Assembly: GCF_036227565.1 (NCBI RefSeq)
Contig: NZ_CP109460.1
Coordinates: 434,001-498,000, forward strand
DNA length: 64,000 nucleotides
Direction: 5' to 3'
From: Streptomyces sp. NBC_01454
Lineage (GTDB): Bacteria > Actinomycetota > Actinomycetes > Streptomycetales > Streptomycetaceae
Shown: in pieces, positions 1-64,000 of the stretch
Layout of the letters: every line of letters begins with the position of its first letter
Numbering within the stretch: the first letter of the stretch is position 1
Position numbers and translations under genes: made by a program
Notes under the pieces: model-generated
The model's database searches: none
What the model was told of the DNA's origin: nothing
Seen by the model: only the letters and a program-made list of their open reading frames with translations

Positions 1-20
1 GGAGCGCGACGGACCGGTCA

Positions 21-46
21 CCGGCACCGGCACCGGCACCGGCAGC
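21..46. repeat. CCGGCA short tandem repeat
   Basis: Four successive copies of CCGGCA lie just upstream of the first gene. This is a simple 6-bp repeat with no coding role that I can see. It sits 50-70 bp upstream of the start codon at 94, so it could fall in the promoter or 5' leader. Confidence 0.6.
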
Positions 47-93
47 CGCGGACCTTCCGCGCGAAGACCTCCGTCGCCGCAAAGGAGCCCTGT

Positions 94-603
94 ATGAACG
101 CCAGCACGGACCTGCTCGTCGATGCCTTCGGCCGGATCCAGGAGGTCGTCGAGGACGTGGTCAGCGGGCTCGACCCCGATGAACTCAGCACCCGCCCCGA
201 GGACGACGCCAACTCCATCGGCTGGCTGGTCTGGCACCTCACCCGGATCCAGGACGACCATCTGGCCGGCGTGGCCGGCACCGAGCAGATCTGGACCGCG
301 GACGGCTGGTACGACCGTTTCGGGCTCCCCTTCGCCGCCGACGACACCGGCTTCGCCCACTCCACCAAGGACGTGGCAGCGGTACGGGACCTGAGCGGGC
401 AGCTGTTGACGGACTATCACGGCGCGGTGCACGACAACACGGTGCAGTACCTCGCCGGGATCGACGACAAGGACATGAAGCGGGTCATCGACCGCGCCTG
501 GACGCCGCCCGTCACCCTGGGAGTCCGTCTGGTCAGCGTGGTCGCCGACGATCTCCAGCACGCCGGACAGGCCGCCTACGTACGCGGCCTGCTGGGCCGT
601 TGA
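94..603 (+). CDS. DinB/DUF664-family protein
   Basis: A 169-residue protein of the DinB four-helix bundle superfamily (DUF664 type), typically thiol- or metal-dependent enzymes in mycothiol-producing actinobacteria; the substrate is unknown. The likely metal-site histidines are visible: WHLTRIQDDH (about residues 47-56, H48 and H56) and the C-terminal DLQHAGQAAY (H156). The ATG at 94 is preceded by AAAGGAG at good spacing. It is convergent with the phosphoesterase gene and ends 22 bp from it. The family call is firm; the specific reaction cannot be deduced. Confidence 0.85.
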   Translation: MNASTDLLVDAFGRIQEVVEDVVSGLDPDELSTRPEDDANSIGWLVWHLTRIQDDHLAGVAGTEQIWTADGWYDRFGLPFAADDTGFAHSTKDVAAVRDLSGQLLTDYHGAVHDNTVQYLAGIDDKDMKRVIDRAWTPPVTLGVRLVSVVADDLQHAGQAAYVRGLLGR

Positions 604-625
604 GGAGCCGGGTGGACCTCCGGCC

Positions 626-1129
626 TCATCTCCGCTGCGGCAGACGGTGCAGCTCCACCGCGGTGAGCCGGCCCGCCGCGATCTCCGCGGTCATATAGGT
701 GCAGTACGGCTGCCGGCGGCGGTCGGTCGGTGAGCCCGGGTTCAGCAGGCGCAGCCGGTCGCCGGCCGTGGAGTCCCAGGGGATGTGGCTGTGGCCGAAG
801 ACCAGGACGTCCAGGCCGGGGAACCGTTCGGCACACCGGCGCTCCCGCCCCTGCGCCGGGCCCGTCTCGTGCACCACGCCCAGCCGCACTCCGGCCAGTT
901 CCGCGTACGCCACCTCGGGCAGCCGGGAGCGCAGTTCCGGGCCGTCGTTGTTCCCGTACACCCCGATCAGCCGGGCGGCACGCTCCTCCAGCAGGTCCAG
1001 GGTCGCGGCGTCGACCCAGTCACCGGCATGCACGACGACATCGGCGCGCGGCACCTCGTCGAGCAGCTGCGGCGGCAGCACCTTGGCGCGCCGGGGCAGA
1101 TGGGTGTCGGAGACGAGCAGCAGACGCAC
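626..1129 (-). CDS. Calcineurin-like metallophosphoesterase (YfcE/MJ0936 type)
   Basis: A 167-residue small metallophosphoesterase. All blocks of the fold are present: SDTH (D8, H10), HAGD (H34-D37), YGNND (58-62), a lone H87 (VVHETG) and GHSH (112-115), which together bind the dimetal centre. Compact members of this class (YfcE, MJ0936) hydrolyse phosphodiesters. I chose the GTG start at 1129 because GAGGAG lies 6-7 nt upstream and the protein then starts directly with the first beta strand; a longer upstream frame lacks homology. It sits between a convergent DinB gene and an SDR on the same strand. Confidence 0.88.
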   Translation of the reverse strand: MRLLLVSDTHLPRRAKVLPPQLLDEVPRADVVVHAGDWVDAATLDLLEERAARLIGVYGNNDGPELRSRLPEVAYAELAGVRLGVVHETGPAQGRERRCAERFPGLDVLVFGHSHIPWDSTAGDRLRLLNPGSPTDRRRQPYCTYMTAEIAAGRLTAVELHRLPQRR

Positions 1130-1170
1130 GGGACTCTCCTCGGCAGGGCGCACGGAGACGACAGGGCGAT

Positions 1171-1221
1171 CGGTGTTCCTGGACGGTCGGTGTTCTCGGG
1201 CGGTCAGTGTTCCTGGGCGGT
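1171..1221. repeat. 17-bp tandem repeat, three copies
   Basis: Three head-to-tail 17-bp units (1171-1187, 1188-1204, 1205-1221) share the core GTGTTCCTGG and differ at a few positions. The array spans the stop codon of the SDR gene at 1204-1206, so the last unit codes for the SDR C-terminus. The period is not a multiple of three, so this looks like slippage-prone DNA rather than a protein repeat. Confidence 0.75.
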
Positions 1222-2028
1222 CGGCCGCACCATGATCTCGTTGATCGCCACATGTGCCGGCTGGGTGACCATGAAGACGAGGGAGCGGGCGATGTCCTCG
1301 GGCCGCAGCCAGCTGTCCGGCGGCAGCCCGTGGGCCGACGCGGCCTGACCGCCGCCGCGGGTCATCTCCGTCGTCGTCATCCCCGGTTCGACCAGCCCTA
1401 CCCGGACCTGACGTCCGGTCACCTCGCGGCGCAGCGCCTCGCTGAAGGAGCACACCGCATGCTTGGTGGCTGAGTAGACGCTGTTGTCCTTGCGCGGCAC
1501 CCGGCCCGCGACCGAGCTGACGTTCACCAGATCGGCCACGCCGCGCGGCCCTGTCTCCGCCGCGCGCAGCAGATGCGGAAGCGCGGCACGGGACACCCGC
1601 AGCACCGCCCTGACGTTGAGGTCGATCATCCGGTCCCAGTCCTCGGGATCGCTCTCCGCCAGCGGGCCGCGGGCGCCGAAGCCCGCGTTGTTCACCACGA
1701 CGTCCAGTCGCCCGAAGTGCGCCATGGCCCGCTCGACCGTCTCCGCCGGCTGGGCCGCGTCGCGGAGGTCGGCGGTCAGGGCCAGGGACGTGCTGCCGTG
1801 CGCACCGAGGGACCGGGTGAGCTCCTCCAGCCGTCCGGTACGGCGGGCGACGAAGGCAACGGAGCAGCCTTCCCGGGCGAGCGCCAGCGCGGTGGCCGCG
1901 CCGATGCCGCTGGAGGCGCCGGTCACCAGCGCGACGGTGCCCGACAGCGGCATCCGGCCGTTGCCACCGGCCGCCGCGGAGGCGCGTGAGTGCGCCACCG
2001 GGGGGTGTTCGCTCTCCGAGGTGCCCAT
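1204..2028 (-). CDS. Short-chain dehydrogenase/reductase (SDR)
   Basis: A classical NAD(P)-dependent SDR of 274 residues with a Rossmann glycine motif TGASSGIG (36-43), NNAG (113-116), catalytic Ser in NVSS (169-172) and YSATK (Y185, K189). The substrate is unknown. The ATG at 2028 has AAGGAG about 10 nt upstream. An internal ATG at 1953 would start just before the Rossmann strand but lacks a ribosome site, so a 26-residue N-terminal extension is likely. It may be co-transcribed with the downstream phosphoesterase gene (75-bp gap). Confidence 0.87.
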   Translation of the reverse strand: MGTSESEHPPVAHSRASAAAGGNGRMPLSGTVALVTGASSGIGAATALALAREGCSVAFVARRTGRLEELTRSLGAHGSTSLALTADLRDAAQPAETVERAMAHFGRLDVVVNNAGFGARGPLAESDPEDWDRMIDLNVRAVLRVSRAALPHLLRAAETGPRGVADLVNVSSVAGRVPRKDNSVYSATKHAVCSFSEALRREVTGRQVRVGLVEPGMTTTEMTRGGGQAASAHGLPPDSWLRPEDIARSLVFMVTQPAHVAINEIMVRPTAQEH

Positions 2029-2496
2029 CGTGCGCGCGCTCCTTGCCCTCGTCCGTTCGGTTCGTTCGGTTCGTTCGGTTCGTTGCCTTCGTTCCCTCCG
2101 GTCCGCGGCAGCCCGCATCCCGGTCCGGTGACCCCTACCCCGCCGGGAGTCCGCTGTCCCTCCCCCTCTGCCATCTGCCGCACGGAGCAGCCCGATTCGG
2201 GGCGGAATCGGGCCAGGGGGAATCGGGCCGGACCCGCCGGATCGGCGCGGCTCGGGAAATGCGGATCACCGTCGCGGCGCCGGCCGGGCTCTCGGAGGAC
2301 GGCAATCCGGTAGCAGTCGCCCTGCGCTCCGTCCGCATTCCCTCGGCATAACGGCGGCATTCCGGCGGCATTCCGATGTCCTGCGTCCGCCCCGGCGGCG
2401 GCCGGAATTCGGCTGCGCCGCCGCGCCGTACGGTCCGCGCGAAGGCTCGGAGGGTATGAACCCCGAGAACCCCCCTTTGGCTCCCGGGAGCTGCTC
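2029..2496. other. Divergent intergenic region with short tandem repeats
   Basis: A 468-bp region between divergent genes. It holds three copies of CGTTCGGTT plus a partial (2054-2084) and two copies of an 11-bp unit GGCGGCATTCC (about 2353-2375). I see no gene. The 9-bp array lies just upstream of the SDR ribosome site and could affect its 5' leader. No clear promoter boxes were found. Confidence 0.5.
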
Positions 2497-3000
2497 ATGA
2501 AGCACACTCACCCCCTGCCCGGCGACATCGGACTCACCCGCATATCCGGCGTCACCGGCCGGTTGATCCGCTTCGGACAATGGATCAACGGAGACGGCTT
2601 CGCCGACTACGAACACGCCTTTCTGGTCCTGCCCGACGACCGGCTGCTGGAGGCCGAACCGGGCGGGGCGCGCATCGTGGCACTCGACACCTACGACGGT
2701 GACGAGGTGCGTTACGTCTGCCCGGAGGGGCTCACCGAGCGTCAGCGCGCCGCCCTCTGCGCCGCGGCCACCCGCTACACCGGGGTGCCGTACAGCTTCC
2801 TCGACTATCTGGCGATCGCCGCGCACCGGTTCCGTCTTCCCCTTCCGGGGCTGCGCCGCTATGTGGCCAGCACCCGGCACATGATCTGCTCCCAACTCGT
2901 CGACCAGTGCTATGAGGACGCCGGTGTGCATCTCTTCGCCGACGGCCGCTGGCCCGGTTATGTGACGCCGATGGCGCTGTACAAACTGCTGGCCCGCTGA
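2497..3000 (+). CDS. Permuted NlpC/P60 (YiiX-like) cysteine hydrolase
   Basis: A 167-residue protein that fits the circularly permuted papain-fold group of NlpC/P60 (YiiX/YebB-like) hydrolases. It opens with PGDIGLTR, has a catalytic-type His in YEHAFLVL (H40) and a Cys in ICSQLVDQCYEDAG (C131) late in the chain, the order expected for the permuted fold. Such proteins cleave amide or thioester bonds in lipid or peptidoglycan contexts; the substrate here is unknown. No signal peptide is evident. GGGAG precedes the ATG. Confidence 0.75.
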   Translation: MKHTHPLPGDIGLTRISGVTGRLIRFGQWINGDGFADYEHAFLVLPDDRLLEAEPGGARIVALDTYDGDEVRYVCPEGLTERQRAALCAAATRYTGVPYSFLDYLAIAAHRFRLPLPGLRRYVASTRHMICSQLVDQCYEDAGVHLFADGRWPGYVTPMALYKLLAR

Positions 3001-3090
3001 CCGGCACCCCGCCATTCCTTGCGCGGCGAGGCGAATACCATGGTCGTCGGAAGTGCGCATGGATTCCGACCGCGCGAGGGGTGACGGGAA

Positions 3091-3477
3091 ATGCGGCGAC
3101 AACCCGTACTTGTCTATGACGGCGACTGTGCCTTTTGCACGTCCTCCGTGCGGTTCGCGGAACGCCGGCTGCGTCCGCGCTGCACCGCCACGCCCTGGCA
3201 GTTCGCCGATCTCACCGGGCTGGGGATCACCCAACAGCGCGCGGAGCACGAGGTGTTGTGGGTGACACCGGCCGGAGACGTGCACGGTGGCGCCCAGGCC
3301 GTCGCGAAGCTGCTGCTGAGCTCCCGCGGCGCGTGGCCCGTCGTGGGAGCGCTGCTCACCCTCCCGCCCGTGCGCCGGCCGGCCCACGGCGCGTACCGCC
3401 TGATCGCCCGCAATCGTCACCGGCTGCCGGGCGGTACGGCGGCCTGTGCGATGCCCTCCTCCCGCGCCTCCCGCTAG
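3091..3477 (+). CDS. DCC-family (DUF393) thiol-disulfide oxidoreductase-like protein
   Basis: A 128-residue DUF393 protein. The N-terminal signature YDGDCAFC (9-16) supplies the CxxC pair (C13, C16) in a thioredoxin-like fold. The function is generally unassigned and redox chemistry is inferred. The gene ends against a strong convergent hairpin shared with the L,D-transpeptidase gene. Confidence 0.85.
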   Translation: MRRQPVLVYDGDCAFCTSSVRFAERRLRPRCTATPWQFADLTGLGITQQRAEHEVLWVTPAGDVHGGAQAVAKLLLSSRGAWPVVGALLTLPPVRRPAHGAYRLIARNRHRLPGGTAACAMPSSRASR

Positions 3478-3528
3478 GGCAGGACATGTCCGGACCGGGC
3501 GTGGCCTGCGCGGTGTGCGGAGGGCTCG

Positions 3529-3558
3529 GCGCCCGGTGGCAACCCCGCCATCGGGCGC
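3529..3558. terminator. Bidirectional hairpin between convergent genes
   Basis: GCGCCCG and TGGC pair with GCCA and CGGGCGC around an AACCCC loop: an 11-bp stem with one internal G/T wobble. It lies about 50 bp after the DUF393 stop and 20 bp after the L,D-transpeptidase stop, so it can serve both. No U-run is present, as is usual in Streptomyces. Confidence 0.7.
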
Positions 3559-3577
3559 TCCCCCTTGCCGGGCCGGA

Positions 3578-4309
3578 TCAGGTGCCGGACTTACGGCCGT
3601 AGACGTAGACGTCGTCGCCGTTCTTCAGCAGGGACCAGTACTTCTTGGCGTCGCCGGTGCGCATGTTGACGCAGCCGTGCGAGCCGGGGGCCGACCAGAC
3701 GCTGCCGCTGATGGAGTGGAACGCCTGACCACCGTCGAAGAACTGGCTGTACGGCATGGCCACGTGATAGATCGTCGAATAGTGGTGCAGGTTGCGCCAG
3801 TAGATCTTCTTGGCGCCGGTGCGGGTCTCGTAACCGTCGCGACCGGTGCGGATCGGCACCGGCCCGTACACCAGCTTCGATCCGTCCTGGACCCAGCTGA
3901 GCTGGCGGGTCAGATCGACGCAGGCTATCCGCCCCTTGTCGGTGGGGCACTTGTGCGCCTTGTTGGGGTTGTTCCCGGCCGCCTCCTGCTGCGCCACCAC
4001 CTTCATCACACCCCAGGTGACAGGGCCCGCGTAGCCGATGTTCGGGGAGATGCCGTGGCTGGTCTGGAAGTCACGGATCGCCCGGCAGTCGGCGGCCGAC
4101 TGCCGGCCGTCCACCGGACGCCCGAGGAACTTCTCGGCCTGCTTCTGGTAGGGGCCGCGGGCGGCGGTGCACGAGGACGCGGTGGCGGCCTGGGCCGTGG
4201 AGCCGAAGGCCACCGTCAGCGGAACGGTCAGCGCCGTGAAGGCGAGCGCGGCGCCCACCCGGCGGCCGGCGGCGGACCGCCGCACACGCAGGTTCAGTCG
4301 TCTTTTCAT
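3578..4309 (-). CDS. Secreted L,D-transpeptidase (YkuD) with N-terminal binding domain
   Basis: A 243-residue exported enzyme predicted to form 3-3 peptidoglycan cross-links or attach proteins to peptidoglycan. An Arg-rich signal peptide ends near AQA-A (about residue 41). A PG_binding_1-like helical module follows (about 50-105, with IRDFQTSHGISPNIGYAGP), then the YkuD domain with H198 and SHGCVN (210-215), where C213 is the nucleophile. The length is short for an actinobacterial Ldt because the Ig-like domains are absent. ATG at 4309. Confidence 0.88.
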   Translation of the reverse strand: MKRRLNLRVRRSAAGRRVGAALAFTALTVPLTVAFGSTAQAATASSCTAARGPYQKQAEKFLGRPVDGRQSAADCRAIRDFQTSHGISPNIGYAGPVTWGVMKVVAQQEAAGNNPNKAHKCPTDKGRIACVDLTRQLSWVQDGSKLVYGPVPIRTGRDGYETRTGAKKIYWRNLHHYSTIYHVAMPYSQFFDGGQAFHSISGSVWSAPGSHGCVNMRTGDAKKYWSLLKNGDDVYVYGRKSGT

Positions 4310-4455
4310 GCCCGGTAGGACTGTTTGCCCGACCCGCCGGTTGCAGGCGTGACCGACCCGAAATATCTGCTACGTCACCGTGTGCCCCCGACTGCGGTGC
4401 GCGCCGCACCGGTGACCATGATCCGGATGCCCCGGCCCCCGGAGGTGGCGCCCGC

Positions 4456-4484
4456 CGGCGGACGGAGGGGCAGGCCGTCCGCCG
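4456..4484 (-). terminator. Hairpin terminator of the small secreted protein gene
   Basis: CGGCGGACGG and CCGTCCGCCG form a perfect 10-bp stem (11 bp with the flanking pair) with a 9-nt loop. It starts 13 nt after the TCA-encoded stop of the minus-strand gene at 4498. Confidence 0.65.
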
Positions 4485-4497
4485 GGGGCCGGCACCC

Positions 4498-4923
4498 TCA
4501 GAGGACCGCGACGGTCTCCTGCTGCGCGTAGCTGAAACCGTCGTCATCGAAGTAGTGGACGGCGGCCTTCACCTTGTCGCCCTTGCCGAAGTGCGAACCG
4601 GCGGCCACTTTGAGGTTCATCTGCGCCGTGTGGTCGGCGTAGTCGCAGATGAGCTTGTCCTTCTTGATCGTCCCGGCGGCCTCCGAGAGGTCGTGACCGG
4701 TCGAGATCTTGGAGACGTTGGCGACCAGCTGATGGTTCATGCCGGGGTCACAGGAGTAGGTGACCTTCACCTGCAGGCCCGGGGCGTGCAGGGCGACCTT
4801 GTCGATCGCCAGGACGTTGGCCTTGGCGAACGCGGCCGGCGCCGCGGCCAGCGCACCGGCGCCGACCAGGACGGTGACGGCCGCGGTGCCGGCCAGGCGG
4901 CGCCGGAGACGGGATGAGTGCAT
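4498..4923 (-). CDS. Small secreted protein of unknown function
   Basis: A 141-residue protein with a typical signal peptide (RLRRR, a hydrophobic core, cleavage near AFA-KA at residue 33). The mature part is about 108 residues, probably all-beta, with one pair of cysteines (C58 in TYSCDP, C93 in LICDYAD) that could form a disulfide. I do not recognise a named domain. The ATG at 4923 has a strong GGAAGGA site; a longer frame to 5025 has none. It has its own terminator and lies upstream of, and on the same strand as, the L,D-transpeptidase gene. Confidence 0.75.
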   Translation of the reverse strand: MHSSRLRRRLAGTAAVTVLVGAGALAAAPAAFAKANVLAIDKVALHAPGLQVKVTYSCDPGMNHQLVANVSKISTGHDLSEAAGTIKKDKLICDYADHTAQMNLKVAAGSHFGKGDKVKAAVHYFDDDGFSYAQQETVAVL

Positions 4924-5229
4924 CGGGTTTCCTTCCCCCCTGCGCAGCCACCCCGGTCCGAGCGGCGGAGAAATATCCGCCTGTGCGGGCGACTGCGACA
5001 GATATTCGTTTTGGCTCGGGATCATACGTGATCTTCACCGACCGAACCGAATGTTTATTCGCATCGGGTCGGCCGCCCCGCCGCCCGGGAAGCCACGCCG
5101 GACACACCCATCGATGACCGTCCGCAAGAAGTCGGCCACTTAGTGTGCTCATGGTGGCTCTTCGTGGCGCCCGCGGGGAGCCGCCGCCCCAGGCTCCGCC
5201 AGGAGCACCTCGCCCAGAAGGGATGACCC

Positions 5230-5718
5230 ATGATCACCGATGCCCTGCGCGCGGAGTACGAGCAGCGCTTCACCACGTACGACACCGACGGCGACGGCTA
5301 TCTGACCGCCCAGGACTTCACCGAGCGGGCCCGGATCCTCGCGGACGCGGTGGGTGAGCCCGAGAGCTCGGCCAAGGCGGCGGCTCTGCGGACGGGGATG
5401 CGCCACACCTTCGAGCAGCTCGCCGACCTGGCCGACGTGGAGCGTGCGGGCCGCCTGGACCGGGAGCAGTTCATCAAGGCGTTCACCCGCGCCGCCACGT
5501 CGGGAGCCATCGGCACGGTCGTGGGCCCGTCGATCGCCGCGACCATCGCACTCGCCGACACCGACGGGGACGGCGTCGTCAGCCGGGAGGACTTCGCGAC
5601 GCTGCACGAGGCGGCGGGGTACTCGGCCGCCCAGGCGGACGCGGCCTTCACGGCACTGGACCAGAACGGTGAGGGGCGGCTGCTGGTCGAGGCATGGCAG
5701 GCCGCCGTCAGCGAGTAA
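5230..5718 (+). CDS. EF-hand calcium-binding protein (calerythrin-like)
   Basis: A 162-residue soluble protein with four EF-hand positions, the layout of calerythrin and related actinomycete calcium sensors. EF1 (D18, DTDGDGYLTAQD) and EF3 (D110, DTDGDGVVSRED) are canonical 12-residue loops. EF2 (about 69-80, DVERAGRLDREQ) has lost key acidic ligands, and EF4 (about 144-155, DQNGEGRLLVEA) is degenerate at the last position. Two sites, and perhaps EF4, should bind calcium. It is cytoplasmic and its targets are unknown. ATG with AGGGATGACCC upstream. Confidence 0.88.
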   Translation: MITDALRAEYEQRFTTYDTDGDGYLTAQDFTERARILADAVGEPESSAKAAALRTGMRHTFEQLADLADVERAGRLDREQFIKAFTRAATSGAIGTVVGPSIAATIALADTDGDGVVSREDFATLHEAAGYSAAQADAAFTALDQNGEGRLLVEAWQAAVSE

Positions 5719-5798
5719 CCGTCGCCGTCAGGAGCGATCGCCGGCAGCGACGCATGCGTACGGCCGCTCCGGCCAGGGTGGTGTGAGCCGCCCGCCGC

Positions 5799-7414
5799 TC
5801 ACGGCCGGAAGGTCGCCGCGAGACCGGACACCAGCTCCGGACCGCTCACCTGCGCAGAGCGCAGGCCCACGTAGCCGTCGGGGCGGATGACGAACCCCGC
5901 GCCGCCGGCCGCACCATAGCGCTGCCGGAACTCGCCCCGCGCATCCTGGACGACGGGCAGCGGCAGGCCGTCCGCCGGGGTGTGCACAGCCACGATCACC
6001 CAGACGTCCAGCCGGCCGTGCGCCGCGCTCCGCGCCGCTGCCACCACCTCCTCGTACGCCGCCAGTTGTGCCTCCTGGTCCGCGTAGAGCAGCACGGTGT
6101 GCTCCTGGCCGCGCAGCAGATCGAACAGGCGGGACGGGAAGGCGGTGAGGCCGAAGCGGAGACCGCCGCAGTCCGGTGCCCGGTCCCCGGGCGCGGGGCC
6201 CCGGTGCGGCGCCGGGCCGGGAACGGCGAGCGGGCTGCCCCGGTAGGTGACGAGGAGCTGGGCCTCGCGCCGGATCAGCGTCGACGGGTCGTCCGGATCC
6301 GCCTGGATGCCGGCGCCGGCGTGCCGCACCGTCCGCTGCACCACCTCCTCGCCCACGGGGCGGCGCTCGGCGTCGTAGCTGCGCAGGAGCTGCGCGCTCG
6401 CCGTCGACCGCACCGCCATGGCGACCTTCCAGGCGAGGTTGCAGGCGTCCTGGATCCCGGTGTTCATGCCCTGGGCGCCCGTGGGCGGATGGATGTGGGC
6501 GGCGTCCCCCGCGAGGAAGACCCGGTCCGTTCCGTAGTGGTCCACCAGGCGGTGGCTGATCCGGAAGACCGAGGACCAGCGAAGGCGGGAGGCGGTGGTG
6601 GGCTCGGGCGCGAGCCGGTCCAGAACGGCCTGGATGTGTTCCAGGCCGGGGCCCGGCCCACCCTCCAAGCCGTGCGACACGCCCTCTTCTGCGTCCGGTG
6701 GGGCGCGGGAGAGTTCGGGCGGGACGAGCATGGACATCCGGTAGCGGTTGCGGCCGGGCAGCGGGATGCAGACCAGCAGATCGTCGGTGCGCCCGTCGCG
6801 CTGGTGCAGGGACCGGATCGCGTAGCCGGACGGCAGTTCCCAGTCGACCTCGACGTCCCCCAGCATGTACTCCTCGGGAAGCGCGGCGCCCTCGAAGCCG
6901 AGCCCGAGGATCTGCGGACGACGCTGTGGGCGCCGTCGCACCCGAGGAGATACCGGGCGCTGACCTGCTCCTGGGCGCCGGACGGCAGCGCGAGATCCGC
7001 CCGGACCCCGTCGGCGTCCTCCTCGAAGCCGACCAGCTCGGTGCCGCGTTCGACCCGGCCCCCGCCGCGCACGAGAACGTCCTCCAGGATCCGCTCGGTG
7101 TCGTTCTGCGGAAGCACGGCGAAGCCGTACGGCACCTCCGGCGGCAGCGTCAGCTCCACCCGCGCCTGCCGGGCGCCGTTGACGTAGAGCAGCTGGCCGC
7201 GCATCGGCGCCGCGGCCGCCAGGATCTCCCGGACCACCCCCATGCGGTCCCAGAGCTCCAGCGTTCCGGGCTGGATGCCCACCGCCTTGGCGTACGGCTG
7301 CCGTGCGGGCAGCCTGTCGACGATGCGGCACTCCACCCCCCGGCGCCGCAGCTCCCCGGCCGCCGTCAGCCCGACCGGCCCGGCCCCCACGACCAGCACC
7401 TCCACGTCGGCCAC
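5799..7414 (-). pseudogene. FAD-dependent aromatic monooxygenase, frameshifted
   Basis: A PHBH/PheA-type flavin monooxygenase of about 538 residues split by a single-base deletion. The N-terminal frame (from the GTG at 7414, AGGAGG site) carries the dinucleotide motif GAGPVGL and the middle motif GCDGAHSVVR. The frame then breaks near 6911-6914. The second frame continues as ILGLGFEGAALPEEYM and carries GDAAHIHPPTGAQGMNTG and an intact C-terminus ending at 5799. Restoring one A (giving VVRKILGLG) rejoins the frames, and the total length is one base short of a multiple of three. It could be a true pseudogene or a sequencing error; either way the family call is secure. The position relative to neighbours gives no substrate clue. 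Confidence 0.85.
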
Positions 7415-8026
7415 GGCCCGGCCTCCTGTCGAGAGACGCACTCCTCTCCAATGCAGCACAGGGCCGGGCAGCTGTCTATTTCGTGGGGGTGGGAGGGCAT
7501 GGGGGCTTGCCGGGGGGCCTGCGGGGGTGACCGAGCAGGGCGGCCACGGCCGGCGCGTGGCAACCGTCCGGCTCTTGCGCGTGCCCGCTCGCCCCCGGTT
7601 GCGGTACCGGTCCGGGACGGATCGTTGCATCGCGCCGGCGCCCGTGCGCGGTGCATGCGGACCTGCGCAGCGCGTGCATCACGTGCGCCGGATGCGCTCG
7701 GCGGACACCCCGCGGCCGGGCAGGTGATCGCGGGGCCCGTGGGTGTCATGCGCCTCGGGCGGGAGCGGTGCGCCCCTGCCCGTCTGATCAGGTGCGCCGC
7801 ACACAGGCACGGCCGCGCACCGACGGCAAGGGGGCAAGGCGGGCAGCGACGGCGCTCCCGCGCGCTCTGCCGGGGCCAACTCGGAGCATGATTGTCTCGT
7901 CCCCGTCAAATTCACGGCGCCGTACGGAAATGCGGTTCGAGTGCGACTCGAACAGCACACCATTACGGCGCCGGGTTTCCTCACACGCCGCCAGGCAACT
8001 GCGCGGCGGGCGACGGGAGTACCCGC
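7415..8026. other. Long divergent intergenic region upstream of the Rpf-like gene
   Basis: A 612-bp non-coding stretch between a decayed monooxygenase and the transglycosylase gene. The left 450 bp show nothing I can support. The right end holds the inverted repeat at 7935-7953 and two copies of ACGGCGCCG (about 7915-7923 and 7964-7972) flanking it. I looked for a c-di-AMP (ydaO-type) riboswitch, known upstream of some actinomycete rpf genes, and did not see its conserved core. Confidence 0.5.
7935..7953. promoter_or_regulatory. Perfect inverted repeat, candidate operator
   Basis: GTTCGAGT-GCG-ACTCGAAC: 8-bp arms with a 3-bp centre, 74 bp upstream of the Rpf-like start codon. The symmetry and spacing fit a dimeric regulator site or a small leader hairpin. 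It is flanked by a repeated ACGGCGCCG. Confidence 0.5.
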
Positions 8027-8719
8027 ATGGAATTTCGTCAGGCATCGGAATCGGCGGCCCGGAATGAATTCCGGGGCCACGGGATCCGGAGCATCACTGC
8101 GGCGGCCGTCCTGCTGGCGGCCGGTGCGCTGAACCTCGCGGCCGGGCAGCCGGCCGAGGCCCGGGGCAGCGGAGCCTGGGACCGTCTGGCCGGGTGCGAG
8201 AGCGGAGGGAACTGGCGTATCGACACGGGGAACGGCTTCTCCGGAGGGCTGCAACTCGCCCACTCCACCTGGCACTCGTTCGGCGGCGGCAGCTACGCGT
8301 CACGGGCCGCGCGGGCTACCCGCGCACAGCAGATTCAGGTCGCGGAGCGGGTATTGGCCCGTCAGGGCTGGGGTGCCTGGCCGGCCTGCTCGGCCTCCCT
8401 GGGCCTCAACTCGGCCACCCGGCACAGCGCGCCACGGGCCGGCACCGCGCACGTCGCCCCGAAGCGGCATGCCGGGGCGGCGGCCCACAGCCGGGTACGG
8501 CATCCGCAGACTCACGAGAAGCGCCACAAAGAGGGACCCCATCGGAGTACCGGCGGGTCGCTCGTCGTCAACGCCGGGGACACGGTGAGCGGCCTCGCCT
8601 CTGCACACGGATACGGCTGGCAGGAATTCTACCGGCTGAACCGAAAGGTGATCGGGGCGAATCCGGACCTCATTTACCCCGGAATGCGACTGGCCGTGCC
8701 GCATACCGCCGGCCACTGA
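8027..8719 (+). CDS. Rpf-like transglycosylase with C-terminal LysM
   Basis: A 230-residue secreted muralytic enzyme. A signal or TM segment (about 20-45) is followed by the resuscitation-promoting-factor transglycosylase core GAWDRLAGCESGGNW with catalytic E58, the downstream GFSGGLQLAHSTW and a closing WPACSASLGL. A basic linker leads to one LysM domain (about 185-228, VVNAGDTVSGLASAHGYG). It should cleave peptidoglycan at the cell surface during germination or growth. The ATG at 8027 has CGGGAG upstream; the frame is open further but without homology. It is an Rpf-family protein; I do not assign a specific rpf letter. Confidence 0.88.
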   Translation: MEFRQASESAARNEFRGHGIRSITAAAVLLAAGALNLAAGQPAEARGSGAWDRLAGCESGGNWRIDTGNGFSGGLQLAHSTWHSFGGGSYASRAARATRAQQIQVAERVLARQGWGAWPACSASLGLNSATRHSAPRAGTAHVAPKRHAGAAAHSRVRHPQTHEKRHKEGPHRSTGGSLVVNAGDTVSGLASAHGYGWQEFYRLNRKVIGANPDLIYPGMRLAVPHTAGH

Positions 8720-8805
8720 ACACGCCCTGAATTCACGGGATTTACCCGGCCCGGCAGCCGGCGCTCCGGCCGGGGGAATCCGCTGATGGTCCACTCCTGA
8801 ACGGC

Positions 8806-8837
8806 ACGGTGGCTCGTCCGGGTGGACGGGCCACCGT
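8806..8837. terminator. Convergent terminator hairpin
   Basis: ACGGTGGCTCGTCC pairs with GGACGGGCCACCGT around a GGGT loop: 14 bp with one T/G wobble. It sits between the ends of the Rpf-like gene and the cytidine deaminase gene and can stop transcripts from both directions. Confidence 0.75.
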
Positions 8838-8881
8838 CAGGTGCTTTCACCGCGCGGTAATTTCGGTGGATGCGGGTCCTG

Positions 8882-9313
8882 CTACCCGGGTTCAGCGGCC
8901 TGCGGGACGTCGAGCTGGTGGTCGGCCCAGACGTAGGTTTCGGGGAGCAAGTCGGTGACAGGGACGGTTCGGACGCGGTCGCCCTCGCCGACGATGACCT
9001 TGAGGGCGGGGAAGTAGTCGAGAAGGACCTGACGGCACCGGCCGCACGGGGGCACAACCCCCCGGTCGCGATCGCCCACGGCGACGATGGTGTCCAGTTC
9101 GTAGGCGCCCTGGGCGGCTGCCGCGCCGATGACGACCAACTCGGCGCAGGGGCCTCCCGTGAAGTGGTAGGCATTCACCGCCGTGACGATCCGGCCGTCC
9201 TGGGCGCGGGCCGCGGCCGCCATGGTGTGGTGGTCACCCCGACAGCGAGTGCGCGCGACGTGCGCCGCGGCCTGGATGAGTTCGCGGTCGACGTGGTGGG
9301 GCTGCGTGGTCAT
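8882..9313 (-). CDS. Cytidine/blasticidin-S-deaminase-family protein
   Basis: A 143-residue zinc-dependent deaminase of the cytidine deaminase superfamily. The zinc-site motifs are PCAE (C56, proton-shuttle E58) and PPCGRC (C90, C93). The three-Cys ligand set and small size match homotetrameric CDAs and blasticidin-S deaminases. A nucleoside salvage role is the default; resistance to a nucleoside antibiotic is possible but not shown. The ATG at 9313 is chosen because an upstream extension to 9409 is poor in homology; the ribosome site is weak (GGCAGAGAAG). Confidence 0.8.
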   Translation of the reverse strand: MTTQPHHVDRELIQAAAHVARTRCRGDHHTMAAAARAQDGRIVTAVNAYHFTGGPCAELVVIGAAAAQGAYELDTIVAVGDRDRGVVPPCGRCRQVLLDYFPALKVIVGEGDRVRTVPVTDLLPETYVWADHQLDVPQAAEPG

Positions 9314-9402
9314 CTTCTCTGCCTTCGTCCGGTGTCGGCATTCACCAGCATGGCCTGCATTCTCCTCTGCGTCCGATGACTTGCCGGAGGACGGGCCACC
9401 CC

Positions 9403-10119
9403 TCACCAAGGCACGGGCGTTCCGTCCCAGGAGAAGAAGCCGCCGGTGGGGCCGTCGTCCGGTAGCAGGGCCAGGCGGAGTGCACCCTGCGCGGCCTCGG
9501 CCGGGTCACCGCCGGCAGTGGCGGCCCGGGGGTTGAGATCGGTGGCCCGCAGGCCGGGGGCGAGCGAGTTGACCTTGAAGCCGTCCTCGGCCAGCGTCTG
9601 GGCATAGAGGACGGTCAGGGCATTGAGGGCGGCCTTGGACGACCGGTAGGCGGCAGCGCCACCGCTTCCCGGGGTGAACTGGGGATTGGGGTTTGTGCTC
9701 CAGGTCAGCGACGCGGTGCCACTGGAGATGTTGACGATGCGCGGGTGTGGGGACCGGCGCAGGGCGGGCAGGAACGCATTGGTCACCGCCACCACCCCGA
9801 ACACGTTGGTCTCGTAGGTGCGCCGGAATTCCTCGACGCCGGTGGCGGTCGGCGGGGCGAGTGACGGTGCGATGCCGGCGTTGTTGACCAGCACGTCCAG
9901 GCGGTCCACCTGAGCCGCGGCCCGTGCGATGCCGGCGGGATCCGTCACGTCGAGGACCAGCAGCCGGGCGCCGGCACCGATCTCCTCGACGGCCCGCTGT
10001 CCGCGCCCCGGATCGCGGGCGCCCACGTACACGGTGAGGCCCTCGGCCGCGAGCAGGTGGGCGATGTGCCGGCCGATGCCCTTGTTGGCACCGGTGACCA
10101 GAGCTGTGCGATCGTTCAT
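9403..10119 (-). CDS. SDR oxidoreductase, divergent from an XRE regulator
   Basis: A 238-residue classical SDR: TGANKGIG (9-16), NNAG (79-82), Ser in NISSG (about S132), Y158xxxK162 in YRSSKAAL. This subgroup resembles carbonyl reductase-like bacterial SDRs (the TGANKGIG motif is typical). It is divergently transcribed from the XRE regulator across a 72-bp gap with two nested inverted repeats, so it is very likely that regulator's target. ATG at 10119. Confidence 0.88.
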   Translation of the reverse strand: MNDRTALVTGANKGIGRHIAHLLAAEGLTVYVGARDPGRGQRAVEEIGAGARLLVLDVTDPAGIARAAAQVDRLDVLVNNAGIAPSLAPPTATGVEEFRRTYETNVFGVVAVTNAFLPALRRSPHPRIVNISSGTASLTWSTNPNPQFTPGSGGAAAYRSSKAALNALTVLYAQTLAEDGFKVNSLAPGLRATDLNPRAATAGGDPAEAAQGALRLALLPDDGPTGGFFSWDGTPVPW

Positions 10120-10132
10120 GGAAACTACGGTC

Positions 10133-10170
10133 CCCTGGCGGTGGGCGCCCTGCCAGGGACAGTCTGTACC
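10133..10170. promoter_or_regulatory. Nested inverted repeats in the SDR/XRE divergent promoter
   Basis: Two overlapping symmetric elements: CCCTGGC-N12-GCCAGGG (10133-10158) and GGGACAG-T-CTGTACC (10156-10170, one mismatched pair). They occupy most of the 72-bp gap between the divergent starts, as expected for an autoregulatory operator. Confidence 0.55.
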
Positions 10171-10191
10171 AGGCAAGCGGCCGGAGGTGGC

Positions 10192-11019
10192 ATGGCGCGG
10201 CAGGAGCTGGCCCGCTTTCTGCGGGACCGTCGGGCGGGCCTGCGTCCGCAGGAGGCAGGGGTGACGACGACGGGCAGCGCCCGCCGTACGCCGGGCCTGC
10301 GCCGTGAGGAGGTGGCGGAGCTCGCCCACATGTCGGTCGACTACTACACGCGGCTGGAGCAGGCACGGGGACCGCGGCCATCGGCCCGGATCCTGGACGC
10401 GCTGGCCCAGGTGCTGCGTCTCACGCCGGCCGAGCGCAGCCACCTGTTCCGCCTGGCGGGATCGAACGCGCCACCCGGCGCCAACACCGTGCGGCGGGTC
10501 CGCCCGCACGTAGCCCAGATGCTGGAGCGGCTGCCGGCGACCGCTGCCATCGTCACTGACGCGGCATACGGCGTCGTCGCCTGGAACCCCCTGGCCCAGG
10601 CACTGTTCGGCGGCGACCTCGCACGCGGGACGACAAACCTGGCCCGGCGCCGCTTCCTGGGCCGGGGGCGGATGTATGCGAGCTCCAGTACCGAGGAGTT
10701 CGGGCACATCGTGGTGGCGCGACTGCGCCGGTCCGCCGACCGCTACCCGCACGACCCGCGGCTGACCGCCCTGCTGGACGAACTGCACGCCGGCAGCGAG
10801 GAATTCCGGCAGATCTGGGAGACGCATCCGGTCCACGCACCCGGGCACCGCACCAAGACCGTGGACCACCCGGAAGCCGGCGTACTGCGGTTGAACTGCG
10901 ACGTCCTGCTCGTGCCCGAGGATGACCAGGAAGTCGTCCTGATCACGGCCGACCCCGGATCACCTACCGTGCGGGCCCTGCAAACGCTGGCCAGGCAGGC
11001 GACCTGGGCAGCCCAGTAG
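10192..11019 (+). CDS. XRE-family regulator with MmyB-like ligand domain
   Basis: A 275-residue transcription factor. The N-terminal helix-turn-helix (about 1-75: RRTPGLRREEVAELAHMSV, YYTRLEQARGPRPS) is followed by the MmyB-like PAS domain (about 105-275: VVAWNPLAQALFG and the C-terminal region with VYTA/TADPGSP-type motifs). Members bind small or lipid ligands and usually control a divergent oxidoreductase gene, as here. The ATG at 10192 has GGAGGTGG directly upstream. Confidence 0.9.
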   Translation: MARQELARFLRDRRAGLRPQEAGVTTTGSARRTPGLRREEVAELAHMSVDYYTRLEQARGPRPSARILDALAQVLRLTPAERSHLFRLAGSNAPPGANTVRRVRPHVAQMLERLPATAAIVTDAAYGVVAWNPLAQALFGGDLARGTTNLARRRFLGRGRMYASSSTEEFGHIVVARLRRSADRYPHDPRLTALLDELHAGSEEFRQIWETHPVHAPGHRTKTVDHPEAGVLRLNCDVLLVPEDDQEVVLITADPGSPTVRALQTLARQATWAAQ

Positions 11020-11032
11020 CCGCTGCACCGCC

Positions 11033-11080
11033 GCAAGAGGCGGGTGGGACGCTGTCTTGCACGACCTACCCGCCTCTTGC
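11033..11080 (+). terminator. 13-bp-stem hairpin after the XRE gene
   Basis: GCAAGAGGCGGGT (11033-11045) and ACCCGCCTCTTGC (11068-11080) are a perfect inverted repeat with a 22-nt loop, starting 14 nt after the stop codon. The stem strength supports termination; the long loop is unusual. Confidence 0.6.
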
Positions 11081-11303
11081 CCTACCCGGCCGCCTACGTT
11101 CCCGGTCCAGCCGTTTCGTACGCCCCCGCGTGCCGGCGACGCCGTCATCCGTGTCAAACGACCTGTCACGGACACCGGGAATCCCTCCGACCCGGTACCG
11201 TCCCCTCACCACCGGGGGAGTCGTGTCGGATGGTCAGCGGTTGGCGAGCAGCGCGAGTTTGCCGAGCCGGTGAGGCGGCTCCCGTCGGGCGCGGCCAAGC
11301 GCT
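11081..11303. other. Intergenic stretch before the decayed region
   Basis: About 220 bp with no gene I can support on either strand. It precedes fragments of an Lrp/AsnC gene, so part of it may be the degenerate 5' end of that gene, but I found no helix-turn-helix remnant. Confidence 0.4.
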
Positions 11304-11502
11304 CCTCGCCACTGTCGGGGTGGTGACATGCTGTGCCGTTTGGTGGCACGCTCGAATGCCGACTTGCGGCGCGTGATCGACCGGATGGGGGGATTCGATG
11401 GCATCGTGCGGGCCTCGACGGCGATCACGTTGGAGAATCCGGTGCCGCTCCGGATCACTCCACTGGTGCGCCAGGCGTCGCGGCAGGCGCCGTATGGACC
11501 GC
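11304..11502 (+). pseudogene. Lrp/AsnC-family regulator, C-terminal fragment
   Basis: The frame around the ATG at 11328 reads LCRLVARSNADLRRVIDRMG, then GFDGIVRASTAITL and PLRITPLVRQA. This is the ligand-binding (RAM) domain end of an Lrp/AsnC regulator (compare the usual pattern DLLCRVVARDNADLQRVIDR ... STVIALxTPVP). The N-terminal helix-turn-helix and the first half of the RAM domain are missing upstream. The fragment is about 60 residues, so it is a remnant. Confidence 0.6.
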
Positions 11503-11541
11503 TGACCGCTGGAGGACCGGCCTTGAGAGAGGGACCGAGAC

Positions 11542-11790
11542 GTGACCTCGCTGCTGATGCTGTTCCGGGGCGAACTGCCCCTGGCCGTCCCGCTGATCCT
11601 GGCGGGCGTACGGACCGCGCTCGTGCTGAACCTCGGCACCGCGACGCCGGCCACCTCCGGCATCACCGACCAGCGCATGCCGGTGCCGGTGCTCGGCTCC
11701 GTACTGACGGTCGTCATGGCGCGGATCAGGGACTGGCCGGGAACGCTCGTCGAGCTGCCGCTACGCCCACGCGGCCTGGAGGTGGACTGA
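11542..11790 (+). pseudogene. Osmoprotectant ABC permease (OpuB/ProW-like), internally deleted
   Basis: An 82-codon frame starting at a GTG. It opens with FRGELPLAVPLILAGVRTAL and VLNLGTATPA, the hallmark of the EAA-loop-proximal region of OpuCB/OpuCD permeases, then jumps to VLGSVLTVVMARIRDWPGTLVE and PRGLEVD, which matches only the extreme C-terminus. The intervening GAGGLG segment and membrane helices are gone, and so is the N-terminal half. The stop codon overlaps the start of the binding protein (TGATG), preserving the operon junction. Confidence 0.65.
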
Positions 11791-12779
11791 TGCGCCTGGC
11801 CCAGGTACGGACGGCCATCGCGGGCGCGGGCGCCCTGCTGCTCGCCGCCGCAGGGCTGAGCGGCTGCGGACTGACCAGCGGCAGCCCGCTGGCCGACTCG
11901 GTGCGGCCCGGCTCCATCGGGAAGGGGCGACCGCTGGGTGGCGCCCAACTGACCGTGACCTCAAAGGAGTTCACCGAGCAGATCATCCTGGGCCAGATCA
12001 TGGGGCTGGTCTTCAAAGCGGCCGGCGCGGAAGTCGTGGACCGGACGAACATCCAGGGCTCGATCGGTGCCCGCGAGGCGGTCAAGTCCGGTGCGGCGGA
12101 CGGGATGTACGAGTACACCGGCACGGCCTGGATCACCTACCTCGGTCACACCAAGCGGGTCGTCGACCCGCACGAGCAGTGGGAGGCCGTACGCGAGGAG
12201 GACCGCCGCAACGGCATCACCTGGCTGCCCGCGGCCCCGCTCAACAACACCTACGCGCTGGTCGCGAACCAGGCGAATGCGCAGAAGTACCGGCTGCGCA
12301 CACTCTCCGACGTGGCACGTCTGACGAAGAATGACCCGGGCGCGGCGACGATCTGCGGCGGAAGCGAGTTCTCGGTGCGTGAGGACGGCCTGCCGGGCGT
12401 GGCGAAGACGTACGGATTCGCCCTCCGGCGTGGGAACTTCAAAAAGATGGACGACGGCGTCGTCTACACCCAGGTCGCCGAGGGCGCGGCCTGCGCCCTC
12501 GGCGTGGCGGCCACCACCGACGGCCGCATTCCCGAACTCAAGCTGAAGGTGCTGGAGGACGACCGGCACTTCTTCCCCAACTACAACGCGGCACCCGAGA
12601 TGAACAGCGCCACAATGAGGAAGTACCCCGCCATCGCCGACCTCCTCTCCCCGATCACCAAGCGGCTGACGGGGGCGGAGGCCCAGCGGCTGAACGCGCG
12701 GGTGGACGTGGACGGGGAGGACCCGCACGAGGTGGCGAAGGACTGGCTGGTGCGGGAGGGCTTCATCCGGGAAGGCTGA
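11790..12779 (+). CDS. Osmoprotectant (glycine betaine/choline) ABC substrate-binding lipoprotein
   Basis: A 329-residue lipoprotein: n-region RLAQVR, hydrophobic core, lipobox LSGC with C26. The mature domain is the OpuAC/OpuCC (QAT) fold: LTVTSKEFTEQIILGQI, MYEYTGTAWITYLG, and ALGVAATTDGRIPELKLKVLEDDRHFFPNY, whose aromatic residues form the quaternary-ammonium cage. It appears intact, but the permease just upstream is a remnant and no ATPase is present, so it is either an orphan or works with a transporter encoded elsewhere. ATG overlaps the upstream stop. Confidence 0.88.
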   Translation: MRLAQVRTAIAGAGALLLAAAGLSGCGLTSGSPLADSVRPGSIGKGRPLGGAQLTVTSKEFTEQIILGQIMGLVFKAAGAEVVDRTNIQGSIGAREAVKSGAADGMYEYTGTAWITYLGHTKRVVDPHEQWEAVREEDRRNGITWLPAAPLNNTYALVANQANAQKYRLRTLSDVARLTKNDPGAATICGGSEFSVREDGLPGVAKTYGFALRRGNFKKMDDGVVYTQVAEGAACALGVAATTDGRIPELKLKVLEDDRHFFPNYNAAPEMNSATMRKYPAIADLLSPITKRLTGAEAQRLNARVDVDGEDPHEVAKDWLVREGFIREG

Positions 12780-12914
12780 CAGACGGAATCGCACGAGCGT
12801 CCGACGAGCAGGAGGGGAGCGCCCTGCCGCTCGCGTGGACGCTGCCGTCCGGAGGGCCGGGACACCATGATCCGAACGAGGCGCCCCAGGGGCGTCACGA
12901 GGCGGGCCGCCACG

Positions 12915-12953
12915 GACGGAGCCGTGTCGGGTACGACGGAGCCGTGTCGGGTC
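12915..12953. repeat. 20-bp direct repeat, two copies
   Basis: GACGGAGCCGTGTCGGGT occurs twice with a 20-bp period (from 12915 and from 12935). The second copy ends in the stop codon of the CBS gene. Confidence 0.7.
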
Positions 12954-13386
12954 AGGCCGTTGCGTAGACCCGGGTGGCGAACTCCGCGATCTGTTGGTCG
13001 CTGAGGTTCTTGGCAAGATCGGCCTCGGTGATCATTCCCACCAGTTGGTGGCCGCCTTTGACATCGATCACCGGCAGGCGCTTGATGTGCTGCTGCTCCA
13101 TGGTCTGCAGCACCTCGCTGGCGTCCGCCTCGGCGTCGATCCAGTGCAGCCGTCCGCCCATGGAACCGGCCTGTACCGTCGCCGGATCGATGCCGTCGGC
13201 ACAACACGAGACGACGATGTCACGATCGGTGATCATCCCGGTCAGTTTGTTGTTGTCACCGCAGATGGGCAGGCAGCCGACGTCCAGCTCCCGCATCATC
13301 TTCGCCGCGTCCCTCAAGGATTCGTGTGCCCCTACACAGTGCGCTCCGCCGGACATGATGTCCCGCGCCCGCAGCTTGCCGGCCAT
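12952..13386 (-). CDS. CBS-domain-pair protein
   Basis: A 144-residue stand-alone pair of CBS domains (about 8-62 and 75-135). The first reads ARDIMSGGAHCVGAHESL ... GMITDRDIVV and the second VLQTMEQQHIKRLPVIDVKG ... GMITEADLAK. Such proteins sense adenine nucleotides, and in Streptomyces they are often stress- or dormancy-linked; no partner is evident here. The ATG at 13386 has a perfect AGGAGG site. Confidence 0.92.
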   Translation of the reverse strand: MAGKLRARDIMSGGAHCVGAHESLRDAAKMMRELDVGCLPICGDNNKLTGMITDRDIVVSCCADGIDPATVQAGSMGGRLHWIDAEADASEVLQTMEQQHIKRLPVIDVKGGHQLVGMITEADLAKNLSDQQIAEFATRVYATA

Positions 13387-13577
13387 GATTCCTCCTGTCT
13401 CAGGAATGTGGTTGCCTTGCCTTCGATCACATCACGGATGCTCCGGCGTCGCTCCCCGGGAGCGGGGCGGGAGGCGGAGGCGCCGCGGCCGGGAGAAGAG
13501 CCGCCCACCCCTTTCCGTCTCAACTACCCGCGCACACAAGCTGTGGTGACTGCCGGACCCGGGCCGTGTCTGCGGCG

Positions 13578-13583
13578 TAGTGT
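13578..13583 (+). promoter_or_regulatory. Candidate -10 box for a leaderless transcript
   Basis: TAGTGT lies 8 nt before the GTG at 13592. With no ribosome site upstream, this fits a leaderless mRNA beginning at or next to the start codon of the M3 peptidase gene. Confidence 0.45.
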
Positions 13584-13591
13584 CGGCCGAC

Positions 13592-15616
13592 GTGACCTCG
13601 AATCCCTTCTTCTCGCCGAGCGACCTGCCCTACGAGCTGCCGCCCTTCGCGCGGATCCGTAACGAGCACTTCCTGCCCGCCTTCGTCCGCGGCATGGACG
13701 AGCAACTGGCCGAGGTGGCGGCGATCGGCGCGGCTGCCGAACCGGCGACCTTCGAGAACACCGTGGAGGCGCTGGAGCGCAGCGGCGCCGTGCTGGACCG
13801 GGTCAGCCGGGTGTTCTTCAACAAGGCGGCCGCGGACACCGATGACGAGACCCAGGCGCTGGAGGCCGAGCTCACGCCCCGGCTGGCCGCCCACGACGAT
13901 GCGCTGCTGCTCGACCCCGCGCTGTTCGCCCGGCTCGACGCGCTCTTCGAGCGGCGCGAGCAGCTCGGACTGGACGCGGAACAGCGGATGCTGCTGGAGC
14001 GCCATCACACCCGCCGGGTGCGCGCCGGTGCCCGGCTCACGCCGGAACAACAGCAACGACTGCGCGAGCTCAATGCCGAAATCGCCACCCGGTGCACCGA
14101 GTTCGGGCGGAATCTGCGTACCGCCGACGCGGCCGCCGCGCTGGTGCTGGACCGTGCCGAGGAGCTGGCCGGGCTGTCCGCGGACCAGATCGCGGCCGCC
14201 GCCCGGAACGCCGATGCGCTCGGGCACGAGGGGAAGTTCGTGCTCAGTATGAAGAACTTCTCGAACCAGCCGGAGCTCGCCTCGCTGACCGATCCCGCCC
14301 TGCGCGCGCGGCTGCTGGCCGCCTCGCTCGGGCGCGGCAGCGACAGCAACGGCCCGGTGGCCGTCGCCCTTGCCGGGCTGCGTGCCGAGCGTGCCGCGCT
14401 GCTCGGCTACCCCAGCCACGCCGCCTGGGAGGTCGCCGACCGGACCGCCGGTACCACCGACGCCGTCGAGGACCTGCTCGGCCGGCTGGTCGCTCCCGCC
14501 GTCGCCAACGCCGAGCGGGAGGGCGCCGCCCTGGCCGAGGCGGCCGGCGTCGCCGAGATCGGCGCGGCGGACTGGCAGTTCTACTCCGAGCGGGTGCGCA
14601 AGGAGCGCTTCGACCTCGACGCGGCGGAGCTGCGACCGTATCTGGAACTGGAGACCGTGCTGCACGACGGTGTCTTCCACGCCGCCGGGCTGGTCTACGG
14701 CATCACGTTCACCGCGCGCCCCGATCTGGTGCCGTACCATCCGGACGCCCGCGTCTACGAGGTGCACGACTCCGACGACAGTCCGCTGGGCCTGTACATC
14801 GGCGACTTCCACGCCCGTGCGTCCAAGCGGGGCGGTGCCTGGATGAACGCGCTGGTCTCGCAGTCCCGGCTGCTCGGCCACCGGCCGGTGGTGGTCAACA
14901 ACCTGAATGTCGCGAAGCCGCCGGCGGGCGAGCCGGTGCTGCTGACGTGGCGTGAGGTCCACACGCTGTTCCACGAGTTCGGGCATGCGCTGCACGGTCT
15001 GTTCTCCGACGTCCGCTACCCGTCGCTGTCGGGCACCCAGGTGCCGCGCGACTTCGTCGAGTTCCCGTCCCAGGTCAACGAGGTGTGGGCGGACCGGCCC
15101 GAGGTGCTGGCGCACTACGCGCGCCACCACGTCACCGGTGAGCCGATGCCGCCCGAACTGCCCGCCCGGCTGCGCGAGGCGGAGGCCTTCGGCGCGGGGT
15201 TCCGGATGGTGGAGCACCAGGCGGCCGCGGTGCTCGACTGGGCCTGGCACAGCCTCTCCGCCGACCAGGTGCCGGACGAGGACGCCGCCGAGGCCTTCGA
15301 GGCCGCCGCCCTTCAGCGCCACGGGCTCGCGATGGCGGCGATCCCGCCGCGCTACCGCACCGGCTACTTCGCCCATGTCTTCCACGGCGATTACGCGGCC
15401 GGGTATTACGGCTACCGCTGGGCGGAGGTGCTGGACGCCGACACCGTGTGCTGGTTCCGGGAGAACGGGAAGACCGTGCGCGAGAGCGGGGAGATCTTCC
15501 GCCGGGAGCTGCTGAGCAAGGGCGGCAGCGTCGATCCGCTCGGGGCGTTTCGCGCGGTGGTCGGCCGGGAGGCGCGGATCGAGCCGCTGCTGGCGCGCCA
15601 CGGGCTGGACGGCTGA
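13592..15616 (+). CDS. M3-family zinc oligopeptidase
   Basis: A 674-residue cytoplasmic oligopeptidase (thimet/oligopeptidase A/dipeptidyl carboxypeptidase family). The zinc site is H461EFGH465 within TLFHEFGHALHGLF, with the downstream glutamate in DFVEFPSQ. The start NPFFSPSDLPYELPPFARI and the C-terminal YYGYRWAEVLDAD are typical. I prefer the GTG at 13592 (protein beginning TSNPFF) over 13580 because a TAGTGT box sits at leaderless spacing. Its role is turnover of short peptides. It is convergent with the MDMPI-like gene. Confidence 0.92.
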   Translation: MTSNPFFSPSDLPYELPPFARIRNEHFLPAFVRGMDEQLAEVAAIGAAAEPATFENTVEALERSGAVLDRVSRVFFNKAAADTDDETQALEAELTPRLAAHDDALLLDPALFARLDALFERREQLGLDAEQRMLLERHHTRRVRAGARLTPEQQQRLRELNAEIATRCTEFGRNLRTADAAAALVLDRAEELAGLSADQIAAAARNADALGHEGKFVLSMKNFSNQPELASLTDPALRARLLAASLGRGSDSNGPVAVALAGLRAERAALLGYPSHAAWEVADRTAGTTDAVEDLLGRLVAPAVANAEREGAALAEAAGVAEIGAADWQFYSERVRKERFDLDAAELRPYLELETVLHDGVFHAAGLVYGITFTARPDLVPYHPDARVYEVHDSDDSPLGLYIGDFHARASKRGGAWMNALVSQSRLLGHRPVVVNNLNVAKPPAGEPVLLTWREVHTLFHEFGHALHGLFSDVRYPSLSGTQVPRDFVEFPSQVNEVWADRPEVLAHYARHHVTGEPMPPELPARLREAEAFGAGFRMVEHQAAAVLDWAWHSLSADQVPDEDAAEAFEAAALQRHGLAMAAIPPRYRTGYFAHVFHGDYAAGYYGYRWAEVLDADTVCWFRENGKTVRESGEIFRRELLSKGGSVDPLGAFRAVVGREARIEPLLARHGLDG

Positions 15617-15640
15617 GCGGTACGGGCGCGGGGCTGCGGG

Positions 15641-15661
15641 CCGTCGGCGGAGGACCGACGG
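15641..15661. terminator. Convergent hairpin
   Basis: CCGTCGG-N7-CCGACGG, perfect 7-bp arms, with further GC pairing outside. It lies between the stops of the M3 peptidase and the MDMPI-like gene. Confidence 0.6.
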
Positions 15662-15699
15662 TCCACGGCCCCGGCGTCGCGACCCGCCCGTCACCGCTG

Positions 15700-16317
15700 T
15701 CAGCCGGATACGAAGCGGTGCTGCGGCTCCCCCTGGAGACGGCCCGGGGGGAGCTTGCGGCCGTAGGCGACCAGCAGCAGGTCCTGGGCGGTGCCGTGGA
15801 GGGGGGCTCCGGTGCCCAGGGACCAGTCGAGGTCGTCGGCGCGGAGCTGCACACCGGCGAGGTCGGCCCCGAAGAATCGGGTGGTCTTCGGGGTGACCTG
15901 CTCCAGGAGGAAGCGGATGCGGGCGGCGGGGACCTGCCGGCCGAGGCCGAGGGGGACGGTGAGGTCCAGGCCGTGGACGGCATCGTGCCCGAGCGCCGCG
16001 GCGGGTCCGCCGACGGGCGGGGTCCAGGGGTGCGTCGCGTGGTCCCGGAGGAAGCCGGCGAGTTCACCGGCCGAGGCGGCAGCGGCGTCCCTGCGGGCGC
16101 ACCGGTCGGTCATCCGGTGGAGGTGGCCTCCCGATCTGAGGAGTTCGGCGAGCGTCCTGGGGAGCGAGTAGCGGAACCCCATCGACATATGGGCCGCCAG
16201 CTCGCGGACCCGCCACCCCGCGCACAGGGTCGGTGCCTGCCACTGTGCGGCCGACAGGCCGTCCAGCACGGCCGCCAGCTCCCGCCGTTCGGCCGCGATC
16301 TCCGCCTTGATGTCCAT
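15700..16317 (-). CDS. Mycothiol-dependent maleylpyruvate isomerase-like (DinB) protein
   Basis: A 205-residue protein of the maleylpyruvate isomerase N-domain family (DinB fold). Diagnostic parts are LSAAQWQAPTLCAGWRVREL, then AHM (metal His), ALGHDAVHGLDLTVPLG with two more His, and a C-terminal LHGTAQDLLLVAYGR. Family members are mycothiol-linked transferases or isomerases; the substrate is unknown. The ATG at 16317 follows AAAGGGA. It is divergent from the LysR gene (98-bp gap). Confidence 0.83.
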   Translation of the reverse strand: MDIKAEIAAERRELAAVLDGLSAAQWQAPTLCAGWRVRELAAHMSMGFRYSLPRTLAELLRSGGHLHRMTDRCARRDAAAASAGELAGFLRDHATHPWTPPVGGPAAALGHDAVHGLDLTVPLGLGRQVPAARIRFLLEQVTPKTTRFFGADLAGVQLRADDLDWSLGTGAPLHGTAQDLLLVAYGRKLPPGRLQGEPQHRFVSG

Positions 16318-16415
16318 CGGCACGTCCCTTTCTCCCCTGCCTCCGGCTTCAAGGATCTTGGAGCGCCCGTCATAAGTCCAAGAGCCGCTGTTTCTGCTCA
16401 CTAGAATCACCGGTT

Positions 16416-17420
16416 ATGGAACTTCGTCAGCTGCGGTACTTCGTCACGGTGGTGGAGGAGGCCAACTTCACCCGGGCCGCGGCCCGTCTGCATCTGGCAC
16501 AGCCCGGGGTGAGCGCCCAGATACGGCAGCTCGAACGGGAGCTGGGGCAGCCGCTCCTCGACCGCGGGGGCCGGGCGGTGACCGTGACGGAGGTGGGGCG
16601 GGCCGTCCTCCCCTACGCGCGGGCCGCCCTCGCCGCCGCCGAGGGGATCCGGCAGAGCGTGGACGAGTTCAGCGGGCTGCTGCGGGGACGGGTGCGGGTC
16701 GGCCTCGTCTCGGGCGCGAGCACCCGCAGATTCGACCTGGCGTCGCTGCTGGCCGATTTCCACGACGCCCATCCGCAGGTGGAGATCTCCCTCACCGAGG
16801 ACACCTCCGAGCGGATGCTCGACGCGCTGCACGCCGGCGAACTCGACCTCGCCGTGACGGGCCTCGCAGCGGACGAACCGCCGCCGGGCCTCGCACTGCG
16901 GCTCGTGGTCGACGAGCCCCTCGTGGCCGCCGTCGCTCCCGACGACCCTCTGCTCGGCACGTATCCGGCCGGTGAGGGCATCCCGCTGACCGCGCTGCGC
17001 GACCGCCCGTTGATCAGTCTGCCGCGCGGGACCGGTCTGCGCGGGGTGCTCGAACGCGCCTGCGCGGAAGCGGGGTTCCGGCCCCGCATCGCCTTCGAGG
17101 CGGCCGCTCCGCAGGTGCTGGAGCGGCTCGCCGCCCGTGGCCTCGGCGTGGCCGTCGTCCCGGCGCCGGCGGACGGGGCCGCGGCCGGGCTGCGGACACG
17201 GGCGCTCACCGCACCGGCACTGCGCGGCCGGGTCGCCCTGACCTGGCGGACGGAGGGGCCGAGCGGCCCCGCGGCCAGGGCCCTGCTGGCGCGGCTGCGC
17301 GACGCGCTGCCCGTCCCGGGGGCCGACGGGGCTGTGCGTGAGGAGCCCGGGGAGACGGCCACAGCGCCGCCTCCCGGTGCCCAGGAGGCGGCTGCGCCGC
17401 GCGTGCGTCCTGCCCGTTGA
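16416..17420 (+). CDS. LysR-family transcriptional regulator
   Basis: A 334-residue LysR regulator. The winged HTH is at 1-60 (MELRQLRYFVTVVEEANFTR, RLHLAQPGVSAQIRQLEREL) and the periplasmic-binding-like effector domain at about 90-300. The C-terminal 30 residues are a low-complexity Glu/Pro/Ala tail. It is divergent from the MDMPI-like gene, its probable target. The tail is convergent with the zinc-ribbon SDR gene. Confidence 0.9.
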   Translation: MELRQLRYFVTVVEEANFTRAAARLHLAQPGVSAQIRQLERELGQPLLDRGGRAVTVTEVGRAVLPYARAALAAAEGIRQSVDEFSGLLRGRVRVGLVSGASTRRFDLASLLADFHDAHPQVEISLTEDTSERMLDALHAGELDLAVTGLAADEPPPGLALRLVVDEPLVAAVAPDDPLLGTYPAGEGIPLTALRDRPLISLPRGTGLRGVLERACAEAGFRPRIAFEAAAPQVLERLAARGLGVAVVPAPADGAAAGLRTRALTAPALRGRVALTWRTEGPSGPAARALLARLRDALPVPGADGAVREEPGETATAPPPGAQEAAAPRVRPAR

Positions 17421-17446
17421 TGCCCTCGGCAGGCACCCGGGGGGGA

Positions 17447-18907
17447 TCACCAGGCCGCGGGGGCGTAGTCCTTCAGGAAGCAGCCGTACAGGTCCTCGCC
17501 GAGCTCACCGCGGACGATCGGGTCGTAGACCCGGGCGGCGCCGTCGACCAGGTCGAGCGGGGCGTGGAAGCCCTCGTCCGCCAGGCGCATCTTGTCGGGG
17601 TGCGGGCGCTCGTCGGTGATCCAGCCGGTGTCCACGGCGGTCATGAGGATGCCGTCGGTCTCCAGCATCTCCCTGGCGCTGGTGCGGGTGAGCATGTTCA
17701 GCGCCGCCTTGGCCATATTGGTGTGCGGATGCCCGGCGCCCTTGTAGCCACGGCTGAACTGGCCTTCCATCGCCGAGACGTTGACCACGTACTTGCGGCG
17801 GGCGGTGGCCGCCGCCATCGCCGGGCGCAGCCTGCTCACCAGCAGGAACGGCGCGGTCATATTGCAGAGCTGGACTTCCAGGAGCTCGATCGGCTCGACC
17901 TCGTCCACCTTCTGGATCCAGGTGTTGGTCGCGTGCAGATCGGGGACGAGCCCGCCGGCGTCGATCGCGGTGCCCGCCTCGATCCGGGCGGGCGACGCGG
18001 AGCCGGTGGTCAGGGCGAGCGCGGTGATGTCCCCGGCGGTCAGGGCGCCGGAGCCGGCCGCGACGGCGGGGAGGGCCGCGGGGGCGCCGCTGCCGAAGTG
18101 CCCGAGGACGACCGAGGCGGGCAGTTCCCCGGCGGGCAGCGGCGCGGACTCGGCGGCGATCAGCTGTCCGTAGGCCTCCGGCGACCGGCGGACGGTCTGG
18201 GCGGCGTTGTTGATCAGGATGTCGAGCGGACCTTCGGCGCTGACGGTGTCGGCGAGCGCGAGGACCTGCGCCGGGTCCCGGAGGTCGATGCCGACGATCT
18301 TCAGCCGGTGCAGCCACTCCGCGCTGTCCGGCATCGCCTTGAAGCGGCGGATGGCGTCGTTCGGGAAGCGGGTGGTGACGGTGGTGTGGGCGCCGTCGCG
18401 CAGCAGCCGCAGCGCGATGTACATGCCGATCTTCGCCCGGCCGCCGGTGAGCAGCGCGCGCCGGCCGGTGAGGTCCGTGCGGGCGTCGCGGCGGGCCCGG
18501 TTCTCCTTGGCGCAGGGCGGGCAGAGCTGGTGGTAGAAGGCGTCGACCTGGACGTAGCGGCTCTTGCAGGTGTAGCAGGACCGGGGCCGTTCCAGGATGC
18601 CGGCGATCTCGGACGTCACGGAGCTGCTGAGGGCCAGGCCCTGCGTCTCGTCGTCGATCCGGTCGGGGGCGCCCGTGGCGGTGGCCGCGGTCACCGCCCT
18701 GTCGTTGGCGGACTTGGCCGCCCGGCGCTCCTGCCGGCGGCGCTGCTTCACCTTGCGGTAGATCCCGGCGGTGGCACGGCGTATCGCGATGGCGTCGGGG
18801 TGGTCGATGGGCAGCGCGTCGAGCTCCTCCAGCACGCTGAGGCAGACCGCCATCCGTTCCGCCTCGATACCCGCGTCCGCGGCCATGCCTGTTTCGGTCA
18901 CCGTCAT
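17447..18907 (-). CDS. SDR-like protein with N-terminal zinc ribbon
   Basis: A 486-residue protein, about twice the size of a classical SDR. Residues 1-105 form a basic, partly helical extension. A zinc-ribbon-like knuckle follows (CYTC 111-114, CPPC 129-132). The Rossmann domain starts at TGGRAKIG (154-161) with INNAAQ later. An insertion rich in Ala/Gly lies after NNAAQ. The usual YxxxK active site is replaced by TNMAK in PHTNMAKAALNML, so the catalytic Tyr is absent at that position. An SDR fold is certain, but reductase activity in the ordinary way is doubtful. ATG at 18907 with GGGAAG upstream. Confidence 0.82.
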   Translation of the reverse strand: MTVTETGMAADAGIEAERMAVCLSVLEELDALPIDHPDAIAIRRATAGIYRKVKQRRRQERRAAKSANDRAVTAATATGAPDRIDDETQGLALSSSVTSEIAGILERPRSCYTCKSRYVQVDAFYHQLCPPCAKENRARRDARTDLTGRRALLTGGRAKIGMYIALRLLRDGAHTTVTTRFPNDAIRRFKAMPDSAEWLHRLKIVGIDLRDPAQVLALADTVSAEGPLDILINNAAQTVRRSPEAYGQLIAAESAPLPAGELPASVVLGHFGSGAPAALPAVAAGSGALTAGDITALALTTGSASPARIEAGTAIDAGGLVPDLHATNTWIQKVDEVEPIELLEVQLCNMTAPFLLVSRLRPAMAAATARRKYVVNVSAMEGQFSRGYKGAGHPHTNMAKAALNMLTRTSAREMLETDGILMTAVDTGWITDERPHPDKMRLADEGFHAPLDLVDGAARVYDPIVRGELGEDLYGCFLKDYAPAAW

Positions 18908-19035
18908 TGCCGCTGCTGCTTCCCCTGGGATCGCGCGTTCTATTTATGCTTCGGCGGAACTGTACGTAGCCGGGGGCGGCAGCGCCAAACCCGGTGGGCG
19001 CGCGGGCCGTGGCCGCCGCCCGGCGGAAGGCGGTG

Positions 19036-19104
19036 CGTGACCTGCACGGCACCGCGCAGGTCACGGCCGAGGGGCCCGGCGCCGGTCGCGCCGGGCCCCT
19101 CGGC
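19036..19104 (-). terminator. Two tandem perfect hairpins after the exporter gene
   Basis: A 17-bp perfect stem (19066-19082 with 19088-19104, 5-nt loop) abuts a 10-bp perfect stem (CGTGACCTGC 19036-19045 with GCAGGTCACG 19056-19065, 10-nt loop). Both lie just downstream of the minus-strand exporter stop at 19125. The first alone is a very strong terminator. Confidence 0.8.
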
Positions 19105-19124
19105 TCCGCCTCACCCGACGACCG

Positions 19125-21743
19125 TCACGTCACCGGGTCGTGGCCCAGCTCGATGTCGCACTCGCCGTGCCCGGCGGCCCCCACGGACAGCGGGGTCGCC
19201 ACCGGCGGGTAGCCGCTGGCGATCAGGGTGTAGTCGCCGCTGTCGAGATCGGTGAAGACGTACTCGCCGTCCCGGCCGCTGGTGGCGGTGCCCACCACGT
19301 TGCCCGCCGGGTCCAGCAGGGTCACCCGGGCGTCGTCCACCGGACTGCCGTGTGCCGTGCGGACGGTGCCCCGGACCTGGGCACCGGGCGTCAGCCGGAC
19401 CTCGTACCAGTTGCGGGCGCCGGAGACGACCTCCACCTGGAGGGCGGAGGGCCGGTGGTGCTCGGCGCTGACGGCCAGGGTGTAGCTGCCCGGGCTCAGT
19501 TCGGCGAAGGCGAAGCCGCCGTCCTGGCCGGCCGCCCCCGACGCCACGACCTCGCCGCGGACGTCGGTGGCCACGACGAGCGCGCCGGGCACCGGGTCGT
19601 CGCCCTTGTCCTCCCGGACCTCGCCCGACAGGCCGGCCGCGCCGCTGAGGGTCAGGTCGAACGCCACCGGCTCCTCGCCCACGACGACGGTCGCGGCCTG
19701 CGGCCTGCGGGCCCCCGCCGAGCCGATCAGCACATAGGTGCCGGCTCCCGTCGTGGGCAGGGAGTAGCCGCCGTCGGCCCCGGTCGAGGCACGGCCGAGC
19801 TGCCGGCCGCCGACACTGATCAGGGTGACCGCGGCCCGGTCCACCGGCCTGCCGTCGCCGTCGCGCACCGTGCCCCGGATCGCGGGACCGGTCGCGCCGG
19901 TCACCGCGCCCACGGGCGGTTTGGTGAGGGCCGGTGCGGGGGCGTCCGCCGGAACAACGGCCGGTGCGGCCGCGGTGGGCGGGCCGGCGGCGTCGAGCGC
20001 CGTCGCGGCATCCTCGGCGCCGTCCGCCGTACCCGCGGCGGGCTGCGCCTCCGCGTCGGCCTCCGCGTCGGCCTGGGCCCGCGCCTGGAGACCCGACAGC
20101 TGCCGCAGCGGCATCTCCTTGATGAACCACATCAGCACGAAGGCCAGCGCCACGACGATCGCGCCCATCAGGAACACGGTGTGCATCGAGTCCGCGAAGC
20201 CGCGCTTGAACGGCTCCGCCAGCCGCGGGTCGAGCTGCTGGATGAACGACGAGTCGCTGAGCACGCCCGAGGAGTTGCCGTTGCCGGGGTGCTTGAGCAT
20301 GTCCAGCACGGGCTTGTTGGCCGGGTCGTGCAGCACCGCGGGGTCGTGCAGCGCGGCCTGGAACCGTTCGGTGTGCACGGCGTCCTTGAACGCCGTGGAG
20401 ATCTTCTCCCCGACCGTGCTGAACAGCACCGACAGGAAGATCGCGGTACCGGCGGTGGCGCCCATCTGCCGGAAGAACGTGGCCGAGGAGGTCGCCACGC
20501 CCATGTCCCGCGGTGGCACCGCGTTCTGTACGGACAGCACCAGGGTCTGCATGCAGCCGCCCAGGCCGAGGCCGAAGAGCAGCATGTAGACCATGGTCTG
20601 CCACAGCGGGGTGTCCCACTGGACGCGGAAGTGGAAGAGCAGCATCGCCGCGACCATCAGCGCGGTGCCGATGATCGGGAAGATCTTGTAGCGGCCGGTC
20701 TTGCCGGTGATCTGGCCGGACGCGACCGAGGCGATCAGCATGCCCGCCATCAGCGGCAGCATCTCCAGACCCGACTTCGTGGGGCTGGCGCCCTTCACGA
20801 TCTGGAGGTACTGCGGGATCATCAGCATCCCGCCGAACATGCCCATACCGATCAGCACGGACATCACGCTGGTCTTGCTGAAGGTGCCGTTGCGGAACAG
20901 CCGCATCGGGATCAGCGCGTCCTCCCCCATCCACCGCTCGACGAAGATCCAGGCGATGATGCCGACCGCGCCGATGGCATAGCAGGCGATCGACCGGGAC
21001 GAGTCCCAGCCCCACTCCCGGCCCTGCTCCGCGACGAGCAGCAGCGGCACGACACCGAGCGAGAGGGTGACCGCGCCCCACCAGTCGATGCGGTGATCGC
21101 GCCGGGTGTGCGGGATGTTGAGGACCTTGGCGACGACGAACAGCGCGATGATGCCGATCGGCACGTTGACCAGGAAGACCCAGCGCCAGCCGGTGATGCC
21201 CAGCAGCTGGTCCTGACCTGCCAGGGCCCCGCCGATCAGCGGCCCGGCCACGCTGGAGGTGGCGAAGGTGCCGAGCATGTAGCCCTGATACCGGGCGCGT
21301 TCCCGGGGCGGGACGATGTCACCGAGGATCGCCAGCGCCAGCGACATCAGACCGCCGGCGCCCAGGCCCTGGACGGCCCGGAAGGCGGCGAGTTCGGTCA
21401 TCGAGGTGGAGAAGGTGCACAGTACCGAGCCACCGACGAAGATCGTGATCGCCGCCAGGTAGTAGGGCTTGCGGCCGTGCAGGTCGGACAGCTTGCCGTA
21501 CAGCGGGGTGGCGATCGTCGAGGTGATCAGATAGGCGGTGGTCGCCCAGGCCTGCTGGCTGAGGCCGTGCAGATCGTCGGCGATGGTCCGGATCGAGGTG
21601 CTGACGATGGTCTGGTCGAGGGCGGCCAGGAACATCCCCAGCATCAAGCCGCTGAGGATGGTGAGGATCTGACGGTGACTCAGGAAGCCTGGGGCGGGTA
21701 TCGCCCCGGCTGACGCCTCGGGCGGAGAGGTGGCTGTGCTCAT
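19125..21743 (-). CDS. DHA2 (EmrB/QacA) MFS drug exporter with Ig/CnaB-like tail
   Basis: An 872-residue exporter. The first about 560 residues form a 14-TM DHA2 proton antiporter: ALDQTIVSTSIRTIADDL (TM1 motif), GKLSDLHGRKP (motif A), and a large loop before the last helix. After an acidic, Ala-rich linker come three repeats of about 80 residues (from about 615, 700 and 785), each with a GTVRDGDGRPV/GxVxx and DGGYSL/DGEYVFTDL pattern typical of carboxypeptidase-regulatory-like or CnaB beta-sandwiches. The tail is unusual in length for DHA2 proteins. The start overlaps the MarR stop (ATGA), so translation is coupled. Confidence 0.88.
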   Translation of the reverse strand: MSTATSPPEASAGAIPAPGFLSHRQILTILSGLMLGMFLAALDQTIVSTSIRTIADDLHGLSQQAWATTAYLITSTIATPLYGKLSDLHGRKPYYLAAITIFVGGSVLCTFSTSMTELAAFRAVQGLGAGGLMSLALAILGDIVPPRERARYQGYMLGTFATSSVAGPLIGGALAGQDQLLGITGWRWVFLVNVPIGIIALFVVAKVLNIPHTRRDHRIDWWGAVTLSLGVVPLLLVAEQGREWGWDSSRSIACYAIGAVGIIAWIFVERWMGEDALIPMRLFRNGTFSKTSVMSVLIGMGMFGGMLMIPQYLQIVKGASPTKSGLEMLPLMAGMLIASVASGQITGKTGRYKIFPIIGTALMVAAMLLFHFRVQWDTPLWQTMVYMLLFGLGLGGCMQTLVLSVQNAVPPRDMGVATSSATFFRQMGATAGTAIFLSVLFSTVGEKISTAFKDAVHTERFQAALHDPAVLHDPANKPVLDMLKHPGNGNSSGVLSDSSFIQQLDPRLAEPFKRGFADSMHTVFLMGAIVVALAFVLMWFIKEMPLRQLSGLQARAQADAEADAEAQPAAGTADGAEDAATALDAAGPPTAAAPAVVPADAPAPALTKPPVGAVTGATGPAIRGTVRDGDGRPVDRAAVTLISVGGRQLGRASTGADGGYSLPTTGAGTYVLIGSAGARRPQAATVVVGEEPVAFDLTLSGAAGLSGEVREDKGDDPVPGALVVATDVRGEVVASGAAGQDGGFAFAELSPGSYTLAVSAEHHRPSALQVEVVSGARNWYEVRLTPGAQVRGTVRTAHGSPVDDARVTLLDPAGNVVGTATSGRDGEYVFTDLDSGDYTLIASGYPPVATPLSVGAAGHGECDIELGHDPVT

Positions 21744-22291
21744 GTACGTATGTCTCCCTGCTCCACGGCGGCGCCCTGGTCTCCCCCGGGACCCAGCCGT
21801 GTGTGTTGTCGTTCTGCCATGTCCTCGTTGAGGCGGCCCAGCAGCCGGATCAGATCGGCCCGGTCCTGGGGCGACCACGGTTCAAGGAGCGCGGCGAGTT
21901 CGGCGTCGCGCTGTCTGCGGTACTGCGCGAAGGCGGCCCGCCCGGAATCCGTCGCGGCCAGCAGCGAGCCGCGGCGGTCCTCCGGATCGGGGCGCCGGGT
22001 GACCAGGCCCCGTTCGACCAGCGAACGCACCTGACGGCTGACGGTCGACAGGTCGAGGAAGGCATCGGCAGCCAGATCCGTCGCCCGCTGGTCGCCGCCG
22101 ACCACCAGCCTGGCCAGCAGCACCCGGTCGGCCGCGCCGCCGTCGGTCTTCGCGCGCTGCTTCCATGCCGCGATCAGCCGGGAGAAACGGACGATCTCCG
22201 TCCCCAGCCCGGCGGCGGCCTCCTCCAGCCTCGATGAGGCGGTGACCTGCGCGGCAGCCCGGTCGCAGGTATGGACCGTGCCCTTGCTCAT
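21740..22291 (-). CDS. MarR-family repressor of the adjacent exporter
   Basis: A 183-residue MarR regulator with the winged HTH around LAADAFLDLSTVSRQVRSLV ERGLVTRRPDPEDRRGSLL (about 68-110) and flanking dimer helices. It is first in an operon with the DHA2 exporter (4-nt overlap). Probable mode: autorepression relieved by the exported compound. ATG at 22291 with CGAGGATC upstream. The inverted repeat at 22335-22353 is its probable operator. Confidence 0.9.
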   Translation of the reverse strand: MSKGTVHTCDRAAAQVTASSRLEEAAAGLGTEIVRFSRLIAAWKQRAKTDGGAADRVLLARLVVGGDQRATDLAADAFLDLSTVSRQVRSLVERGLVTRRPDPEDRRGSLLAATDSGRAAFAQYRRQRDAELAALLEPWSPQDRADLIRLLGRLNEDMAERQHTRLGPGGDQGAAVEQGDIRT

Positions 22292-22334
22292 CGTCGTGAT
22301 CCTCGCGGTGGTGTCGTCGGCCCACTGAATACAT

Positions 22335-22353
22335 TGCTTGTATCCAGCAAGCA
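22335..22353. promoter_or_regulatory. Candidate MarR operator
   Basis: TGCTTG-TATCCAG-CAAGCA, perfect 6-bp arms, 44 bp upstream of the MarR start in a locally AT-rich patch. TTGCTTG-type half-sites are common for MarR regulators of this kind. Confidence 0.6.
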
Positions 22354-22505
22354 TAGCGGCTGGAATCGGCCACGTCGCACCACCCTCGGCATCCGGGGAA
22401 GGAGCCCGGCACCGCCCTCTTCCGGCCGTGCCGCCCCGCCGGCACCGGGGGCATGGCACGCTGATCGCGGACCGGTAAGGGCAGGCGGACGGAAGGAAGC
22501 CGACG

Positions 22506-23495
22506 ATGGGTGTGGGCAACGGCGCTCGGCGGCGGGCTGCGCTCGGGACGTGGCCGACCCCGCTGGAACCGGCGCCGCGGCTGGCCCGCGCGCTGGGGCT
22601 CGGCGCGGAGGACCTCTGGGTCAAGCGGGACGACCTCACCGGTCTCGGCGGCGGCGGGAACAAGGTGCGCAAGCTGGAGTGGCTGTGCGGTGCGGCGCTC
22701 GCCGAGGGCGCCACGACACTGGTGACGACCGGCGCCGCGCAGAGCAACCACGCCCGGCTGACCGCGGCGGCCGGGGCCCGGCTCGGACTCGACGTGGTGC
22801 TGGTGCTGGCCGGCTCACCCGGCTCGTCAGCCTCCGGCAACCTCGTCCTCGACGGTCTCTTCGGGGCCACCGTCGTGTGGGCCGGGAAGGTGCGGGGCGC
22901 GGAGCTCGCGGCCGCGGCGGAGCGGGTGGCGGAAGGGCTCCGGCAGCGGGGCGCCGTCCCCTCCGTGATTCCCCTGGGGGGTTCCAGCCCGCTGGGTGCG
23001 TACGGCTACGCCGAGTGCGGGCGCGAACTGCTCGGCCAGGCACCGGATCTGGACACCGTCGTCGTCGCGCTCGGCTCCGGCGGCATGATGGCCGGCCTGG
23101 TGGACACCCTCGGCCCCGGCAGGGTGCTGGGGGTCGACTGCGGCGCGGTGGACGATCCGGCGGGCACCGTGACCGGGCTGGTCTCCGGGCTGTCCGGCAC
23201 CGTCCACGCCCCGGAGGCGCTGCGGCTGCGGCGCGACCAAGTCGGCGCCGGCTACAGCACGTTGACCGAGGAGTCGATGGACGCGCTGACTCTGGCGGGC
23301 CGTACGGAGGGCCTCGCACTGGACCCCGTCTACACCGGGCGGGCACTGGCCGGGCTGCGGGCGGCGGTGCGGGACGGCTCGGTGGCGGCCGGGCGGCGCA
23401 CCGTACTGCTGCACTCCGGCGGGCTGCCCGGTCTGTTCGGCCACTGTGCCGCCGTCGCCCGGTCGCAGGAGACGCTCACGGTCCTGTCGCCGTAG
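22506..23495 (+). CDS. PLP-dependent D-cysteine desulfhydrase / ACC deaminase family enzyme
   Basis: A 329-residue fold-type II PLP enzyme. The Schiff-base lysine is in GGGGNKVRKLEW (K53), followed by TTGAAQSNHARLTAAA (S80-H82, substrate-carboxylate binding) and the phosphate loop near LGSGGMMAG. Family members deaminate D-cysteine or 1-aminocyclopropane-1-carboxylate; the sequence alone does not choose, though desulfhydrase is the commoner annotation in actinomycetes. Stand-alone gene, divergent from MarR and convergent with TetR. Confidence 0.83.
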   Translation: MGVGNGARRRAALGTWPTPLEPAPRLARALGLGAEDLWVKRDDLTGLGGGGNKVRKLEWLCGAALAEGATTLVTTGAAQSNHARLTAAAGARLGLDVVLVLAGSPGSSASGNLVLDGLFGATVVWAGKVRGAELAAAAERVAEGLRQRGAVPSVIPLGGSSPLGAYGYAECGRELLGQAPDLDTVVVALGSGGMMAGLVDTLGPGRVLGVDCGAVDDPAGTVTGLVSGLSGTVHAPEALRLRRDQVGAGYSTLTEESMDALTLAGRTEGLALDPVYTGRALAGLRAAVRDGSVAAGRRTVLLHSGGLPGLFGHCAAVARSQETLTVLSP

Positions 23496-23498
23496 CGG

Positions 23499-23541
23499 CG
23501 GCGGGCCCCGTACGGCGCCGTACCGCGGCGCCCCGCCCGCC
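23499..23541. terminator. Convergent GC-rich hairpin with a central palindrome
   Basis: The palindrome GTACGGCGCCGTAC (23510-23523) is nested inside GGCGGGC/GCCCGCC outer arms. It separates the PLP enzyme and TetR genes. Confidence 0.45.
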
Positions 23542-23556
23542 GCGGGCCCGGCCGGA

Positions 23557-24168
23557 TCAGATCGCGGGGAAGGTCTCGGGGACGCCGAGTGTCCCCGAGA
23601 CGGCCCGCCAGATGGCGGCCTGGGCGGCGGGGAGGTCGATCCTGGGGTCGCCCAGCATCAGCCGGATGCCGAAGCCGTCGCTCAGCGCGAGCAGCAGCGT
23701 GCTGGTCGCATCGACGTCGCAGTCGCGGAATTCGCCCGCCTCGATGCCCCGCCGGATGGCCTGGGCGAGCCAGGTGTGCAGCTGGTCGTAGAGATCGACG
23801 GCGAGCTGCTGGGCGGTCTCGTCGCGCAGGGCCCGGACCCACAGCTCCTGCCACAGCCGCCAGTCCTGCCGCAGCTCCGGGTCCGTGGGCAGCATGTTGT
23901 GCAGAATGCGGGCCAGGACCACCGAGGCCGGCACGGTGTCGGCGTCCCGTTCGAGTTCGGTGCCGGTCTGTCCGAAGGAATGGGTCATCGCCTCGGCGAA
24001 CAGCCGCTCGCGGTTCTCGAAGTGGTAGTGGAGCAGGGCCGTCGACACCCCGGCGTGTTCCGCGACCATCCGCATACGGATCTTTTCGAAGCCGACCTCG
24101 GCGATCACTTCGCACGCGGCGGCAAGGATCCGTTCCCGCGTTTCGAGAGTGCGTTCAGCCTTGGCCAC
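23557..24168 (-). CDS. TetR-family regulator
   Basis: A 203-residue TetR regulator: HTH at about 10-55 (RERILAAACEVIAEVGFEKI, STALLHYHFENRERLF) and an all-helical ligand domain. The GTG at 24168 is chosen for its GGGGAG site 6 nt upstream; an ATG at 24231 lacks proper spacing. It lies at the 3' end of the catabolic region, next to the hydroxyacyl-CoA dehydrogenase, and is a candidate for binding the twin operators at 31.85 kb. That link is inferred from the cluster layout only. Confidence 0.87.
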   Translation of the reverse strand: MAKAERTLETRERILAAACEVIAEVGFEKIRMRMVAEHAGVSTALLHYHFENRERLFAEAMTHSFGQTGTELERDADTVPASVVLARILHNMLPTDPELRQDWRLWQELWVRALRDETAQQLAVDLYDQLHTWLAQAIRRGIEAGEFRDCDVDATSTLLLALSDGFGIRLMLGDPRIDLPAAQAAIWRAVSGTLGVPETFPAI

Positions 24169-24270
24169 GTGAGTGCTCCCCGGGTCGGTGTCGCTGTTGT
24201 CGGCGGGCGCGGCGGGCCCGTCCCGTTCCATCTTCCCGCATCGTCTCCCCCGCTCGTCGGTGGCCGGTGC

Positions 24271-25152
24271 TCACGGGTAGTGGTGGAAGCCGCGGCCCGA
24301 CTTCCGGCCCAGCAGGCCCGCCTCGACCATCCGGGCCAGCAGCGGCGGCGGTGCGTAGCGCGGCTCACGGAACTCCTCGTACAGCGACTCGGCGATGGCC
24401 CGGGTGGTGTCGAGGCCGATCAGATCGGCCAGGGCGAGCGGGCCCAGCGGATGGGCGCAGCCGAGCCGCATCCCCCGGTCGATGTCGGCCGCCGAGGCCG
24501 TGCCGGACTCGGCCATCCGTACCGCGTCCAGCAGATAGGGGATGAGCAGGGCGTTGACGATGAACCCGGCACGGTCCGCGGCGTGCACGACCTCCTTGCC
24601 CAGGACCCCGGCGGCGAAGGCCCGCGTCCTTCGGGTGGTGTCCTCGCCGGTGAGCAGCGAGGACACCAGCTCGACCAGCGGCAGCACTGGCACCGGGTTG
24701 AAGAAGTGCAGGCCGATGACCTGCTGGGGGCGGGCGGTGGCGGCGGCGAGCCGGATGACGGGAAGCGAGGAGGTGTTGGTGGCCAGGATCGCGTCCGGCC
24801 GGCGCACCACGTGGTCCAGCCGCGCGAAGACGTCGAGCTTCGCGGCCTCGTCCTCGGCTACGGCCTCGACGACCAGATCGCGGTCGGCGAGTGCGGCCAG
24901 GTCCGCGGTGACGGTGATCCGGGCGAGCGCGGCGTCCCGGTCCTCGCCGGAGAGTTTCCCGGCCGCCGCGGCCCGTCCGAGGGAGGCGGCGATCCGGCGG
25001 AGCCCGGCGTCCGCGGCGGCGGCACCGGTCTCCACGACGGTCACGTCCCGGCCGGCCCGGGCGCACACCTCGGCTATTCCCGAACCCATCAGGCCGCAGC
25101 CCACGACCCCGACGCGTGCGACGGCGGCTTCTTCGACGGCGGGTGCGGACAT
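24271..25152 (-). CDS. 3-hydroxyacyl-CoA (3-hydroxybutyryl-CoA) dehydrogenase
   Basis: A 293-residue single-domain NAD(P) enzyme that oxidises or reduces 3-hydroxyacyl-CoA. The Rossmann motif is GVVGCGLMGSG (15-25), followed by NTSSLP (substrate Ser about S129), the catalytic histidine in GLHFFNPVP (H149) and N152. The C-terminal domain is complete to SGRGFHHYP. ATG with GAGGAGG-like site. It is separated from the acyl-CoA dehydrogenases by a strong hairpin, so it may have its own promoter, but its product fits the same beta-oxidation-like pathway. Confidence 0.92.
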   Translation of the reverse strand: MSAPAVEEAAVARVGVVGCGLMGSGIAEVCARAGRDVTVVETGAAAADAGLRRIAASLGRAAAAGKLSGEDRDAALARITVTADLAALADRDLVVEAVAEDEAAKLDVFARLDHVVRRPDAILATNTSSLPVIRLAAATARPQQVIGLHFFNPVPVLPLVELVSSLLTGEDTTRRTRAFAAGVLGKEVVHAADRAGFIVNALLIPYLLDAVRMAESGTASAADIDRGMRLGCAHPLGPLALADLIGLDTTRAIAESLYEEFREPRYAPPPLLARMVEAGLLGRKSGRGFHHYP

Positions 25153-25223
25153 CGGTCCTCCTCGGTCGGCGTACGGGGTGGCACGGCGCGGTGACCACGC
25201 CTGGTGGAGCGGTGCGGAGGGGC

Positions 25224-25256
25224 GGTGTGCCCCGGCCGGCGGGGCCGGGGCACACC
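25224..25256 (-). terminator. Strong hairpin ending the acyl-CoA dehydrogenase operon
   Basis: GGTGTGCCCCGGCC and GGCCGGGGCACACC: perfect 14-bp stem, 5-nt loop, 12 nt after the stop of the second acyl-CoA dehydrogenase. Confidence 0.8.
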
Positions 25257-25267
25257 GGAGGGCGGGG

Positions 25268-26440
25268 TCAGGTGCCGGCGGGTATCTGCAGCACTCCCGT
25301 GCCCCGCTTGACCAGTTCGCCGGCGATGATCAGGCGCTGGATCTCGGAGGTGCCCTCCCAGATGCGGTCCACCCGCAGTTCGCGGTAGAGCCGCTCGACC
25401 GGGTAGGAGCGGTCGTAGCCCCGGCCGCCGAAGATCTGCACACAGCGGTCGATGACCCGCCCGGCCGCCTCACTCGCCGCGAGCTTGGCGATGGCCGCCT
25501 TCGCGTGCAGGGTCTTGCGGTCGGCGGTGCCCTCGTCCACCTCCCAGGCGACCTGGTGGGTGTAGGCCCGGTTGACCGCGATGTCGACCGCGCAGTCCGC
25601 CAGCATCCCCTGCACCAGCTGGAAGTCGGCGATCGGCGAGCCGAACTGCCGGCGCTCCACCGCCCAGTCCCGCGCCAGCCGCAGGGCCCGCTCGGCGGCG
25701 CCCGTGGTGCGGGCCCCGATCATCAGCCGTTCCTCCGTGAACCAGGACCGGGTGATGTCGTAGCCCCGGCCGATGCCGCCGAGGACGGCGTCCTCGGGGA
25801 CCCGCACGTCGGTGAAGGTGAACTCGGGGTGCTCGTAGACGAAGGTGTGCATGAAGCGCGGCACCCGGGTCATCTCGATGCCCGGGGTGTCCTTGTCGAC
25901 GAGGAACAGCGTCGGCGCCCGGTCCTCGCCCGCCGCGGCCAGGACGATCATGAAGTCGGCGTGGTCGCCGACGGTCACGAACCACTTCTCGCCGTTCAGT
26001 GCCCAGCCGTCGTCGGTCCGGGTGGCGGTGGTCGCCAGGTTCTGCGGGTCGGAGCCGGCCTCGGGTTCGGTCACCGCGTAGCAGTCGCGGCGCTCGCCGC
26101 GGATGACCGGTTCGAGGTAGCGCTCGCGCTGGGCGGGGGTGCAGAAGCGCAGGGCGTTGGCGGGGCGCCACACGGTGTCCCACAGGGCGCCGGTGAGCTG
26201 CCCCAACTCCTCCTGGACGATGGCCTGTTCCAGGATGGTCAGGCCGGCGCCGCCCCACTCCCGGGGCATGTTGACGGCCTGCAGGCCACTGGCGAGGACG
26301 GCGTCGCGGATGGCGGCGTGGTCCTTTGCCGTCAGTCCGTTGTTCTCCTCGCAGTCGGTCTCGTACGCGGTGAGGGTCTCGGTGAGCTCGCGCGCGGTGC
26401 GCTTGAGGTCGGCCTGTCGGGGGGTGAGACGGAAGTCCAT
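25268..26440 (-). CDS. Acyl-CoA dehydrogenase (copy 1)
   Basis: A 390-residue flavoprotein that introduces an alpha-beta double bond in acyl-CoA. Signatures: YAVTEPEAGSDPQNL (FAD/substrate), WFVT, RRQFGSPIADFQLVQGMLAD, FGGRGYDRSYPVERLYRE, and WEGTSEIQR, whose Glu is in the position of the catalytic base. It starts with MDFRLTPRQADLKRTARE. It is a tandem paralogue of the next gene with long nearly identical DNA blocks. Last gene of the leftward operon. Confidence 0.92.
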   Translation of the reverse strand: MDFRLTPRQADLKRTARELTETLTAYETDCEENNGLTAKDHAAIRDAVLASGLQAVNMPREWGGAGLTILEQAIVQEELGQLTGALWDTVWRPANALRFCTPAQRERYLEPVIRGERRDCYAVTEPEAGSDPQNLATTATRTDDGWALNGEKWFVTVGDHADFMIVLAAAGEDRAPTLFLVDKDTPGIEMTRVPRFMHTFVYEHPEFTFTDVRVPEDAVLGGIGRGYDITRSWFTEERLMIGARTTGAAERALRLARDWAVERRQFGSPIADFQLVQGMLADCAVDIAVNRAYTHQVAWEVDEGTADRKTLHAKAAIAKLAASEAAGRVIDRCVQIFGGRGYDRSYPVERLYRELRVDRIWEGTSEIQRLIIAGELVKRGTGVLQIPAGT

Positions 26441-26487
26441 GTCGGTCCTCGAGGGTCGGTGGGAGCCGGGTCGGTGGTGGCCGCGGG

Positions 26488-27660
26488 TCAGGGCAGGGGC
26501 AGGTCGAGGGCGCGGGTGCCGCGCTTGATGAGCTCGTTGGCGATGATGAGGCGCTGGATCTCGGAGGTGCCCTCCCAGATGCGGTCCACCCGCAGTTCGC
26601 GGTAGAGCCGCTCGACCGGGTAGGAGCGGTCATAGCCCCGCCCGCCGAAGATCTGCACACAGCGGTCGATGACCCGCCCGGCCGCCTCACTCGCCGCGAG
26701 CTTGGCCGTCGAGGCCTTGGCGTGCAGGGTCTTGCGGTCGGTGTCGGGCCGGTCCGCCTCCCAGGCGACCTGGTGGGTGTAGGCCCGGTTGACCGCGATG
26801 TCGACCGCGCAGTCCGCCAGCATCCCCTGCACCAGCTGGAAGTCGGCGATCGGCGAGCCGAACTGGCGGCGCTGCACCGCCCAGTCCCGGGCGAGTTGCA
26901 GGGCCCGCTCCGCGGCCCCGGTCGTGCGGGCGGCGATCATCAGCCTTTCGTCGGTGAACCATTCCTTGGTCAGCTCGTAGCCGTTGCCGACACCGCCGAG
27001 GACGTCGTCGTCGGGCACGAAGACATCGGTGAAGGTGAATTCGGGGTGCCCGTTGACGGCGGAGTGCATGAACCGCGGGACCCGGGTCATCCGCACGCCC
27101 GGTGCCTGCTTGTCGACGAAGAAGAGCGTGGCCGCCCGCTCCGGTCCGGCGTCGGCCTGCACCAGCAGGAAGTCGGCGATGTCCCCACAGGTCACGAACC
27201 ACTTCTCGCCGTTCAGCAGCCAACCGCCGTCGGTACGGGTGGCGGTGCTGGTGCCCGAGGAGGGATCCGAGCCGGCGCCCGGTTCGGTCACCGCGAAGGC
27301 GTCGAAGCGCTCGCCGCGGATGACCGGGAGCAGATACTTCTCCCGCTGGGCCTCGGTCCCGTACACCAGCACGTTGGCGGGCCGCCAGGGGATGTCCCAC
27401 AGGCAGTTGGTGACCTTGCCGAATTCCTCCTCGACGATGACCTGGTCGAGCAGGGACAGGCCGGGGCCGCCCCACTTCTCGGGCATGTTCAGGGCGTAGA
27501 CACCGGCGTCGATGGCGGCCCGGGTCAGCTCGCGGACGGTGTCGGCCGGCAGCGGCCCGCCGGCCTCCTCGGCCTGGTCCTCGTACGGGTACAGCAGCGC
27601 GGTGTACGCGGCGGCGCGGGCCTTGAGGTCGGCCTGTCGGGGGGTGTAGCGGAAGTCCAT
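26488..27660 (-). CDS. Acyl-CoA dehydrogenase (copy 2)
   Basis: A 390-residue acyl-CoA dehydrogenase, same length and layout as copy 1: YTPRQADLKARAAAY start, FAVTEPGAGSDPSSG, RRQFGSPIADFQLVQGMLAD, FGGRGYDRSYPVERLYRE, WEGTSEIQR. The N-terminal 230 residues differ considerably from copy 1 while parts of the C-terminal half are near identical. The pair may form a heteromer or act on successive substrates. The ribosome site GGAGG precedes the ATG at 27660. It lies 34 bp after the acyl-CoA synthetase gene. Confidence 0.92.
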   Translation of the reverse strand: MDFRYTPRQADLKARAAAYTALLYPYEDQAEEAGGPLPADTVRELTRAAIDAGVYALNMPEKWGGPGLSLLDQVIVEEEFGKVTNCLWDIPWRPANVLVYGTEAQREKYLLPVIRGERFDAFAVTEPGAGSDPSSGTSTATRTDGGWLLNGEKWFVTCGDIADFLLVQADAGPERAATLFFVDKQAPGVRMTRVPRFMHSAVNGHPEFTFTDVFVPDDDVLGGVGNGYELTKEWFTDERLMIAARTTGAAERALQLARDWAVQRRQFGSPIADFQLVQGMLADCAVDIAVNRAYTHQVAWEADRPDTDRKTLHAKASTAKLAASEAAGRVIDRCVQIFGGRGYDRSYPVERLYRELRVDRIWEGTSEIQRLIIANELIKRGTRALDLPLP

Positions 27661-27693
27661 GGTGTCCTCCGGGACGGCGGGCGGAGCGGGGCG

Positions 27694-29781
27694 TCAGGCC
27701 GGTACGGCGCGGGCATCGAGGGCGAGGGCCCCGTCCGGGCGGACGAGCAGCGGATTGATCTCGATCTCCGCGATCTCGGGGTGGGCGGCGGCGAGCGTGG
27801 TGATGCGCTCGATGACGGCTGCCGCGGCGGCCACGTCGACCGCGGGGCGGCCGCGTACGCCCTTGAGGAGCGCGGCGGTCCGCAGCCCCGCCAGCAGCTG
27901 TGCGGCGCGGTCCGCGGGAACGGGTGCCAGGGCGAACGCGACGTCGTGCAGCGCCTCGGTGAGCACGCCGCCCAGCCCGACCATGGCGACCGGCCCGAAC
28001 CGGGGGTCACGGTTGACCCCCACGATCAGTTCGACGCCGTCCGTCAGATCGGCCATCGCCTCGACGGAGTAGGAGGCGGCGCCGAGCCGGGCGTGCATCT
28101 CGCGGTGGGCGGCGACCAGCGCGTCCCGGTCGGGCAGTTTCAGGGCGACCCCGCCGGCGTCGGACTTGTGCAGGAGGTGCAGCGCCTTGAGGACGTACGG
28201 CCCGGGGAACTCCGCGGCGGCGGCCAGCAGTCCGGCCTCGTCGGTGATCTCACGGGCCTCGGGGAACGGCACTCCGGCGGCGGTCAGCAGCGTGCGCAGG
28301 CCGTGGTAGCCGGTGTCGCGCAGCGGGGGCGCGGCCGGCGGCAGCGGGTGCACGCCCCGCGGGCCGGCCGCCTCGGGCACGGACATGGCCGCCAGCGCCC
28401 GGGCCGCGTCCTCGGTGGCGGCGAACACCGGTATGCCCGCCTCGGCCAGCGTCCGGCAGCTGGGTGCGTCGGGGAACATCGACTGGACCACCAGGGGTTT
28501 GGCGTGCCGCGCGGCGTGGCCGGCCATCTGGTGTGCCGTCTCCAGCTCGCCGGCGGCGAGCGCGCTGCCGCCGCCGGCGGTGCCGCTCTCGGCGAGCGGT
28601 CCGCCCAGGCCGCCGGTCGCCGCGGAGTAACCGCCGAAGTACCCGGTCAACAGGACGGCGTCGACCTCGTCCAGGGCGAGCAGGGCGCCGACGGTGTCAC
28701 CGTAGGAGTGGGGGTTCTGCTCCCCCATGCCGGCCAGGTCGACGGGGTTGCGTACCGCGGACTGTTCCCACAGCAGGGTGGTGAGCTTCTCCTGGGCGGC
28801 GGCACCGAGTTCGGGGACGGTGAGTCCGGCGGATTCGGCGGCGTCGGCGGCGATGGCTCCGTGGCCGCCGCCGTCCGTGCAGACCGCGGTGCGGCCGCGG
28901 CCGGCGCGCGGCGTGCCGTTCAGCGCGGCGAGCACGACGGTCATCTCATGCGGGGTGGCGACCAGTTCGACGCCCGCGTCGCGGCAGGCGGCGGCCACGA
29001 CATCGGCCGAGGTGGTCAGGGCGCCGGTGTGCGACTGGGCGCTGCGCGCGGAGGCGGTGCCGCGCCCGGCCGTGAGCAGGACCACCGGTTTGCCGGCCGT
29101 GGCGGCCGCCTCGGCGAAGGCGCGGCCGTCGCCGAAGTCCTCCGCGTAGACGGCGATGGCCCGGGTGGCGTCGTGCCGGGCGGCGTCCTCGACGAGGTCG
29201 ACGAGGGTGACGTCGGCCTGGTTGCCCAGCGAGACGAAGCGGGAGAAGCCCAGGCCGTGCGGGGCGCAGCGGAGCTGGAGTTCGAGGGCGAGGTTGCCGC
29301 TCTGGCTGAGCAGGGCGATCCCGCCGGACGCGAAGCGGTCCGAGGCGAGGTACAGCTGGGTGGTGTTGTCGGCGATGCCGAGGCAGTTGGGGCCGACGAG
29401 GACGGCGCCGGCGGCGCGGACCTTTGCGGCCAGGGCCTGTTGGCGGGCGAGTCCCGGCGGACCGGTCTCGGCGAAGCCGGCGGTGATGCCGACGATGGCG
29501 CGGGCGCCGCAGGCCAGCGCGTCGTCGACGGCGGTCTCGAAGCCGTTGCCCGGTACGGAGATCACGACCAGTTCGACGGGTTCGCCGATCTCGGCGAGGG
29601 AGGTGGCCGCGGTGCGCCCCAGGACCGTGCCGCCCCGTCGGTTGACGAGGTGGACGGGGCGGCGGTCGGGGGCCCGTAGTGCCTGGGCGGCGACCGCGTG
29701 GCCGTACTTGGCCGGGTCGTTGCTGGCACCGACCACTGCGACCGACTTCGGGTCGAACAGGGTCGACAGATCACGTCCCAT
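27694..29781 (-). CDS. ADP-forming acyl-CoA synthetase-like protein (fused alpha-beta)
   Basis: A 695-residue fusion of the NDP-forming acyl-CoA synthetase alpha and beta parts. Residues about 1-130 are the CoA-binding domain (STLFDPKSVAVVGASNDPAK). A succinyl-CoA-ligase-like flavodoxin domain follows (LLSQSGNLALE ... SHTGALTTSADV, with the phosphohistidine-bearing SHTGAL). The C-terminus is an ATP-grasp domain (EFPGPYVLKALHLLHKSDAGGV ... EIEINPLLV). It should make an acyl-CoA from a free acid using ATP. ATG at 29781, GAGAGGTG upstream, 2 bp after the ferredoxin stop. Confidence 0.88.
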   Translation of the reverse strand: MGRDLSTLFDPKSVAVVGASNDPAKYGHAVAAQALRAPDRRPVHLVNRRGGTVLGRTAATSLAEIGEPVELVVISVPGNGFETAVDDALACGARAIVGITAGFAETGPPGLARQQALAAKVRAAGAVLVGPNCLGIADNTTQLYLASDRFASGGIALLSQSGNLALELQLRCAPHGLGFSRFVSLGNQADVTLVDLVEDAARHDATRAIAVYAEDFGDGRAFAEAAATAGKPVVLLTAGRGTASARSAQSHTGALTTSADVVAAACRDAGVELVATPHEMTVVLAALNGTPRAGRGRTAVCTDGGGHGAIAADAAESAGLTVPELGAAAQEKLTTLLWEQSAVRNPVDLAGMGEQNPHSYGDTVGALLALDEVDAVLLTGYFGGYSAATGGLGGPLAESGTAGGGSALAAGELETAHQMAGHAARHAKPLVVQSMFPDAPSCRTLAEAGIPVFAATEDAARALAAMSVPEAAGPRGVHPLPPAAPPLRDTGYHGLRTLLTAAGVPFPEAREITDEAGLLAAAAEFPGPYVLKALHLLHKSDAGGVALKLPDRDALVAAHREMHARLGAASYSVEAMADLTDGVELIVGVNRDPRFGPVAMVGLGGVLTEALHDVAFALAPVPADRAAQLLAGLRTAALLKGVRGRPAVDVAAAAAVIERITTLAAAHPEIAEIEINPLLVRPDGALALDARAVPA

Positions 29782-29783
29782 GG

Positions 29784-29975
29784 TCACCTCTCCAGGCGGA
29801 GCGCGGAGTTGGGGCAGGCTTCGGCGGCGGCCCGGGCGGCGTCCTCGGAGGTGCCCGGTGCGGGGTCGGCGACGACGGAGGCGTAGCCGAACTCGTCGAG
29901 GTCGACGAGGTCCGGCGCGGGTTCCTGGCACAGGCCGTAGCCCTGGCAGCGGGTGGGGTCGAGGCGGAGTTTCAC
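29784..29975 (-). CDS. Ferredoxin, [3Fe-4S] type
   Basis: A 63-residue ferredoxin of the kind that serves P450s and Rieske oxygenases in actinomycetes. Three cluster cysteines are visible (C10 and C16 in CQGYGLC, C54 in ACP), consistent with a [3Fe-4S] cluster. GTG start at 29975 with AAAGGAC upstream. It sits between the NuoF-like flavoprotein and the acyl-CoA synthetase in one operon and is divergent from the Rieske oxygenase, so it is a likely electron carrier to it (inference). Confidence 0.9.
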   Translation of the reverse strand: MKLRLDPTRCQGYGLCQEPAPDLVDLDEFGYASVVADPAPGTSEDAARAAAEACPNSALRLER

Positions 29976-29988
29976 GGGGGGCGTCCTT

Positions 29989-31269
29989 TCAGCGGGGGCA
30001 GGGGGCGGAGCGCGGGCGGGGCACGGTGCGGACGGCGACGGCCGGGACGGCCACGGTCAGCGCGGCGGCGGGCGCCGCGCAGGCGGGGCAGGGGGCGTCG
30101 AGGTGGGAGCGGACGAGGTGGGGGAAGACCTGCAGGAGGCTGCGGGCGGTGCCCGCCGCGGCGTCCAGCAGTCCGCAGGCGCCGCGGCCGGGCAGTGCGG
30201 TGACCCGGCGGTGCAGCCGTGAGACCAGGCCGGGGGCGGCCGTGCCGGTGGTCAGGGAGCCGACCTCGTCGCGGATCGAGCCGGTGCCGGTGACGCAGAT
30301 GCCGCACTGCCGTGCGCTCTCGGCGGCGAGGTGGGCGAGGGCGGCGGAGGCGAGGGACACCGGGCACTCGTCGGGCCCGAGGAAGCGGATCGCCCCGCAG
30401 CCCAGGGCCGTGCCCGCGGTGGTGAGGGTGTCGGGGTCCAGTGCGAGGTCGAGGAAGTGCGGTCCGATCAGCCCGCCGAACAGCCCGCCCATGAGGACGC
30501 CGGCCGGCTCGGGGGTGCCCTGGGCCCGGGCGAGGGTGCGCAGGGTGCGGCCGTAGGACACCTCGGCGAGCAGGGAGTCGGTGCCGGCGCCGGCGCCGGC
30601 GAGCGTCACCAGGGTGCTGCGCGCGGTGTGATGGCGCCCGTCCGGCCGGGCGGCGATGAGCGCGATCCGGGCCAGGGTCTCGACGTTGGCGACGAGGGTG
30701 GGGGCACCGTCGACGCCCTCCTCGTAAGGGCGGGGCGGTTTGGCGGTGGGGAGGGCGGGGCCGCCGTTGATCCGCCGGACCACCGCGGACTCCTCCCCGG
30801 CGACGTAGGTGTGGGCCGTCTCGACGACCTCCACCGGCAGCAGCGGCGGCCGCTCGGCGAGCGCGCGGCGCACCCGTTCGCCCGCCGTGGCGTCGGAGAG
30901 GTACACATAGCCGCGCCGGGCACCGGTGATCTCGGCGGCCCGCAGCAGTCCGTCCAGGACCAGGTGCGGCCGGGCCCGCAGCAGCCAGCGGTCCTTGACC
31001 GAGCCGGGCTCGCCCTCCTCGCCGTTGGCCACGACGACGGGGGGCTCCCCGGCGTCGCGGACGGCGCGCAGCTTGCGCGCGGTGGGGTAGCCGGCGCCGC
31101 CGCGGCCGCGTAGCCCGGCGGCCTCGACGCGGGCGAGCAGCTCGGCCGCTCCGGTCCTCGCGCGGTAGCCGCCGGTGGCCTCGTACGCCGCGGCGTCCTC
31201 GGTGACGCCCGGCGCGGCGCCGAGCACTCCGGGGGTCTCCCGGGGTGTCAGGGAGTCGATCCGGGTCAT
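29989..31269 (-). CDS. NuoF-like NAD(P)H:FMN oxidoreductase, possible ferredoxin reductase
   Basis: A 426-residue homologue of the 51-kDa complex I subunit. FMN/NADH motifs are intact: GRGGAGYPTARK (about 53-64), NGEEGEPGSVKDR, YVAGEESAVVRRI and VANVETLARI. The C-terminal iron-sulfur region reads ESARQCGIC (about 316-324) where NuoF has ESCGxCxPC, so the first cluster Cys is Ala; a later GACGLLDAA supplies the distant Cys. A cluster is therefore uncertain. Last residues include a CPAC pair. No other complex I genes are near, so it probably passes electrons from NADH to the adjacent ferredoxin. Start overlaps the upstream stop by 4 nt. Confidence 0.82.
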   Translation of the reverse strand: MTRIDSLTPRETPGVLGAAPGVTEDAAAYEATGGYRARTGAAELLARVEAAGLRGRGGAGYPTARKLRAVRDAGEPPVVVANGEEGEPGSVKDRWLLRARPHLVLDGLLRAAEITGARRGYVYLSDATAGERVRRALAERPPLLPVEVVETAHTYVAGEESAVVRRINGGPALPTAKPPRPYEEGVDGAPTLVANVETLARIALIAARPDGRHHTARSTLVTLAGAGAGTDSLLAEVSYGRTLRTLARAQGTPEPAGVLMGGLFGGLIGPHFLDLALDPDTLTTAGTALGCGAIRFLGPDECPVSLASAALAHLAAESARQCGICVTGTGSIRDEVGSLTTGTAAPGLVSRLHRRVTALPGRGACGLLDAAAGTARSLLQVFPHLVRSHLDAPCPACAAPAAALTVAVPAVAVRTVPRPRSAPCPR

Positions 31270-31676
31270 TCTCGGTCTCCGTCCGATGGGGCGGTGCGCA
31301 GGGTGCGCACCGCGCTTTCCAGGGCTCTGCGGTCCGCGGCCGTCCGGCCGTAGCCCCTTCCGGGCAGGCCGATCAGCATGCGGTGGTGGTCGAGCACGAC
31401 CTCGGCCGCGCGGAGTGCGGCCCGCCGGTCACCGGGCCGGGCGCCGCCGGCGACGGCCGTCACCAGGCCGGTCACCTCGGCGAGATAGCGGAGCCAGCGC
31501 TGCTCGGTGCCGTGCAGGATCAGCCGCTCGACGCGGTGCCGCTCGGCCGTGGCCGCTTCGGCGGACGTGTGGGTCACCTCCCCCGCGCCGGTGCGCAGGG
31601 CCGCGACGGTGGCGGGCAGCTCGCGCTCCGGTTCGGGGGTGAGCCCGAGCCAGACCAGGCTCCGACGACCGCTCAT
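31266..31676 (-). CDS. Conserved small protein of unknown function
   Basis: A 136-residue soluble, helix-rich, Arg/Ala-rich protein. I recognise no domain. It is the first gene of the leftward operon, overlaps the NuoF-like gene by 4 nt and has a GGAGG site at the ATG (31676), so it is a real gene. Its fixed position next to the flavoprotein suggests an accessory role. Confidence 0.7.
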   Translation of the reverse strand: MSGRRSLVWLGLTPEPERELPATVAALRTGAGEVTHTSAEAATAERHRVERLILHGTEQRWLRYLAEVTGLVTAVAGGARPGDRRAALRAAEVVLDHHRMLIGLPGRGYGRTAADRRALESAVRTLRTAPSDGDRE

Positions 31677-31851
31677 GCGTGCCTCCGGGGAGAGGGTGGG
31701 GTGCCGGCGCCGTGCCCACGGCCGGGGCGGCCGGGTACGGCGCTGCCGTGGCGCGGTGCCGTTGCGGCGCCCGGCCGGCGGATCGGGGTGTGGGGGGTCG
31801 CTCGCGTCCGGGATCCGTGCGGCGGAGCACCGGAGCGGCGCCGCCACTAGA

Positions 31852-31871
31852 CTAACTAATCAATTAGTCAG
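31852..31871. promoter_or_regulatory. Operator copy 1
   Basis: CTAACTAATCAATTAGTCAG contains ACTAAT-CA-ATTAGT. It matches copy 2 at 17 of 20 positions and lies just upstream of the -35 box of the rightward promoter, overlapping the predicted leftward promoter. A TetR-type dimer site is likely. Confidence 0.72.
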
Positions 31872-31881
31872 GACACAAGTC

Positions 31882-31910
31882 TTGACTTCGCCGACACACG
31901 CCAGCAATCT
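31882..31910 (+). promoter_or_regulatory. Promoter of the Rieske operon
   Basis: TTGACT, a 17-bp spacer and CAATCT. Operator copy 2 begins within the -10 box and covers the expected start site, so bound repressor would block transcription. Confidence 0.65.
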
Positions 31911-31928
31911 GACTGACCAATTAGTCAG
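31909..31928. promoter_or_regulatory. Operator copy 2
   Basis: CTGACTGACCAATTAGTCAG; 57 bp centre to centre from copy 1. Outer arms CTGACT/AGTCAG are symmetric. It overlaps the -10/+1 region of the Rieske promoter. Confidence 0.72.
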
Positions 31929-32016
31929 CACGGGATTCCGGCACGCCGGTACGGGCCGTTCACCTCGCCCGCCACCGCCTCGACCCCTCACCCGTGCGGC
32001 ATGGAGGAGTGACCCG

Positions 32017-33168
32017 ATGCGCCCCGAAGCCACCACGACGGTCCCCGGACAGGGCACCCCCGGGCAGGCCCTGTCCGCCCGTTACTACACCGACCCGGCT
32101 CTGGTCGCCGCCGAGACGCAGCACATCTTCGCCAGGTCCTGGCAGCTCGTGTGCCATGAATCCGATCTCCCCGGCCCCGGCGCGCGGCTCGCCGCCACCG
32201 TCGCCGACCGTGAGGTGCTGGTCGTGCGCACCGGGGACGGCACCCTCGCCGGACATCTCAATGTCTGCCGGCACCGCGGCACCCGCCTGGTCTCCGCGCC
32301 CGAACCGTCCGGCAAGGCCATCCGGTGCCCGTATCACGGCTGGACCTACAAGCTCGACGGACGGCTGGTCGGCGCCCCCGAGGCCCGTCAGATCCCCTGT
32401 CTGGACAAGCCGGCGCTCGGTCTCTTCCCGGTCCGGGTCGAGTCGTTCCTCGGGTTCGTCTTCGCCAACCTCGACCCGGACGCGGTGCCGCTGGCGGAAC
32501 AGTGCGCCGGACTGGCCGAGGCCGTCGGCCACTACGCGGGCGCCGACCTGGTGCCGGTGGGCCGCGGCCGCATCCACGATCTGGCCGGCGCCGAGGTGCA
32601 GCCGGCCAACTGGAAGGTCGCCGTCGACAACTACCTGGAGGGGTATCACGTCCCGGTCGCCCACCCCGGTCTGATGCGCCTGCTCGACTACCAGGGCTAC
32701 ACGTGCGAGACCGCCGGGTCCTACGCGCTCTTCGCCTCGCCGCTGCGGGACAAACCGTCCTCGAACTGGGCCGAGCGGCTCTACCAGCGTCTCGCCGCCC
32801 CCATGCCCGGGCTGCGGGAGACGGACCGGCGGGTCTGGCGGTACGCGGTGATCTACCCCAACACACTCATCGACTTCTACCCCGACCATGTGCTTGCCTG
32901 GACCGCCATACCGACGGCGGTCGACCGGGTCGCCGTCCCCGGCGCCTTCTACACCCGCCGCGGGACGAGTGCCCGCACCCGGCTCGCCCGGCGGCTCAAC
33001 ATCCACATCGGCTGGATCACCAATGACGAAGACGTCGCACTGGTGGCCCGGGTGCAAAAGGGCCTCGGCACACCGGGCTTCGAGCCGGGCCCGCTGTCCC
33101 GCCGGGAGGCCGCGGTCGGCTGGTTCGCCGACCGGATACGGAACGACCTCGGGGGCGCGATGCGCTGA
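32017..33168 (+). CDS. Rieske non-heme iron oxygenase, alpha subunit
   Basis: A 383-residue ring-hydroxylating-type oxygenase. The Rieske [2Fe-2S] ligands are C84-x-H86 (CRHRGT) and C104-x2-H107 (CPYHGW). The mononuclear iron site is in NYLEGYHVPVAHPGL (E208, H211, H216), with an acidic third ligand expected in the NDEDVALV region. Members that lack a ring substrate include carnitine and glycine betaine monooxygenases and N-demethylases, which fits the amine transporter and oxidase downstream. The ATG at 32017 has GGAGGAG. No reductase lies in this operon. Confidence 0.88.
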   Translation: MRPEATTTVPGQGTPGQALSARYYTDPALVAAETQHIFARSWQLVCHESDLPGPGARLAATVADREVLVVRTGDGTLAGHLNVCRHRGTRLVSAPEPSGKAIRCPYHGWTYKLDGRLVGAPEARQIPCLDKPALGLFPVRVESFLGFVFANLDPDAVPLAEQCAGLAEAVGHYAGADLVPVGRGRIHDLAGAEVQPANWKVAVDNYLEGYHVPVAHPGLMRLLDYQGYTCETAGSYALFASPLRDKPSSNWAERLYQRLAAPMPGLRETDRRVWRYAVIYPNTLIDFYPDHVLAWTAIPTAVDRVAVPGAFYTRRGTSARTRLARRLNIHIGWITNDEDVALVARVQKGLGTPGFEPGPLSRREAAVGWFADRIRNDLGGAMR

Positions 33169-33240
33169 CCCCTGCGGATGAGGCAGCTGTACCAGCCGTC
33201 CCCCTCGGCGCGCCGCCCCGTGCCACGGCTGTTGGTCCCG

Positions 33241-33262
33241 CACGGAGGACAGGGCCTCCGTG
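33241..33262 (+). promoter_or_regulatory. Hairpin between the Rieske and potD-like genes
   Basis: CACGGAGG-N6-CCTCCGTG, perfect 8-bp arms, in the 145-bp gap. It could be an attenuator or an mRNA-stabilising element that sets different levels for oxygenase and transporter. Confidence 0.45.
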
Positions 33263-33313
33263 TCCTCGTGACCCTGCCCTGGAACAGCGCTCCACCCCTA
33301 CGGAGAGGACCCC

Positions 33314-34447
33314 ATGTCCCCCGAGGAAACCCCACCCCCCTCCCGCCGTGCGGTGCTGCGTTCGGGCCTCGCCGCGGGCCTCGGCCTGGGCCTGGCCGGG
33401 TGCGGATTTCTGCCCGAGGACCGCAACGCCTTCGGCGACCCGGACCGGCCCATCGACGTCAAGGTCGACGGTGACCTGGTGTATTTCAACTGGGCGGATT
33501 TCGTCGACCCGGCCGTCTTCGACGGATTCGAGAAGGAATACGGCGTCAAGGTCATCCAGTCCAACTTCGACTCGATGGAGGGCATGGCCGCCAAGCTCAA
33601 CGCCGGCAACCGCTACGACATCATCTTCCCCACCGCGAAATGGGCCCAGCGCCTCGCCCAGGGAAGCCGGCTGCGCCGCATCGACCACTCCCGGCTGAAG
33701 CACCACGAGGCGGTGTTCGGCCACTACCGGTACTTCGCCGACCCCTGGTACGACCGCCGTTCGGCGCACACCGTCCCCTTCACCATGTACAAGACGGGCA
33801 TCGGCTGGCGGAAGGACCGGATCGGCGACGACCTGGCCGGCTCCTGGGACGACCTGTGGAACGACCGGGCCAGGCGCCAGGTCTTCGTCCTCGACGACCG
33901 CGACGAGGTGCTCGGGATGGCCGCGCTCAAGCTCGGCCTGGACCTGTGCACCACCGATGCGCACGACCTCGCCCGGATCACCGACACGCTGCAGAGCCTG
34001 CGCCCCCGGCTGCGCGGCTTCTCCAGCGACAGCTACAACAACCTGCTCAACGGCAACGCCACGATGACCCAGGCCTGGAGCGGCGACATGGCCGCGATGC
34101 TCGGGCAGGCCAAGGACCCCTCCGTGCTCGGCTTCGAAGTGGCGCGCGAGGGCGCACCGATCAACTCGGACTGTTACGCCATCCCCGCCAACGCCCGCCA
34201 CCCCGGCACGGCGATGCTCTTCATCGACTACATGCTCCGGCCGGCGAACGTACGCAAGAACGTCCAGTACATCGGCTACCCCATGCCGGTCCACGGCAGC
34301 GAGGACGTCTACGCCGCGCTCGTGCGGCCGTTCCCGCAGTGCCTGGTCTCCCCCGACGACCTCAAGGCCGACCTCTTCTTCCGCAATGCCTCACCCAAGG
34401 GCGAGCAGGCCCGCGATACCGCCTGGACCCACGTGAAAGCCGGCTGA
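33314..34447 (+). CDS. Polyamine-type ABC transporter substrate-binding lipoprotein (PotD-like)
   Basis: A 377-residue PotD/PotF-family binding protein. A twin-arginine-like n-region (SRRAVLRSGL) and the lipobox LAGC show a Tat-exported lipoprotein. The mature part begins with LVYFNWADFVDPAVFDGFEK and continues with the usual YDIIFPT and GDMAAM. The ligand is probably a polyamine or another amine. First of four transporter genes; 1 bp before the permease gene. Confidence 0.9.
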   Translation: MSPEETPPPSRRAVLRSGLAAGLGLGLAGCGFLPEDRNAFGDPDRPIDVKVDGDLVYFNWADFVDPAVFDGFEKEYGVKVIQSNFDSMEGMAAKLNAGNRYDIIFPTAKWAQRLAQGSRLRRIDHSRLKHHEAVFGHYRYFADPWYDRRSAHTVPFTMYKTGIGWRKDRIGDDLAGSWDDLWNDRARRQVFVLDDRDEVLGMAALKLGLDLCTTDAHDLARITDTLQSLRPRLRGFSSDSYNNLLNGNATMTQAWSGDMAAMLGQAKDPSVLGFEVAREGAPINSDCYAIPANARHPGTAMLFIDYMLRPANVRKNVQYIGYPMPVHGSEDVYAALVRPFPQCLVSPDDLKADLFFRNASPKGEQARDTAWTHVKAG

Positions 34448-34448
34448 C

Positions 34449-35351
34449 ATGGCACTACGCACCCCCTCCGGGCCACCCCGGGCCCCGCGCGGCCGCTCCG
34501 CGTCCGGCACCCGGCTGTGGACCTGGCTGATGCTCCCCGGCACCCTGTGGATGACCGGGTTCCTGATCGCCTCCCTGATCCTGGTGGCCACCCTGGCGCT
34601 GGGCACCACCGACCCGCTCGGCAACCCGCGGTTCGGCCTCAGCTTCGACAACATCGCGGCGATGGCCGACCCCGCCTACCGGATCGTGCTGCTGCGGTCG
34701 CTGGTGTTCGCCCTGATCGCCTGCGCCGTCTGCCTCATCGTGGCCTACCCGGTCGCCTACGCCATCGCGCTGCACGGCGGCCGGTTCAAGCATCTGCTGA
34801 TCGCCGCGATCGTCGTGCCGTTCTTCGCCAACTACCTGGTGCGGATGTACGGCTGGTCGGTGGTGCTGTCCGACGACGGCCCGGTGCTGAAGGCGCTGCG
34901 CGCCGTCGGGCTGGCGGACGGGCACACCAGGATCCTGCAGAGCGGCGTCGGCGTGATCGCCGGGCTCGTCTACGGCTTCATCGTCTTCATGATCATCCCG
35001 CTGTACGCGGCGCTGGAACGGATGGACCTCTCCCTGATCGAGGCCGGCCGCGACCTGTACGGCGGGCCGTTGCGGACCTTCTTCTTCGTCACCCTCCCGG
35101 CCACCCGGCAGGGCGCGGCCGCGGGCGCCGTCCTGGTCTTCCTGCCCGCCATGGGGGACTTCGTGAGTGCCCAGCTGATGGGCGGACCGGATCAGATCAT
35201 GATCGGCAACCTGATCCAGGACAAGTTCTTCCAGGGCCAGAACTGGCCGCTGGGATCCGCCCTCACCATGCTGATGATGGCGGTGCTGTTCCTCGGGATG
35301 CTCGGCCATCTGCGGCGCACCCGCAAGGACGAGGCGGAGGCCGCCCGATGA
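34449..35351 (+). CDS. Polyamine-type ABC permease (PotB-like)
   Basis: A 300-residue inner-membrane permease with about six helices and the EAA motif region EAGRDLYGGPLRTFFFVTLP. The PotB-type N-terminus (MLPGTLWMTGFLIASLILVA) is present. It overlaps the next permease by ATGA. Confidence 0.92.
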   Translation: MALRTPSGPPRAPRGRSASGTRLWTWLMLPGTLWMTGFLIASLILVATLALGTTDPLGNPRFGLSFDNIAAMADPAYRIVLLRSLVFALIACAVCLIVAYPVAYAIALHGGRFKHLLIAAIVVPFFANYLVRMYGWSVVLSDDGPVLKALRAVGLADGHTRILQSGVGVIAGLVYGFIVFMIIPLYAALERMDLSLIEAGRDLYGGPLRTFFFVTLPATRQGAAAGAVLVFLPAMGDFVSAQLMGGPDQIMIGNLIQDKFFQGQNWPLGSALTMLMMAVLFLGMLGHLRRTRKDEAEAAR

Positions 35352-36193
35352 CACTTCGCCCCCTGCACCGCCGGCGCCGCCGCGGCACCGACCGCCGCCC
35401 CCGGCTCGCCCTCGCGGTCACCGCCGTCTTCTTCCTGCTGCTCTACCTCCCCATCGGGGTGGTCGTCCTCTTCTCCTTCAACGCCCAGAAGTCGCTGACC
35501 GTCTTCAAGGGCCTGAGCCTGCGCTGGTACACCGCCTTCTTCCACGACAACGTGCTGATCGAGTCGCTCGGCATGAGTCTGCGGATCTCCCTGGTGGCGA
35601 TGGCCGGTTCGGTGCTCCTCGGGGTGGCGCTGGCCCTGGGGCTGGTGCGCTGCCGCACCCGGCTGGGTTCGCTGGCCGGCCTGATCATGCTGGTCCCGCT
35701 GATCACCCCGGAGATCGTCACCGGTGTCGCCGCGATGCTGCTCTTCAAGGGCATGGACATCACCCTGTCCTCCGGCACGGTCATGCTCGCGGAGATCACC
35801 TTCTCCATCTCCTATGTGACGGTGATCCTGCGCTCGCGCATCGCCGCCCTCAACCCGGAGGTCGAGGAGGCCGCGATGGATCTGGGCGCCACCCGCTGGC
35901 AGGCCCTGCGGCTGGTGACGCTGCCCGCCCTGCTGCCCAGCATCCTGGCCTCGGCGGTGCTGGTCTTCGCCCTGGTCTTCGACGACTTCGTGCTGGCGTA
36001 CTTCACCACCGGCGTGGACCCGCAGCCGCTGTCGGTACGGATCTACTCCGCCATCCGGTTCGGGGTGCAGCCCACCATCAACGCCGTCGGCACCCTGATG
36101 CTGGTCGGCTCCATCGGCCTCATCGCGCTCGCCCTGGCCATTCCACGGCTGTTCGGCCGCCGCGGTGGCCTCGATCTGCTCTCCGGGAAGTGA
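35348..36193 (+). CDS. Polyamine-type ABC permease (PotC-like)
   Basis: A 281-residue permease, the partner of the preceding gene. PotC-type features: LYLPIGVVVLFSFNAQKSL near the start, EEAAMDLGATRWQALRLVTLP (EAA loop) and FDDFVLAYFTTG. The ATG at 35348 overlaps the previous stop. Confidence 0.92.
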   Translation: MTLRPLHRRRRRGTDRRPRLALAVTAVFFLLLYLPIGVVVLFSFNAQKSLTVFKGLSLRWYTAFFHDNVLIESLGMSLRISLVAMAGSVLLGVALALGLVRCRTRLGSLAGLIMLVPLITPEIVTGVAAMLLFKGMDITLSSGTVMLAEITFSISYVTVILRSRIAALNPEVEEAAMDLGATRWQALRLVTLPALLPSILASAVLVFALVFDDFVLAYFTTGVDPQPLSVRIYSAIRFGVQPTINAVGTLMLVGSIGLIALALAIPRLFGRRGGLDLLSGK

Positions 36194-36198
36194 CACCC

Positions 36199-37308
36199 AT
36201 GCCCTCCCTCGACACCCCCCGAGCCGGGTCGGCCGAGGCCGGCGCCCCGCCCGCCGTCCGGCTCGACTCGATCAGCAAGACCTACGGCAACTCCTCCGCG
36301 GTCGACGACCTCTGCCTGGACATCGCCCCCGGTGAGTTCTTCTCCCTGCTGGGCCCGTCCGGCTGCGGCAAGACCACCTCGCTGCGGATGATCGGCGGCT
36401 TCACCGACCCCACCGCCGGCACCGTCCTGCTGAGCGGCGAGGACGTCACCGCGCTCCCGCCGGACAAGCGCAACGTCAATACGGTCTTCCAGAGTTACGC
36501 CCTCTTCGACCATCTCTCGGTGGCCGACAACGTGGCCTTCGGCCTCAAGCGCAAGGGCGTCGGCCGGGCCGAGATCCGCACCCGGGTGGCGGCCATGCTG
36601 GAGCGGGTGCAGCTCGGCGAACTCGGCGACCGCAAGCCCGGCACGCTCTCCGGCGGGCAGCGGCAGCGGGTGGCCCTGGCCCGCGCCCTGGTCAACCGAC
36701 CCCAGGTGCTGCTGCTGGACGAGCCGCTGGCCGCGCTCGACCTCAAGCTGCGGCGACGGATGCAGGTCGAACTCAAGCAGATCCAGCGCGAGGTCGGCAT
36801 CACCTTCGTCTTCGTCACCCATGACCAGGACGAGGCGCTGACCATGTCGGACCGGGTGGCGGTGATGAACGAGGGCCGGGTGGAGCAGTGCGGCACGCCG
36901 GAGGACGTCTACGAACACCCCGCGAGCCGCTTCGTGGCGTCCTTCATGGGGACGTCCAACCTCGTCCCCGGCACCTACCGCGACGGGCAGGTGGTCCTCG
37001 ACTGCGGCCCCACGCTGCCGGTCGGCCCGCGCAGCGACGTCGCCGACGGCAGCGCCGTCAGTCTGTCGGTCCGGCCGGAGAAGATCTGGCTCTCCGACTT
37101 CGAACCCGGCATGGCCCTGGTACGGGGAGTGGTCCGCGAGACCGTCTACTCCGGCCCCACCACCACCTATCTGATCGAACTCGCCCCCGACGTCACGGTG
37201 TCCGTGCTGGAACAGAACACCGACCGCTCCCGCATGGAGGACCGCTGGTGCGGCGGCGAGAGCGTGGAGATCGGCTGGCGGCCCGAACACTGTCTGGTCC
37301 TCGAGTAG
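36199..37308 (+). CDS. Polyamine-type ABC ATPase (PotA-like)
   Basis: A 369-residue ATPase: Walker A GPSGCGKTT, Q-loop FQSYALF, signature LSGGQRQRVALARAL, Walker B LLLDEPLAALD, H-loop THDQDEAL, and the C-terminal TOBE regulatory domain. I take the ATG at 36199 because GGGAAG is 8 nt upstream, rather than the GTG overlapping the stop. Confidence 0.92.
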   Translation: MPSLDTPRAGSAEAGAPPAVRLDSISKTYGNSSAVDDLCLDIAPGEFFSLLGPSGCGKTTSLRMIGGFTDPTAGTVLLSGEDVTALPPDKRNVNTVFQSYALFDHLSVADNVAFGLKRKGVGRAEIRTRVAAMLERVQLGELGDRKPGTLSGGQRQRVALARALVNRPQVLLLDEPLAALDLKLRRRMQVELKQIQREVGITFVFVTHDQDEALTMSDRVAVMNEGRVEQCGTPEDVYEHPASRFVASFMGTSNLVPGTYRDGQVVLDCGPTLPVGPRSDVADGSAVSLSVRPEKIWLSDFEPGMALVRGVVRETVYSGPTTTYLIELAPDVTVSVLEQNTDRSRMEDRWCGGESVEIGWRPEHCLVLE

Positions 37309-37322
37309 CCGCCCGGCCCGGG

Positions 37323-37339
37323 CCGGTCCGCCGGACCGG
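37323..37339 (+). promoter_or_regulatory. Hairpin between transporter and oxidase genes
   Basis: CCGGTCC-GCC-GGACCGG within a longer imperfect GC-rich stem in the 78-bp gap after the ATPase gene. Possible partial terminator or processing site. Confidence 0.45.
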
Positions 37340-37386
37340 GCCGGCCGCCCTCAGCCGCCCCACCGACAGCAAAGGAACGCCCCCTG

Positions 37387-38700
37387 ATGAACCACGACGT
37401 CATCGTGCTCGGCGCCGGCCTCGCCGGACTCGCCGCGGCACGGGACCTGAGCGCGGCCGGCGCCGATGTGCTCGTCCTGGAGGCCCGTGACCGGGTCGGC
37501 GGACGCGTCGAACAGGCCGTGCTGCCCGACGGCCGGCTGGTCCAGCTCGGCGGAGAGGTGGTCGGCCGGGCACACACCGCCTATCTCGCGCTGGCCGCGG
37601 AGCTCGGACTGACCCTCGTGCCCAGCTATGTCGCCGAGCCCGGCCGGATGGCGCGGGCCACCGCGGAAGGGGTCTCAGCCGGCGACCCGCCGCACTGGTT
37701 CGGCCCCGGCGACCAGACCTGTCACGAGCAGGTCACCGAGGCGTTCGTGGCGCTGGCACGGACCGTCGACCCCGAGGACCCGTGGTCCCTTCCGCACGCC
37801 GCGGCCCTCGACCGGTTGTCGGTCGGTGCCTGGCTGCGCGGCGAGGGGGCGAGCCCGGCCGTCGTACGGCTCTGGGAGATCGGTCAACTGGCCCTGGCCA
37901 GCGGCTCCTGCGAGCGCACCTCCCTGCTCGCCGCGCTGCGCAAGCACGCCGCCGTCCCCGGTGACGACCCCTACGCCTACGAGGACTGGGAAGGGCTGCG
38001 GGTGGCCGAGGGCTCGGCGACCGTGGCGCTGCGGATGGCGGCGGAACTCGGCCATCGCATCCGCCTCTCGGCACCGGTCACAGAGGCCGCGGTGCGCCCG
38101 GGCGGCTGCCGGGTGCGGCTGGCCGGCGGGGAGACCCTGGCCGCGGACGCACTGGTCAGCGCGCTGCCGGTGGGCCCGCTCCGCTCGGTGGCCGTCACCG
38201 GGGTCTCCGATGCCCGCCTCGCCTCGCTGCACCGTCAGCGCCAGGCCGTCGCCGCGAAGTTCGCGGCGGCCTACGACAAGCCCTTCTGGCGCAGCCTGGA
38301 CCTCAACGGCCTCTCCGAATGCGAGGGCGTGCTCGGCAGCACCTGGCCGCAGAGCGAGGGCATCCTGTCCGCACTGATCCCTCCGGAGCGCTACGGCGTC
38401 CTGCTGGGGATGCCCGCCGCGGTCCGTGACCAGGAGCTGCTGTCCGACGTGGCCCGTCTCTACGGCCCGGAGGCGCTCCAGCCGTTCACGTCGTATCTGC
38501 GCATGTGGGGCACCGACCCGTGGACCCAGGGCTATGTCACGCACTGGAGCCCCGGCGACGTGATGGCGGTCGGCCCGCTGCACGGCACCCATGAACCGCC
38601 CTTCTACATCTGCGGATCGGACCAGTGGGTGGCCGGCTACATGGAAGGCGCAGTGCGCACCGGGCGCGCGGCGGCGCGGGAGGTGCTGCGCCATGGCTGA
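37387..38700 (+). CDS. Flavin amine oxidase
   Basis: A 437-residue flavin monoamine oxidase-type protein with the FAD motif VLGAGLAGLAAARDL (about 8-22), RVGGRVEQ and a C-terminal YICGSDQWVAGYMEGAVRTGR that closes the FAD site. It should oxidise the amine brought in by the Pot-like system to an aldehyde, with H2O2 or a carrier. It overlaps the aldehyde dehydrogenase gene by 8 nt. Confidence 0.9.
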   Translation: MNHDVIVLGAGLAGLAAARDLSAAGADVLVLEARDRVGGRVEQAVLPDGRLVQLGGEVVGRAHTAYLALAAELGLTLVPSYVAEPGRMARATAEGVSAGDPPHWFGPGDQTCHEQVTEAFVALARTVDPEDPWSLPHAAALDRLSVGAWLRGEGASPAVVRLWEIGQLALASGSCERTSLLAALRKHAAVPGDDPYAYEDWEGLRVAEGSATVALRMAAELGHRIRLSAPVTEAAVRPGGCRVRLAGGETLAADALVSALPVGPLRSVAVTGVSDARLASLHRQRQAVAAKFAAAYDKPFWRSLDLNGLSECEGVLGSTWPQSEGILSALIPPERYGVLLGMPAAVRDQELLSDVARLYGPEALQPFTSYLRMWGTDPWTQGYVTHWSPGDVMAVGPLHGTHEPPFYICGSDQWVAGYMEGAVRTGRAAAREVLRHG

Positions 38701-40126
38701 GCCGGCCGCCCCCTCCCCCGTCCTCAACCACATCGCCGGGGCCGACCGGCCGTCGGCCTCCGGCGCCTCGATGGCGCTCGTCAACCCCGCCACCGGCGCG
38801 GTGCACGGCAGCGCGCCCCGCTCCGGGCCGTCCGACACCGACGCGGCCTGCACGGCGGCACAGGCCGCCCTCGACGGCTGGTCCCTGACCACCCCCGCGC
38901 AGCGGCAGCGGGCCCTGCTGGGGATCGCCGAGGCGATCGAGGCCCACGCCGACGCCCTGGTGGCCGCCGAGGTCGGGGACACCGGCAAGCCGCCCGGGCG
39001 GTTCCGGTCCGAGGAACTGCCCGCGGTCACCGACACGTTCCGCTTCTTCGCGGGGGCGGCGCGCAATCTCCCGGGGGCGGCCGCCGCCGAGTACACCGAG
39101 GGCCGCACCTCGGTGCTGCGGCGCGAACCGGTCGGGGTCTGCGCCCAGATCACCCCCTGGAACTACCCGCTGATGATGGCCGCGTGGAAGATCGCCCCGG
39201 CCCTCGCGGCAGGCAACACCTGTGTCCTCAAGCCCGCCGACACCACCCCTTCGTCGGCCGCGCTGCTCGCCCGGATCGCGGCGGAGCAGCTGCCGTCCGG
39301 GGTGCTCAATGTGGTCTGCGGTGACCGCGACACCGGCCGGTCGCTGACCGCGCACCCCGTGCCCCGTCTGATCGCGGTCACCGGCAGCGTCCGGGCGGGG
39401 CGGGAGATCGCTGCCACCGCCGCCGCGGACCTCAAGCGGGTGCATCTGGAACTGGGCGGGAACGCCCCGGTCGTCGTCCATGACGATGTGGACCTCGAGG
39501 CCACCGCGGCCGAACTGGCGGCCGTGGCCTACTACAACGCCGGCCAGGACTGCACCGCTGCCACCCGGCTGCTGGTGCACCGGCGGCGGTATGACGCCTT
39601 CGTCGCCGCGTTCGCCGCCCAGGCGCGCACGCTGCGCACCGGGCCGCCCGACGAGGCGCCGGCGGACTACGGACCGCTCAACAGCGCGACTCAACTTGCC
39701 TCTGTACAGGGCTTGTTGAGCCGTCTCCCGGCGCATGCGGAGGTGGTGACGGGAGGAGCCGCGGCCGGGCGGGCGGGCTGGTTCCACGAGCCCACGGTGG
39801 TCGCCGGGGTGCGGCAGGGCGACAAGATCGTGCAGGAGGAGATCTTCGGCCCGGTCGTCACCGTGCAGCCCTTCACCGACGAGGACGAGGCCCTGCGGCT
39901 GGCGAACGGGGTCCGGTTCGGTCTGGCGGCGAGCGTGTGGACCGGCGACCACGGGCGGGCCATGCGGGCCACCCGGGCGCTGCACACCGGGATCGTCTGG
40001 GTGAACACCCATGGCACCACCGTCTCGGAGATGCCGCACGGCGGGGTCAAGCACTCCGGCTACGGCAGCGATCTGTCCCTGGCGGGCCTGCTGGACTACA
40101 CCCAGGTCAAGCACGTCATGCTGTGA
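38693..40126 (+). CDS. Aldehyde dehydrogenase (gamma-aminobutyraldehyde DH-like)
   Basis: A 477-residue NAD(P) aldehyde dehydrogenase: PWNYPLMMAAWKIAPALAAG, general base E253 (LELGGNAP), nucleophile C287 (GQDCTAATR) and EEIFGPVV. It follows the amine oxidase with overlapping reading frames, so it would convert the resulting aldehyde to an acid. Resemblance to aminobutyraldehyde dehydrogenases is by family and context. Confidence 0.9.
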   Translation: MAEPAAPSPVLNHIAGADRPSASGASMALVNPATGAVHGSAPRSGPSDTDAACTAAQAALDGWSLTTPAQRQRALLGIAEAIEAHADALVAAEVGDTGKPPGRFRSEELPAVTDTFRFFAGAARNLPGAAAAEYTEGRTSVLRREPVGVCAQITPWNYPLMMAAWKIAPALAAGNTCVLKPADTTPSSAALLARIAAEQLPSGVLNVVCGDRDTGRSLTAHPVPRLIAVTGSVRAGREIAATAAADLKRVHLELGGNAPVVVHDDVDLEATAAELAAVAYYNAGQDCTAATRLLVHRRRYDAFVAAFAAQARTLRTGPPDEAPADYGPLNSATQLASVQGLLSRLPAHAEVVTGGAAAGRAGWFHEPTVVAGVRQGDKIVQEEIFGPVVTVQPFTDEDEALRLANGVRFGLAASVWTGDHGRAMRATRALHTGIVWVNTHGTTVSEMPHGGVKHSGYGSDLSLAGLLDYTQVKHVML

Positions 40127-40154
40127 GACGGCGGCCGCGCCCCGCGCCCCGCGC

Positions 40155-41081
40155 TCAGGGGCACGGCGGCTCGGTTTCGGCGGCGCTCCCGCCGGGGGCC
40201 GCGGCGGGAGTGCCCTGTGCACCCGTCAGATCCCGGGCCAGGGCGACGCGGGAGAGCAGCATCGCGCCCCACAGGACCAGGGCGACGCCCAGGGCCTCGG
40301 GCAGCAGCCACCAGCCGGTGCGGACCCGCTCGTCGTAGAGGGTGACCCCCAGCGACAGGCTCACCAGCGCGTCCCCGAGGGTGAGCACCGGCTGGGAGGC
40401 GGTCAGCGGGCCCGATTGCATGGCGTTCTCCAGGAGGAAGATGGCCATGACCCCGACCACGGCGAAGCCGTAGGTCTGCCATGCGGTGAAGAACGCGCCG
40501 GGGCCGCCGGCCTGCCAGGTGTGCGTCGCGTCCTTCATCAGGGCCGCGGTGAGCGCGTAGGCGACGGCCGTGGCCCCGGCGAAGCAGGCCGCCCGTACGC
40601 CGCCCGCGCCACGGCGCAGGGCGGCGCCGACGGCCGTGGCGATCACCCCGGCGCAGACCACGAGGGCGGGCACCCAGCGGCCGAACGGGGCGTGGGCGGT
40701 GCCGATGGTGGGCGCGGCGGCGGCGAGGGCGGAGCCGAGTCCGACCACGAGCAGCGCCACTCCCGCCCAGCCACTGCGGGGGATCCGTCCGCCGAGGAGT
40801 ACCCGGCCGATGAGCAGCGCGAGCGGCAGTTCCAGCACGAAGAGGGGCTGCACCACCGACAGCGCCCCCTGCGACAGCGCCAGCGCCTGGAAGCACGCCG
40901 CGGCGACGACCGCGAGCATCCCGCCGAGCCAGACGGCACGGTGCAGCAGATCGACGAGCAGCCCCAGGCGCAGCCCGGCGGACAGTGGGACGGTCCGGGC
41001 CGCGCGCCGCTGCAGCACCGTGGCCAGTGCGTTGCTGGCCGCCGCGAGCAGCGCGAACAGCACGGACGGCCATGTGGCCAC
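40155..41081 (-). CDS. DMT/EamA-family membrane transporter
   Basis: A 308-residue protein with about ten membrane helices and the DMT superfamily layout (two EamA-like halves; start PSVLFALLAAASNALATVLQ). The substrate is unknown. The GTG at 41081 has AGGAGGTG 8 nt upstream. It ends 28 bp from the aldehyde dehydrogenase stop, convergent. Confidence 0.85.
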   Translation of the reverse strand: MATWPSVLFALLAAASNALATVLQRRAARTVPLSAGLRLGLLVDLLHRAVWLGGMLAVVAAACFQALALSQGALSVVQPLFVLELPLALLIGRVLLGGRIPRSGWAGVALLVVGLGSALAAAAPTIGTAHAPFGRWVPALVVCAGVIATAVGAALRRGAGGVRAACFAGATAVAYALTAALMKDATHTWQAGGPGAFFTAWQTYGFAVVGVMAIFLLENAMQSGPLTASQPVLTLGDALVSLSLGVTLYDERVRTGWWLLPEALGVALVLWGAMLLSRVALARDLTGAQGTPAAAPGGSAAETEPPCP

Positions 41082-41483
41082 GCGCCCACCTCCTGGTCGG
41101 CCACCCGGTCACCGGGCGGTGCCGCGCCGGTCCTCGGGCGGGGCGGTGTGGCGCCGTGGTGGGCTTCGACGCTATCGGCAGCCGGCGCCGACGCCCCGCC
41201 GACACGGACGCCGGGCGGCCGCATTCGCTGAGCTGGACGGTGGTCGCCGGGGTGGCGGGGCCGCGGACCGGGTTCCGCGCGGCCGTGTCCGGGGTGCCGC
41301 GTCACCGTGTCCGTTTGCGCTGTCGTCCGGCCACGTCCGGAGTGTCGTCCGACCGTGTCCCGGGTGGCAGATCTTGCCTCGTCGGCGGCGAACGAGCAGG
41401 TCACAGCCGTCGGCCGGCCGGCGGCAGGTGGCGCAATAGTGCGGCAACACCACTGGCCGGATCCGGTCGGTATGGTCCACCGC
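41082..41483. other. Intergenic region upstream of the GntR gene with degenerate repeats
   Basis: 402 bp without a gene. It contains four spaced copies of CCGTGTCC or CCACGTCC (41283, 41306, 41331, 41353 approx.), 21-27 bp apart. The element spacing of about two helical turns suggests a multi-site binding region upstream of the regulator gene. Confidence 0.45.
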
Positions 41484-42254
41484 ATGCCAGCCGAACGCAC
41501 CCGCCAGCACACCACACCGGTCGCTGCCGCCCGCCGGCGCCGGCTCCGTGCGGACCGCGCCCGGCAGCTCGCCGACCTGCTGCGCCACCAGGTGCTCGCG
41601 GGCCGCTTCCCCGACGGCGTCCTGCCGCACGAGGAGGAGATCGGCACGGACTTCGGCGCGTCGCGCAACACCGTGCGCCAGGCCCTGGACCTGCTGCGCG
41701 CCGAACAGCTCGTGGCCCGCCAGCCGGGTGTGGGCACGGTCGTGGTGTGCCGCAAGTACCCGCATGCCCTGGACCGGTTGCAGGGGCTCGCCGAGACCCT
41801 GCAACCGCACGGCAGGGTCACCAATGAGGTACGCACCCTCAGCCCGGTTGCCGCACCGGGCCCGGTGGCGGACCGGCTGCGGATCCCGCCGCGCAGCGAC
41901 GTGCTGTATGTGGAGCGGCTGCGCCGGCTGGACGGTCTGCCGCTGTCCCTGGACCTCACCTATGTCCCGATGGACCTCGGTCTGTCGCTGCTCGACGCCG
42001 ACCTGGAGAACAACGATGTGTTCCGGCTGATCGAGGAGGCCGCCGGACAGCCGCTGGGCACCGCCGAGATCAGCCTGGAGGCCGTCAACGCCGATGCGCA
42101 CTCCGCCGCCGTGCTGGAAGCGCCGCGCGGCACCGCCCTGCTGATGCTGGAGCGCCTCACCCAGCTCGCCGACGGCTCCCCCGTCGACCTGGAGTTCATC
42201 CGCTTCCGCGGGGACCGCCTCACCATGCGGGGCCTGCTGCGCCGCACGCTCTGA
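41484..42254 (+). CDS. GntR-family regulator with UTRA domain
   Basis: A 256-residue GntR/HutC regulator. The winged HTH is at about 22-90 (ADLLRHQVLAGRFPDGVLPH, GASRNTVRQALDLLRAE) and the UTRA effector domain follows (about 100-250: VLYVERLRRLDGLPLSLDLT, PLGTAEISLEAV). No ribosome site precedes the ATG at 41484, but a TATGGT box lies 7 nt upstream, so the mRNA is probably leaderless. It heads the ferredoxin-transporter-flavoprotein cluster and likely senses its substrate. Confidence 0.9.
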   Translation: MPAERTRQHTTPVAAARRRRLRADRARQLADLLRHQVLAGRFPDGVLPHEEEIGTDFGASRNTVRQALDLLRAEQLVARQPGVGTVVVCRKYPHALDRLQGLAETLQPHGRVTNEVRTLSPVAAPGPVADRLRIPPRSDVLYVERLRRLDGLPLSLDLTYVPMDLGLSLLDADLENNDVFRLIEEAAGQPLGTAEISLEAVNADAHSAAVLEAPRGTALLMLERLTQLADGSPVDLEFIRFRGDRLTMRGLLRRTL

Positions 42255-42311
42255 GCCCCGCCGCCCCCTCTCGTCCCCCTCCGCCCTGCCCCGCCCTGCC
42301 CGGAGACCGCC

Positions 42312-42539
42312 ATGCCTCTTGTGCCCCAACGCGGCGACGTGCCCGTGACCATCGACGAGTCCCGGTGCATCGACGGCTGCACGCTGTGCGTCGACATGTG
42401 CCCGCTGGACTCGCTCGCCATCGACCCGTCGAGCAACAAGGCCTATATGCACGTCGACGAGTGCTGGTACTGCGGCCCGTGCGCCGCACGCTGTCCCACC
42501 GGCGCGGTCACGGTCAACATGCCCTACCTGCTGCGATGA
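42312..42539 (+). CDS. 2[4Fe-4S] ferredoxin (AprB-like)
   Basis: A 75-residue bacterial-type ferredoxin with eight cluster cysteines in two groups: CIDGCTLCVDMCP and CWYCGPCAARCP. The arrangement and the following C-terminus (TGAVTVNMPYL) resemble the electron-transfer subunit (AprB) of adenylylsulfate reductase, but without AprB's C-terminal tail. It is 57 bp after the regulator and is followed by a transporter and an AprA-like flavoprotein. Confidence 0.88.
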   Translation: MPLVPQRGDVPVTIDESRCIDGCTLCVDMCPLDSLAIDPSSNKAYMHVDECWYCGPCAARCPTGAVTVNMPYLLR

Positions 42540-42552
42540 GAGGCCTTTGACG

Positions 42553-44001
42553 ATGAGCTCCCGATTCCCGGGCTCCCGGTCCGCTCCGTTCCCCGTCACC
42601 TTCCCCTTCCCCGCCGTGTCCGCTCCCGCTTCCGCCCGCCGCCCGGCCGGTCGCCGGGCGCTGCGGGCGGCGCTCTCGGCCGCCCTGCTGATGGGCTCGC
42701 TCAGCGCCTGCGGCACCGCCGCGGACGCCTCGGACGGCAAGACCGTCACCGTGACCGTCGGCTACCAGTCCAAGACCATCAACACCGTCACCGCCGGCAC
42801 CCTGCTCCGCTCGCTGGGCTCCTTCGAACGTGCCCTGCGCGCCCAGGGCAGACGCGACGGCACGACGTACCGGGTGCGCTGGCAGGACTACGCGACCGGT
42901 GCGCCGATCACCGCGCAGATGGTCGCGGGCAAGGTCGACATCGGCTCGATGGGCGACTTCCCGCTGCTCCTCAACGCCGCCCGCGGCACGCAGCTGCGCG
43001 CCCCGACCCGGCTGGTGTCGGTCACCGGCTACAACCTGCGCGGAGCGCTCAACACCATTGTCACCAGGCCCGGTTCCACGCTGCGCGCGCTGGCGGACCT
43101 GCGCGGCAAGAACGTCTCCAGCAGCGTCGGCTCGGCCTCCGACGGCACACTCGTCCGGGCGCTGCGACAGGCCGGTATCGACCCGGAGCACGGCATCCAC
43201 AAGCTCAACCAGCAGCCGGCCGTCGGGGCCTCGGCGCTCCGGTCGGGCAGCGCGGACGCCCTCTCCCAGTTCGTCGCCTGGCCCGGGCTGCTCGCCTTCC
43301 AGGGCCAGGCGCGGGCGCTCTACGACGGGGGCGCGCTCGACCTGCCCACCTTCCACGGCGTGACCGTACGCGAGGCGTTCGCCACCCGGCACCCGGCCCT
43401 GGTGCGGGCGTTCCTGACCGCGCAGCGGGACGCGACGCGCTACCTGCGGGCCCATCCGGTCGACGCCGCCCGGAAGGTCGCCGCGGCCACCGGGCTGCCG
43501 CCCGAGGTGGTCTACCTCTACAACGGCTCCGGCGGCATCGCCACCTTCGATCCCACCCTCAAGCCGCGGCTGCTCGCCGCGCTGAAGAAGGACGTAGGGG
43601 TGCTGCGCGCGGCCCGGCTGACCGGACCGGTCGCTGTGGACTCCTTCGTCGACGACCGTTATCTCCGGCAGAGTTACGGCAGCGGCTACGCCAAGGCCGT
43701 GCGCGGCACCGCGCGTCCGTCGCCGGACGAGGTGTGGCTGCGCGGCGAGGACCGTACCCACAGCTTCGCCGGGCCTGCCGCCCTGCTGCGGTTCGCCGCC
43801 GCCCACCGCGGCACGGTGCGGGCCGCGTACACGGCCGATACGACGACCGGCAGCCGCTGGTTCGCCGACCGGTCGGTCTGGGTGCACGACGGGGCCCGGC
43901 TGCTGCCCTTCACCACCCGCGCCACCGCCGACTCCTGGACGCGCCGGCACCGCGGTGCCCGCACCGTCGGCTACGCCGCCGCGCTGGAGCTGGCCCGGTG
44001 A
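42553..44001 (+). CDS. ABC substrate-binding lipoprotein with C-terminal NosL-like extension
   Basis: A 482-residue protein. Residues 1-53 hold a long n-region, hydrophobic core and lipobox LSAC (C53). Residues about 62-385 are an SsuA/NMT1-type (nitrate/sulfonate/bicarbonate class) binding fold with VGYQSKTINTVTAG, GKVDIGSMGDFPLLL and RPGSTLRALADLRGK. The last 91 residues (392-482) resemble a NosL-type domain (FAGPAALLRFAAAHRGT, DTTTGSRWF, LLPFTTRATADSW), which in other proteins binds copper or is an accessory to metalloenzymes; the metal Cys/Met pair of true NosL is not seen. The ATG at 42553 is preceded by GAGAGG. The domain fusion is unusual. Confidence 0.8.
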   Translation: MSSRFPGSRSAPFPVTFPFPAVSAPASARRPAGRRALRAALSAALLMGSLSACGTAADASDGKTVTVTVGYQSKTINTVTAGTLLRSLGSFERALRAQGRRDGTTYRVRWQDYATGAPITAQMVAGKVDIGSMGDFPLLLNAARGTQLRAPTRLVSVTGYNLRGALNTIVTRPGSTLRALADLRGKNVSSSVGSASDGTLVRALRQAGIDPEHGIHKLNQQPAVGASALRSGSADALSQFVAWPGLLAFQGQARALYDGGALDLPTFHGVTVREAFATRHPALVRAFLTAQRDATRYLRAHPVDAARKVAAATGLPPEVVYLYNGSGGIATFDPTLKPRLLAALKKDVGVLRAARLTGPVAVDSFVDDRYLRQSYGSGYAKAVRGTARPSPDEVWLRGEDRTHSFAGPAALLRFAAAHRGTVRAAYTADTTTGSRWFADRSVWVHDGARLLPFTTRATADSWTRRHRGARTVGYAAALELAR

Positions 44002-44894
44002 GCGCGCCCACGACCACGCCCGGCGCCCCCGGGCGGACGGGCCCGCGCCCGGCGCCCTGGGCCCGGCACGCCCGGCGTACCGCTGCGCTCCTCGCGGCGC
44101 TCGCGCTGTGGCAGTTGCTCGCCCAGTTCCGGGTGCACCTGTGGCTGCGGTTCTCGCAGTTCCCGACGGTCATCGAGACGGCCCGGGAGTCCGCCCGCCG
44201 GCTCGGTACCGGCGCCTACTGGCAGGACGTGTCCGAAAGCCTGACCCGGATCGTCGGTGGCTTCGCCCTCGCCGCCGTCCTGGGCGTCGCCGTCGGCACC
44301 GCCCTCGCCCGCTCCGCCCTGGCCTTCGATCTGCTCGGCCCGCTGCTCGAAGTGCTGCGCCCGATACCGGCGATCGCGCTGGTGCCGGTGGCGATCCTGC
44401 TGTTCCCCAGCAATGAACAGGGCATCGTCTTCATCACCTTCGCCGCGGCGTTCTTCCCCATCACGGTCTCCACCCGGCATGCGGTGCGGGCGCTGACGCC
44501 GGTCTGGGAGGAAGCGGTCCGCACCATGGGCGCGGGCCGGTGGCGGGTGCTGTGGTCGGTGGTGCTGCCGGGGGCGCTGCCCGGCATCCTCGGCGGGCTG
44601 TCGGTCGGCGTCGGTGTCTCGTGGATCTGTGTGATCTCCGCCGAGATGATCTCCGGTGAGTACGGCGTGGGCTACCGCACCTGGCAGGACTACACCGTCC
44701 TCGACTACCCGGGCGTCTTCGTCGGGATGGCCACCATCGGCCTGCTCGGCCGGCTCACCTCCACCGGGGTGGAGCTGCTGGGCCGGCGCCTGACCCGGTG
44801 GCTGCCGCGGACGGCGGACGGCCCGGGCCCGGTGGCCGCGGTGCGGCGGACCCGGTGGCGAAGGGCCCGCACGGTAGCGGAGGGATCGTCATGA
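43998..44894 (+). CDS. SsuC/TauC-type ABC permease
   Basis: A 298-residue permease of the nitrate/sulfonate/taurine class. It has an N-terminal tail, about six helices, EEAVRTMGAGRWRVLWSVVLP (EAA loop) and ISAEMISGEYGVGYRTWQDYT. The GTG start overlaps the binding-protein stop (GTGA). Confidence 0.9.
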   Translation: MSAPTTTPGAPGRTGPRPAPWARHARRTAALLAALALWQLLAQFRVHLWLRFSQFPTVIETARESARRLGTGAYWQDVSESLTRIVGGFALAAVLGVAVGTALARSALAFDLLGPLLEVLRPIPAIALVPVAILLFPSNEQGIVFITFAAAFFPITVSTRHAVRALTPVWEEAVRTMGAGRWRVLWSVVLPGALPGILGGLSVGVGVSWICVISAEMISGEYGVGYRTWQDYTVLDYPGVFVGMATIGLLGRLTSTGVELLGRRLTRWLPRTADGPGPVAAVRRTRWRRARTVAEGSS

Positions 44895-45697
44895 CCGACA
44901 CCGAGCTCTCCCCGGCGGCCCCCGCGCAGACCGGTGCCCCGGGCCTGCGGCTGACCCTCGCCGATGCCGCGCTCGGCCGGCCCGGCGCCCCCGTGCTGCA
45001 CGGCTTGGACCTCGACGTCGCCGCGGGCGAGATCCTCACCGTCGTCGGCCCGTCCGGCTGCGGCAAATCCACCCTGCTGCGCACGCTGGCGGGTCTGCTG
45101 CCCCCGCTCGGCGGCCGGCTGAGCCAGGACGGCGCACCCGTCGCGGGCCCCGCCGCCGACCGTGCGCTGATCTTCCAGGAGGACGCGCTGCTGCCCTGGC
45201 GCACCCTGCGGGCCAATGTGGAACTCCCGCTGGCCATCCGCGGCGTGGCCCGCCCGGCGCGCCGGGCACGGGCCGGCGAATGGCTGGCCCGGGTCGGCCT
45301 GACCGCCCATGCCGGCCGCCTGCCGCACCAGGCCTCCGGCGGCCAGCGGCAGCGCGCCCAGCTGGCGCGTGCGCTGGCCGGACGGCCGCGCGCGGTCCTG
45401 ATGGACGAACCCTTCGGGGCGCTCGATGCCCAGACCCGGGCCGATATGCAGCAGTTGCTGGTGACGGCGCTGAGCGGCACCCGGGCCACCGTCGTCTTCG
45501 TCACCCATGACGTGGACGAGGCGCTGTTCCTGGGTGACCGGGTCGCGCTGCTGGGCACCGGCCGGGTGCTGGACGTCCCGCGGCCCCGGGCACGCGCGGC
45601 GCAGGCCGAACCGGCGACGGCCGCGCTGCGCCGCGAGGTCCTGGCCTCCCTGGGCGGCCGGGCCGAGGCCCGGCCCGGCGCCCCTCGCCCGGCGTGA
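44891..45697 (+). CDS. SsuB/TauB-type ABC ATPase
   Basis: A 268-residue ATPase: Walker A GPSGCGKST, Q-loop FQEDALLPWRTL, signature SGGQRQRAQLARAL, Walker B LMDEPFGALD, H-loop THDVDEAL. LLPW after the Q-loop is typical of the nitrate/sulfonate family. ATGA overlap with the permease. Confidence 0.92.
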   Translation: MTDTELSPAAPAQTGAPGLRLTLADAALGRPGAPVLHGLDLDVAAGEILTVVGPSGCGKSTLLRTLAGLLPPLGGRLSQDGAPVAGPAADRALIFQEDALLPWRTLRANVELPLAIRGVARPARRARAGEWLARVGLTAHAGRLPHQASGGQRQRAQLARALAGRPRAVLMDEPFGALDAQTRADMQQLLVTALSGTRATVVFVTHDVDEALFLGDRVALLGTGRVLDVPRPRARAAQAEPATAALRREVLASLGGRAEARPGAPRPA

Positions 45698-45720
45698 CCC
45701 GCCCTGACCGCTGTGACCGG

Positions 45721-45736
45721 CACGTCGTGTGACGTG
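45721..45736 (+). promoter_or_regulatory. Inverted repeat ahead of the AprA-like gene
   Basis: CACGTC-GTGT-GACGTG, perfect 6-bp arms, in the 62-bp gap between the ATPase and the flavoprotein. It could be a regulator half-site pair or an mRNA element. Confidence 0.4.
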
Positions 45737-45759
45737 ACCGGCGACCGAAAGGCACCGCC

Positions 45760-48528
45760 ATGGACACCACGGAAGCCATGGAGATCCCCTCCCCCGACAC
45801 CGCCGAGGAACTGTCCTGCGACGTCCTCGTCATCGGCGGCGGCACCGCCGGGACCATGGCGGCGCTCACCGCCGCCGAACAGGGCGCCTGCGTCCTGCTG
45901 CTGGAGAAGGCGCACGTGCGGCACTCCGGTGCGCTCGCCATGGGCATGGACGGGGTCAACAACGCCGTCATCCCGGGCCGCGCGGAACCCGACGACTATG
46001 TCGCCGAGATCACCCGCGCCAACGACGGCATCGTCGACCAGTCCACCGTCCGGCAGACCGCGACCCGCGGCTTCGCGATGGTGCGGCGGCTGGAGTCCTA
46101 CGGCGTGAAGTTCGAGAAGGACGAGCACGGCGCGTACGCGGTCCGCCGGGTGCACCGCTCCGGGTCGTATGTGCTGCCGATGCCGGAGGGCAAGGACGTC
46201 AAGAAGGTCCTCTACCGACAGTTGCGGCGGCGCGAGATGCGCGAGCGGATCCGCATCGAGAACCGCATCATGCCGGTGCGGGTGCTGACCGCCGGCGGCC
46301 GGGCGGTCGGCGCGGCGGGTTTCCACACCCGTACGGGACGGTTCGTCACGGTCCGCGCCGGTGCGGTGATCCTCGCCACCGGCGCCTGCGGCCGCCTCGG
46401 CCTGCCCGCCTCCGGCTATCTGTACGGCACCTACGAGAACCCCACCAATGCCGGCGACGGCTACGCCATGGCCTACCACGCGGGCGCCGAACTCACCGGC
46501 ATCGAGTGCTTCCAGATCAACCCGCTGATCAAGGACTACAACGGCCCGGCCTGCGCCTATGTCGCCAATCCCTTCGGCGGCTACCAGGTCAACCGGCACG
46601 GTGCGCGGTTCGTGGAATCCGATTACTGGTCGGGGCAGATGATGGCGGAGTTCGCGGCCGAGGTCGCCTCCACACGGGGACCGGTCTACCTGAAGCTCAG
46701 TCACCTCCCGGAGGAGTCCGTCGCCGCCCTGGAGACGATCCTGCACACCACGGAACGCCCCACCCGGGGCACCTTCCATGCCGGACGCGGCCACGACTAC
46801 CGCACCCACGACGTGGAGATGCACATCTCCGAGATCGGTCTGTGCGGCGGGCATTCGGCGTCCGGCGTGCGCGTCGACGACCGTGCCCGCACGACCGTGC
46901 CGGGGCTGTACGCGGCCGGCGACCTGGCCTGCGTCCCGCACAACTACATGATCGGGGCATTCGTCTTCGGTGACCTGGCCGGCGAGGACGCCGCACAACA
47001 CCGGGCGTACCAGGGCGAGTTGCCCGTCGAGCAAGTGCGCGCCGCCCATGAGCTGATCTACCGTCCGCTGCGCCACCCCGACGGCCCGCCGCAGCCCCAG
47101 GTCGAATACAAGCTCCGTCGTTTCGTCAACGACTATGTCGCCCCGCCAAAGAGCGGCGCCCGGCTGTCGCTGGCCGTCGAGCACTTCACCCGGATGCACT
47201 CCGATATCGCCGCCATGGGGGCCCGCACCCCGCACGAGCTGATGCGCTGCGCCGAGGTCACCTTCATCCGCGACTGCGCCGAGATGGCCGCCCGCTCGTC
47301 GCTGGCCCGTACCGAGTCCCGCTGGGGCCTCTACCACGCGCGCACGGACCACCCGAAGACCGATGACCGCGACTGGCTGCACCACCTCGACCTGCGCAAA
47401 TCGGCCACCGGAGCAATGGAGTTCACCGCCCGCCCGGTGGCGCCGTACCTCGTCCCGGTCGACGAGTACACCCCTGTGGGCGGCGCCTCCCGCTTCCTCG
47501 GCGAGGTCCATCCGGAACAGGTCGCGACGGCGGGTCGGCGGGACACCCCGCCGGTGGGGTCCACGGGCGCGGTTGCGGACGGCGGGACGGCCGGTGTCCC
47601 CGTCGGCGACGCCGCCGGGGACGGCACTCCCCCCTCCCCCCGCATCCTCGAACTCCTCGCCCTCACCGAGGACCAGCCGGACCTCCCGGCGCTGCGCCCC
47701 TACCTGGCCGATCCCGACCCGGCCGTCCGCCGGGCCGCGGTCGACGCACTCACCGAGAGCGTCCCGCCGGGTACGGGCCCGGCCCTCGCCACCGCCCTCG
47801 CCGATCCCGCCCCGGCCGTCCGGGCCGCCGCCGGCGCCTCCCTGCGCGAACTGGTCGAGGTGCTCCCGCCGGCGGCCGGCCTGCGGACCCCGCTGGCCGC
47901 GGCCGTGCACGGGCCGGACGCCGTCGTCCGGTCGGCGGCCGTGGAGGTGCTGCGCGCGCTCCGTCTCGGCGACCGGGCGCTGTTCGCCGACGCGCTCGGC
48001 GACCCGGCCGTGGACGTACGCCTCCAGGCCGTCCGGGCCCTGGTCTCCGTCGACGCCCCGCACGACCTGCGGCGGGCCGCCGAGGACGACTCCCGTGAGG
48101 TGCGGGTGGCCGCCGCGCAGGGGCTCGGTACGGTCGGCCGGCCCGAGGAGCTGGCGGCGTTCCTGCCCGACGCCGATCCCCTCGTCCGCGCCGCGGCGCT
48201 CACGGCGCTGGCCACGGCCGGCTGCCCGCCGCCGTACGACGCGGCGGCCGTCGCGGCGCTCGGCGATCCCGCCTGGCAGGTCCGCGCCGGTGCCGCCACG
48301 GCCCTGGCCGCCGCCGGCTCCCCCACCGCCGTGACCGCGCTCTCCGCCGCGCTCGGCGACCCGCACGCGGACGTGCGCAAGGCCGCGGTGCTCGCGCTGC
48401 GCGCCCACGCCGGCCGCGCGGACGCCCGCCGGGCCCTGGCCTCGGTCGCCGACGACCCGGACGCCGATGTCCGGGCCTACGCCCGCCCGGCGGCGAACCC
48501 GGCGGCGAACCCGGCAGCAAAGGGGTGA
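45760..48528 (+). CDS. AprA/fumarate-reductase-like flavoprotein with HEAT-repeat tail
   Basis: A 922-residue fusion. Residues about 20-590 form an FAD flavoprotein of the fumarate reductase/AprA superfamily: VLVIGGGTAGTMAAL (FAD), SGALAMGMDGVNNAV, ILATGACGRLGLP, YENPTNAGDGYAMAYHAGAELTG, CGGHSASGVRVDD and GLYAAGDLACVPHNYMIG. GGHSASG aligns with the conserved His-bearing loop of AprA. After a Gly/Pro linker (about 590-626) comes a run of HEAT/PBS-lyase-like repeats to the C-terminus (PAVRRAAVDAL, AVRAAAGASLREL, DVRLQAVRAL, EVRVAAAQGLGTVG, QVRAGAATALAAAG). The ferredoxin at 42312 is the presumed redox partner. A role in oxyanion or sulfur-compound chemistry is inferred from AprA homology and the transporter. 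Confidence 0.85.
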   Translation: MDTTEAMEIPSPDTAEELSCDVLVIGGGTAGTMAALTAAEQGACVLLLEKAHVRHSGALAMGMDGVNNAVIPGRAEPDDYVAEITRANDGIVDQSTVRQTATRGFAMVRRLESYGVKFEKDEHGAYAVRRVHRSGSYVLPMPEGKDVKKVLYRQLRRREMRERIRIENRIMPVRVLTAGGRAVGAAGFHTRTGRFVTVRAGAVILATGACGRLGLPASGYLYGTYENPTNAGDGYAMAYHAGAELTGIECFQINPLIKDYNGPACAYVANPFGGYQVNRHGARFVESDYWSGQMMAEFAAEVASTRGPVYLKLSHLPEESVAALETILHTTERPTRGTFHAGRGHDYRTHDVEMHISEIGLCGGHSASGVRVDDRARTTVPGLYAAGDLACVPHNYMIGAFVFGDLAGEDAAQHRAYQGELPVEQVRAAHELIYRPLRHPDGPPQPQVEYKLRRFVNDYVAPPKSGARLSLAVEHFTRMHSDIAAMGARTPHELMRCAEVTFIRDCAEMAARSSLARTESRWGLYHARTDHPKTDDRDWLHHLDLRKSATGAMEFTARPVAPYLVPVDEYTPVGGASRFLGEVHPEQVATAGRRDTPPVGSTGAVADGGTAGVPVGDAAGDGTPPSPRILELLALTEDQPDLPALRPYLADPDPAVRRAAVDALTESVPPGTGPALATALADPAPAVRAAAGASLRELVEVLPPAAGLRTPLAAAVHGPDAVVRSAAVEVLRALRLGDRALFADALGDPAVDVRLQAVRALVSVDAPHDLRRAAEDDSREVRVAAAQGLGTVGRPEELAAFLPDADPLVRAAALTALATAGCPPPYDAAAVAALGDPAWQVRAGAATALAAAGSPTAVTALSAALGDPHADVRKAAVLALRAHAGRADARRALASVADDPDADVRAYARPAANPAANPAAKG

Positions 48529-48709
48529 CACACGTTCGGGCCGTCCGGGTGGCCGGGCGGGGCCGGGGGCCGAAGGCTGAAGGCCGTCAGCGCACCGCAC
48601 GGGATACCGGCCGCCGGCCGGACACCGCCGGCCCCTGGCGCCGCCGCGCGTCCGGGGCCGGCCGGCACGGCGGCGCCCACGCGTCAGGAAGGGCTGATCA
48701 GGAATCCTC

Positions 48710-49834
48710 ATGTCCCGTCCGTCCCCGGAGTGGCCCCGCTACGTCGAGTTCGCGCCGACCGTCCTGGTCGCCGCGGGACTCCTCTGGGACGTGTTCTCGC
48801 CCGCGGACTACTGGGGTGACCCGATGCTCATCGCGGCGAGCGTGACGGCCGGTGCGCTGCTCTCCCTACGGCACACCCTGACGATCGGCGCCGTCATCAT
48901 CGTCGGTGTCTTCGTACTGACGGTGAAGGACGGCACCGCCAACGACATCGTGGGGCATGTGGAGCTCATCAACACCGTCTTCGCCGCGCTCATGGGCGTC
49001 GGTGTCAACCGGGTGGTGGCCCGGCACGGACGCCGCCTGGACGTCGTCCGCACGGTGGCCGAGGCCGCCCAGCGCGCCGTCCTCCCCGCGCCCCCGAAAC
49101 GCATCGGCCCGCTGACCGTCGCCGCCCGCTACCAGGCCGCCCAGAGCCAGGCCCGGATCGGCGGGGACGCCTACGCCGTGCAGCGCACCCCGTTCGGCGT
49201 CCGGCTGCTGATCGCCGACGTACGCGGCAAGGGGCTGGGCGCGGTAAGTGCCGTGTCCGTGCTGCTGGGTGCGTTCCGCGAGGCGGCCGAGCAGGAACCG
49301 GACCTCACGACGGTGGCCGACCGGATGGAGCGCGCCCTGCTCCGGGAGAGCGAGCAGACCTCCGAGGAGGACCGTCTGGAAGGCTTCATCACGGCCCTGG
49401 TCTGCGAAGTCCTCCCGGGCGGCAGCGGGCTGCGGCTGCTGGACTGCGGCCATCCCGCGCCCTACCTCTGCCAGGGCGGTGAGGTGCGCCCCCTGGAGAC
49501 CCGCGATCCGGGTCTCCCCCTCGGCATCGGGACGCTGGGCGCGGCGCGGACCGCACCGGCCGACTGGCCGTTCCCGGCGGGCAGCACACTGCTGCTGGTC
49601 ACCGATGGGGTGACCGAGGCCCGCAACCGTGCCGGCACGTTCTACGACCCGGCGGAACAGCTGACGGGCCGCGGCCCCTTCCGCGGCCCCCAGGACCTGA
49701 TCGACGTGCTGGTGCGGGACGTCGAGCGCTGGACCGGCGGGCCGCGCGACGACGACATGGCGGTCCTGGCGATCGGCCGGCAGGCGGAGGGCCGCCGCCG
49801 GTTCCGGAACGGCGGGAACGGCGCGGAGCGCTGA
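48710..49834 (+). CDS. Membrane-anchored SpoIIE/PP2C serine phosphatase
   Basis: A 374-residue protein with three or four N-terminal membrane helices (about 15-110) and a PPM/SpoIIE phosphatase domain (about 130-360). Metal-site motifs: GGDAYAV, DVRGKG, TDGVTEARN and DDDMAVLAIG. Such proteins act on anti-anti-sigma factors of stress sigma systems. No partner is next to it. Confidence 0.88.
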   Translation: MSRPSPEWPRYVEFAPTVLVAAGLLWDVFSPADYWGDPMLIAASVTAGALLSLRHTLTIGAVIIVGVFVLTVKDGTANDIVGHVELINTVFAALMGVGVNRVVARHGRRLDVVRTVAEAAQRAVLPAPPKRIGPLTVAARYQAAQSQARIGGDAYAVQRTPFGVRLLIADVRGKGLGAVSAVSVLLGAFREAAEQEPDLTTVADRMERALLRESEQTSEEDRLEGFITALVCEVLPGGSGLRLLDCGHPAPYLCQGGEVRPLETRDPGLPLGIGTLGAARTAPADWPFPAGSTLLLVTDGVTEARNRAGTFYDPAEQLTGRGPFRGPQDLIDVLVRDVERWTGGPRDDDMAVLAIGRQAEGRRRFRNGGNGAER

Positions 49835-49963
49835 CCGGAGGCCGCGAGGAGGGACCCGATCGATCCGGTCGTCCCGGGCCGCGGCCGGCGGCTGTTCGCG
49901 GACGCGACCGGTCCGGGCGGACTACGGCTCGCTCCTGACGCCGCGTTGCTGCTTTCCGTGGCC

Positions 49964-49994
49964 TTTTCGGAATTTCCTCGTGTGCTACCGAAAA
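49964..49994. promoter_or_regulatory. Inverted repeat upstream of a small membrane protein gene
   Basis: TTTTCGG-N17-CCGAAAA, perfect 7-bp arms in an AT-rich patch. Candidate operator for the short gene starting at 50013 or 50079. Confidence 0.4.
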
Positions 49995-50078
49995 TCCTTG
50001 GTGAAGGATGAGATGATCAGTAAGAGCATCAGCATCCGCACCGAGCGATTCCTCGCTCCCGCGCAGATCGGAGTTGAT

Positions 50079-50264
50079 GTGTCCGACAACAGATCAACCC
50101 TGCTGAGTCAGCGCGCCGCCGTGATTTTTCTCCTCGGCGCCCTCACCGCTGTCGGCGCCGGGGTACTCACCTTCTTCAACGGCGGCACCCCGGCTTCCGC
50201 GACGCTCGTCGGCGGCGCGGCCTTCGGCGCCGCCGTCACCTTCTTCCATACGGTCATCGACTGA
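50079..50264 (+). CDS. Small two-helix membrane protein
   Basis: A 61-residue protein with two hydrophobic segments (RAAVIFLLGALTAVGAGVL and SATLVGGAAFGAAVTFFH). The GTG at 50079 is favoured by GGAG 5 nt upstream; an in-frame ATG at 50013 would add 22 residues and also has AAGGATGAG. Too small for a domain call; function unknown. Confidence 0.6.
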   Translation: MSDNRSTLLSQRAAVIFLLGALTAVGAGVLTFFNGGTPASATLVGGAAFGAAVTFFHTVID

Positions 50265-50645
50265 GATTCCGCCCCCGCGCTCCGGCCTCCGACCCGGCCG
50301 GCGGCGACCCTCGCACGGACCTCGGTACGGCACGTGCGGGCGGAGCACCACGAGCCGGCCCAGGGCGCGTCGTCCTCGGACCCCGCGGCCAACTGTTCAC
50401 CGTGCGGGCAGGCTCGCCGCTCACCCGACATCCGGGCAGAACGCGCCGCCCGCTGGCGGACACGGACGGTCACCGGTGCGCGCCCACAGCAACCGGCGGC
50501 AGGTGGGAACCCGCGGCCGGCCCGGTTCCGGTGCGCCGAGCGGAATCCGTGCCACCGCATGCGGTGCGCTGCCGGACCTCCAGTGCCAAACTTGAGTCAC
50601 CGCGCCCGGCTGCCGGCCGGGGCCCTTGTCGCCGAGGGGACCATT
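50265..50645. other. Intergenic region, no features seen
   Basis: 381 bp of GC-rich DNA between two small genes. I see no coding frame with family support and no clear hairpin or operator. Confidence 0.4.
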
Positions 50646-50939
50646 ATGACCTGGGCATCTTGGACCACTGTCGGGATCCACGCCCTACCCGGCGCGGTTC
50701 ACACCGCGGAGATCGGCGTGATCAACGGCGATCTGACCATCCATACGACCTGGTCGGAGAATCTGGCCCATGTAGCGGTGCAGTACACCGGGGCCACCGA
50801 CTGGTACACCATGGCCGGCAGTCCCGTCCCGTGCGATTCCGAGGAAGCCAGCCGCTCCTTCCACCAGGCCGTCGTCGAGGCCGCCCGCGGCGGCGAACGG
50901 GCCGAGGCCTCACTGGAGGAGCTCTTCCAGCAGCAGTGA
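50646..50939 (+). CDS. Small protein of unknown function
   Basis: A 97-residue soluble protein starting MTWASWTTVGIHALPGAVHT, with beta-rich character in its first half and a helical, acidic C-terminus (SLEELFQQQ). GAGGGGA precedes the ATG. I do not recognise the family. Confidence 0.65.
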   Translation: MTWASWTTVGIHALPGAVHTAEIGVINGDLTIHTTWSENLAHVAVQYTGATDWYTMAGSPVPCDSEEASRSFHQAVVEAARGGERAEASLEELFQQQ

Positions 50940-51258
50940 CCGCGAGGCACCGGTGACGGGTCCACCGGCCGCCGCACGCCGCTCCCCATACTCCGCACAC
51001 TCCGCATACTCCGCTCCCGCCTCGCCCTGACGAGCCCGGGAGCGTTGCCACGAGGGCGGCACCCCCCCCCGGGTGCCCCTCGGTCTGCGGCATCTCTTCT
51101 GCTGTGTACCGAAGTTGGGCCGATGCCGCCGGCCGCCTGCCGGCTGCCGGCAGCTCGCAGGCGAGTTCCCCGGCAGCTCATGGGTGAGTCCCCGGCAGTT
51201 CTTGCGTGGTCGGGATATTCGCTGGTCGCCGCTTGTTGATGGTGGTCATACTGCCGCG
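50940..51258. other. Intergenic region with a 9-bp tandem repeat
   Basis: 319 bp without a supported gene. Three copies of CATACTCCG or CACACTCCG (50987-51013) are in tandem, and there is a short C-run near 51062-51071. A -10-like CATACT at 51247-51252 serves the GNAT gene. Confidence 0.5.
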
Positions 51259-51789
51259 ATGGATCCAGTGACTCTCGAGACCGACCGTCTGCTGCTGCGG
51301 GCCTTCACACCTGCCGACGTGGATGCGGTGTACGAAGCCTGCCAGGACGAAGACATCCAGTTCTACACCCCGGTGCCGGTGCCGTACCGGCGTGCGGACG
51401 CGGAGAAGCTCGTCGGCGAGAAGCTGCCCGCCCAGTGGGCCGAGGACAAGGACTACACCCTCGGCGCGTTCCACAAGGACACCGGTGCCCTGGTCGGCTC
51501 GTACTGCCTGACCCTCATCAGCCGCGGCGTCTGGGAGCTCGGTTACTGGGCAGTCAAGGAGCAGCGCGGACGCGGGTACTCGGTTGAGGCCGCTCGGGCC
51601 CTGTGCGACTGGGGCTGGGCCACGCTCGACGTGCACCGCATCGAGTGGTGGGCCATGGCCGGGAACACCGGCTCGCGTGCCGTCGCCGAGAAACTCGGCT
51701 TCACCGTCGAAGGGACACTGCGCAATCGCGGCATCGCCAACGATGGCAAGCCGCACGACTGGTGGGTGGGCGGACTGCTGAGGCCCTGA
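51259..51789 (+). CDS. GNAT-family N-acetyltransferase (RimJ/RimL type)
   Basis: A 176-residue acetyltransferase_3 family protein: LETDRLLLRAFTPADVDAVY at the start, WELGYWAVKEQRGRGYSVEA (the acetyl-CoA pyrophosphate loop RGRGY) and NTGSRAVAEKLGFTVEGTLR. Typical targets are ribosomal protein N-termini or small amines. The ATG at 51259 is preceded 6 nt upstream by CATACT and no ribosome site, so it is probably leaderless. Confidence 0.88.
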   Translation: MDPVTLETDRLLLRAFTPADVDAVYEACQDEDIQFYTPVPVPYRRADAEKLVGEKLPAQWAEDKDYTLGAFHKDTGALVGSYCLTLISRGVWELGYWAVKEQRGRGYSVEAARALCDWGWATLDVHRIEWWAMAGNTGSRAVAEKLGFTVEGTLRNRGIANDGKPHDWWVGGLLRP

Positions 51790-51830
51790 TGCTCCCATTG
51801 ATCATCGGCGGGCAGCCGTGACGTGGCAGT

Positions 51831-51878
51831 GGCCGCACGGGCTTTTCGAGTGTGACCAAGAAGTGGGCCCGTGCGGCC
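51831..51878. repeat. Perfect 12-bp inverted repeat over the transposase start
   Basis: GGCCGCACGGGC (51831-51842) and GCCCGTGCGGCC (51867-51878) with a 24-nt loop that contains the transposase GTG at 51852. The folded mRNA would hide the start region. Confidence 0.65.
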
Positions 51879-52777
51879 TTGACCCATCCTGCCTTCCGCG
51901 GCGTCTCGCGTGCACATCTCGGCGATGTGATCGAAGAGTTGGCCGATCTGTGGCTCGCCCGGCGCGAGTCGCAGCTTCGTGAGCGGCGCGGTGCCGAGCG
52001 GCAGCGGGAGGCCGGTGCCGGCCCGAAGCACGACCTGGTCTTCACCGACCGCCTGATCGTCACCCTGGTCCGCCTACGCACCGGGCTCCCGCACGCCGCG
52101 CTCGCCGAGCTGTACGGCATCGCCCGCTCCACGATCTCCCGCGCCATCGGGGAGATCCGCCCGTTGCCGGCCAAGTGGCTTCGCCATCCCCGACCACTCC
52201 GGCGTGCGACTTCGGACCCTGGCGGACGTGTTCGCCTACGCCGAGGCCGCGGGGGCCCGGTTGCGGATCGACGGCGCCGAGACCCAGGTTCGCCGCCCGA
52301 AGGCAGGCAGGCCCGGACGGCGGGCCTTCGTCTCCGGCAAGAAGAAGCAGAACACCATCAAGACCACCACCATCAGCGACGGCCAGGGCCGTCTGCTGTG
52401 GTCGGGTGCGGACCGCCCGGGCCGCATGCACGACCAGACCGCGACGCGCACCGAGGGTATCGGCGAGCAGTTCCGGCTCCACCCGAAGGTGACGGCCGAG
52501 GTCGACGAGGGCTACCAGGGGCTACCGGGGGCTGGCCAACGAGTTTCTTGACCAAATCAGCGCCCCTCCGAAGCCGAAGGGCGACGCGCCGCTCGGCGAG
52601 CAGTACGCCTGGCGGGAGATGCGCCGACGGCAGTCCTCGCAGCGGATCTGCATCGAGCACGCCAACGCCGCATTGCGGCAGTGGTGCCCGCTCCAGCGCT
52701 ACACCGGCCCACGCGAGGACTACGCCGCGACCCGCCAGGCCAGCACGCCCAAACCGCCATCGCGGACCAAGTCGTGA
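51852..52777 (+). pseudogene. IS5-like transposase remnant, frameshifted
   Basis: A decayed DDE transposase of the HTH_Tnp_4/DDE_Tnp_4 type. Frame 1 has the HTH part (FTDRLIVTLVRLRTGLPHAA, ARSTISRAIGEIRPL). The frame changes near 52160-52180 to GFAIPDHSGVRLRTL, with the catalytic Asp in RIDGAETQV and another in VDEGYQGL. A 10-bp duplication at 52511-52530 shifts the frame again; the third frame has the Glu-region ICIEHANAALRQW and ends at 52777. At least two frameshifts make it inactive. No clear long terminal inverted repeats were found. Confidence 0.82.
52511..52530. repeat. 10-bp tandem duplication inside the transposase
   Basis: GCTACCAGGG followed directly by GCTACCGGGG (9 of 10 identical). 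One copy is needed for the normal GYRGLANEF reading; the extra 10 bp breaks the frame. Confidence 0.8.
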
Positions 52778-53052
52778 GCAGCCCACAGTTCGCTGCGACT
52801 TCGAAGCAACCATTTCCCGCCATCTGATGTCTCCCTCCAGGGAGCACAGTTGGTCACCTTGCAGCTACTCAAAGCTGATCAATTGTCAAATTTCGCCCAG
52901 GAATCTCGCATACTGATCTTTTCGCTTTACATGCCCATGCCAGACATACCAGGGTTTGCGCGGGGCCCCACGGCCCCCGTGGTGCACAACAGCACTGCGC
53001 GTACGGGCGGTTGGCGTGACCGGCCGCCCCACAGCGCTAAGGACCCATAGCT

Positions 53053-54858
53053 GTGCGTAGACCCCACATACGCAGACACCGTCTGGCGATCGCCGTCGCC
53101 GTGACGACGGCCGCGACGCTCACCGCGGGAGTGGCGAGCGCCGCCTCCGCCACCACCGAGACCGCACCGGCCGCTGCGCCCGCCGCGACGTCCTCCCTCC
53201 AGAAGGTCGTGAACGCCGCCCGCGAGGCCGCCGTCGCGCACGCCGCGGCCACCGGAGTGGGCAAGAAGGACACCCTCAAGGCCACGGACACCCTCGTGGA
53301 CCCCGACGGCCGGCAGCACGTCCGCTTCGTCCGGACCCACCGCGGGCTTCCGGTGCTCGGCGGCGACCTCGTCATCCACCTGACCGCCAAGTCGGCGTAC
53401 GAGGGCGTGACCCGGGCCTACCGCCACCAGGTCGACGTGGCCGACACGGACCCGAAGCTGTCGGCCCGGGAGGCGCAGTCGAAGGCCGCCACCGTCGCCA
53501 AGGGCCAGGCCGGCGACGCCGAACTGATCGTGGACGCCCGCGACGACCGGACCACGCTCGCCTACCAGGTCCAGGTGGACGACAGCCGCACCGCCGAGGC
53601 CGACGGTGCCCGTACCGTCATCCTCGACGCGGCCACCGGGGCGGTGCTCAGCAACACCCCGGCCAACGACTCCTTCCTGTCGCCCGCACTGCAGAAGAAG
53701 CTGCGCGCACGGGGCGAGCACCTCAACCCCTCGACCGGGCTGGCCGCCCCCGCGGCACCCGTCAGCCCCGAGGCGGCGGCGACCCCCGGCTACCCGGCCG
53801 CGGCCAAGGGCACCGGTTCGTCCCTGTTCGTCGGCACGGTGCAGCTGTCCACCACCCGGACGGCGAAGAAGTCCTTCACGCTCAAGGACTCCACCCGCGG
53901 CAACACCGAGACCCGGGACGCCGGAAACAAGGAGCCGGAGAAGTTCTCCGACAGCAAGGCGTTCACCAGCACCACCAACCGCTGGGGCAACGGCACCACG
54001 AGCAGCCGGGCCACCGCCGCCGTGGACGCCCAGTACGGCATCAGCAGCACCCTCGACTTCTACAAGAAGACGTTCGGCCGCAAGGGCATCAACAACGACG
54101 GCCGCGGGGCCCACGCCCTGGTGCACTTCGGCAAGAAGGTCGGCAACGCCTACTGGTCGTCCGACTGCGGCTGCATGCTCTACGGCGACGGTGACGGCGC
54201 GACGTTCGCCAAGCCCCTGGTCGTCCTGGACGTCACGGGCCATGAGCTCACGCACGGCGTGGTCGACGCGACGGCCAAGCTCCGGCCCACCCGCGTCGAC
54301 GGGGAGGGCAACCAGTACGGCGAGCCGGGCGCCCTCAACGAGTCGCTGGCGGACATCTTCGGCAGCGCGGTCGAGTTCTCGACCAACAACCCGAAGAACC
54401 CGCCGAATTACCTGATGGGCGAGAAGCTCGGCCTCCAGCAGAAGTTCCTGCGCCGCCTGGACAAGCCCTCCCTGGACAAGCTGGAGGGCACCGTCGACTA
54501 CTGGTCGAAGGCGGCCTACGACACCGAGGTGCACGCCGGTTCCGGTATCTCCTCGCACGCCTTCTACCTGCTGGCCGAGGGCAGCGGGAAGAAGACCATC
54601 GGCGGTGTCGCCTATGACTCCCCCACCCACGACGGCTCCAAGGTGACCGGCATCGGGCGGACCAAGGCGACGGCGATCTTCTACCGGGCGCTCACCCGGT
54701 ACATGGTCTCCACGACCGACTTCCATGACGCGCGGGCCGCGACCCTGCACGCGGCCAAGGACCTGTACGGCGCCTCCAGCACCGCGTACAAGACGGTGGA
54801 CAAGGCCTGGTCCGCGGTGAACGTGACGGCGGCCAACTCGCCCTCCGCCAAGCACTGA
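53053..54858 (+). CDS. Secreted M4 (thermolysin-like) metalloprotease
   Basis: A 601-residue preproenzyme. Signal peptide about 1-33 (GVASAASA). The FTP/PepSY-type propeptide follows (about 50-215, HVRFVRTHRGLPVLGGDL). The catalytic domain has the zinc site H397ELTH401 (VTGHELTHGVVDATA), third ligand E430 in GALNESLADIFG, and the active-site His in HAGSGISSHAFYL. The loop between HELTH and the Glu is 9 residues longer than in thermolysin. GTG start at 53053. It has its own strong terminator. Confidence 0.92.
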   Translation: MRRPHIRRHRLAIAVAVTTAATLTAGVASAASATTETAPAAAPAATSSLQKVVNAAREAAVAHAAATGVGKKDTLKATDTLVDPDGRQHVRFVRTHRGLPVLGGDLVIHLTAKSAYEGVTRAYRHQVDVADTDPKLSAREAQSKAATVAKGQAGDAELIVDARDDRTTLAYQVQVDDSRTAEADGARTVILDAATGAVLSNTPANDSFLSPALQKKLRARGEHLNPSTGLAAPAAPVSPEAAATPGYPAAAKGTGSSLFVGTVQLSTTRTAKKSFTLKDSTRGNTETRDAGNKEPEKFSDSKAFTSTTNRWGNGTTSSRATAAVDAQYGISSTLDFYKKTFGRKGINNDGRGAHALVHFGKKVGNAYWSSDCGCMLYGDGDGATFAKPLVVLDVTGHELTHGVVDATAKLRPTRVDGEGNQYGEPGALNESLADIFGSAVEFSTNNPKNPPNYLMGEKLGLQQKFLRRLDKPSLDKLEGTVDYWSKAAYDTEVHAGSGISSHAFYLLAEGSGKKTIGGVAYDSPTHDGSKVTGIGRTKATAIFYRALTRYMVSTTDFHDARAATLHAAKDLYGASSTAYKTVDKAWSAVNVTAANSPSAKH

Positions 54859-54875
54859 TCCTTCGGGACCGGGTA

Positions 54876-54912
54876 CGCGTGGTGCCTCCGCCGGCCGCGG
54901 GGGCACCACGCG
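54876..54912 (+). terminator. Terminator of the M4 protease gene
   Basis: CGCGTGGTGCC and GGCACCACGCG, perfect 11-bp arms with extra internal pairing (CCGC/GCGG), 17 nt after the stop. Confidence 0.75.
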
Positions 54913-54936
54913 CTGCGTCCGGCTACGTTGGAGCCC

Positions 54937-56136
54937 ATGATCACTGATCGCACGGGCGGGAAACGGCGGCTCGGCTACCCGGTGGCGGCGGGCGTGTTCG
55001 CCGTCGGCATGGCCGGCACCACACTTCCCACCCCGCTGTACGGGCTCTACCGCGCCCAGCTCGGGTTCTCCGAGCTGATGGTGACCGTGGTCTTCGCGGT
55101 GTACGCCCTGGGCGTGATCACGGTGCTGCTGCTCGCGGGCAATGTCTCCGACGAGGTGGGGCGGCGTCCGGTGTTGCTGGTCGCGCTGGCGCTGTCCGCG
55201 GCAAGCGCCCTGTGCTTCCTCTTCGAGGGCGGGCTGCCGATGCTGCTGCTCGGGCGGGTGTTGTCCGGCTTCGCCGCCGGGCTGTTCAGCGGTGCCGCCA
55301 CCGCGGCGGTGCTGGAACTCGCCGAGCCCGGCCAGGAGGCGCGGGCGGGGTTCGCCGCCACCGCCGCGAACATGGGCGGCCTCGGCTGCGGCCCGTTGCT
55401 GTCGGGTCTGCTGGCCCAGTACGCCCCCTGGCCGCTGCTGCTGCCGTTCGTGGTGCATCTCGCGCTGGTGGCCGTCGCGGCCGTGGCGGCCTGGCTGCTC
55501 CCGGAGACCGTCGCGCATCCGCACCGCCCCCGGACACTGCGGCCGCAGGGCCTGGAGCTGCCGCCCGAAGTCCGGGGTGTCTTCGCCCCCTCGGCCGTTG
55601 CCGCGTTCGCCGGCTTCTCGCTGCTGGGGCTGTTCACCGCGGTCGCACCGAGCTTCCTCGGCCAGACCCTGGGCGTGCACAACCTGGCCGTCGACGGGCT
55701 GATCGTCTTCACCGTGTTCCTGGGGTCCACCACCGGCCAGTCCCTGACGGAACGGATCGGCACCCGCAGGGCGCTCCCCTGCGGCTGTCTGGTGCTGGTG
55801 GCGGGCCTGGTGCTGGTGGCCACCTCGCTGCTCGTGGAATCCCTCCCGGTGCTGGTCATCGGGGCCGTCTGCGGCGGCATCGGCCAGGGCCTGGCGTTTC
55901 GCGCCGGGCTGACCGCGGTGGGCCGGGCGGCACCGGCCGAGCACCGCGGCGGCACCATCTCGGCCTTCTTCCTCGTCGCCTATCTCGGTATCTCGCTGCC
56001 GGTCGTCGGCGTCGGCGCGCTCACCCTCGTGCTCGGTCTGCGCGGCGCGGGCCTGACCTTCTCGGCCTGCGTCATCGTGGTGACGGTGGCCGTCGGGCTC
56101 TACGTCCTGCGGCGGCCCCCGGCGGGCGACGACTGA
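54937..56136 (+). CDS. MFS transporter (DHA-type exporter)
   Basis: A 399-residue 12-helix MFS protein. Opening TTLPTPLYGLYRAQLGFSEL, motif A DEVGRRPVLL, SGFAAGLFSGAATAAVLELA. It probably exports a small hydrophobic compound. The ATG at 54937 follows a TACGTT box by 7 nt with no ribosome site, so it is leaderless in prediction; a TTG at 54928 is less likely. Confidence 0.87.
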   Translation: MITDRTGGKRRLGYPVAAGVFAVGMAGTTLPTPLYGLYRAQLGFSELMVTVVFAVYALGVITVLLLAGNVSDEVGRRPVLLVALALSAASALCFLFEGGLPMLLLGRVLSGFAAGLFSGAATAAVLELAEPGQEARAGFAATAANMGGLGCGPLLSGLLAQYAPWPLLLPFVVHLALVAVAAVAAWLLPETVAHPHRPRTLRPQGLELPPEVRGVFAPSAVAAFAGFSLLGLFTAVAPSFLGQTLGVHNLAVDGLIVFTVFLGSTTGQSLTERIGTRRALPCGCLVLVAGLVLVATSLLVESLPVLVIGAVCGGIGQGLAFRAGLTAVGRAAPAEHRGGTISAFFLVAYLGISLPVVGVGALTLVLGLRGAGLTFSACVIVVTVAVGLYVLRRPPAGDD

Positions 56137-56203
56137 CCCTCCGCCGGCCCGGCGCGGCTCCTGTCCGGCGGCGGCCCCGGCGCCCGCCGGACCTCACGGC
56201 CCG

Positions 56204-56389
56204 TCACGCTGCCCCGCCCGCCGCGAACTCCATGGCGGGGAACGCGTCGAGCAGTTGGTTGACACCGATTTCCGGCTCGGCCCCGGCCAGGAGGGCGCCC
56301 ACGCAGAAGTGCCGGCCGAGGGAGAAGGCGACGTGGTCGGCGGCAGCGCTGAAGGCGGTGGCGGGGGTCAGATCGGTGCGGAAGATGTC
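56204..56389 (-). pseudogene. Cytochrome P450 C-terminal fragment
   Basis: On the minus strand an open stretch reads DIFRTDLTPATAFSAAADHV, then AFSLGRHFCVGALLAGAEPE and ends DAFPAMEFAAGGAA-stop. The heme motif GRHFCVGA is unmistakable, and the rest is the K-prime/L-helix end of a P450. A stop codon lies directly before DIF and no start codon exists, so only the last about 61 codons survive. Confidence 0.8.
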
Positions 56390-56545
56390 TCACGAGCCTG
56401 CTCGCTCCCGGCGAGAGCAGCCGACGAGCCTCGTTCCTTGATCGTTCTCAGCGCCAACTGCGCCGGTCCCTTGACATCACGGCGCCTGTTGTGGCTGGCC
56501 AGGGCGGTGAATGGGCCTCTTTGACGCTCGGTCATAGTGGGCGCC

Positions 56546-58108
56546 ATGGACTATGACGTAGTGGTGGCCGGAGGCGGCCCGGTCGGACTGATGCTGGCTT
56601 GTGAGCTCCGGCTCGGAGGCGCGCGGGTGGCCGTCCTGGAGCGCCTCACCGAAATGGACCCGACGATCAAGGGCGGGGCGATCACCACGCCCAGCGCCGA
56701 GGCGCTCTACCGCCGGGGCATGCTGCCCGCGCTGGCCGAGGTGCAGCGGCAGGCGATGGACCGCTTCCAGGCATTCCTACGCGAGCGGAACGGCGGGGAC
56801 GGAGGCGGGGCCGAGGGCCAAGGGCTCGGGGTCGTCGGGCACTTCGCCGGAATCATGCTGCGCGCCGACCTGGTCGACCGTACGGAGCCGGGCCTCGACG
56901 ACACCGGACCCGCCGCCGAGATCGCTTTCGTGGCGCAGCAGGACATCGAGCGGCTGCTCGGCGGGCGGGCGGACGAGCTCGGCGTCGACGTGCGCCGGGG
57001 AGTGGAGCTGACCGGCTTCGACGCGGACGACGGGGCCGTCACCGTGCGGACCAGCCACGGGGCCATACGCGCCGGCTGGCTCGTGGGCTGCGACGGCGGC
57101 CGCAGCGCGGTCCGCAAGCTCGCGGGGTTCGAATTTCCCGGTACGGACCCGGAGATCACCTGTCACCAGGCGGTCGTGGAGATGACCGGCGCAGAGGACC
57201 TGAAGGTCGGGTGGGCCGCCACGGACACCGGGGTGTACGCCCACGGGCCGATGCCGGGCCGCGTCGTCACCGTGGAGTTCGACGGCCCGCCGGCCGACCG
57301 GGACGCGCCGGTCACCGCCGAGGACCTCCAGGCCCGGCTGCGCCGCGTATCCGGCGTGGACGTCACGATCACCGGGGTGCGGACCGCGACCCGCTTCACC
57401 GACCACGCCCGCCAGGTCACCGAGTACCGCAAGGGCCGGGTGCTGCTGGCGGGAGACGCGGCGCACGTGCACTCCGCGTTCGGGAGCCAGGGGCTGAGCC
57501 TGGGTATCGGGGACGCGATGAACCTCGGCTGGAAGCTCGCCGCGGTGATCGGCGGCCGGGCGCCGGAAGGGCTGCTGGACACGTACACCTGCGAGCGGCA
57601 CCCGGTCGGTGCGTGGGTCCTGGACTGGACCCGGTCCCAGGTCGCGGCCATGCGCCCGGACCCGCAGTCCCGGGCCCTGCGCGAGATCGTCAGTGACCTG
57701 GCGGGGACGGTCGTGGGCACCACGTACCTCACCGCGCGGCTCAACGGTGGCGGGGTGCGGTACGAGCTGCCGGGCGAGCACCCGCTGACCGGCCGCAGCA
57801 CCCCGGACCTCGAACTCACCGACGGCGGCCGCCTCGCGGACCACCTCCACGGCGGCCGGGCGCTCCTGCTCGACCTCACCGACGACCCGGAGCTCCGGGC
57901 CCTCGCTGCGGGGTATGCCGGCCGCGTCGACACCCTGACGGCCGGCTGCCCGTCCCGCCCGGAACTGGCGGCGGTCCTCGTCCGTCCGGACGGCTTCACG
58001 GCCTGGGCAGCCGACGCGGGGGCGCAGGCGGCGACGTCGACGGCCGGGCTGGCGGAGGCGCTGGAGGAGTGGTTCGGAGTGCCCGAGGGTGCGGTGACGC
58101 CGGGCTGA
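56546..58108 (+). CDS. FAD-dependent aromatic monooxygenase
   Basis: A 520-residue PHBH-type hydroxylase: VVVAGGGPVGLMLACEL (FAD), GCDGGRSAVRKLAGF (DG motif), GDAAHVHSAFGSQGLSLGIG (second FAD motif), and a C-terminal thioredoxin-like domain (residues about 400-520). These enzymes hydroxylate phenolic or polyketide-type rings or act on rifamycins; the substrate is unknown. ATG at 56546 with CATAGT 7 nt upstream and no ribosome site (leaderless prediction). Confidence 0.88.
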   Translation: MDYDVVVAGGGPVGLMLACELRLGGARVAVLERLTEMDPTIKGGAITTPSAEALYRRGMLPALAEVQRQAMDRFQAFLRERNGGDGGGAEGQGLGVVGHFAGIMLRADLVDRTEPGLDDTGPAAEIAFVAQQDIERLLGGRADELGVDVRRGVELTGFDADDGAVTVRTSHGAIRAGWLVGCDGGRSAVRKLAGFEFPGTDPEITCHQAVVEMTGAEDLKVGWAATDTGVYAHGPMPGRVVTVEFDGPPADRDAPVTAEDLQARLRRVSGVDVTITGVRTATRFTDHARQVTEYRKGRVLLAGDAAHVHSAFGSQGLSLGIGDAMNLGWKLAAVIGGRAPEGLLDTYTCERHPVGAWVLDWTRSQVAAMRPDPQSRALREIVSDLAGTVVGTTYLTARLNGGGVRYELPGEHPLTGRSTPDLELTDGGRLADHLHGGRALLLDLTDDPELRALAAGYAGRVDTLTAGCPSRPELAAVLVRPDGFTAWAADAGAQAATSTAGLAEALEEWFGVPEGAVTPG

Positions 58109-58444
58109 TCCGCCGCTCTGCCGACTGACTCGAACCGCGAGCCGATCCCACCCACGGCCGCCGCACCCACCCGGTGTGGCGGCCGCCCGCACCCCGGTCC
58201 CGGCCCAGCAGCAGCCCGGAGCTCTCACCGGCCGCCTACCGCACCCGCCGCCACGCCCTCCGCCGGTGTTACGGGGCCGCGCGCCCGCCGGACACCCGGC
58301 ACCGCCGACCGCCACCCGTATGGCGTGCCGCCTTCACTCTCCTGCCGCTGTGGGCACGCCCCTGCGCCGAAGGCCGGAAACCCTGGGATCCGGCAGTTCC
58401 CCGATCAGACAGCCTCCTCGTGGAGACGGAGAAGTGAGAGACGC
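58109..58444. other. Intergenic region with terminator, otherwise empty
   Basis: 336 bp. The hairpin at 58155-58185 ends the monooxygenase transcript. The remainder before the small secreted protein shows no supported element except a purine-rich leader (GGAGACGGAGAAGTGAGAGA) before its start. Confidence 0.5.
58155..58185 (+). terminator. Terminator of the monooxygenase gene
   Basis: CGGCCGCCGCACC and GGTGTGGCGGCCG, 13-bp stem with one mismatch and a 5-nt loop. Confidence 0.7.
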
Positions 58445-58777
58445 ATGGCCGCACCTTCCGCCCCTGGCCCCCTGAGCCGGTACCGACGCGGGTGGGTCCT
58501 CGCCGTGGCCCTCCTCGCGATGTGGTGCGCCGCCGGACCGGCCGCGGCCGCCCACCGGGCCACGGGCCGGGTACCGGCCGCCGGTCAACGGCCCGTAGGC
58601 GCCCCGGCGTTCACCGGTACGGCTCCGGCGCGCTCGGCCCCGGCGGCGACGCCCACCAAGCCGCTGGTCTTCATGGGCCTGGGCACGATGGCCGGTCTGA
58701 CCGTGGTGGCGGGCGCGGCGCTCATCGCGAGCGCCCGGCGGCGCCGGGGCTCCGCCCCGCCGACGGACCGCTGCTGA
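58445..58777 (+). CDS. Small exported membrane-anchored protein
   Basis: A 110-residue protein: signal peptide (about 1-37: [19 protein letters not shown] cleavage), Pro/Ala-rich middle, a C-terminal helix ([20 protein letters not shown]) and RRRR. This is the shape of a cell-wall-facing protein tethered by a C-terminal helix, but no LPxTG-type sorting motif is visible. Function unknown. Confidence 0.65.
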
Positions 58778-58856
58778 CCGCCCCGACCCGTCCCCTTCGG
58801 GCCCTCGCGGCCCATGCCCGTACACCGGCGAACGGCAGAAAAGGACCGACCACACC

Positions 58857-59684
58857 ATGCCCACCCTCACGACGACCGACGGCACGGAGATCTTCTACAA
58901 GGACTGGGGGACGGGCCGCCCCGTCGTGTTCAGCCACGGCTGGCCGCTCAACGCCGATGCCTGGGACGACCAGCTGCACCTGGTGGCCACCCACGGGTTC
59001 CGTGCGGTCGCCCACGACCGCCGCGGCCACGGCCGTTCCGGCCAGCCCTGGCAGGGCAACGACATGGACACCTACGCGGACGACCTGGCGCAGCTGATGG
59101 ACACGCTGGACCTGCGGGAGGCGGTGCTGGTCGGGCACTCCACCGGCGGCGGCGAGGTGGCCCGCTACATCGGCCGGCACGGCACCGGCCGGGTGGCGAA
59201 GGCGGTCCTGCTCGGTGCCGTACCGCCGCTGATGCTCAGGACCGAGGCCAATCCGGAGGGGCTGCCGCTGGGGATCTTCGACGGGATCCGCGCGGGTGTG
59301 GCCGGCGACCGGTCGCAGTTCTACAAGGACCTCAGCGAGACCTTCTACGGTGCCAACCGGCACGGGTCCGCCGTCTCCCAGGGCGTGCGCGAGGCGTTCT
59401 GGCTCTGGAGCATGCAGGTGGGGCTGAAGGCGGCGTACGACTGCGTCCGGCAGTTCTCGGAGACCGACTTCACCGAGGACCTCAAGCGGTTCGACGTCCC
59501 CACCCTGATCATCCACGGCGATGACGACCAGATCGTGCCGTTCGTGGCCTCCGGCCAGAAGTCGGCGAAGCTGGTGAAGGACGCCACGCTGAAGATCTAT
59601 CCGGGTGCGCCGCACGGCCTGTTCGCGGTCGGCTCGTACAAGGACGACTTCCACGCCGATCTGCTGGCGTTCCTCAACAGCTGA
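58857..59684 (+). CDS. Alpha/beta hydrolase, non-heme chloroperoxidase type
   Basis: A 275-residue alpha/beta hydrolase of the non-heme haloperoxidase/esterase group. Catalytic triad: S95 in [10 protein letters not shown] in HGDDDQIVP (about 222-224) and H253 in [22 protein letters not shown] near the N-terminus forms the oxyanion site. Members show esterase and perhydrolase activity. ATG with GAAAAGGA upstream. Convergent with the His-rich peptide gene. Confidence 0.9.
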
Positions 59685-59737
59685 GCGACCCGGCAGGCCG
59701 GAGCGGGCCGTTGCCGGTCCGGCGCGCGGCCGCACAC

Positions 59738-59763
59738 AAAAGCCGGTGCCGGCCGTCAGCTTT
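59738..59763 (-). terminator. Terminator of the His-rich peptide gene
   Basis: On the minus strand GCCGGCACCGGC is followed by TTTTG, with an outer AAAGC/GCTTT pair. A short stem with a T-run, right after the stop at 59766. Confidence 0.5.
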
Positions 59764-59765
59764 GA

Positions 59766-59996
59766 TTACCTCCGGCGGCCGTCAAAGCCCCAGCCGCTGC
59801 GCTCGCAGCCTTCGCTGAAGACGGGGCCGACGCGGTCCAGAACGCCCGCCGAGAGCCAGCAGGCGGCGTGGTGGCCGTGGCCGCGGCCGTGGTTGTCGTG
59901 GTGGTGGCCCTTGTTGCAAGCCAGGGCGGCGCTCGCACCGCCCATGACGATGGTGGTGGCCAGGGCGCTGGCTGCGATCGCGGCGCGGATGCGCAT
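59766..59996 (-). CDS. Secreted His-rich small protein
   Basis: A 76-residue protein: signal peptide about 1-25 (MRIRAAIAASALATTIVMGG), then a mature peptide of about 50 residues with seven His (GHHHDNHGRGHGHH) and three Cys (C27, C46, C64). The cluster of His and Cys suggests metal binding. I know no family for it. ATG with GAGGAG upstream. Confidence 0.7.
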   Translation of the reverse strand: MRIRAAIAASALATTIVMGGASAALACNKGHHHDNHGRGHGHHAACWLSAGVLDRVGPVFSEGCERSGWGFDGRRR

Positions 59997-60304
59997 GTTT
60001 GCTCCTCGGGAGGATCAAAGGGGTATATCGACCTTTTCAGTGATCACCTTCGCAGAACCTCCCAAAACCTTCCTCAACCGGAATTGCGCGAGTCGGCGTA
60101 ACGGGTTGCCTGGTTTTTACCCGGCGTGTGTCCGGCCCCGGCGCCCGCCCCTCCGCCCCCGCTCGGAGCGACGGGACGCTCAACGCCCTTGGATGAAGGG
60201 CCTGTTCAGGGCCGGACGCGGCCCGCGGCGCCGCTCCGGTGCGGGCGTCCGGTCACGACGGGCCACTCGCCCCGAAGGGATGATCCGTCCGTCGCCGGAT
60301 CGGC
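59997..60304. other. Intergenic region upstream of the His-rich peptide gene
   Basis: 308 bp. The first 110 bp are AT-rich by local standards and hold the peptide gene's leader: on the minus strand a TATACC box about 30 bp upstream of the ATG. The rest, just after the MFS gene stop, is GC-rich with no clear terminator. Confidence 0.45.
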
Positions 60305-61636
60305 TCAGACCTCTTCCGCCGCGAGTGCCTTCCCGCGGCGCGCGGGGCGGGTGCCCGGGCGCAGGCCCAGCGACACCAGCGCCACGGCCACGGCGAGGAA
60401 GCCCGACAGCACCGCGAAGCCGGTCACCTGGGATCCGGTGACATCGGTCAGCCGGCCGACCAGATAGGGGCCCGCGAAGCCGCCGAGGTTTCCCAGGGCG
60501 TTGATCAGGCCCAGCGCGACGGCCACCACCTCGATGCGCAGCAACTGGCCGGGGATCGCCCAGAAGGGTCCGTACGGCGCATGGACCGCGGCCGCGGTCA
60601 CACACAGCAGCAGCATCCGGGGCAGGGCGCCGTCCACGACCTGTCCCAGCAGCAGGGCGACGATGCCCACGACGAGCGGGACGGCCACCGCCTGGCGCCG
60701 TTTGCCGGTGCGGTCGGACCAGGCGGCGTTGGCGATCATCGCGGCCAGCGCGACCGTGAACGGGATCGCGGTGAGCAGCCCGACCTCGGTGGACGAGCCG
60801 CCGTGCGTCAGGTCCTTGATGACCGTGGGCAGCCAGAGGTTGAAGCCGTAGAAACCGGTGATCCAGAAGAAGTAGACGCCGATGAGGACGAGGACCTGCT
60901 TCTGCCGGACGGCGTCGAGATACGAGCCGCTGCCGGCCGGCGGTTTGGCGGCCTCGTCGGCGGCGAGCGCGCGCTCCACGTCCTCGGCCTCGGCGCGCGA
61001 GATCCAACGGGCCCGGGCCGGCCGGTCGGCGACCGTGAACCACCAGACCACCGCCCAGACCAGGGGTGGTACGCCCTGGAGCACCAGCACCCAGCGCCAG
61101 CTCGCATGGCCGAGCATCCACCCGGACAGCGGGGCCATGAGGACCGAGGAGAGCGGCAGACAGGCCATCCACAGGGCGTTGGCACGGGCCCGCTCCCGCA
61201 GCGGGAACCACGAGGCGAGCAGGATGAGGACCGCGGGCCAGACCCCGCCCTCGAAGAAGCCCAGCACGAAACGGGCCGCGTAGAACTGTGCCTTGGTCTG
61301 CACGAGACCCGACAGCGACGCGGCCACCCCCCACGCCACCATGAGCAGGAGGACGGTCTTCCGGGCGCTCCAGCGCTGGGCGAGGAGCGCGGCCGGGATC
61401 TGCAGGAAGACATAGCCGACGAAGAAGAGGCCGCCGACCAGACCCTTGTCGGCGTTGGACAGCGCCAGATCGCCGTGGAGGTAGGGGAGGATGACGGAGA
61501 CGTTGTTCCGGTCGAGGTACGCCAGCATGTACATGATCGCGGCGACCGGGATGACGTACACCCAGCGCTTGGCGGGGACCGCGGGGCCACCGGCGCTGTC
61601 GGTGCGGCCGTCTCCCCTGCCGGGCCACTGGGCCAC
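60305..61636 (-). CDS. MFS transporter (ACS/anion:cation symporter type)
   Basis: A 443-residue MFS permease of the ACS group (hexuronate, phthalate, tartrate and similar anions): YLDRNNVSVILPYL (TM1), FVLGFFEGGVWPAVLILLASWFPLRE (TM4-5 motif). The GTG at 61636 follows GGGAGGGG with 5-nt spacing, better than the ATG at 61735. It is downstream of the DeoR gene on the same strand; an inverted-repeat array lies between. Confidence 0.88.
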   Translation of the reverse strand: MAQWPGRGDGRTDSAGGPAVPAKRWVYVIPVAAIMYMLAYLDRNNVSVILPYLHGDLALSNADKGLVGGLFFVGYVFLQIPAALLAQRWSARKTVLLLMVAWGVAASLSGLVQTKAQFYAARFVLGFFEGGVWPAVLILLASWFPLRERARANALWMACLPLSSVLMAPLSGWMLGHASWRWVLVLQGVPPLVWAVVWWFTVADRPARARWISRAEAEDVERALAADEAAKPPAGSGSYLDAVRQKQVLVLIGVYFFWITGFYGFNLWLPTVIKDLTHGGSSTEVGLLTAIPFTVALAAMIANAAWSDRTGKRRQAVAVPLVVGIVALLLGQVVDGALPRMLLLCVTAAAVHAPYGPFWAIPGQLLRIEVVAVALGLINALGNLGGFAGPYLVGRLTDVTGSQVTGFAVLSGFLAVAVALVSLGLRPGTRPARRGKALAAEEV

Positions 61637-61691
61637 GAGGTCCCCTCCCGTAGGCTCCGGTGCCGCGGCGTCGACCCCGAAGTGAACGAAC

Positions 61692-61720
61692 CACGCATCT
61701 GTGGTTGCGTGATCCACGCA
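61692..61720 (-). promoter_or_regulatory. Three alternating half-sites upstream of the MFS gene
   Basis: CACGCA (61692-61697), TGCGTG (61706-61711) and CACGCA (61715-61720). The right pair is a perfect palindrome TGCGTG-ATC-CACGCA. It is 56-84 bp upstream of the transporter GTG and is a probable site for the adjacent DeoR protein. Confidence 0.58.
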
Positions 61721-61750
61721 TTTCAGGGTGGTCACTCGCCGAACGGGCTG

Positions 61751-62575
61751 TCAAGAGGTGTGCGCGGCGCTGCCGTCGGCGCTCCCGTCGGCAGTCCCTC
61801 CGGTGCCGTCCGGGACCGGATGCACCCGCCATCCCGCGTCCGCGTACGCGGCCAGCTCCCGCTCCGTGCCCTCGGAGATCAGCCCCGTGTCCGCCGGCAT
61901 CGCCGCCCAGTACGGAAAGCTCCCCGTCCCGCCGAGTGCGCAATGGTCGGCGAGCACCCAGGCGGCCCGGGCGCACCCGGCCATCGTCTCCTTCAGCGCG
62001 GCCTGTTCGGGGTCGGGGCAGTTGATGCCGCGGCGGGGGTCGAGGCCGTCCGAGCCGAGGAAGGCGAGATCCGGGGTGAGCCGGCGCAGCGCCTGTTCGG
62101 TCCGGGTGCCCAGCAGGGACTCGCCGGGGCGCCGCAGCCGGCCGCCGAGCACCTCGACCGCCACCTCGGCGTCGGCCAGTTCGACCAGCGTGGCCAGGCT
62201 GTTGGTGACGATGGTGAGGTCGCGGCGGGCGCGCAGTGCACGGGCCAGCCGGGCGACGGCGCTGCCCGCGTCTAGGAGCACGATGTCGCCGCTGCGCACC
62301 AGCCCGGCCGCGGCGTGGGCGAGGGCGTCCTTCTCGCCTTGCCGTGCCCGGTCCTTGTCGTGCCGGGAGCGCTCCGCCGCCCGGTGGTCGACCGCGCCGC
62401 CGTACGTGCGGGTGATGTGCCCGAGGGCGGCCAGCGTGGCGAGGTCGCGGCGGACGGTGGACAGCGAGACATCGAATGCGGCGGCGAGGTCGTGCACGCT
62501 GATGTCCCCGGCGCCGAGCAGTTCCACCATCCGCGCACGCCGTTGCCGGGTGGCCGGGCGTTCCCCACTGGTCAC
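61751..62575 (-). CDS. DeoR-family regulator
   Basis: A 274-residue DeoR regulator: HTH at about 8-60 (ISVHDLAAAFDVSLSTVRRD) and the sugar-phosphate-binding DeoR C-domain (about 75-235, DIVLLDAGSAVARLARALR, TIVTNSLATLVELAD, FLGSDGLDPRRGINCPD). Its effector is normally a phosphorylated sugar or similar. GTG at 62575 with GGGAG upstream. Next to an ACS-type transporter, its likely target. Confidence 0.9.
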   Translation of the reverse strand: MTSGERPATRQRRARMVELLGAGDISVHDLAAAFDVSLSTVRRDLATLAALGHITRTYGGAVDHRAAERSRHDKDRARQGEKDALAHAAAGLVRSGDIVLLDAGSAVARLARALRARRDLTIVTNSLATLVELADAEVAVEVLGGRLRRPGESLLGTRTEQALRRLTPDLAFLGSDGLDPRRGINCPDPEQAALKETMAGCARAAWVLADHCALGGTGSFPYWAAMPADTGLISEGTERELAAYADAGWRVHPVPDGTGGTADGSADGSAAHTS

Positions 62576-62710
62576 GTCACTCCCGCCTCTGTCTGCCGGT
62601 CGACCGGGCGGCGCCCTCGCGGGCACCTCGCGCACGTTGCGCGTTTCGCGCAATTCGAGGCTAGCAGTCGGGCGGACAGCGGCGGGCGGTCCTCCGTCGT
62701 GACCTGGTGG

Positions 62711-63106
62711 TCAGGCGAGTACCTTCGCCTTGGCCTTCTGGAACTCCTCTTCGGTGATGTCCCCGTGGTTCTTCAGTTCGGCGAGCTTCGCCAGGGAATC
62801 CGCGTGCCGGGCCGTCTCGTCACCGGTCCCGACGGTGTCCCGGAGATAGCTCTGCAGCTGCTTTTGCTGCCGTTCGGCCTGCGCGTAATCCCGCTCACTC
62901 ATTTCGTGGCCGCGCGCGATCACATAGATGAAGACGCCCAGGAAGGGCAGCACGATCACCAGGACGAGCCAGCCCGTCTTGGCCCAGTTGTTGATGTCAC
63001 GGCTCCGGAAGATGTCACCGATGATCCTGAAGAGCAGGATCAGCCACAGAATCCACAGAAAGATCAGGCACATCGTCCAGAACGCGTTGAGCAGCGGATA
63101 GTCCAT
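62711..63106 (-). CDS. PLDc_N/SHOCT membrane protein
   Basis: A 131-residue protein: two helices (about 10-28 and 42-65, with PFLGVFIYVIARG, the PLDc_N signature) and a C-terminal SHOCT domain (ADSLAKLAELKNHGDITEEE). Common in actinomycetes, function unknown. ATG at 63106 with AGGAGG 5 nt upstream; an adjacent GTG at 63109 is less suitably spaced. Confidence 0.87.
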   Translation of the reverse strand: MDYPLLNAFWTMCLIFLWILWLILLFRIIGDIFRSRDINNWAKTGWLVLVIVLPFLGVFIYVIARGHEMSERDYAQAERQQKQLQSYLRDTVGTGDETARHADSLAKLAELKNHGDITEEEFQKAKAKVLA

Positions 63107-63155
63107 CACGGCCTCCTCGTGACGCTTGGAGCCCCGAGCTCATCCGTCCCTCACC

Positions 63156-64000
63156 TCAAGGATCGTCGAGGTCGACGTCCAGCGCGAGCAGATCGACGCC
63201 GGTGAGCGCCTGCTCCGTCCAGATCACCTTGCCGCCGGTGGTGTAGCGGGTTCCCCAGCGCTCGGCCAATTGGGCGACGAGGAAGAGTCCGCGGCCGCCC
63301 TCGTCGGTGGTGGCGGCCTGCCGCAGATGCGGCGAGGTACTGCTGCGGTCGGAGACCTCGCAGATCAGGGCGGTGTCGCGGATCAGCCGCACGCCGATGG
63401 GACCGGCCGCGTACCGGATGGAGTTGGTGACCAGCTCGCTGAGGATCAGCTCGGCGGTGAACGCCGCGTCCGCCAGGCCCCATTCGATCAGCTTGCGGAC
63501 CGCCGTGGCGCGTATGTGGGCCACGGCCGAGGGGTCCGGCGGCACCTCCCACTCGGCGACGTGCGCGGTGTCCAGCACCTGGGTGCGGGCGACGAGCAGG
63601 GCGATGTCGTCGCTGGGGCGCTCCGGCAGCAGCGCGCTCAGCGCGGCCTCACAGGTCTCCTCCGGCGTCCGCGCCGGGTGGTCGGCCAGCGTACGGCTCA
63701 GCAGCGCCATGCCCTCGTCGAGGTCGCGGTTGCGGTCCTCGACGAGCCCGTCGGTGAACAGCACCAGTCGGCTCGCCTCGGGCAGCTGCTGGTGCCAGGT
63801 CTCGAACGGCAGCCCGCCGAGCCCGAGGGGCGGACCGCCGGGCACATCGGCGATCTCGGCGGTGCCGTCCGGCCGCAGCAGCAGGGGCTGGACGTGCCCG
63901 GCGCGCGCCATGGTGCAGTTCCCGGACGCCGGGTCGTAGATGGCGTAGAGGCAGGTGGCGCCGGTGACCGAACCCTCGGCGCCCTCGTCCTGGTCGATGC
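63156..64000 (-). CDS. SpoIIE phosphatase with HATPase domain, 5' end beyond window
   Basis: The frame is open to the right edge, so only the C-terminal about 280 residues are seen. They hold the end of a SpoIIE/PP2C phosphatase (MARAGHVQPLLLRPDGTAEI, LVLFTDGLVEDRN, SDDIALLVART) and a complete RsbW-like ATPase (ILSELVTNSIRYA N-box; DEGGRGLFLVAQLAERWGTR). Such proteins regulate anti-sigma/anti-anti-sigma modules; N-terminal PAS/GAF sensory domains are likely outside the window. Confidence 0.88.
   Translation of the reverse strand, partial: IDQDEGAEGSVTGATCLYAIYDPASGNCTMARAGHVQPLLLRPDGTAEIADVPGGPPLGLGGLPFETWHQQLPEASRLVLFTDGLVEDRNRDLDEGMALLSRTLADHPARTPEETCEAALSALLPERPSDDIALLVARTQVLDTAHVAEWEVPPDPSAVAHIRATAVRKLIEWGLADAAFTAELILSELVTNSIRYAAGPIGVRLIRDTALICEVSDRSSTSPHLRQAATTDEGGRGLFLVAQLAERWGTRYTTGGKVIWTEQALTGVDLLALDVDLDDP

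Follow-up and report, generated by a model that had tools for sequence, protein, structure and literature searches.

Organization and recurrence of the operon

What reaction is served by an AprA-related flavoprotein that is encoded together with a GntR-type regulator, a small ferredoxin and an importer? The question is raised by an operon of six genes at positions 41484-48528 (+) of the window, i.e. the whole 64,000-nt stretch of DNA analysed here. Analysis of open reading frames and domains located the genes on one strand where the preliminary description had placed them, and both the order given there (GntR/UTRA, ferredoxin, SsuA-type lipoprotein, permease, ATPase, FAD protein; all on the plus strand) and the overlaps inside the transporter part were confirmed (Table 1). 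The gntR frame is open from 41307; ATG 41484 was chosen as its start because it agrees with the upstream element that relatives share. The lipoprotein more likely starts at ATG 42553, with TTG 42547, from which the frame is open, as the alternative. The regulator matched Pfam GntR with 56 bits and UTRA with 109.8 bits, and stayed under the cut-offs of the NCBIfam models that it matched. Neither tRNAs nor Rfam matches at gathering scores were found in the window.

Table 1. Positions of the operon's genes, protein parts and candidate control elements in the window
Feature	Position	Strand	Basis
GTGGCAGATCTT, upstream element (part 1 of the conserved control region)	41364..41375	+	16/29 actinobacterial upstream regions
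GTGGCGCAA..GGCAACACCAC, candidate operator (part 2 of the conserved control region)	41428..41453	+	Upstream alignment
GGTATGGT, -10-like box, 7 nt upstream of the gntR ATG	41469..41476	+	Conserved alignment columns
GntR/UTRA (HutC-type) regulator	41484..42254	+	256 aa; Pfam PF00392 and PF07702
AprB-like 2[4Fe-4S] ferredoxin	42312..42539	+	75 aa; two [4Fe-4S] motifs; conserved Cys-Trp-Tyr-Cys
SsuA/NMT1-type lipoprotein with putative NosL-like C-terminal tail	42553..44001	+	Domain and family profile matches
SsuC/TauC-type permease	43998..44894	+	Profile matches; overlaps binding-protein stop by 4 bases
SsuB/TauB-type ATPase	44891..45697	+	Profile matches; overlaps permease stop as ATGA
FAD protein gene	45760..48528	+	922 aa; Pfam FAD_binding_2, Succ_DH_flav_C, HEAT repeats
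AprA-related flavoprotein domain (family PRK08275)	45760..47490	+	Residues 1-577
HEAT-repeat tail fused to the flavoprotein	47620..48528	+	Pfam

The recurrence of the six-gene order, proposed earlier as support for the cluster, was borne out. Within the genus, 24/24 further loci kept the order, as did 2/2 loci of other genera in the class, i.e. 26/26 further actinobacterial genome loci, and all six genes were present at 27/27 loci including the one in the window; the operon is therefore more than a chance assembly. Relatives of the operon occur across several bacterial phyla. One scan gave at least 589 matched stretches for relatives of the flavoprotein, where one gene may give two stretches, and hundreds of bacterial genomes probably carry a flavoprotein of this family. 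Among the 80 best-matching proteobacterial loci, a ferredoxin was found at 80, GntR at 78, HEAT at 77, DUF971 at 66 and a full transporter at 52; of the 28 loci at which a full transporter was not found, three lie on short contigs. These 80 loci are the best matches listed from a scan in which a Cupriavidus protein was the first query, and are therefore biased to Burkholderiales and Pseudomonas. In Actinobacteria the HEAT part is fused to the flavoprotein; at those proteobacterial and cyanobacterial loci that were seen, it has a gene of its own. Records from the plasmid collection were covered to the extent of 16 of 51, one of the 16 being without annotation.

A description of the operon was not found in the open-licence literature, which was covered mostly by indirect word searches. 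The parts considered here of two studies on sulfur sources, in Rhodococcus and Gordonia (PMC8557817, PMC7661421), name no such flavoprotein. Sulfonate genes of Bradyrhizobium are named in the part considered of PMC11941057.

The flavoprotein and its rebuilt pocket

The FAD protein scored over the cut-offs of NF010374 (PRK13800; 1599.2 bits, cut-off 1196) and NF006131 (PRK08275; 857.3 bits, cut-off 587), and is a full member of both families, with no difference from either. For its NCBIfam family, which is named after fumarate reductase, no tested function was found. The closest solved relatives were the PAPS reductase of Methanothermococcus and then AprA: profile A1 gave 282.9 bits with the alpha subunit of the PAPS reductase (PAPSR, 8a8o), 203.7 bits with AprA and 136.3 bits with succinate dehydrogenase (SDH). 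Against the AprA model TIGR02061 the protein reached 122.9 bits (cut-off 641.75), the best piece in the genome search being 82 bits. The AprBA-like redox pair of the preliminary description thus stood, the flavoprotein being closest to PAPSR and AprA and the ferredoxin carrying the AprB tryptophan. The counter-case named there was that the FAD protein would fall into an established clade whose substrates are known. This did not apply: in a tree its clade was separate from AprA/PAPSR and from SDH, and it lacks at least five of the six SdhA catalytic residues. AprA relatives without AprA-typical residues have already been reported from archaeal MAGs (PMC7174415); the part of that report considered here gives these AprA-like paralogues neither an operon nor a function.

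The expectation that the residues of the APS pocket would align did not hold. In 123/123 members five positions of the AprA pocket were replaced (Q145V, W234Y, R265L, G274C and R317M), and the sixth, L278, was A, T or G, which makes APS chemistry unlikely. The equivalent of R317 depends on the alignment: the window protein has a gap there in the tree alignment and M in the 123-member alignment. The equivalents of N74, H398 and H446 were kept in all 123 members. All eight AprA proteins compared kept R265, W234, R317, Q145 and G274, and both PAPSR-like proteins (MtPAPSR and that of locus L111) kept R265, W234, R317 and G274; L111 had been left out of the 123-member set, being PAPSR-like with a match below 300 bits. 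According to the part considered of PMC2211403, N74, W234, R265 and H398 lie at the sulfate group of AprA. The rebuilt pocket suggests that the enzyme probably reduces a compound other than activated sulfate, and without R265, a positive residue that is invariant in AprA, the reaction may be quite different. The PAPSR-like pair at L111 adjoins sulfite-reductase-like and TusA-like genes (named by eye).

The ferredoxin and the transporter

The ferredoxin has two [4Fe-4S] motifs together with the tryptophan that relays electrons in AprB. The tryptophan, which aligns with a tryptophan of 3gyx_B AprB, was found in 123/123 members, as CWYC in 120 and CWFC in three. The ferredoxin scored 66.7 bits with methanogen polyferredoxins and 37.7 bits with AprB, and in a second comparison polyferredoxins again outscored AprB. 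FdxA was found at 2/124 loci and FNR at 1/124; one Methylobacterium cluster held FdxA together with a ferredoxin-NADP reductase.

The binding protein reached 117.2 bits against the SsuA family TIGR01728 (cut-off 163.5), which makes it related but below membership, and none of the models that it matched is one for sulfate/thiosulfate binding. The NosL-like tail that had been noticed fared unevenly against PF05573 (cut-off 24 bits): the match in the window was weak (13.5 bits, E 0.092) and that of the Acinetobacter homologue was also below the cut-off (19.6 bits), whereas the Leptolyngbya homologue exceeded it (29.2 bits). The earlier idea that an imported compound is the substrate is plausible, with the 28/80 proteobacterial loci at which a full transporter was not found speaking against it.

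Candidate control elements

Sequence comparison suggests that the operon has control elements of its own. The upstream element GTGGCAGATCTT is shared with relatives that include Nonomuraea, and has two exact copies in its own genome, the other one in an unrelated place. The exact two-part pattern GTGGCGCAA..GGCAACACCAC was found once each in 7/61 Streptomyces genomes, at the operon; about 21 of the same 61 genomes contain the flavoprotein. CTTGTYATRACAAG is a candidate binding sequence for the GntR protein. Fifteen genomes were searched for the operator; 11 of them held exact sites, 12 in total, and comparison of coordinates put all 12 at a copy of the operon. Sites with one mismatch are not evidence, since a reversed-pattern control was equally frequent in several genomes; in five one-mismatch regions outside operons, neither proteins of the module nor marker proteins were present. 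No second gene set under the Streptomyces element was found in the genome searches. From the -10-like box, a leaderless start of gntR is possible.

Sulfur context of the loci

A CysH-type reductase was found in 53/55 genomes with the operon, in 31 of the 55 over the curated cut-off; the match in the genome of the window (227.5 bits) was slightly under it (235.3). The operon is therefore no substitute for CysH, and this role was rejected.

Sulfur markers were found at only 9/80 best-matching proteobacterial loci, with one weak cysteine-desulfurase match (L035) and four loci of Paraburkholderia. A family 2A (sulfur-starvation) encapsulin was present at 7/80 loci, most of the seven having a cysteine desulfurase cargo, CysE or a rhodanese; 7/80 is the fair count and '7 of 13' overstates it, because the 34 genomes used for the encapsulin were hand-picked from the 80 and included known encapsulin loci. 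A second SsuABC-like set was seen at 11/80 loci, and of ten of its binding proteins scanned, four were over the TauA cut-off, two over that of the SsuA family and four over neither. TauE/SafE or TSUP was found at four loci. As a general marker TauE/SafE failed, the 4/124 stretches being the four that had supplied the queries, and no TauE was found at any of the 80 best-matching proteobacterial loci.

No sulfur genes were seen beside the operon in the window, where the upstream neighbours look like polyamine use, or beside the Streptomyces loci. A scan of ten conserved flanking frames at the latter gave Pfam matches for three (Proton_antipo_M twice, Peptidase_M48); the remainder may include frames that are not genes. 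Nuo-type flanks were common to 18/20 Streptomyces loci.

Possible functions of the operon

The reading that we favour, with a probability of roughly 0.4, is that of a ferredoxin-coupled AprBA-type flavoenzyme which does not act on APS or PAPS and would reduce an imported organosulfur compound with release of sulfite. It is suggested by the parts of the operon and their conservation, the remodelled pocket, the candidate control elements and the sulfur-scavenging neighbourhood in some Proteobacteria, all as read from the DNA. Points against it are the small share of loci with sulfur markers, the lack of sulfur genes seen beside the Streptomyces loci, the loss of R265, the higher scores of the ferredoxin with polyferredoxins than with AprB, the rarity of FdxA and FNR, and the operons in which no full transporter was found. 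The best reading of the architecture is a third branch of AprBA, and its most likely purpose would be to obtain sulfur. We infer that a small, sulfonate-like organosulfur compound would be imported by the SsuABC-type transporter, and that electrons would pass from a cellular ferredoxin through the two clusters and the conserved tryptophan of the small AprB-like ferredoxin to the FAD of the AprA-related subunit. The reduced flavin would then attack the compound, and the sulfite freed could be assimilated. The HEAT repeats may have a structural or docking role in the complex; where DUF971/Mrp partners occur, they would probably insert its Fe-S clusters; and the dedicated GntR/UTRA protein, as a predicted repressor, would turn on this single operon when its ligand is present.

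A more specific form is doubtful, namely a widespread oxygen-independent sulfonate reductase in which a pocket for small organosulfonates has replaced the nucleotide pocket and FAD cleaves the C-S or S-S bond via an N5-sulfite adduct. Monooxygenases are the known route by which sulfite is freed from organosulfonates. If true, this form would add a third catalytic branch to AprBA, with its own GntR switch and no monooxygenase.

It is unlikely that the same complex acts on an S-sulfonate (S-sulfocysteine, thiosulfate, a polythionate or a Bunte salt) rather than on a C-sulfonate, with the sulfonate group taken by N5 of the reduced FAD, the thiolate leaving and sulfite then being released. Retention of N74 and H398 is consistent with this chemistry, as are CysE, cysteine desulfurase and rhodanese near some loci, and by chemical reasoning a thiolate leaves far more readily than a carbanion; the place of the binding protein in the SsuA/TauA/NMT1 group, outside the sulfate/thiosulfate-binding models, argues against it. 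Rather less probable is a redox enzyme for a small molecule without sulfur (an N-oxide, a nitro compound, or a metal or metalloid complex) that uses the same electron chain. A pocket unlike both known branches, the breadth of the SsuA/NrtA/NMT1 transporter group and the lack of sulfur genes seen beside Streptomyces loci would fit such an enzyme, but TauA/SsuA-type transporters and the sulfur-starvation encapsulin recur nearby in several proteobacterial genera, if at a minority of loci.

A fumarate-reductase- or dehydrogenase-like enzyme whose target is a C=C or C-C bond in an acid taken up by the importer, as the superfamily and NCBIfam name imply, is improbable. The catalytic residues of E. 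coli SdhA are H242, T254, E255, R286, H354 and R399. H242, T254, E255, R286 and R399 had no counterpart in 14/14 aligned members, nor in the profile alignment. The equivalent of H354 depends on the alignment used: a nearly invariant histidine of the family (HISEIG) falls on it in the profile alignment, but it had no counterpart in the 14-member alignment. The SDH-type proteins of the same genome keep all six residues, except for S at T254 in the second, and such proteins group apart in the tree. Identity as a fumarate reductase or SDH was thus rejected on the missing catalytic residues. That the enzyme is a genuine APS or PAPS reductase, working in the assimilatory or the reverse direction, is highly improbable, and this reading was rejected: PAPSR and AprA are the best solved relatives and the small ferredoxin has the AprB tryptophan, but the pocket residues kept in AprA are replaced, a CysH-type reductase is already present, the TIGR02061 cut-off is not reached, and no company of the L111 kind was seen for the operon's flavoprotein family.

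On the favoured reading, reduction of an imported organosulfur compound, AprBA-type chemistry would reach beyond sulfate metabolism, to bacteria of soil and plants, and the operon would be a candidate for oxygen-independent sulfur release from organosulfur compounds. A common misannotation would be corrected, as the name fumarate reductase is contradicted by the residues. A regulator of a single operon with a clear candidate operator would also offer a direct route to the ligand.

Comparison with known systems

SDH and fumarate reductase share the superfamily and the database name with the operon's flavoprotein, but five of the six SdhA catalytic residues are not conserved in its family, the sixth depending on the alignment, and their SdhB-type subunit contrasts with the small ferredoxin of the operon. 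For the importer's binding protein, permease and ATPase, the nearest models are those of the SsuABC/TauABC group; all three proteins stay below the curated cut-offs, and the binding protein carries a putative additional NosL-like tail. The PAPS reductase of Methanothermococcus thermolithotrophicus (8A8O) is the closest solved sequence to the flavoprotein (184.8 bits), aligns over nearly the whole catalytic length and likewise has a small ferredoxin-like beta subunit, but it keeps the R265, W234 and R317 equivalents and its gene company differs. With AprBA of Archaeoglobus fulgidus (2FJA/1JNR) the operon shares an FAD subunit with a 2[4Fe-4S] subunit, the AprB tryptophan and the equivalents of N74, H398 and H446. 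It differs in that R265, W234, R317, Q145 and G274 of AprA are L, Y, M, V and C in its flavoprotein, in that its ferredoxin has 75 aa compared with 150 aa for AprB, and in that it adds a fused or adjacent HEAT protein and a transporter.

Genes and surroundings of the operon

All six genes named in the preliminary description proved to be real in the window. The flavoprotein clearly belongs to families NF010374 and NF006131, which both carry a generic fumarate reductase label, and it was the only protein of its own 9.46-Mb genome to exceed the NF010374 cut-off. Assignment of this genome to Streptomyces is based on its closest named proteins, which come from S. sioyaensis at 97%. The genes flanking the operon on its upstream side resemble a set for taking up and oxidising polyamines, and the transposase fragments are probably a decayed insertion element.

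Positions of the operon genes, of other genes in the window and of features in related loci
Sequence	Position	Feature	Remark
Window	41484	GntR gene	best start
Window	42312	Ferredoxin gene	best start
Window	42553	SBP gene	best start
Window	43998	Permease gene	best start
Window	44891	ATPase gene	best start; ATGA overlap
Window	45760	Flavoprotein gene	best start
Window	34517-40126	ABC permease, ATPase with TOBE domain, flavin amine oxidase, aldehyde dehydrogenase	upstream side of operon
Window	48710-49834	SpoIIE-type phosphatase	directly 3' of operon
Window	51852-52551	DDE transposase fragments (HTH_Tnp_4, DDE_Tnp_4)	separate open frames
Window	53053-54858	M4 peptidase, thermolysin-type	with propeptide
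L020, Acidithiobacillus caldus plasmid pTcM1	10102-14035	Module, then directly FdxA and a 1153-aa FAD oxidoreductase	SsuABC-like permease and ATPase several kb beyond module
L016, Nostoc plasmid	8992-16401	Larger cluster of flavoprotein, ferredoxin, HAD hydrolases, a methyltransferase, GNAT and VOC genes	last four kinds between flavoprotein and ferredoxin
L111, MAG of the phylum	15431-18670	PAPSR-like AprBA pair adjoining sulfite-reductase-like and TusA-like genes	both neighbours named by eye

Distribution and composition of the module

At E <= 1e-80, 8 of 198 genomes of the phylum sample (own genome included) gave a flavoprotein match; seven matches exceeded the NF006131 cut-off and the eighth was the PAPSR-like protein of L111. 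Of 121 genomes of the genus, 42 had a match. The flavoprotein was also carried by 51 plasmid-collection records, among them Paraburkholderia, rhizobia, Methylocystis, Methylobacterium, Acinetobacter, Acidithiobacillus and cyanobacteria. When species genomes were scanned, at least 589 stretches proved to encode a relative (a single gene may yield two), and the best 80 were kept as the proteobacterial loci. The family sample as a whole leans towards close relatives of the query.

Module composition was determined from annotated records and by tblastn across 123 loci. The predicted recurrence of the gene order was confirmed: the 26 additional loci from actinobacterial genomes (24 from the same genus, two from other genera) all carry the six genes, the flavoprotein with its HEAT part, arranged as in the window. 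In the 80 proteobacterial loci (best of at least 589 stretches), ferredoxin was present in 80, GntR in 78, HEAT in 77 (the remaining three lie on short contigs), DUF971 in 66 and the full transporter in 52. The 16 plasmid-collection loci carried ferredoxin (16), HEAT (15), the transporter (14), GntR (7), DUF971 (7), a Crp/Fnr regulator (5) and an Mrp-type protein (3). From these gene counts, the core of the module is flavoprotein, ferredoxin and HEAT, with the transporter common and not obligatory in the same operon. As HEAT is fused to the flavoprotein in Actinobacteria, the HEAT protein is likely to be a subunit of the complex.

Two operon copies (L189 and L195) were observed in one Paucimonas MAG. 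The larger cluster on the Nostoc plasmid may hint at the substrate. Two phage-collection records labelled Acinetobacter phage (CAKLQF020000010 and CAKLQH020000018) encode the flavoprotein at 57.9% identity and may be host contigs.

Candidate control elements

In 77 of the 80 proteobacterial loci (best of at least 589 stretches), the palindrome CTTGTYATRACAAG or a similar form, half forms included, either precedes gntR or lies between it and the flavoprotein gene; the site is consistent with the HutC-class type. The exact core TTGTYATRACAA had one further occurrence in the 1.56 Mb of these loci (best 80 of at least 589), which lies in locus L035, ahead of the operon's own SBP gene. Comparison of coordinates in 15 whole genomes placed all 12 exact sites, distributed over 11 genomes, at operon copies, including one at each copy of the Paucimonas MAG. 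Sites with one mismatch were no commoner than those of a reversed-pattern control in several of the genomes. The Streptomyces operon has a different conserved control region, present in 16 of 29 upstream regions, Nonomuraea included; of 61 genomes searched, about 21 carry the flavoprotein and 7 have the exact pattern, once each. Because the exact elements sit at operon copies, the candidate control seems to be limited to one operon.

Sulfur-related neighbours

Near some proteobacterial loci were genes for CysE, rhodanese, the shell of a family 2A encapsulin and the cysteine desulfurase that is its cargo; an excerpt of PMC8049743 describes the shell as raised by sulfur starvation in Synechococcus. 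Counting up to 10 kb on each side as part of the locus, 7 of the 80 loci (best of at least 589 stretches) include the encapsulin; by chance, a single-copy gene would fall into 20 kb of a 7-Mb genome about 0.3% of the time. Several of the encapsulin-bearing loci share ancestry, but have different gene arrangements. Encapsulin was present anywhere in 13 of 34 genomes, hand-picked from these genomes with known cases included. A second SsuABC-like set was found near 11 of the 80 loci (best of at least 589); of ten binding proteins scanned from such sets, four exceeded the curated taurine cut-off and two that of the SsuA family. Genes of the sulfite exporter family were detected near the operon in two cyanobacteria and in Aquabacterium, and a TSUP gene lies some 6 kb upstream in an Acinetobacter record; the other loci searched yielded none. 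Shared flanks of the Streptomyces loci are nuo-type genes, uninformative on sulfur. Evidence for a sulfur link thus comes from a minority of the loci.

Active site and proposed reaction

The part of PMC2211403 used here assigns N74, W234, R265 and H398 of AprA to the sulfate group, R317 and L278 to the adenine and G274 and H446 to the channel; Q145 is taken as an active-site residue from a portion of PMC10322725. Residues of AprA and SdhA were mapped by sequence alignment. N74, H398 and H446 were retained in 123 of 123 family members, while Q145, W234, R265, G274 and R317 were all replaced, by one constant residue each; the L278 position holds A, T or G. The R317 column is less certain than the others, being a gap for the window protein in the tree alignment, and no Arg aligned there in either alignment. 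In contrast to the family, eight of eight AprA proteins retain every one of these residues. With five residues replaced and three kept, the pocket, as judged from the alignments, is rebuilt for something other than APS or PAPS, with the flavin end of the site kept; this contradicts the APS-specific part of the earlier interpretation.

In AprBA a tryptophan relays electrons to FAD; the operon ferredoxin has retained it in all 123 loci (aligned with 3gyx_B). Among solved ferredoxins, that of the window scored best with methanogen polyferredoxins (66.7 bits, raised by their repeats), followed by AprB (37.7 and 30.9 bits) and PAPSR beta (28.9 bits). From this anatomy, electrons would likely pass from cellular ferredoxin, or from NADPH via FNR, to the AprB-like ferredoxin, FAD and the substrate. 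FdxA-type ferredoxin and FNR genes both adjoin one Methylobacterium cluster; over 124 loci, FdxA was found in two and FNR in one.

Since N74 and H398 are retained, formation of an N5-sulfite adduct and release of sulfite are possible, and the substrate should be without an adenylyl part because R265, R317 and W234 are lost. Both the type of transporter and the neighbouring genes suggest an organosulfonate-like compound as the candidate substrate. An S-sulfonate, e.g. S-sulfocysteine, is a plain alternative with an about equal chemical fit. Fumarate reductase was rejected: of the SdhA catalytic residues H242, T254, E255, R286, H354 and R399, all except H354 were without counterpart in 14 of 14 members and in the profile alignment, and H354 had none in the 14-member alignment, a nearly invariant His of the family falling there in the profile alignment. 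No experimental record for the operon was found in the literature searched, and as far as that literature shows the operon is real, widely conserved and uncharacterised.

Comparison with known (P)APS reductases

At E <= 1e-30, 53 of 55 operon-carrying genomes have a CysH-type reductase, 31 of them with a match exceeding the curated cut-off, and PAPS_reduct proteins are present in the own genome. The L111 gene set is likely to serve assimilatory (P)APS reduction, its sulfite-reductase-like and TusA-like neighbours being the company expected of such a reductase; none was seen around loci of the NF006131/NF010374 family. A tree of 31 proteins set AprA with PAPSR, the NF006131/NF010374 family and SDH-type proteins apart with full support for the separating branches; the tree is unrooted, and therefore no sister group is identifiable. 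The closest solved structure to the window flavoprotein, by sequence and also by profile search, is the PAPS reductase of Methanothermococcus (MtPAPSR), described in PMC10322725, of which a part was used. Both MtPAPSR and the L111 protein retain N74, R265, W234, R317, G274 and H398.
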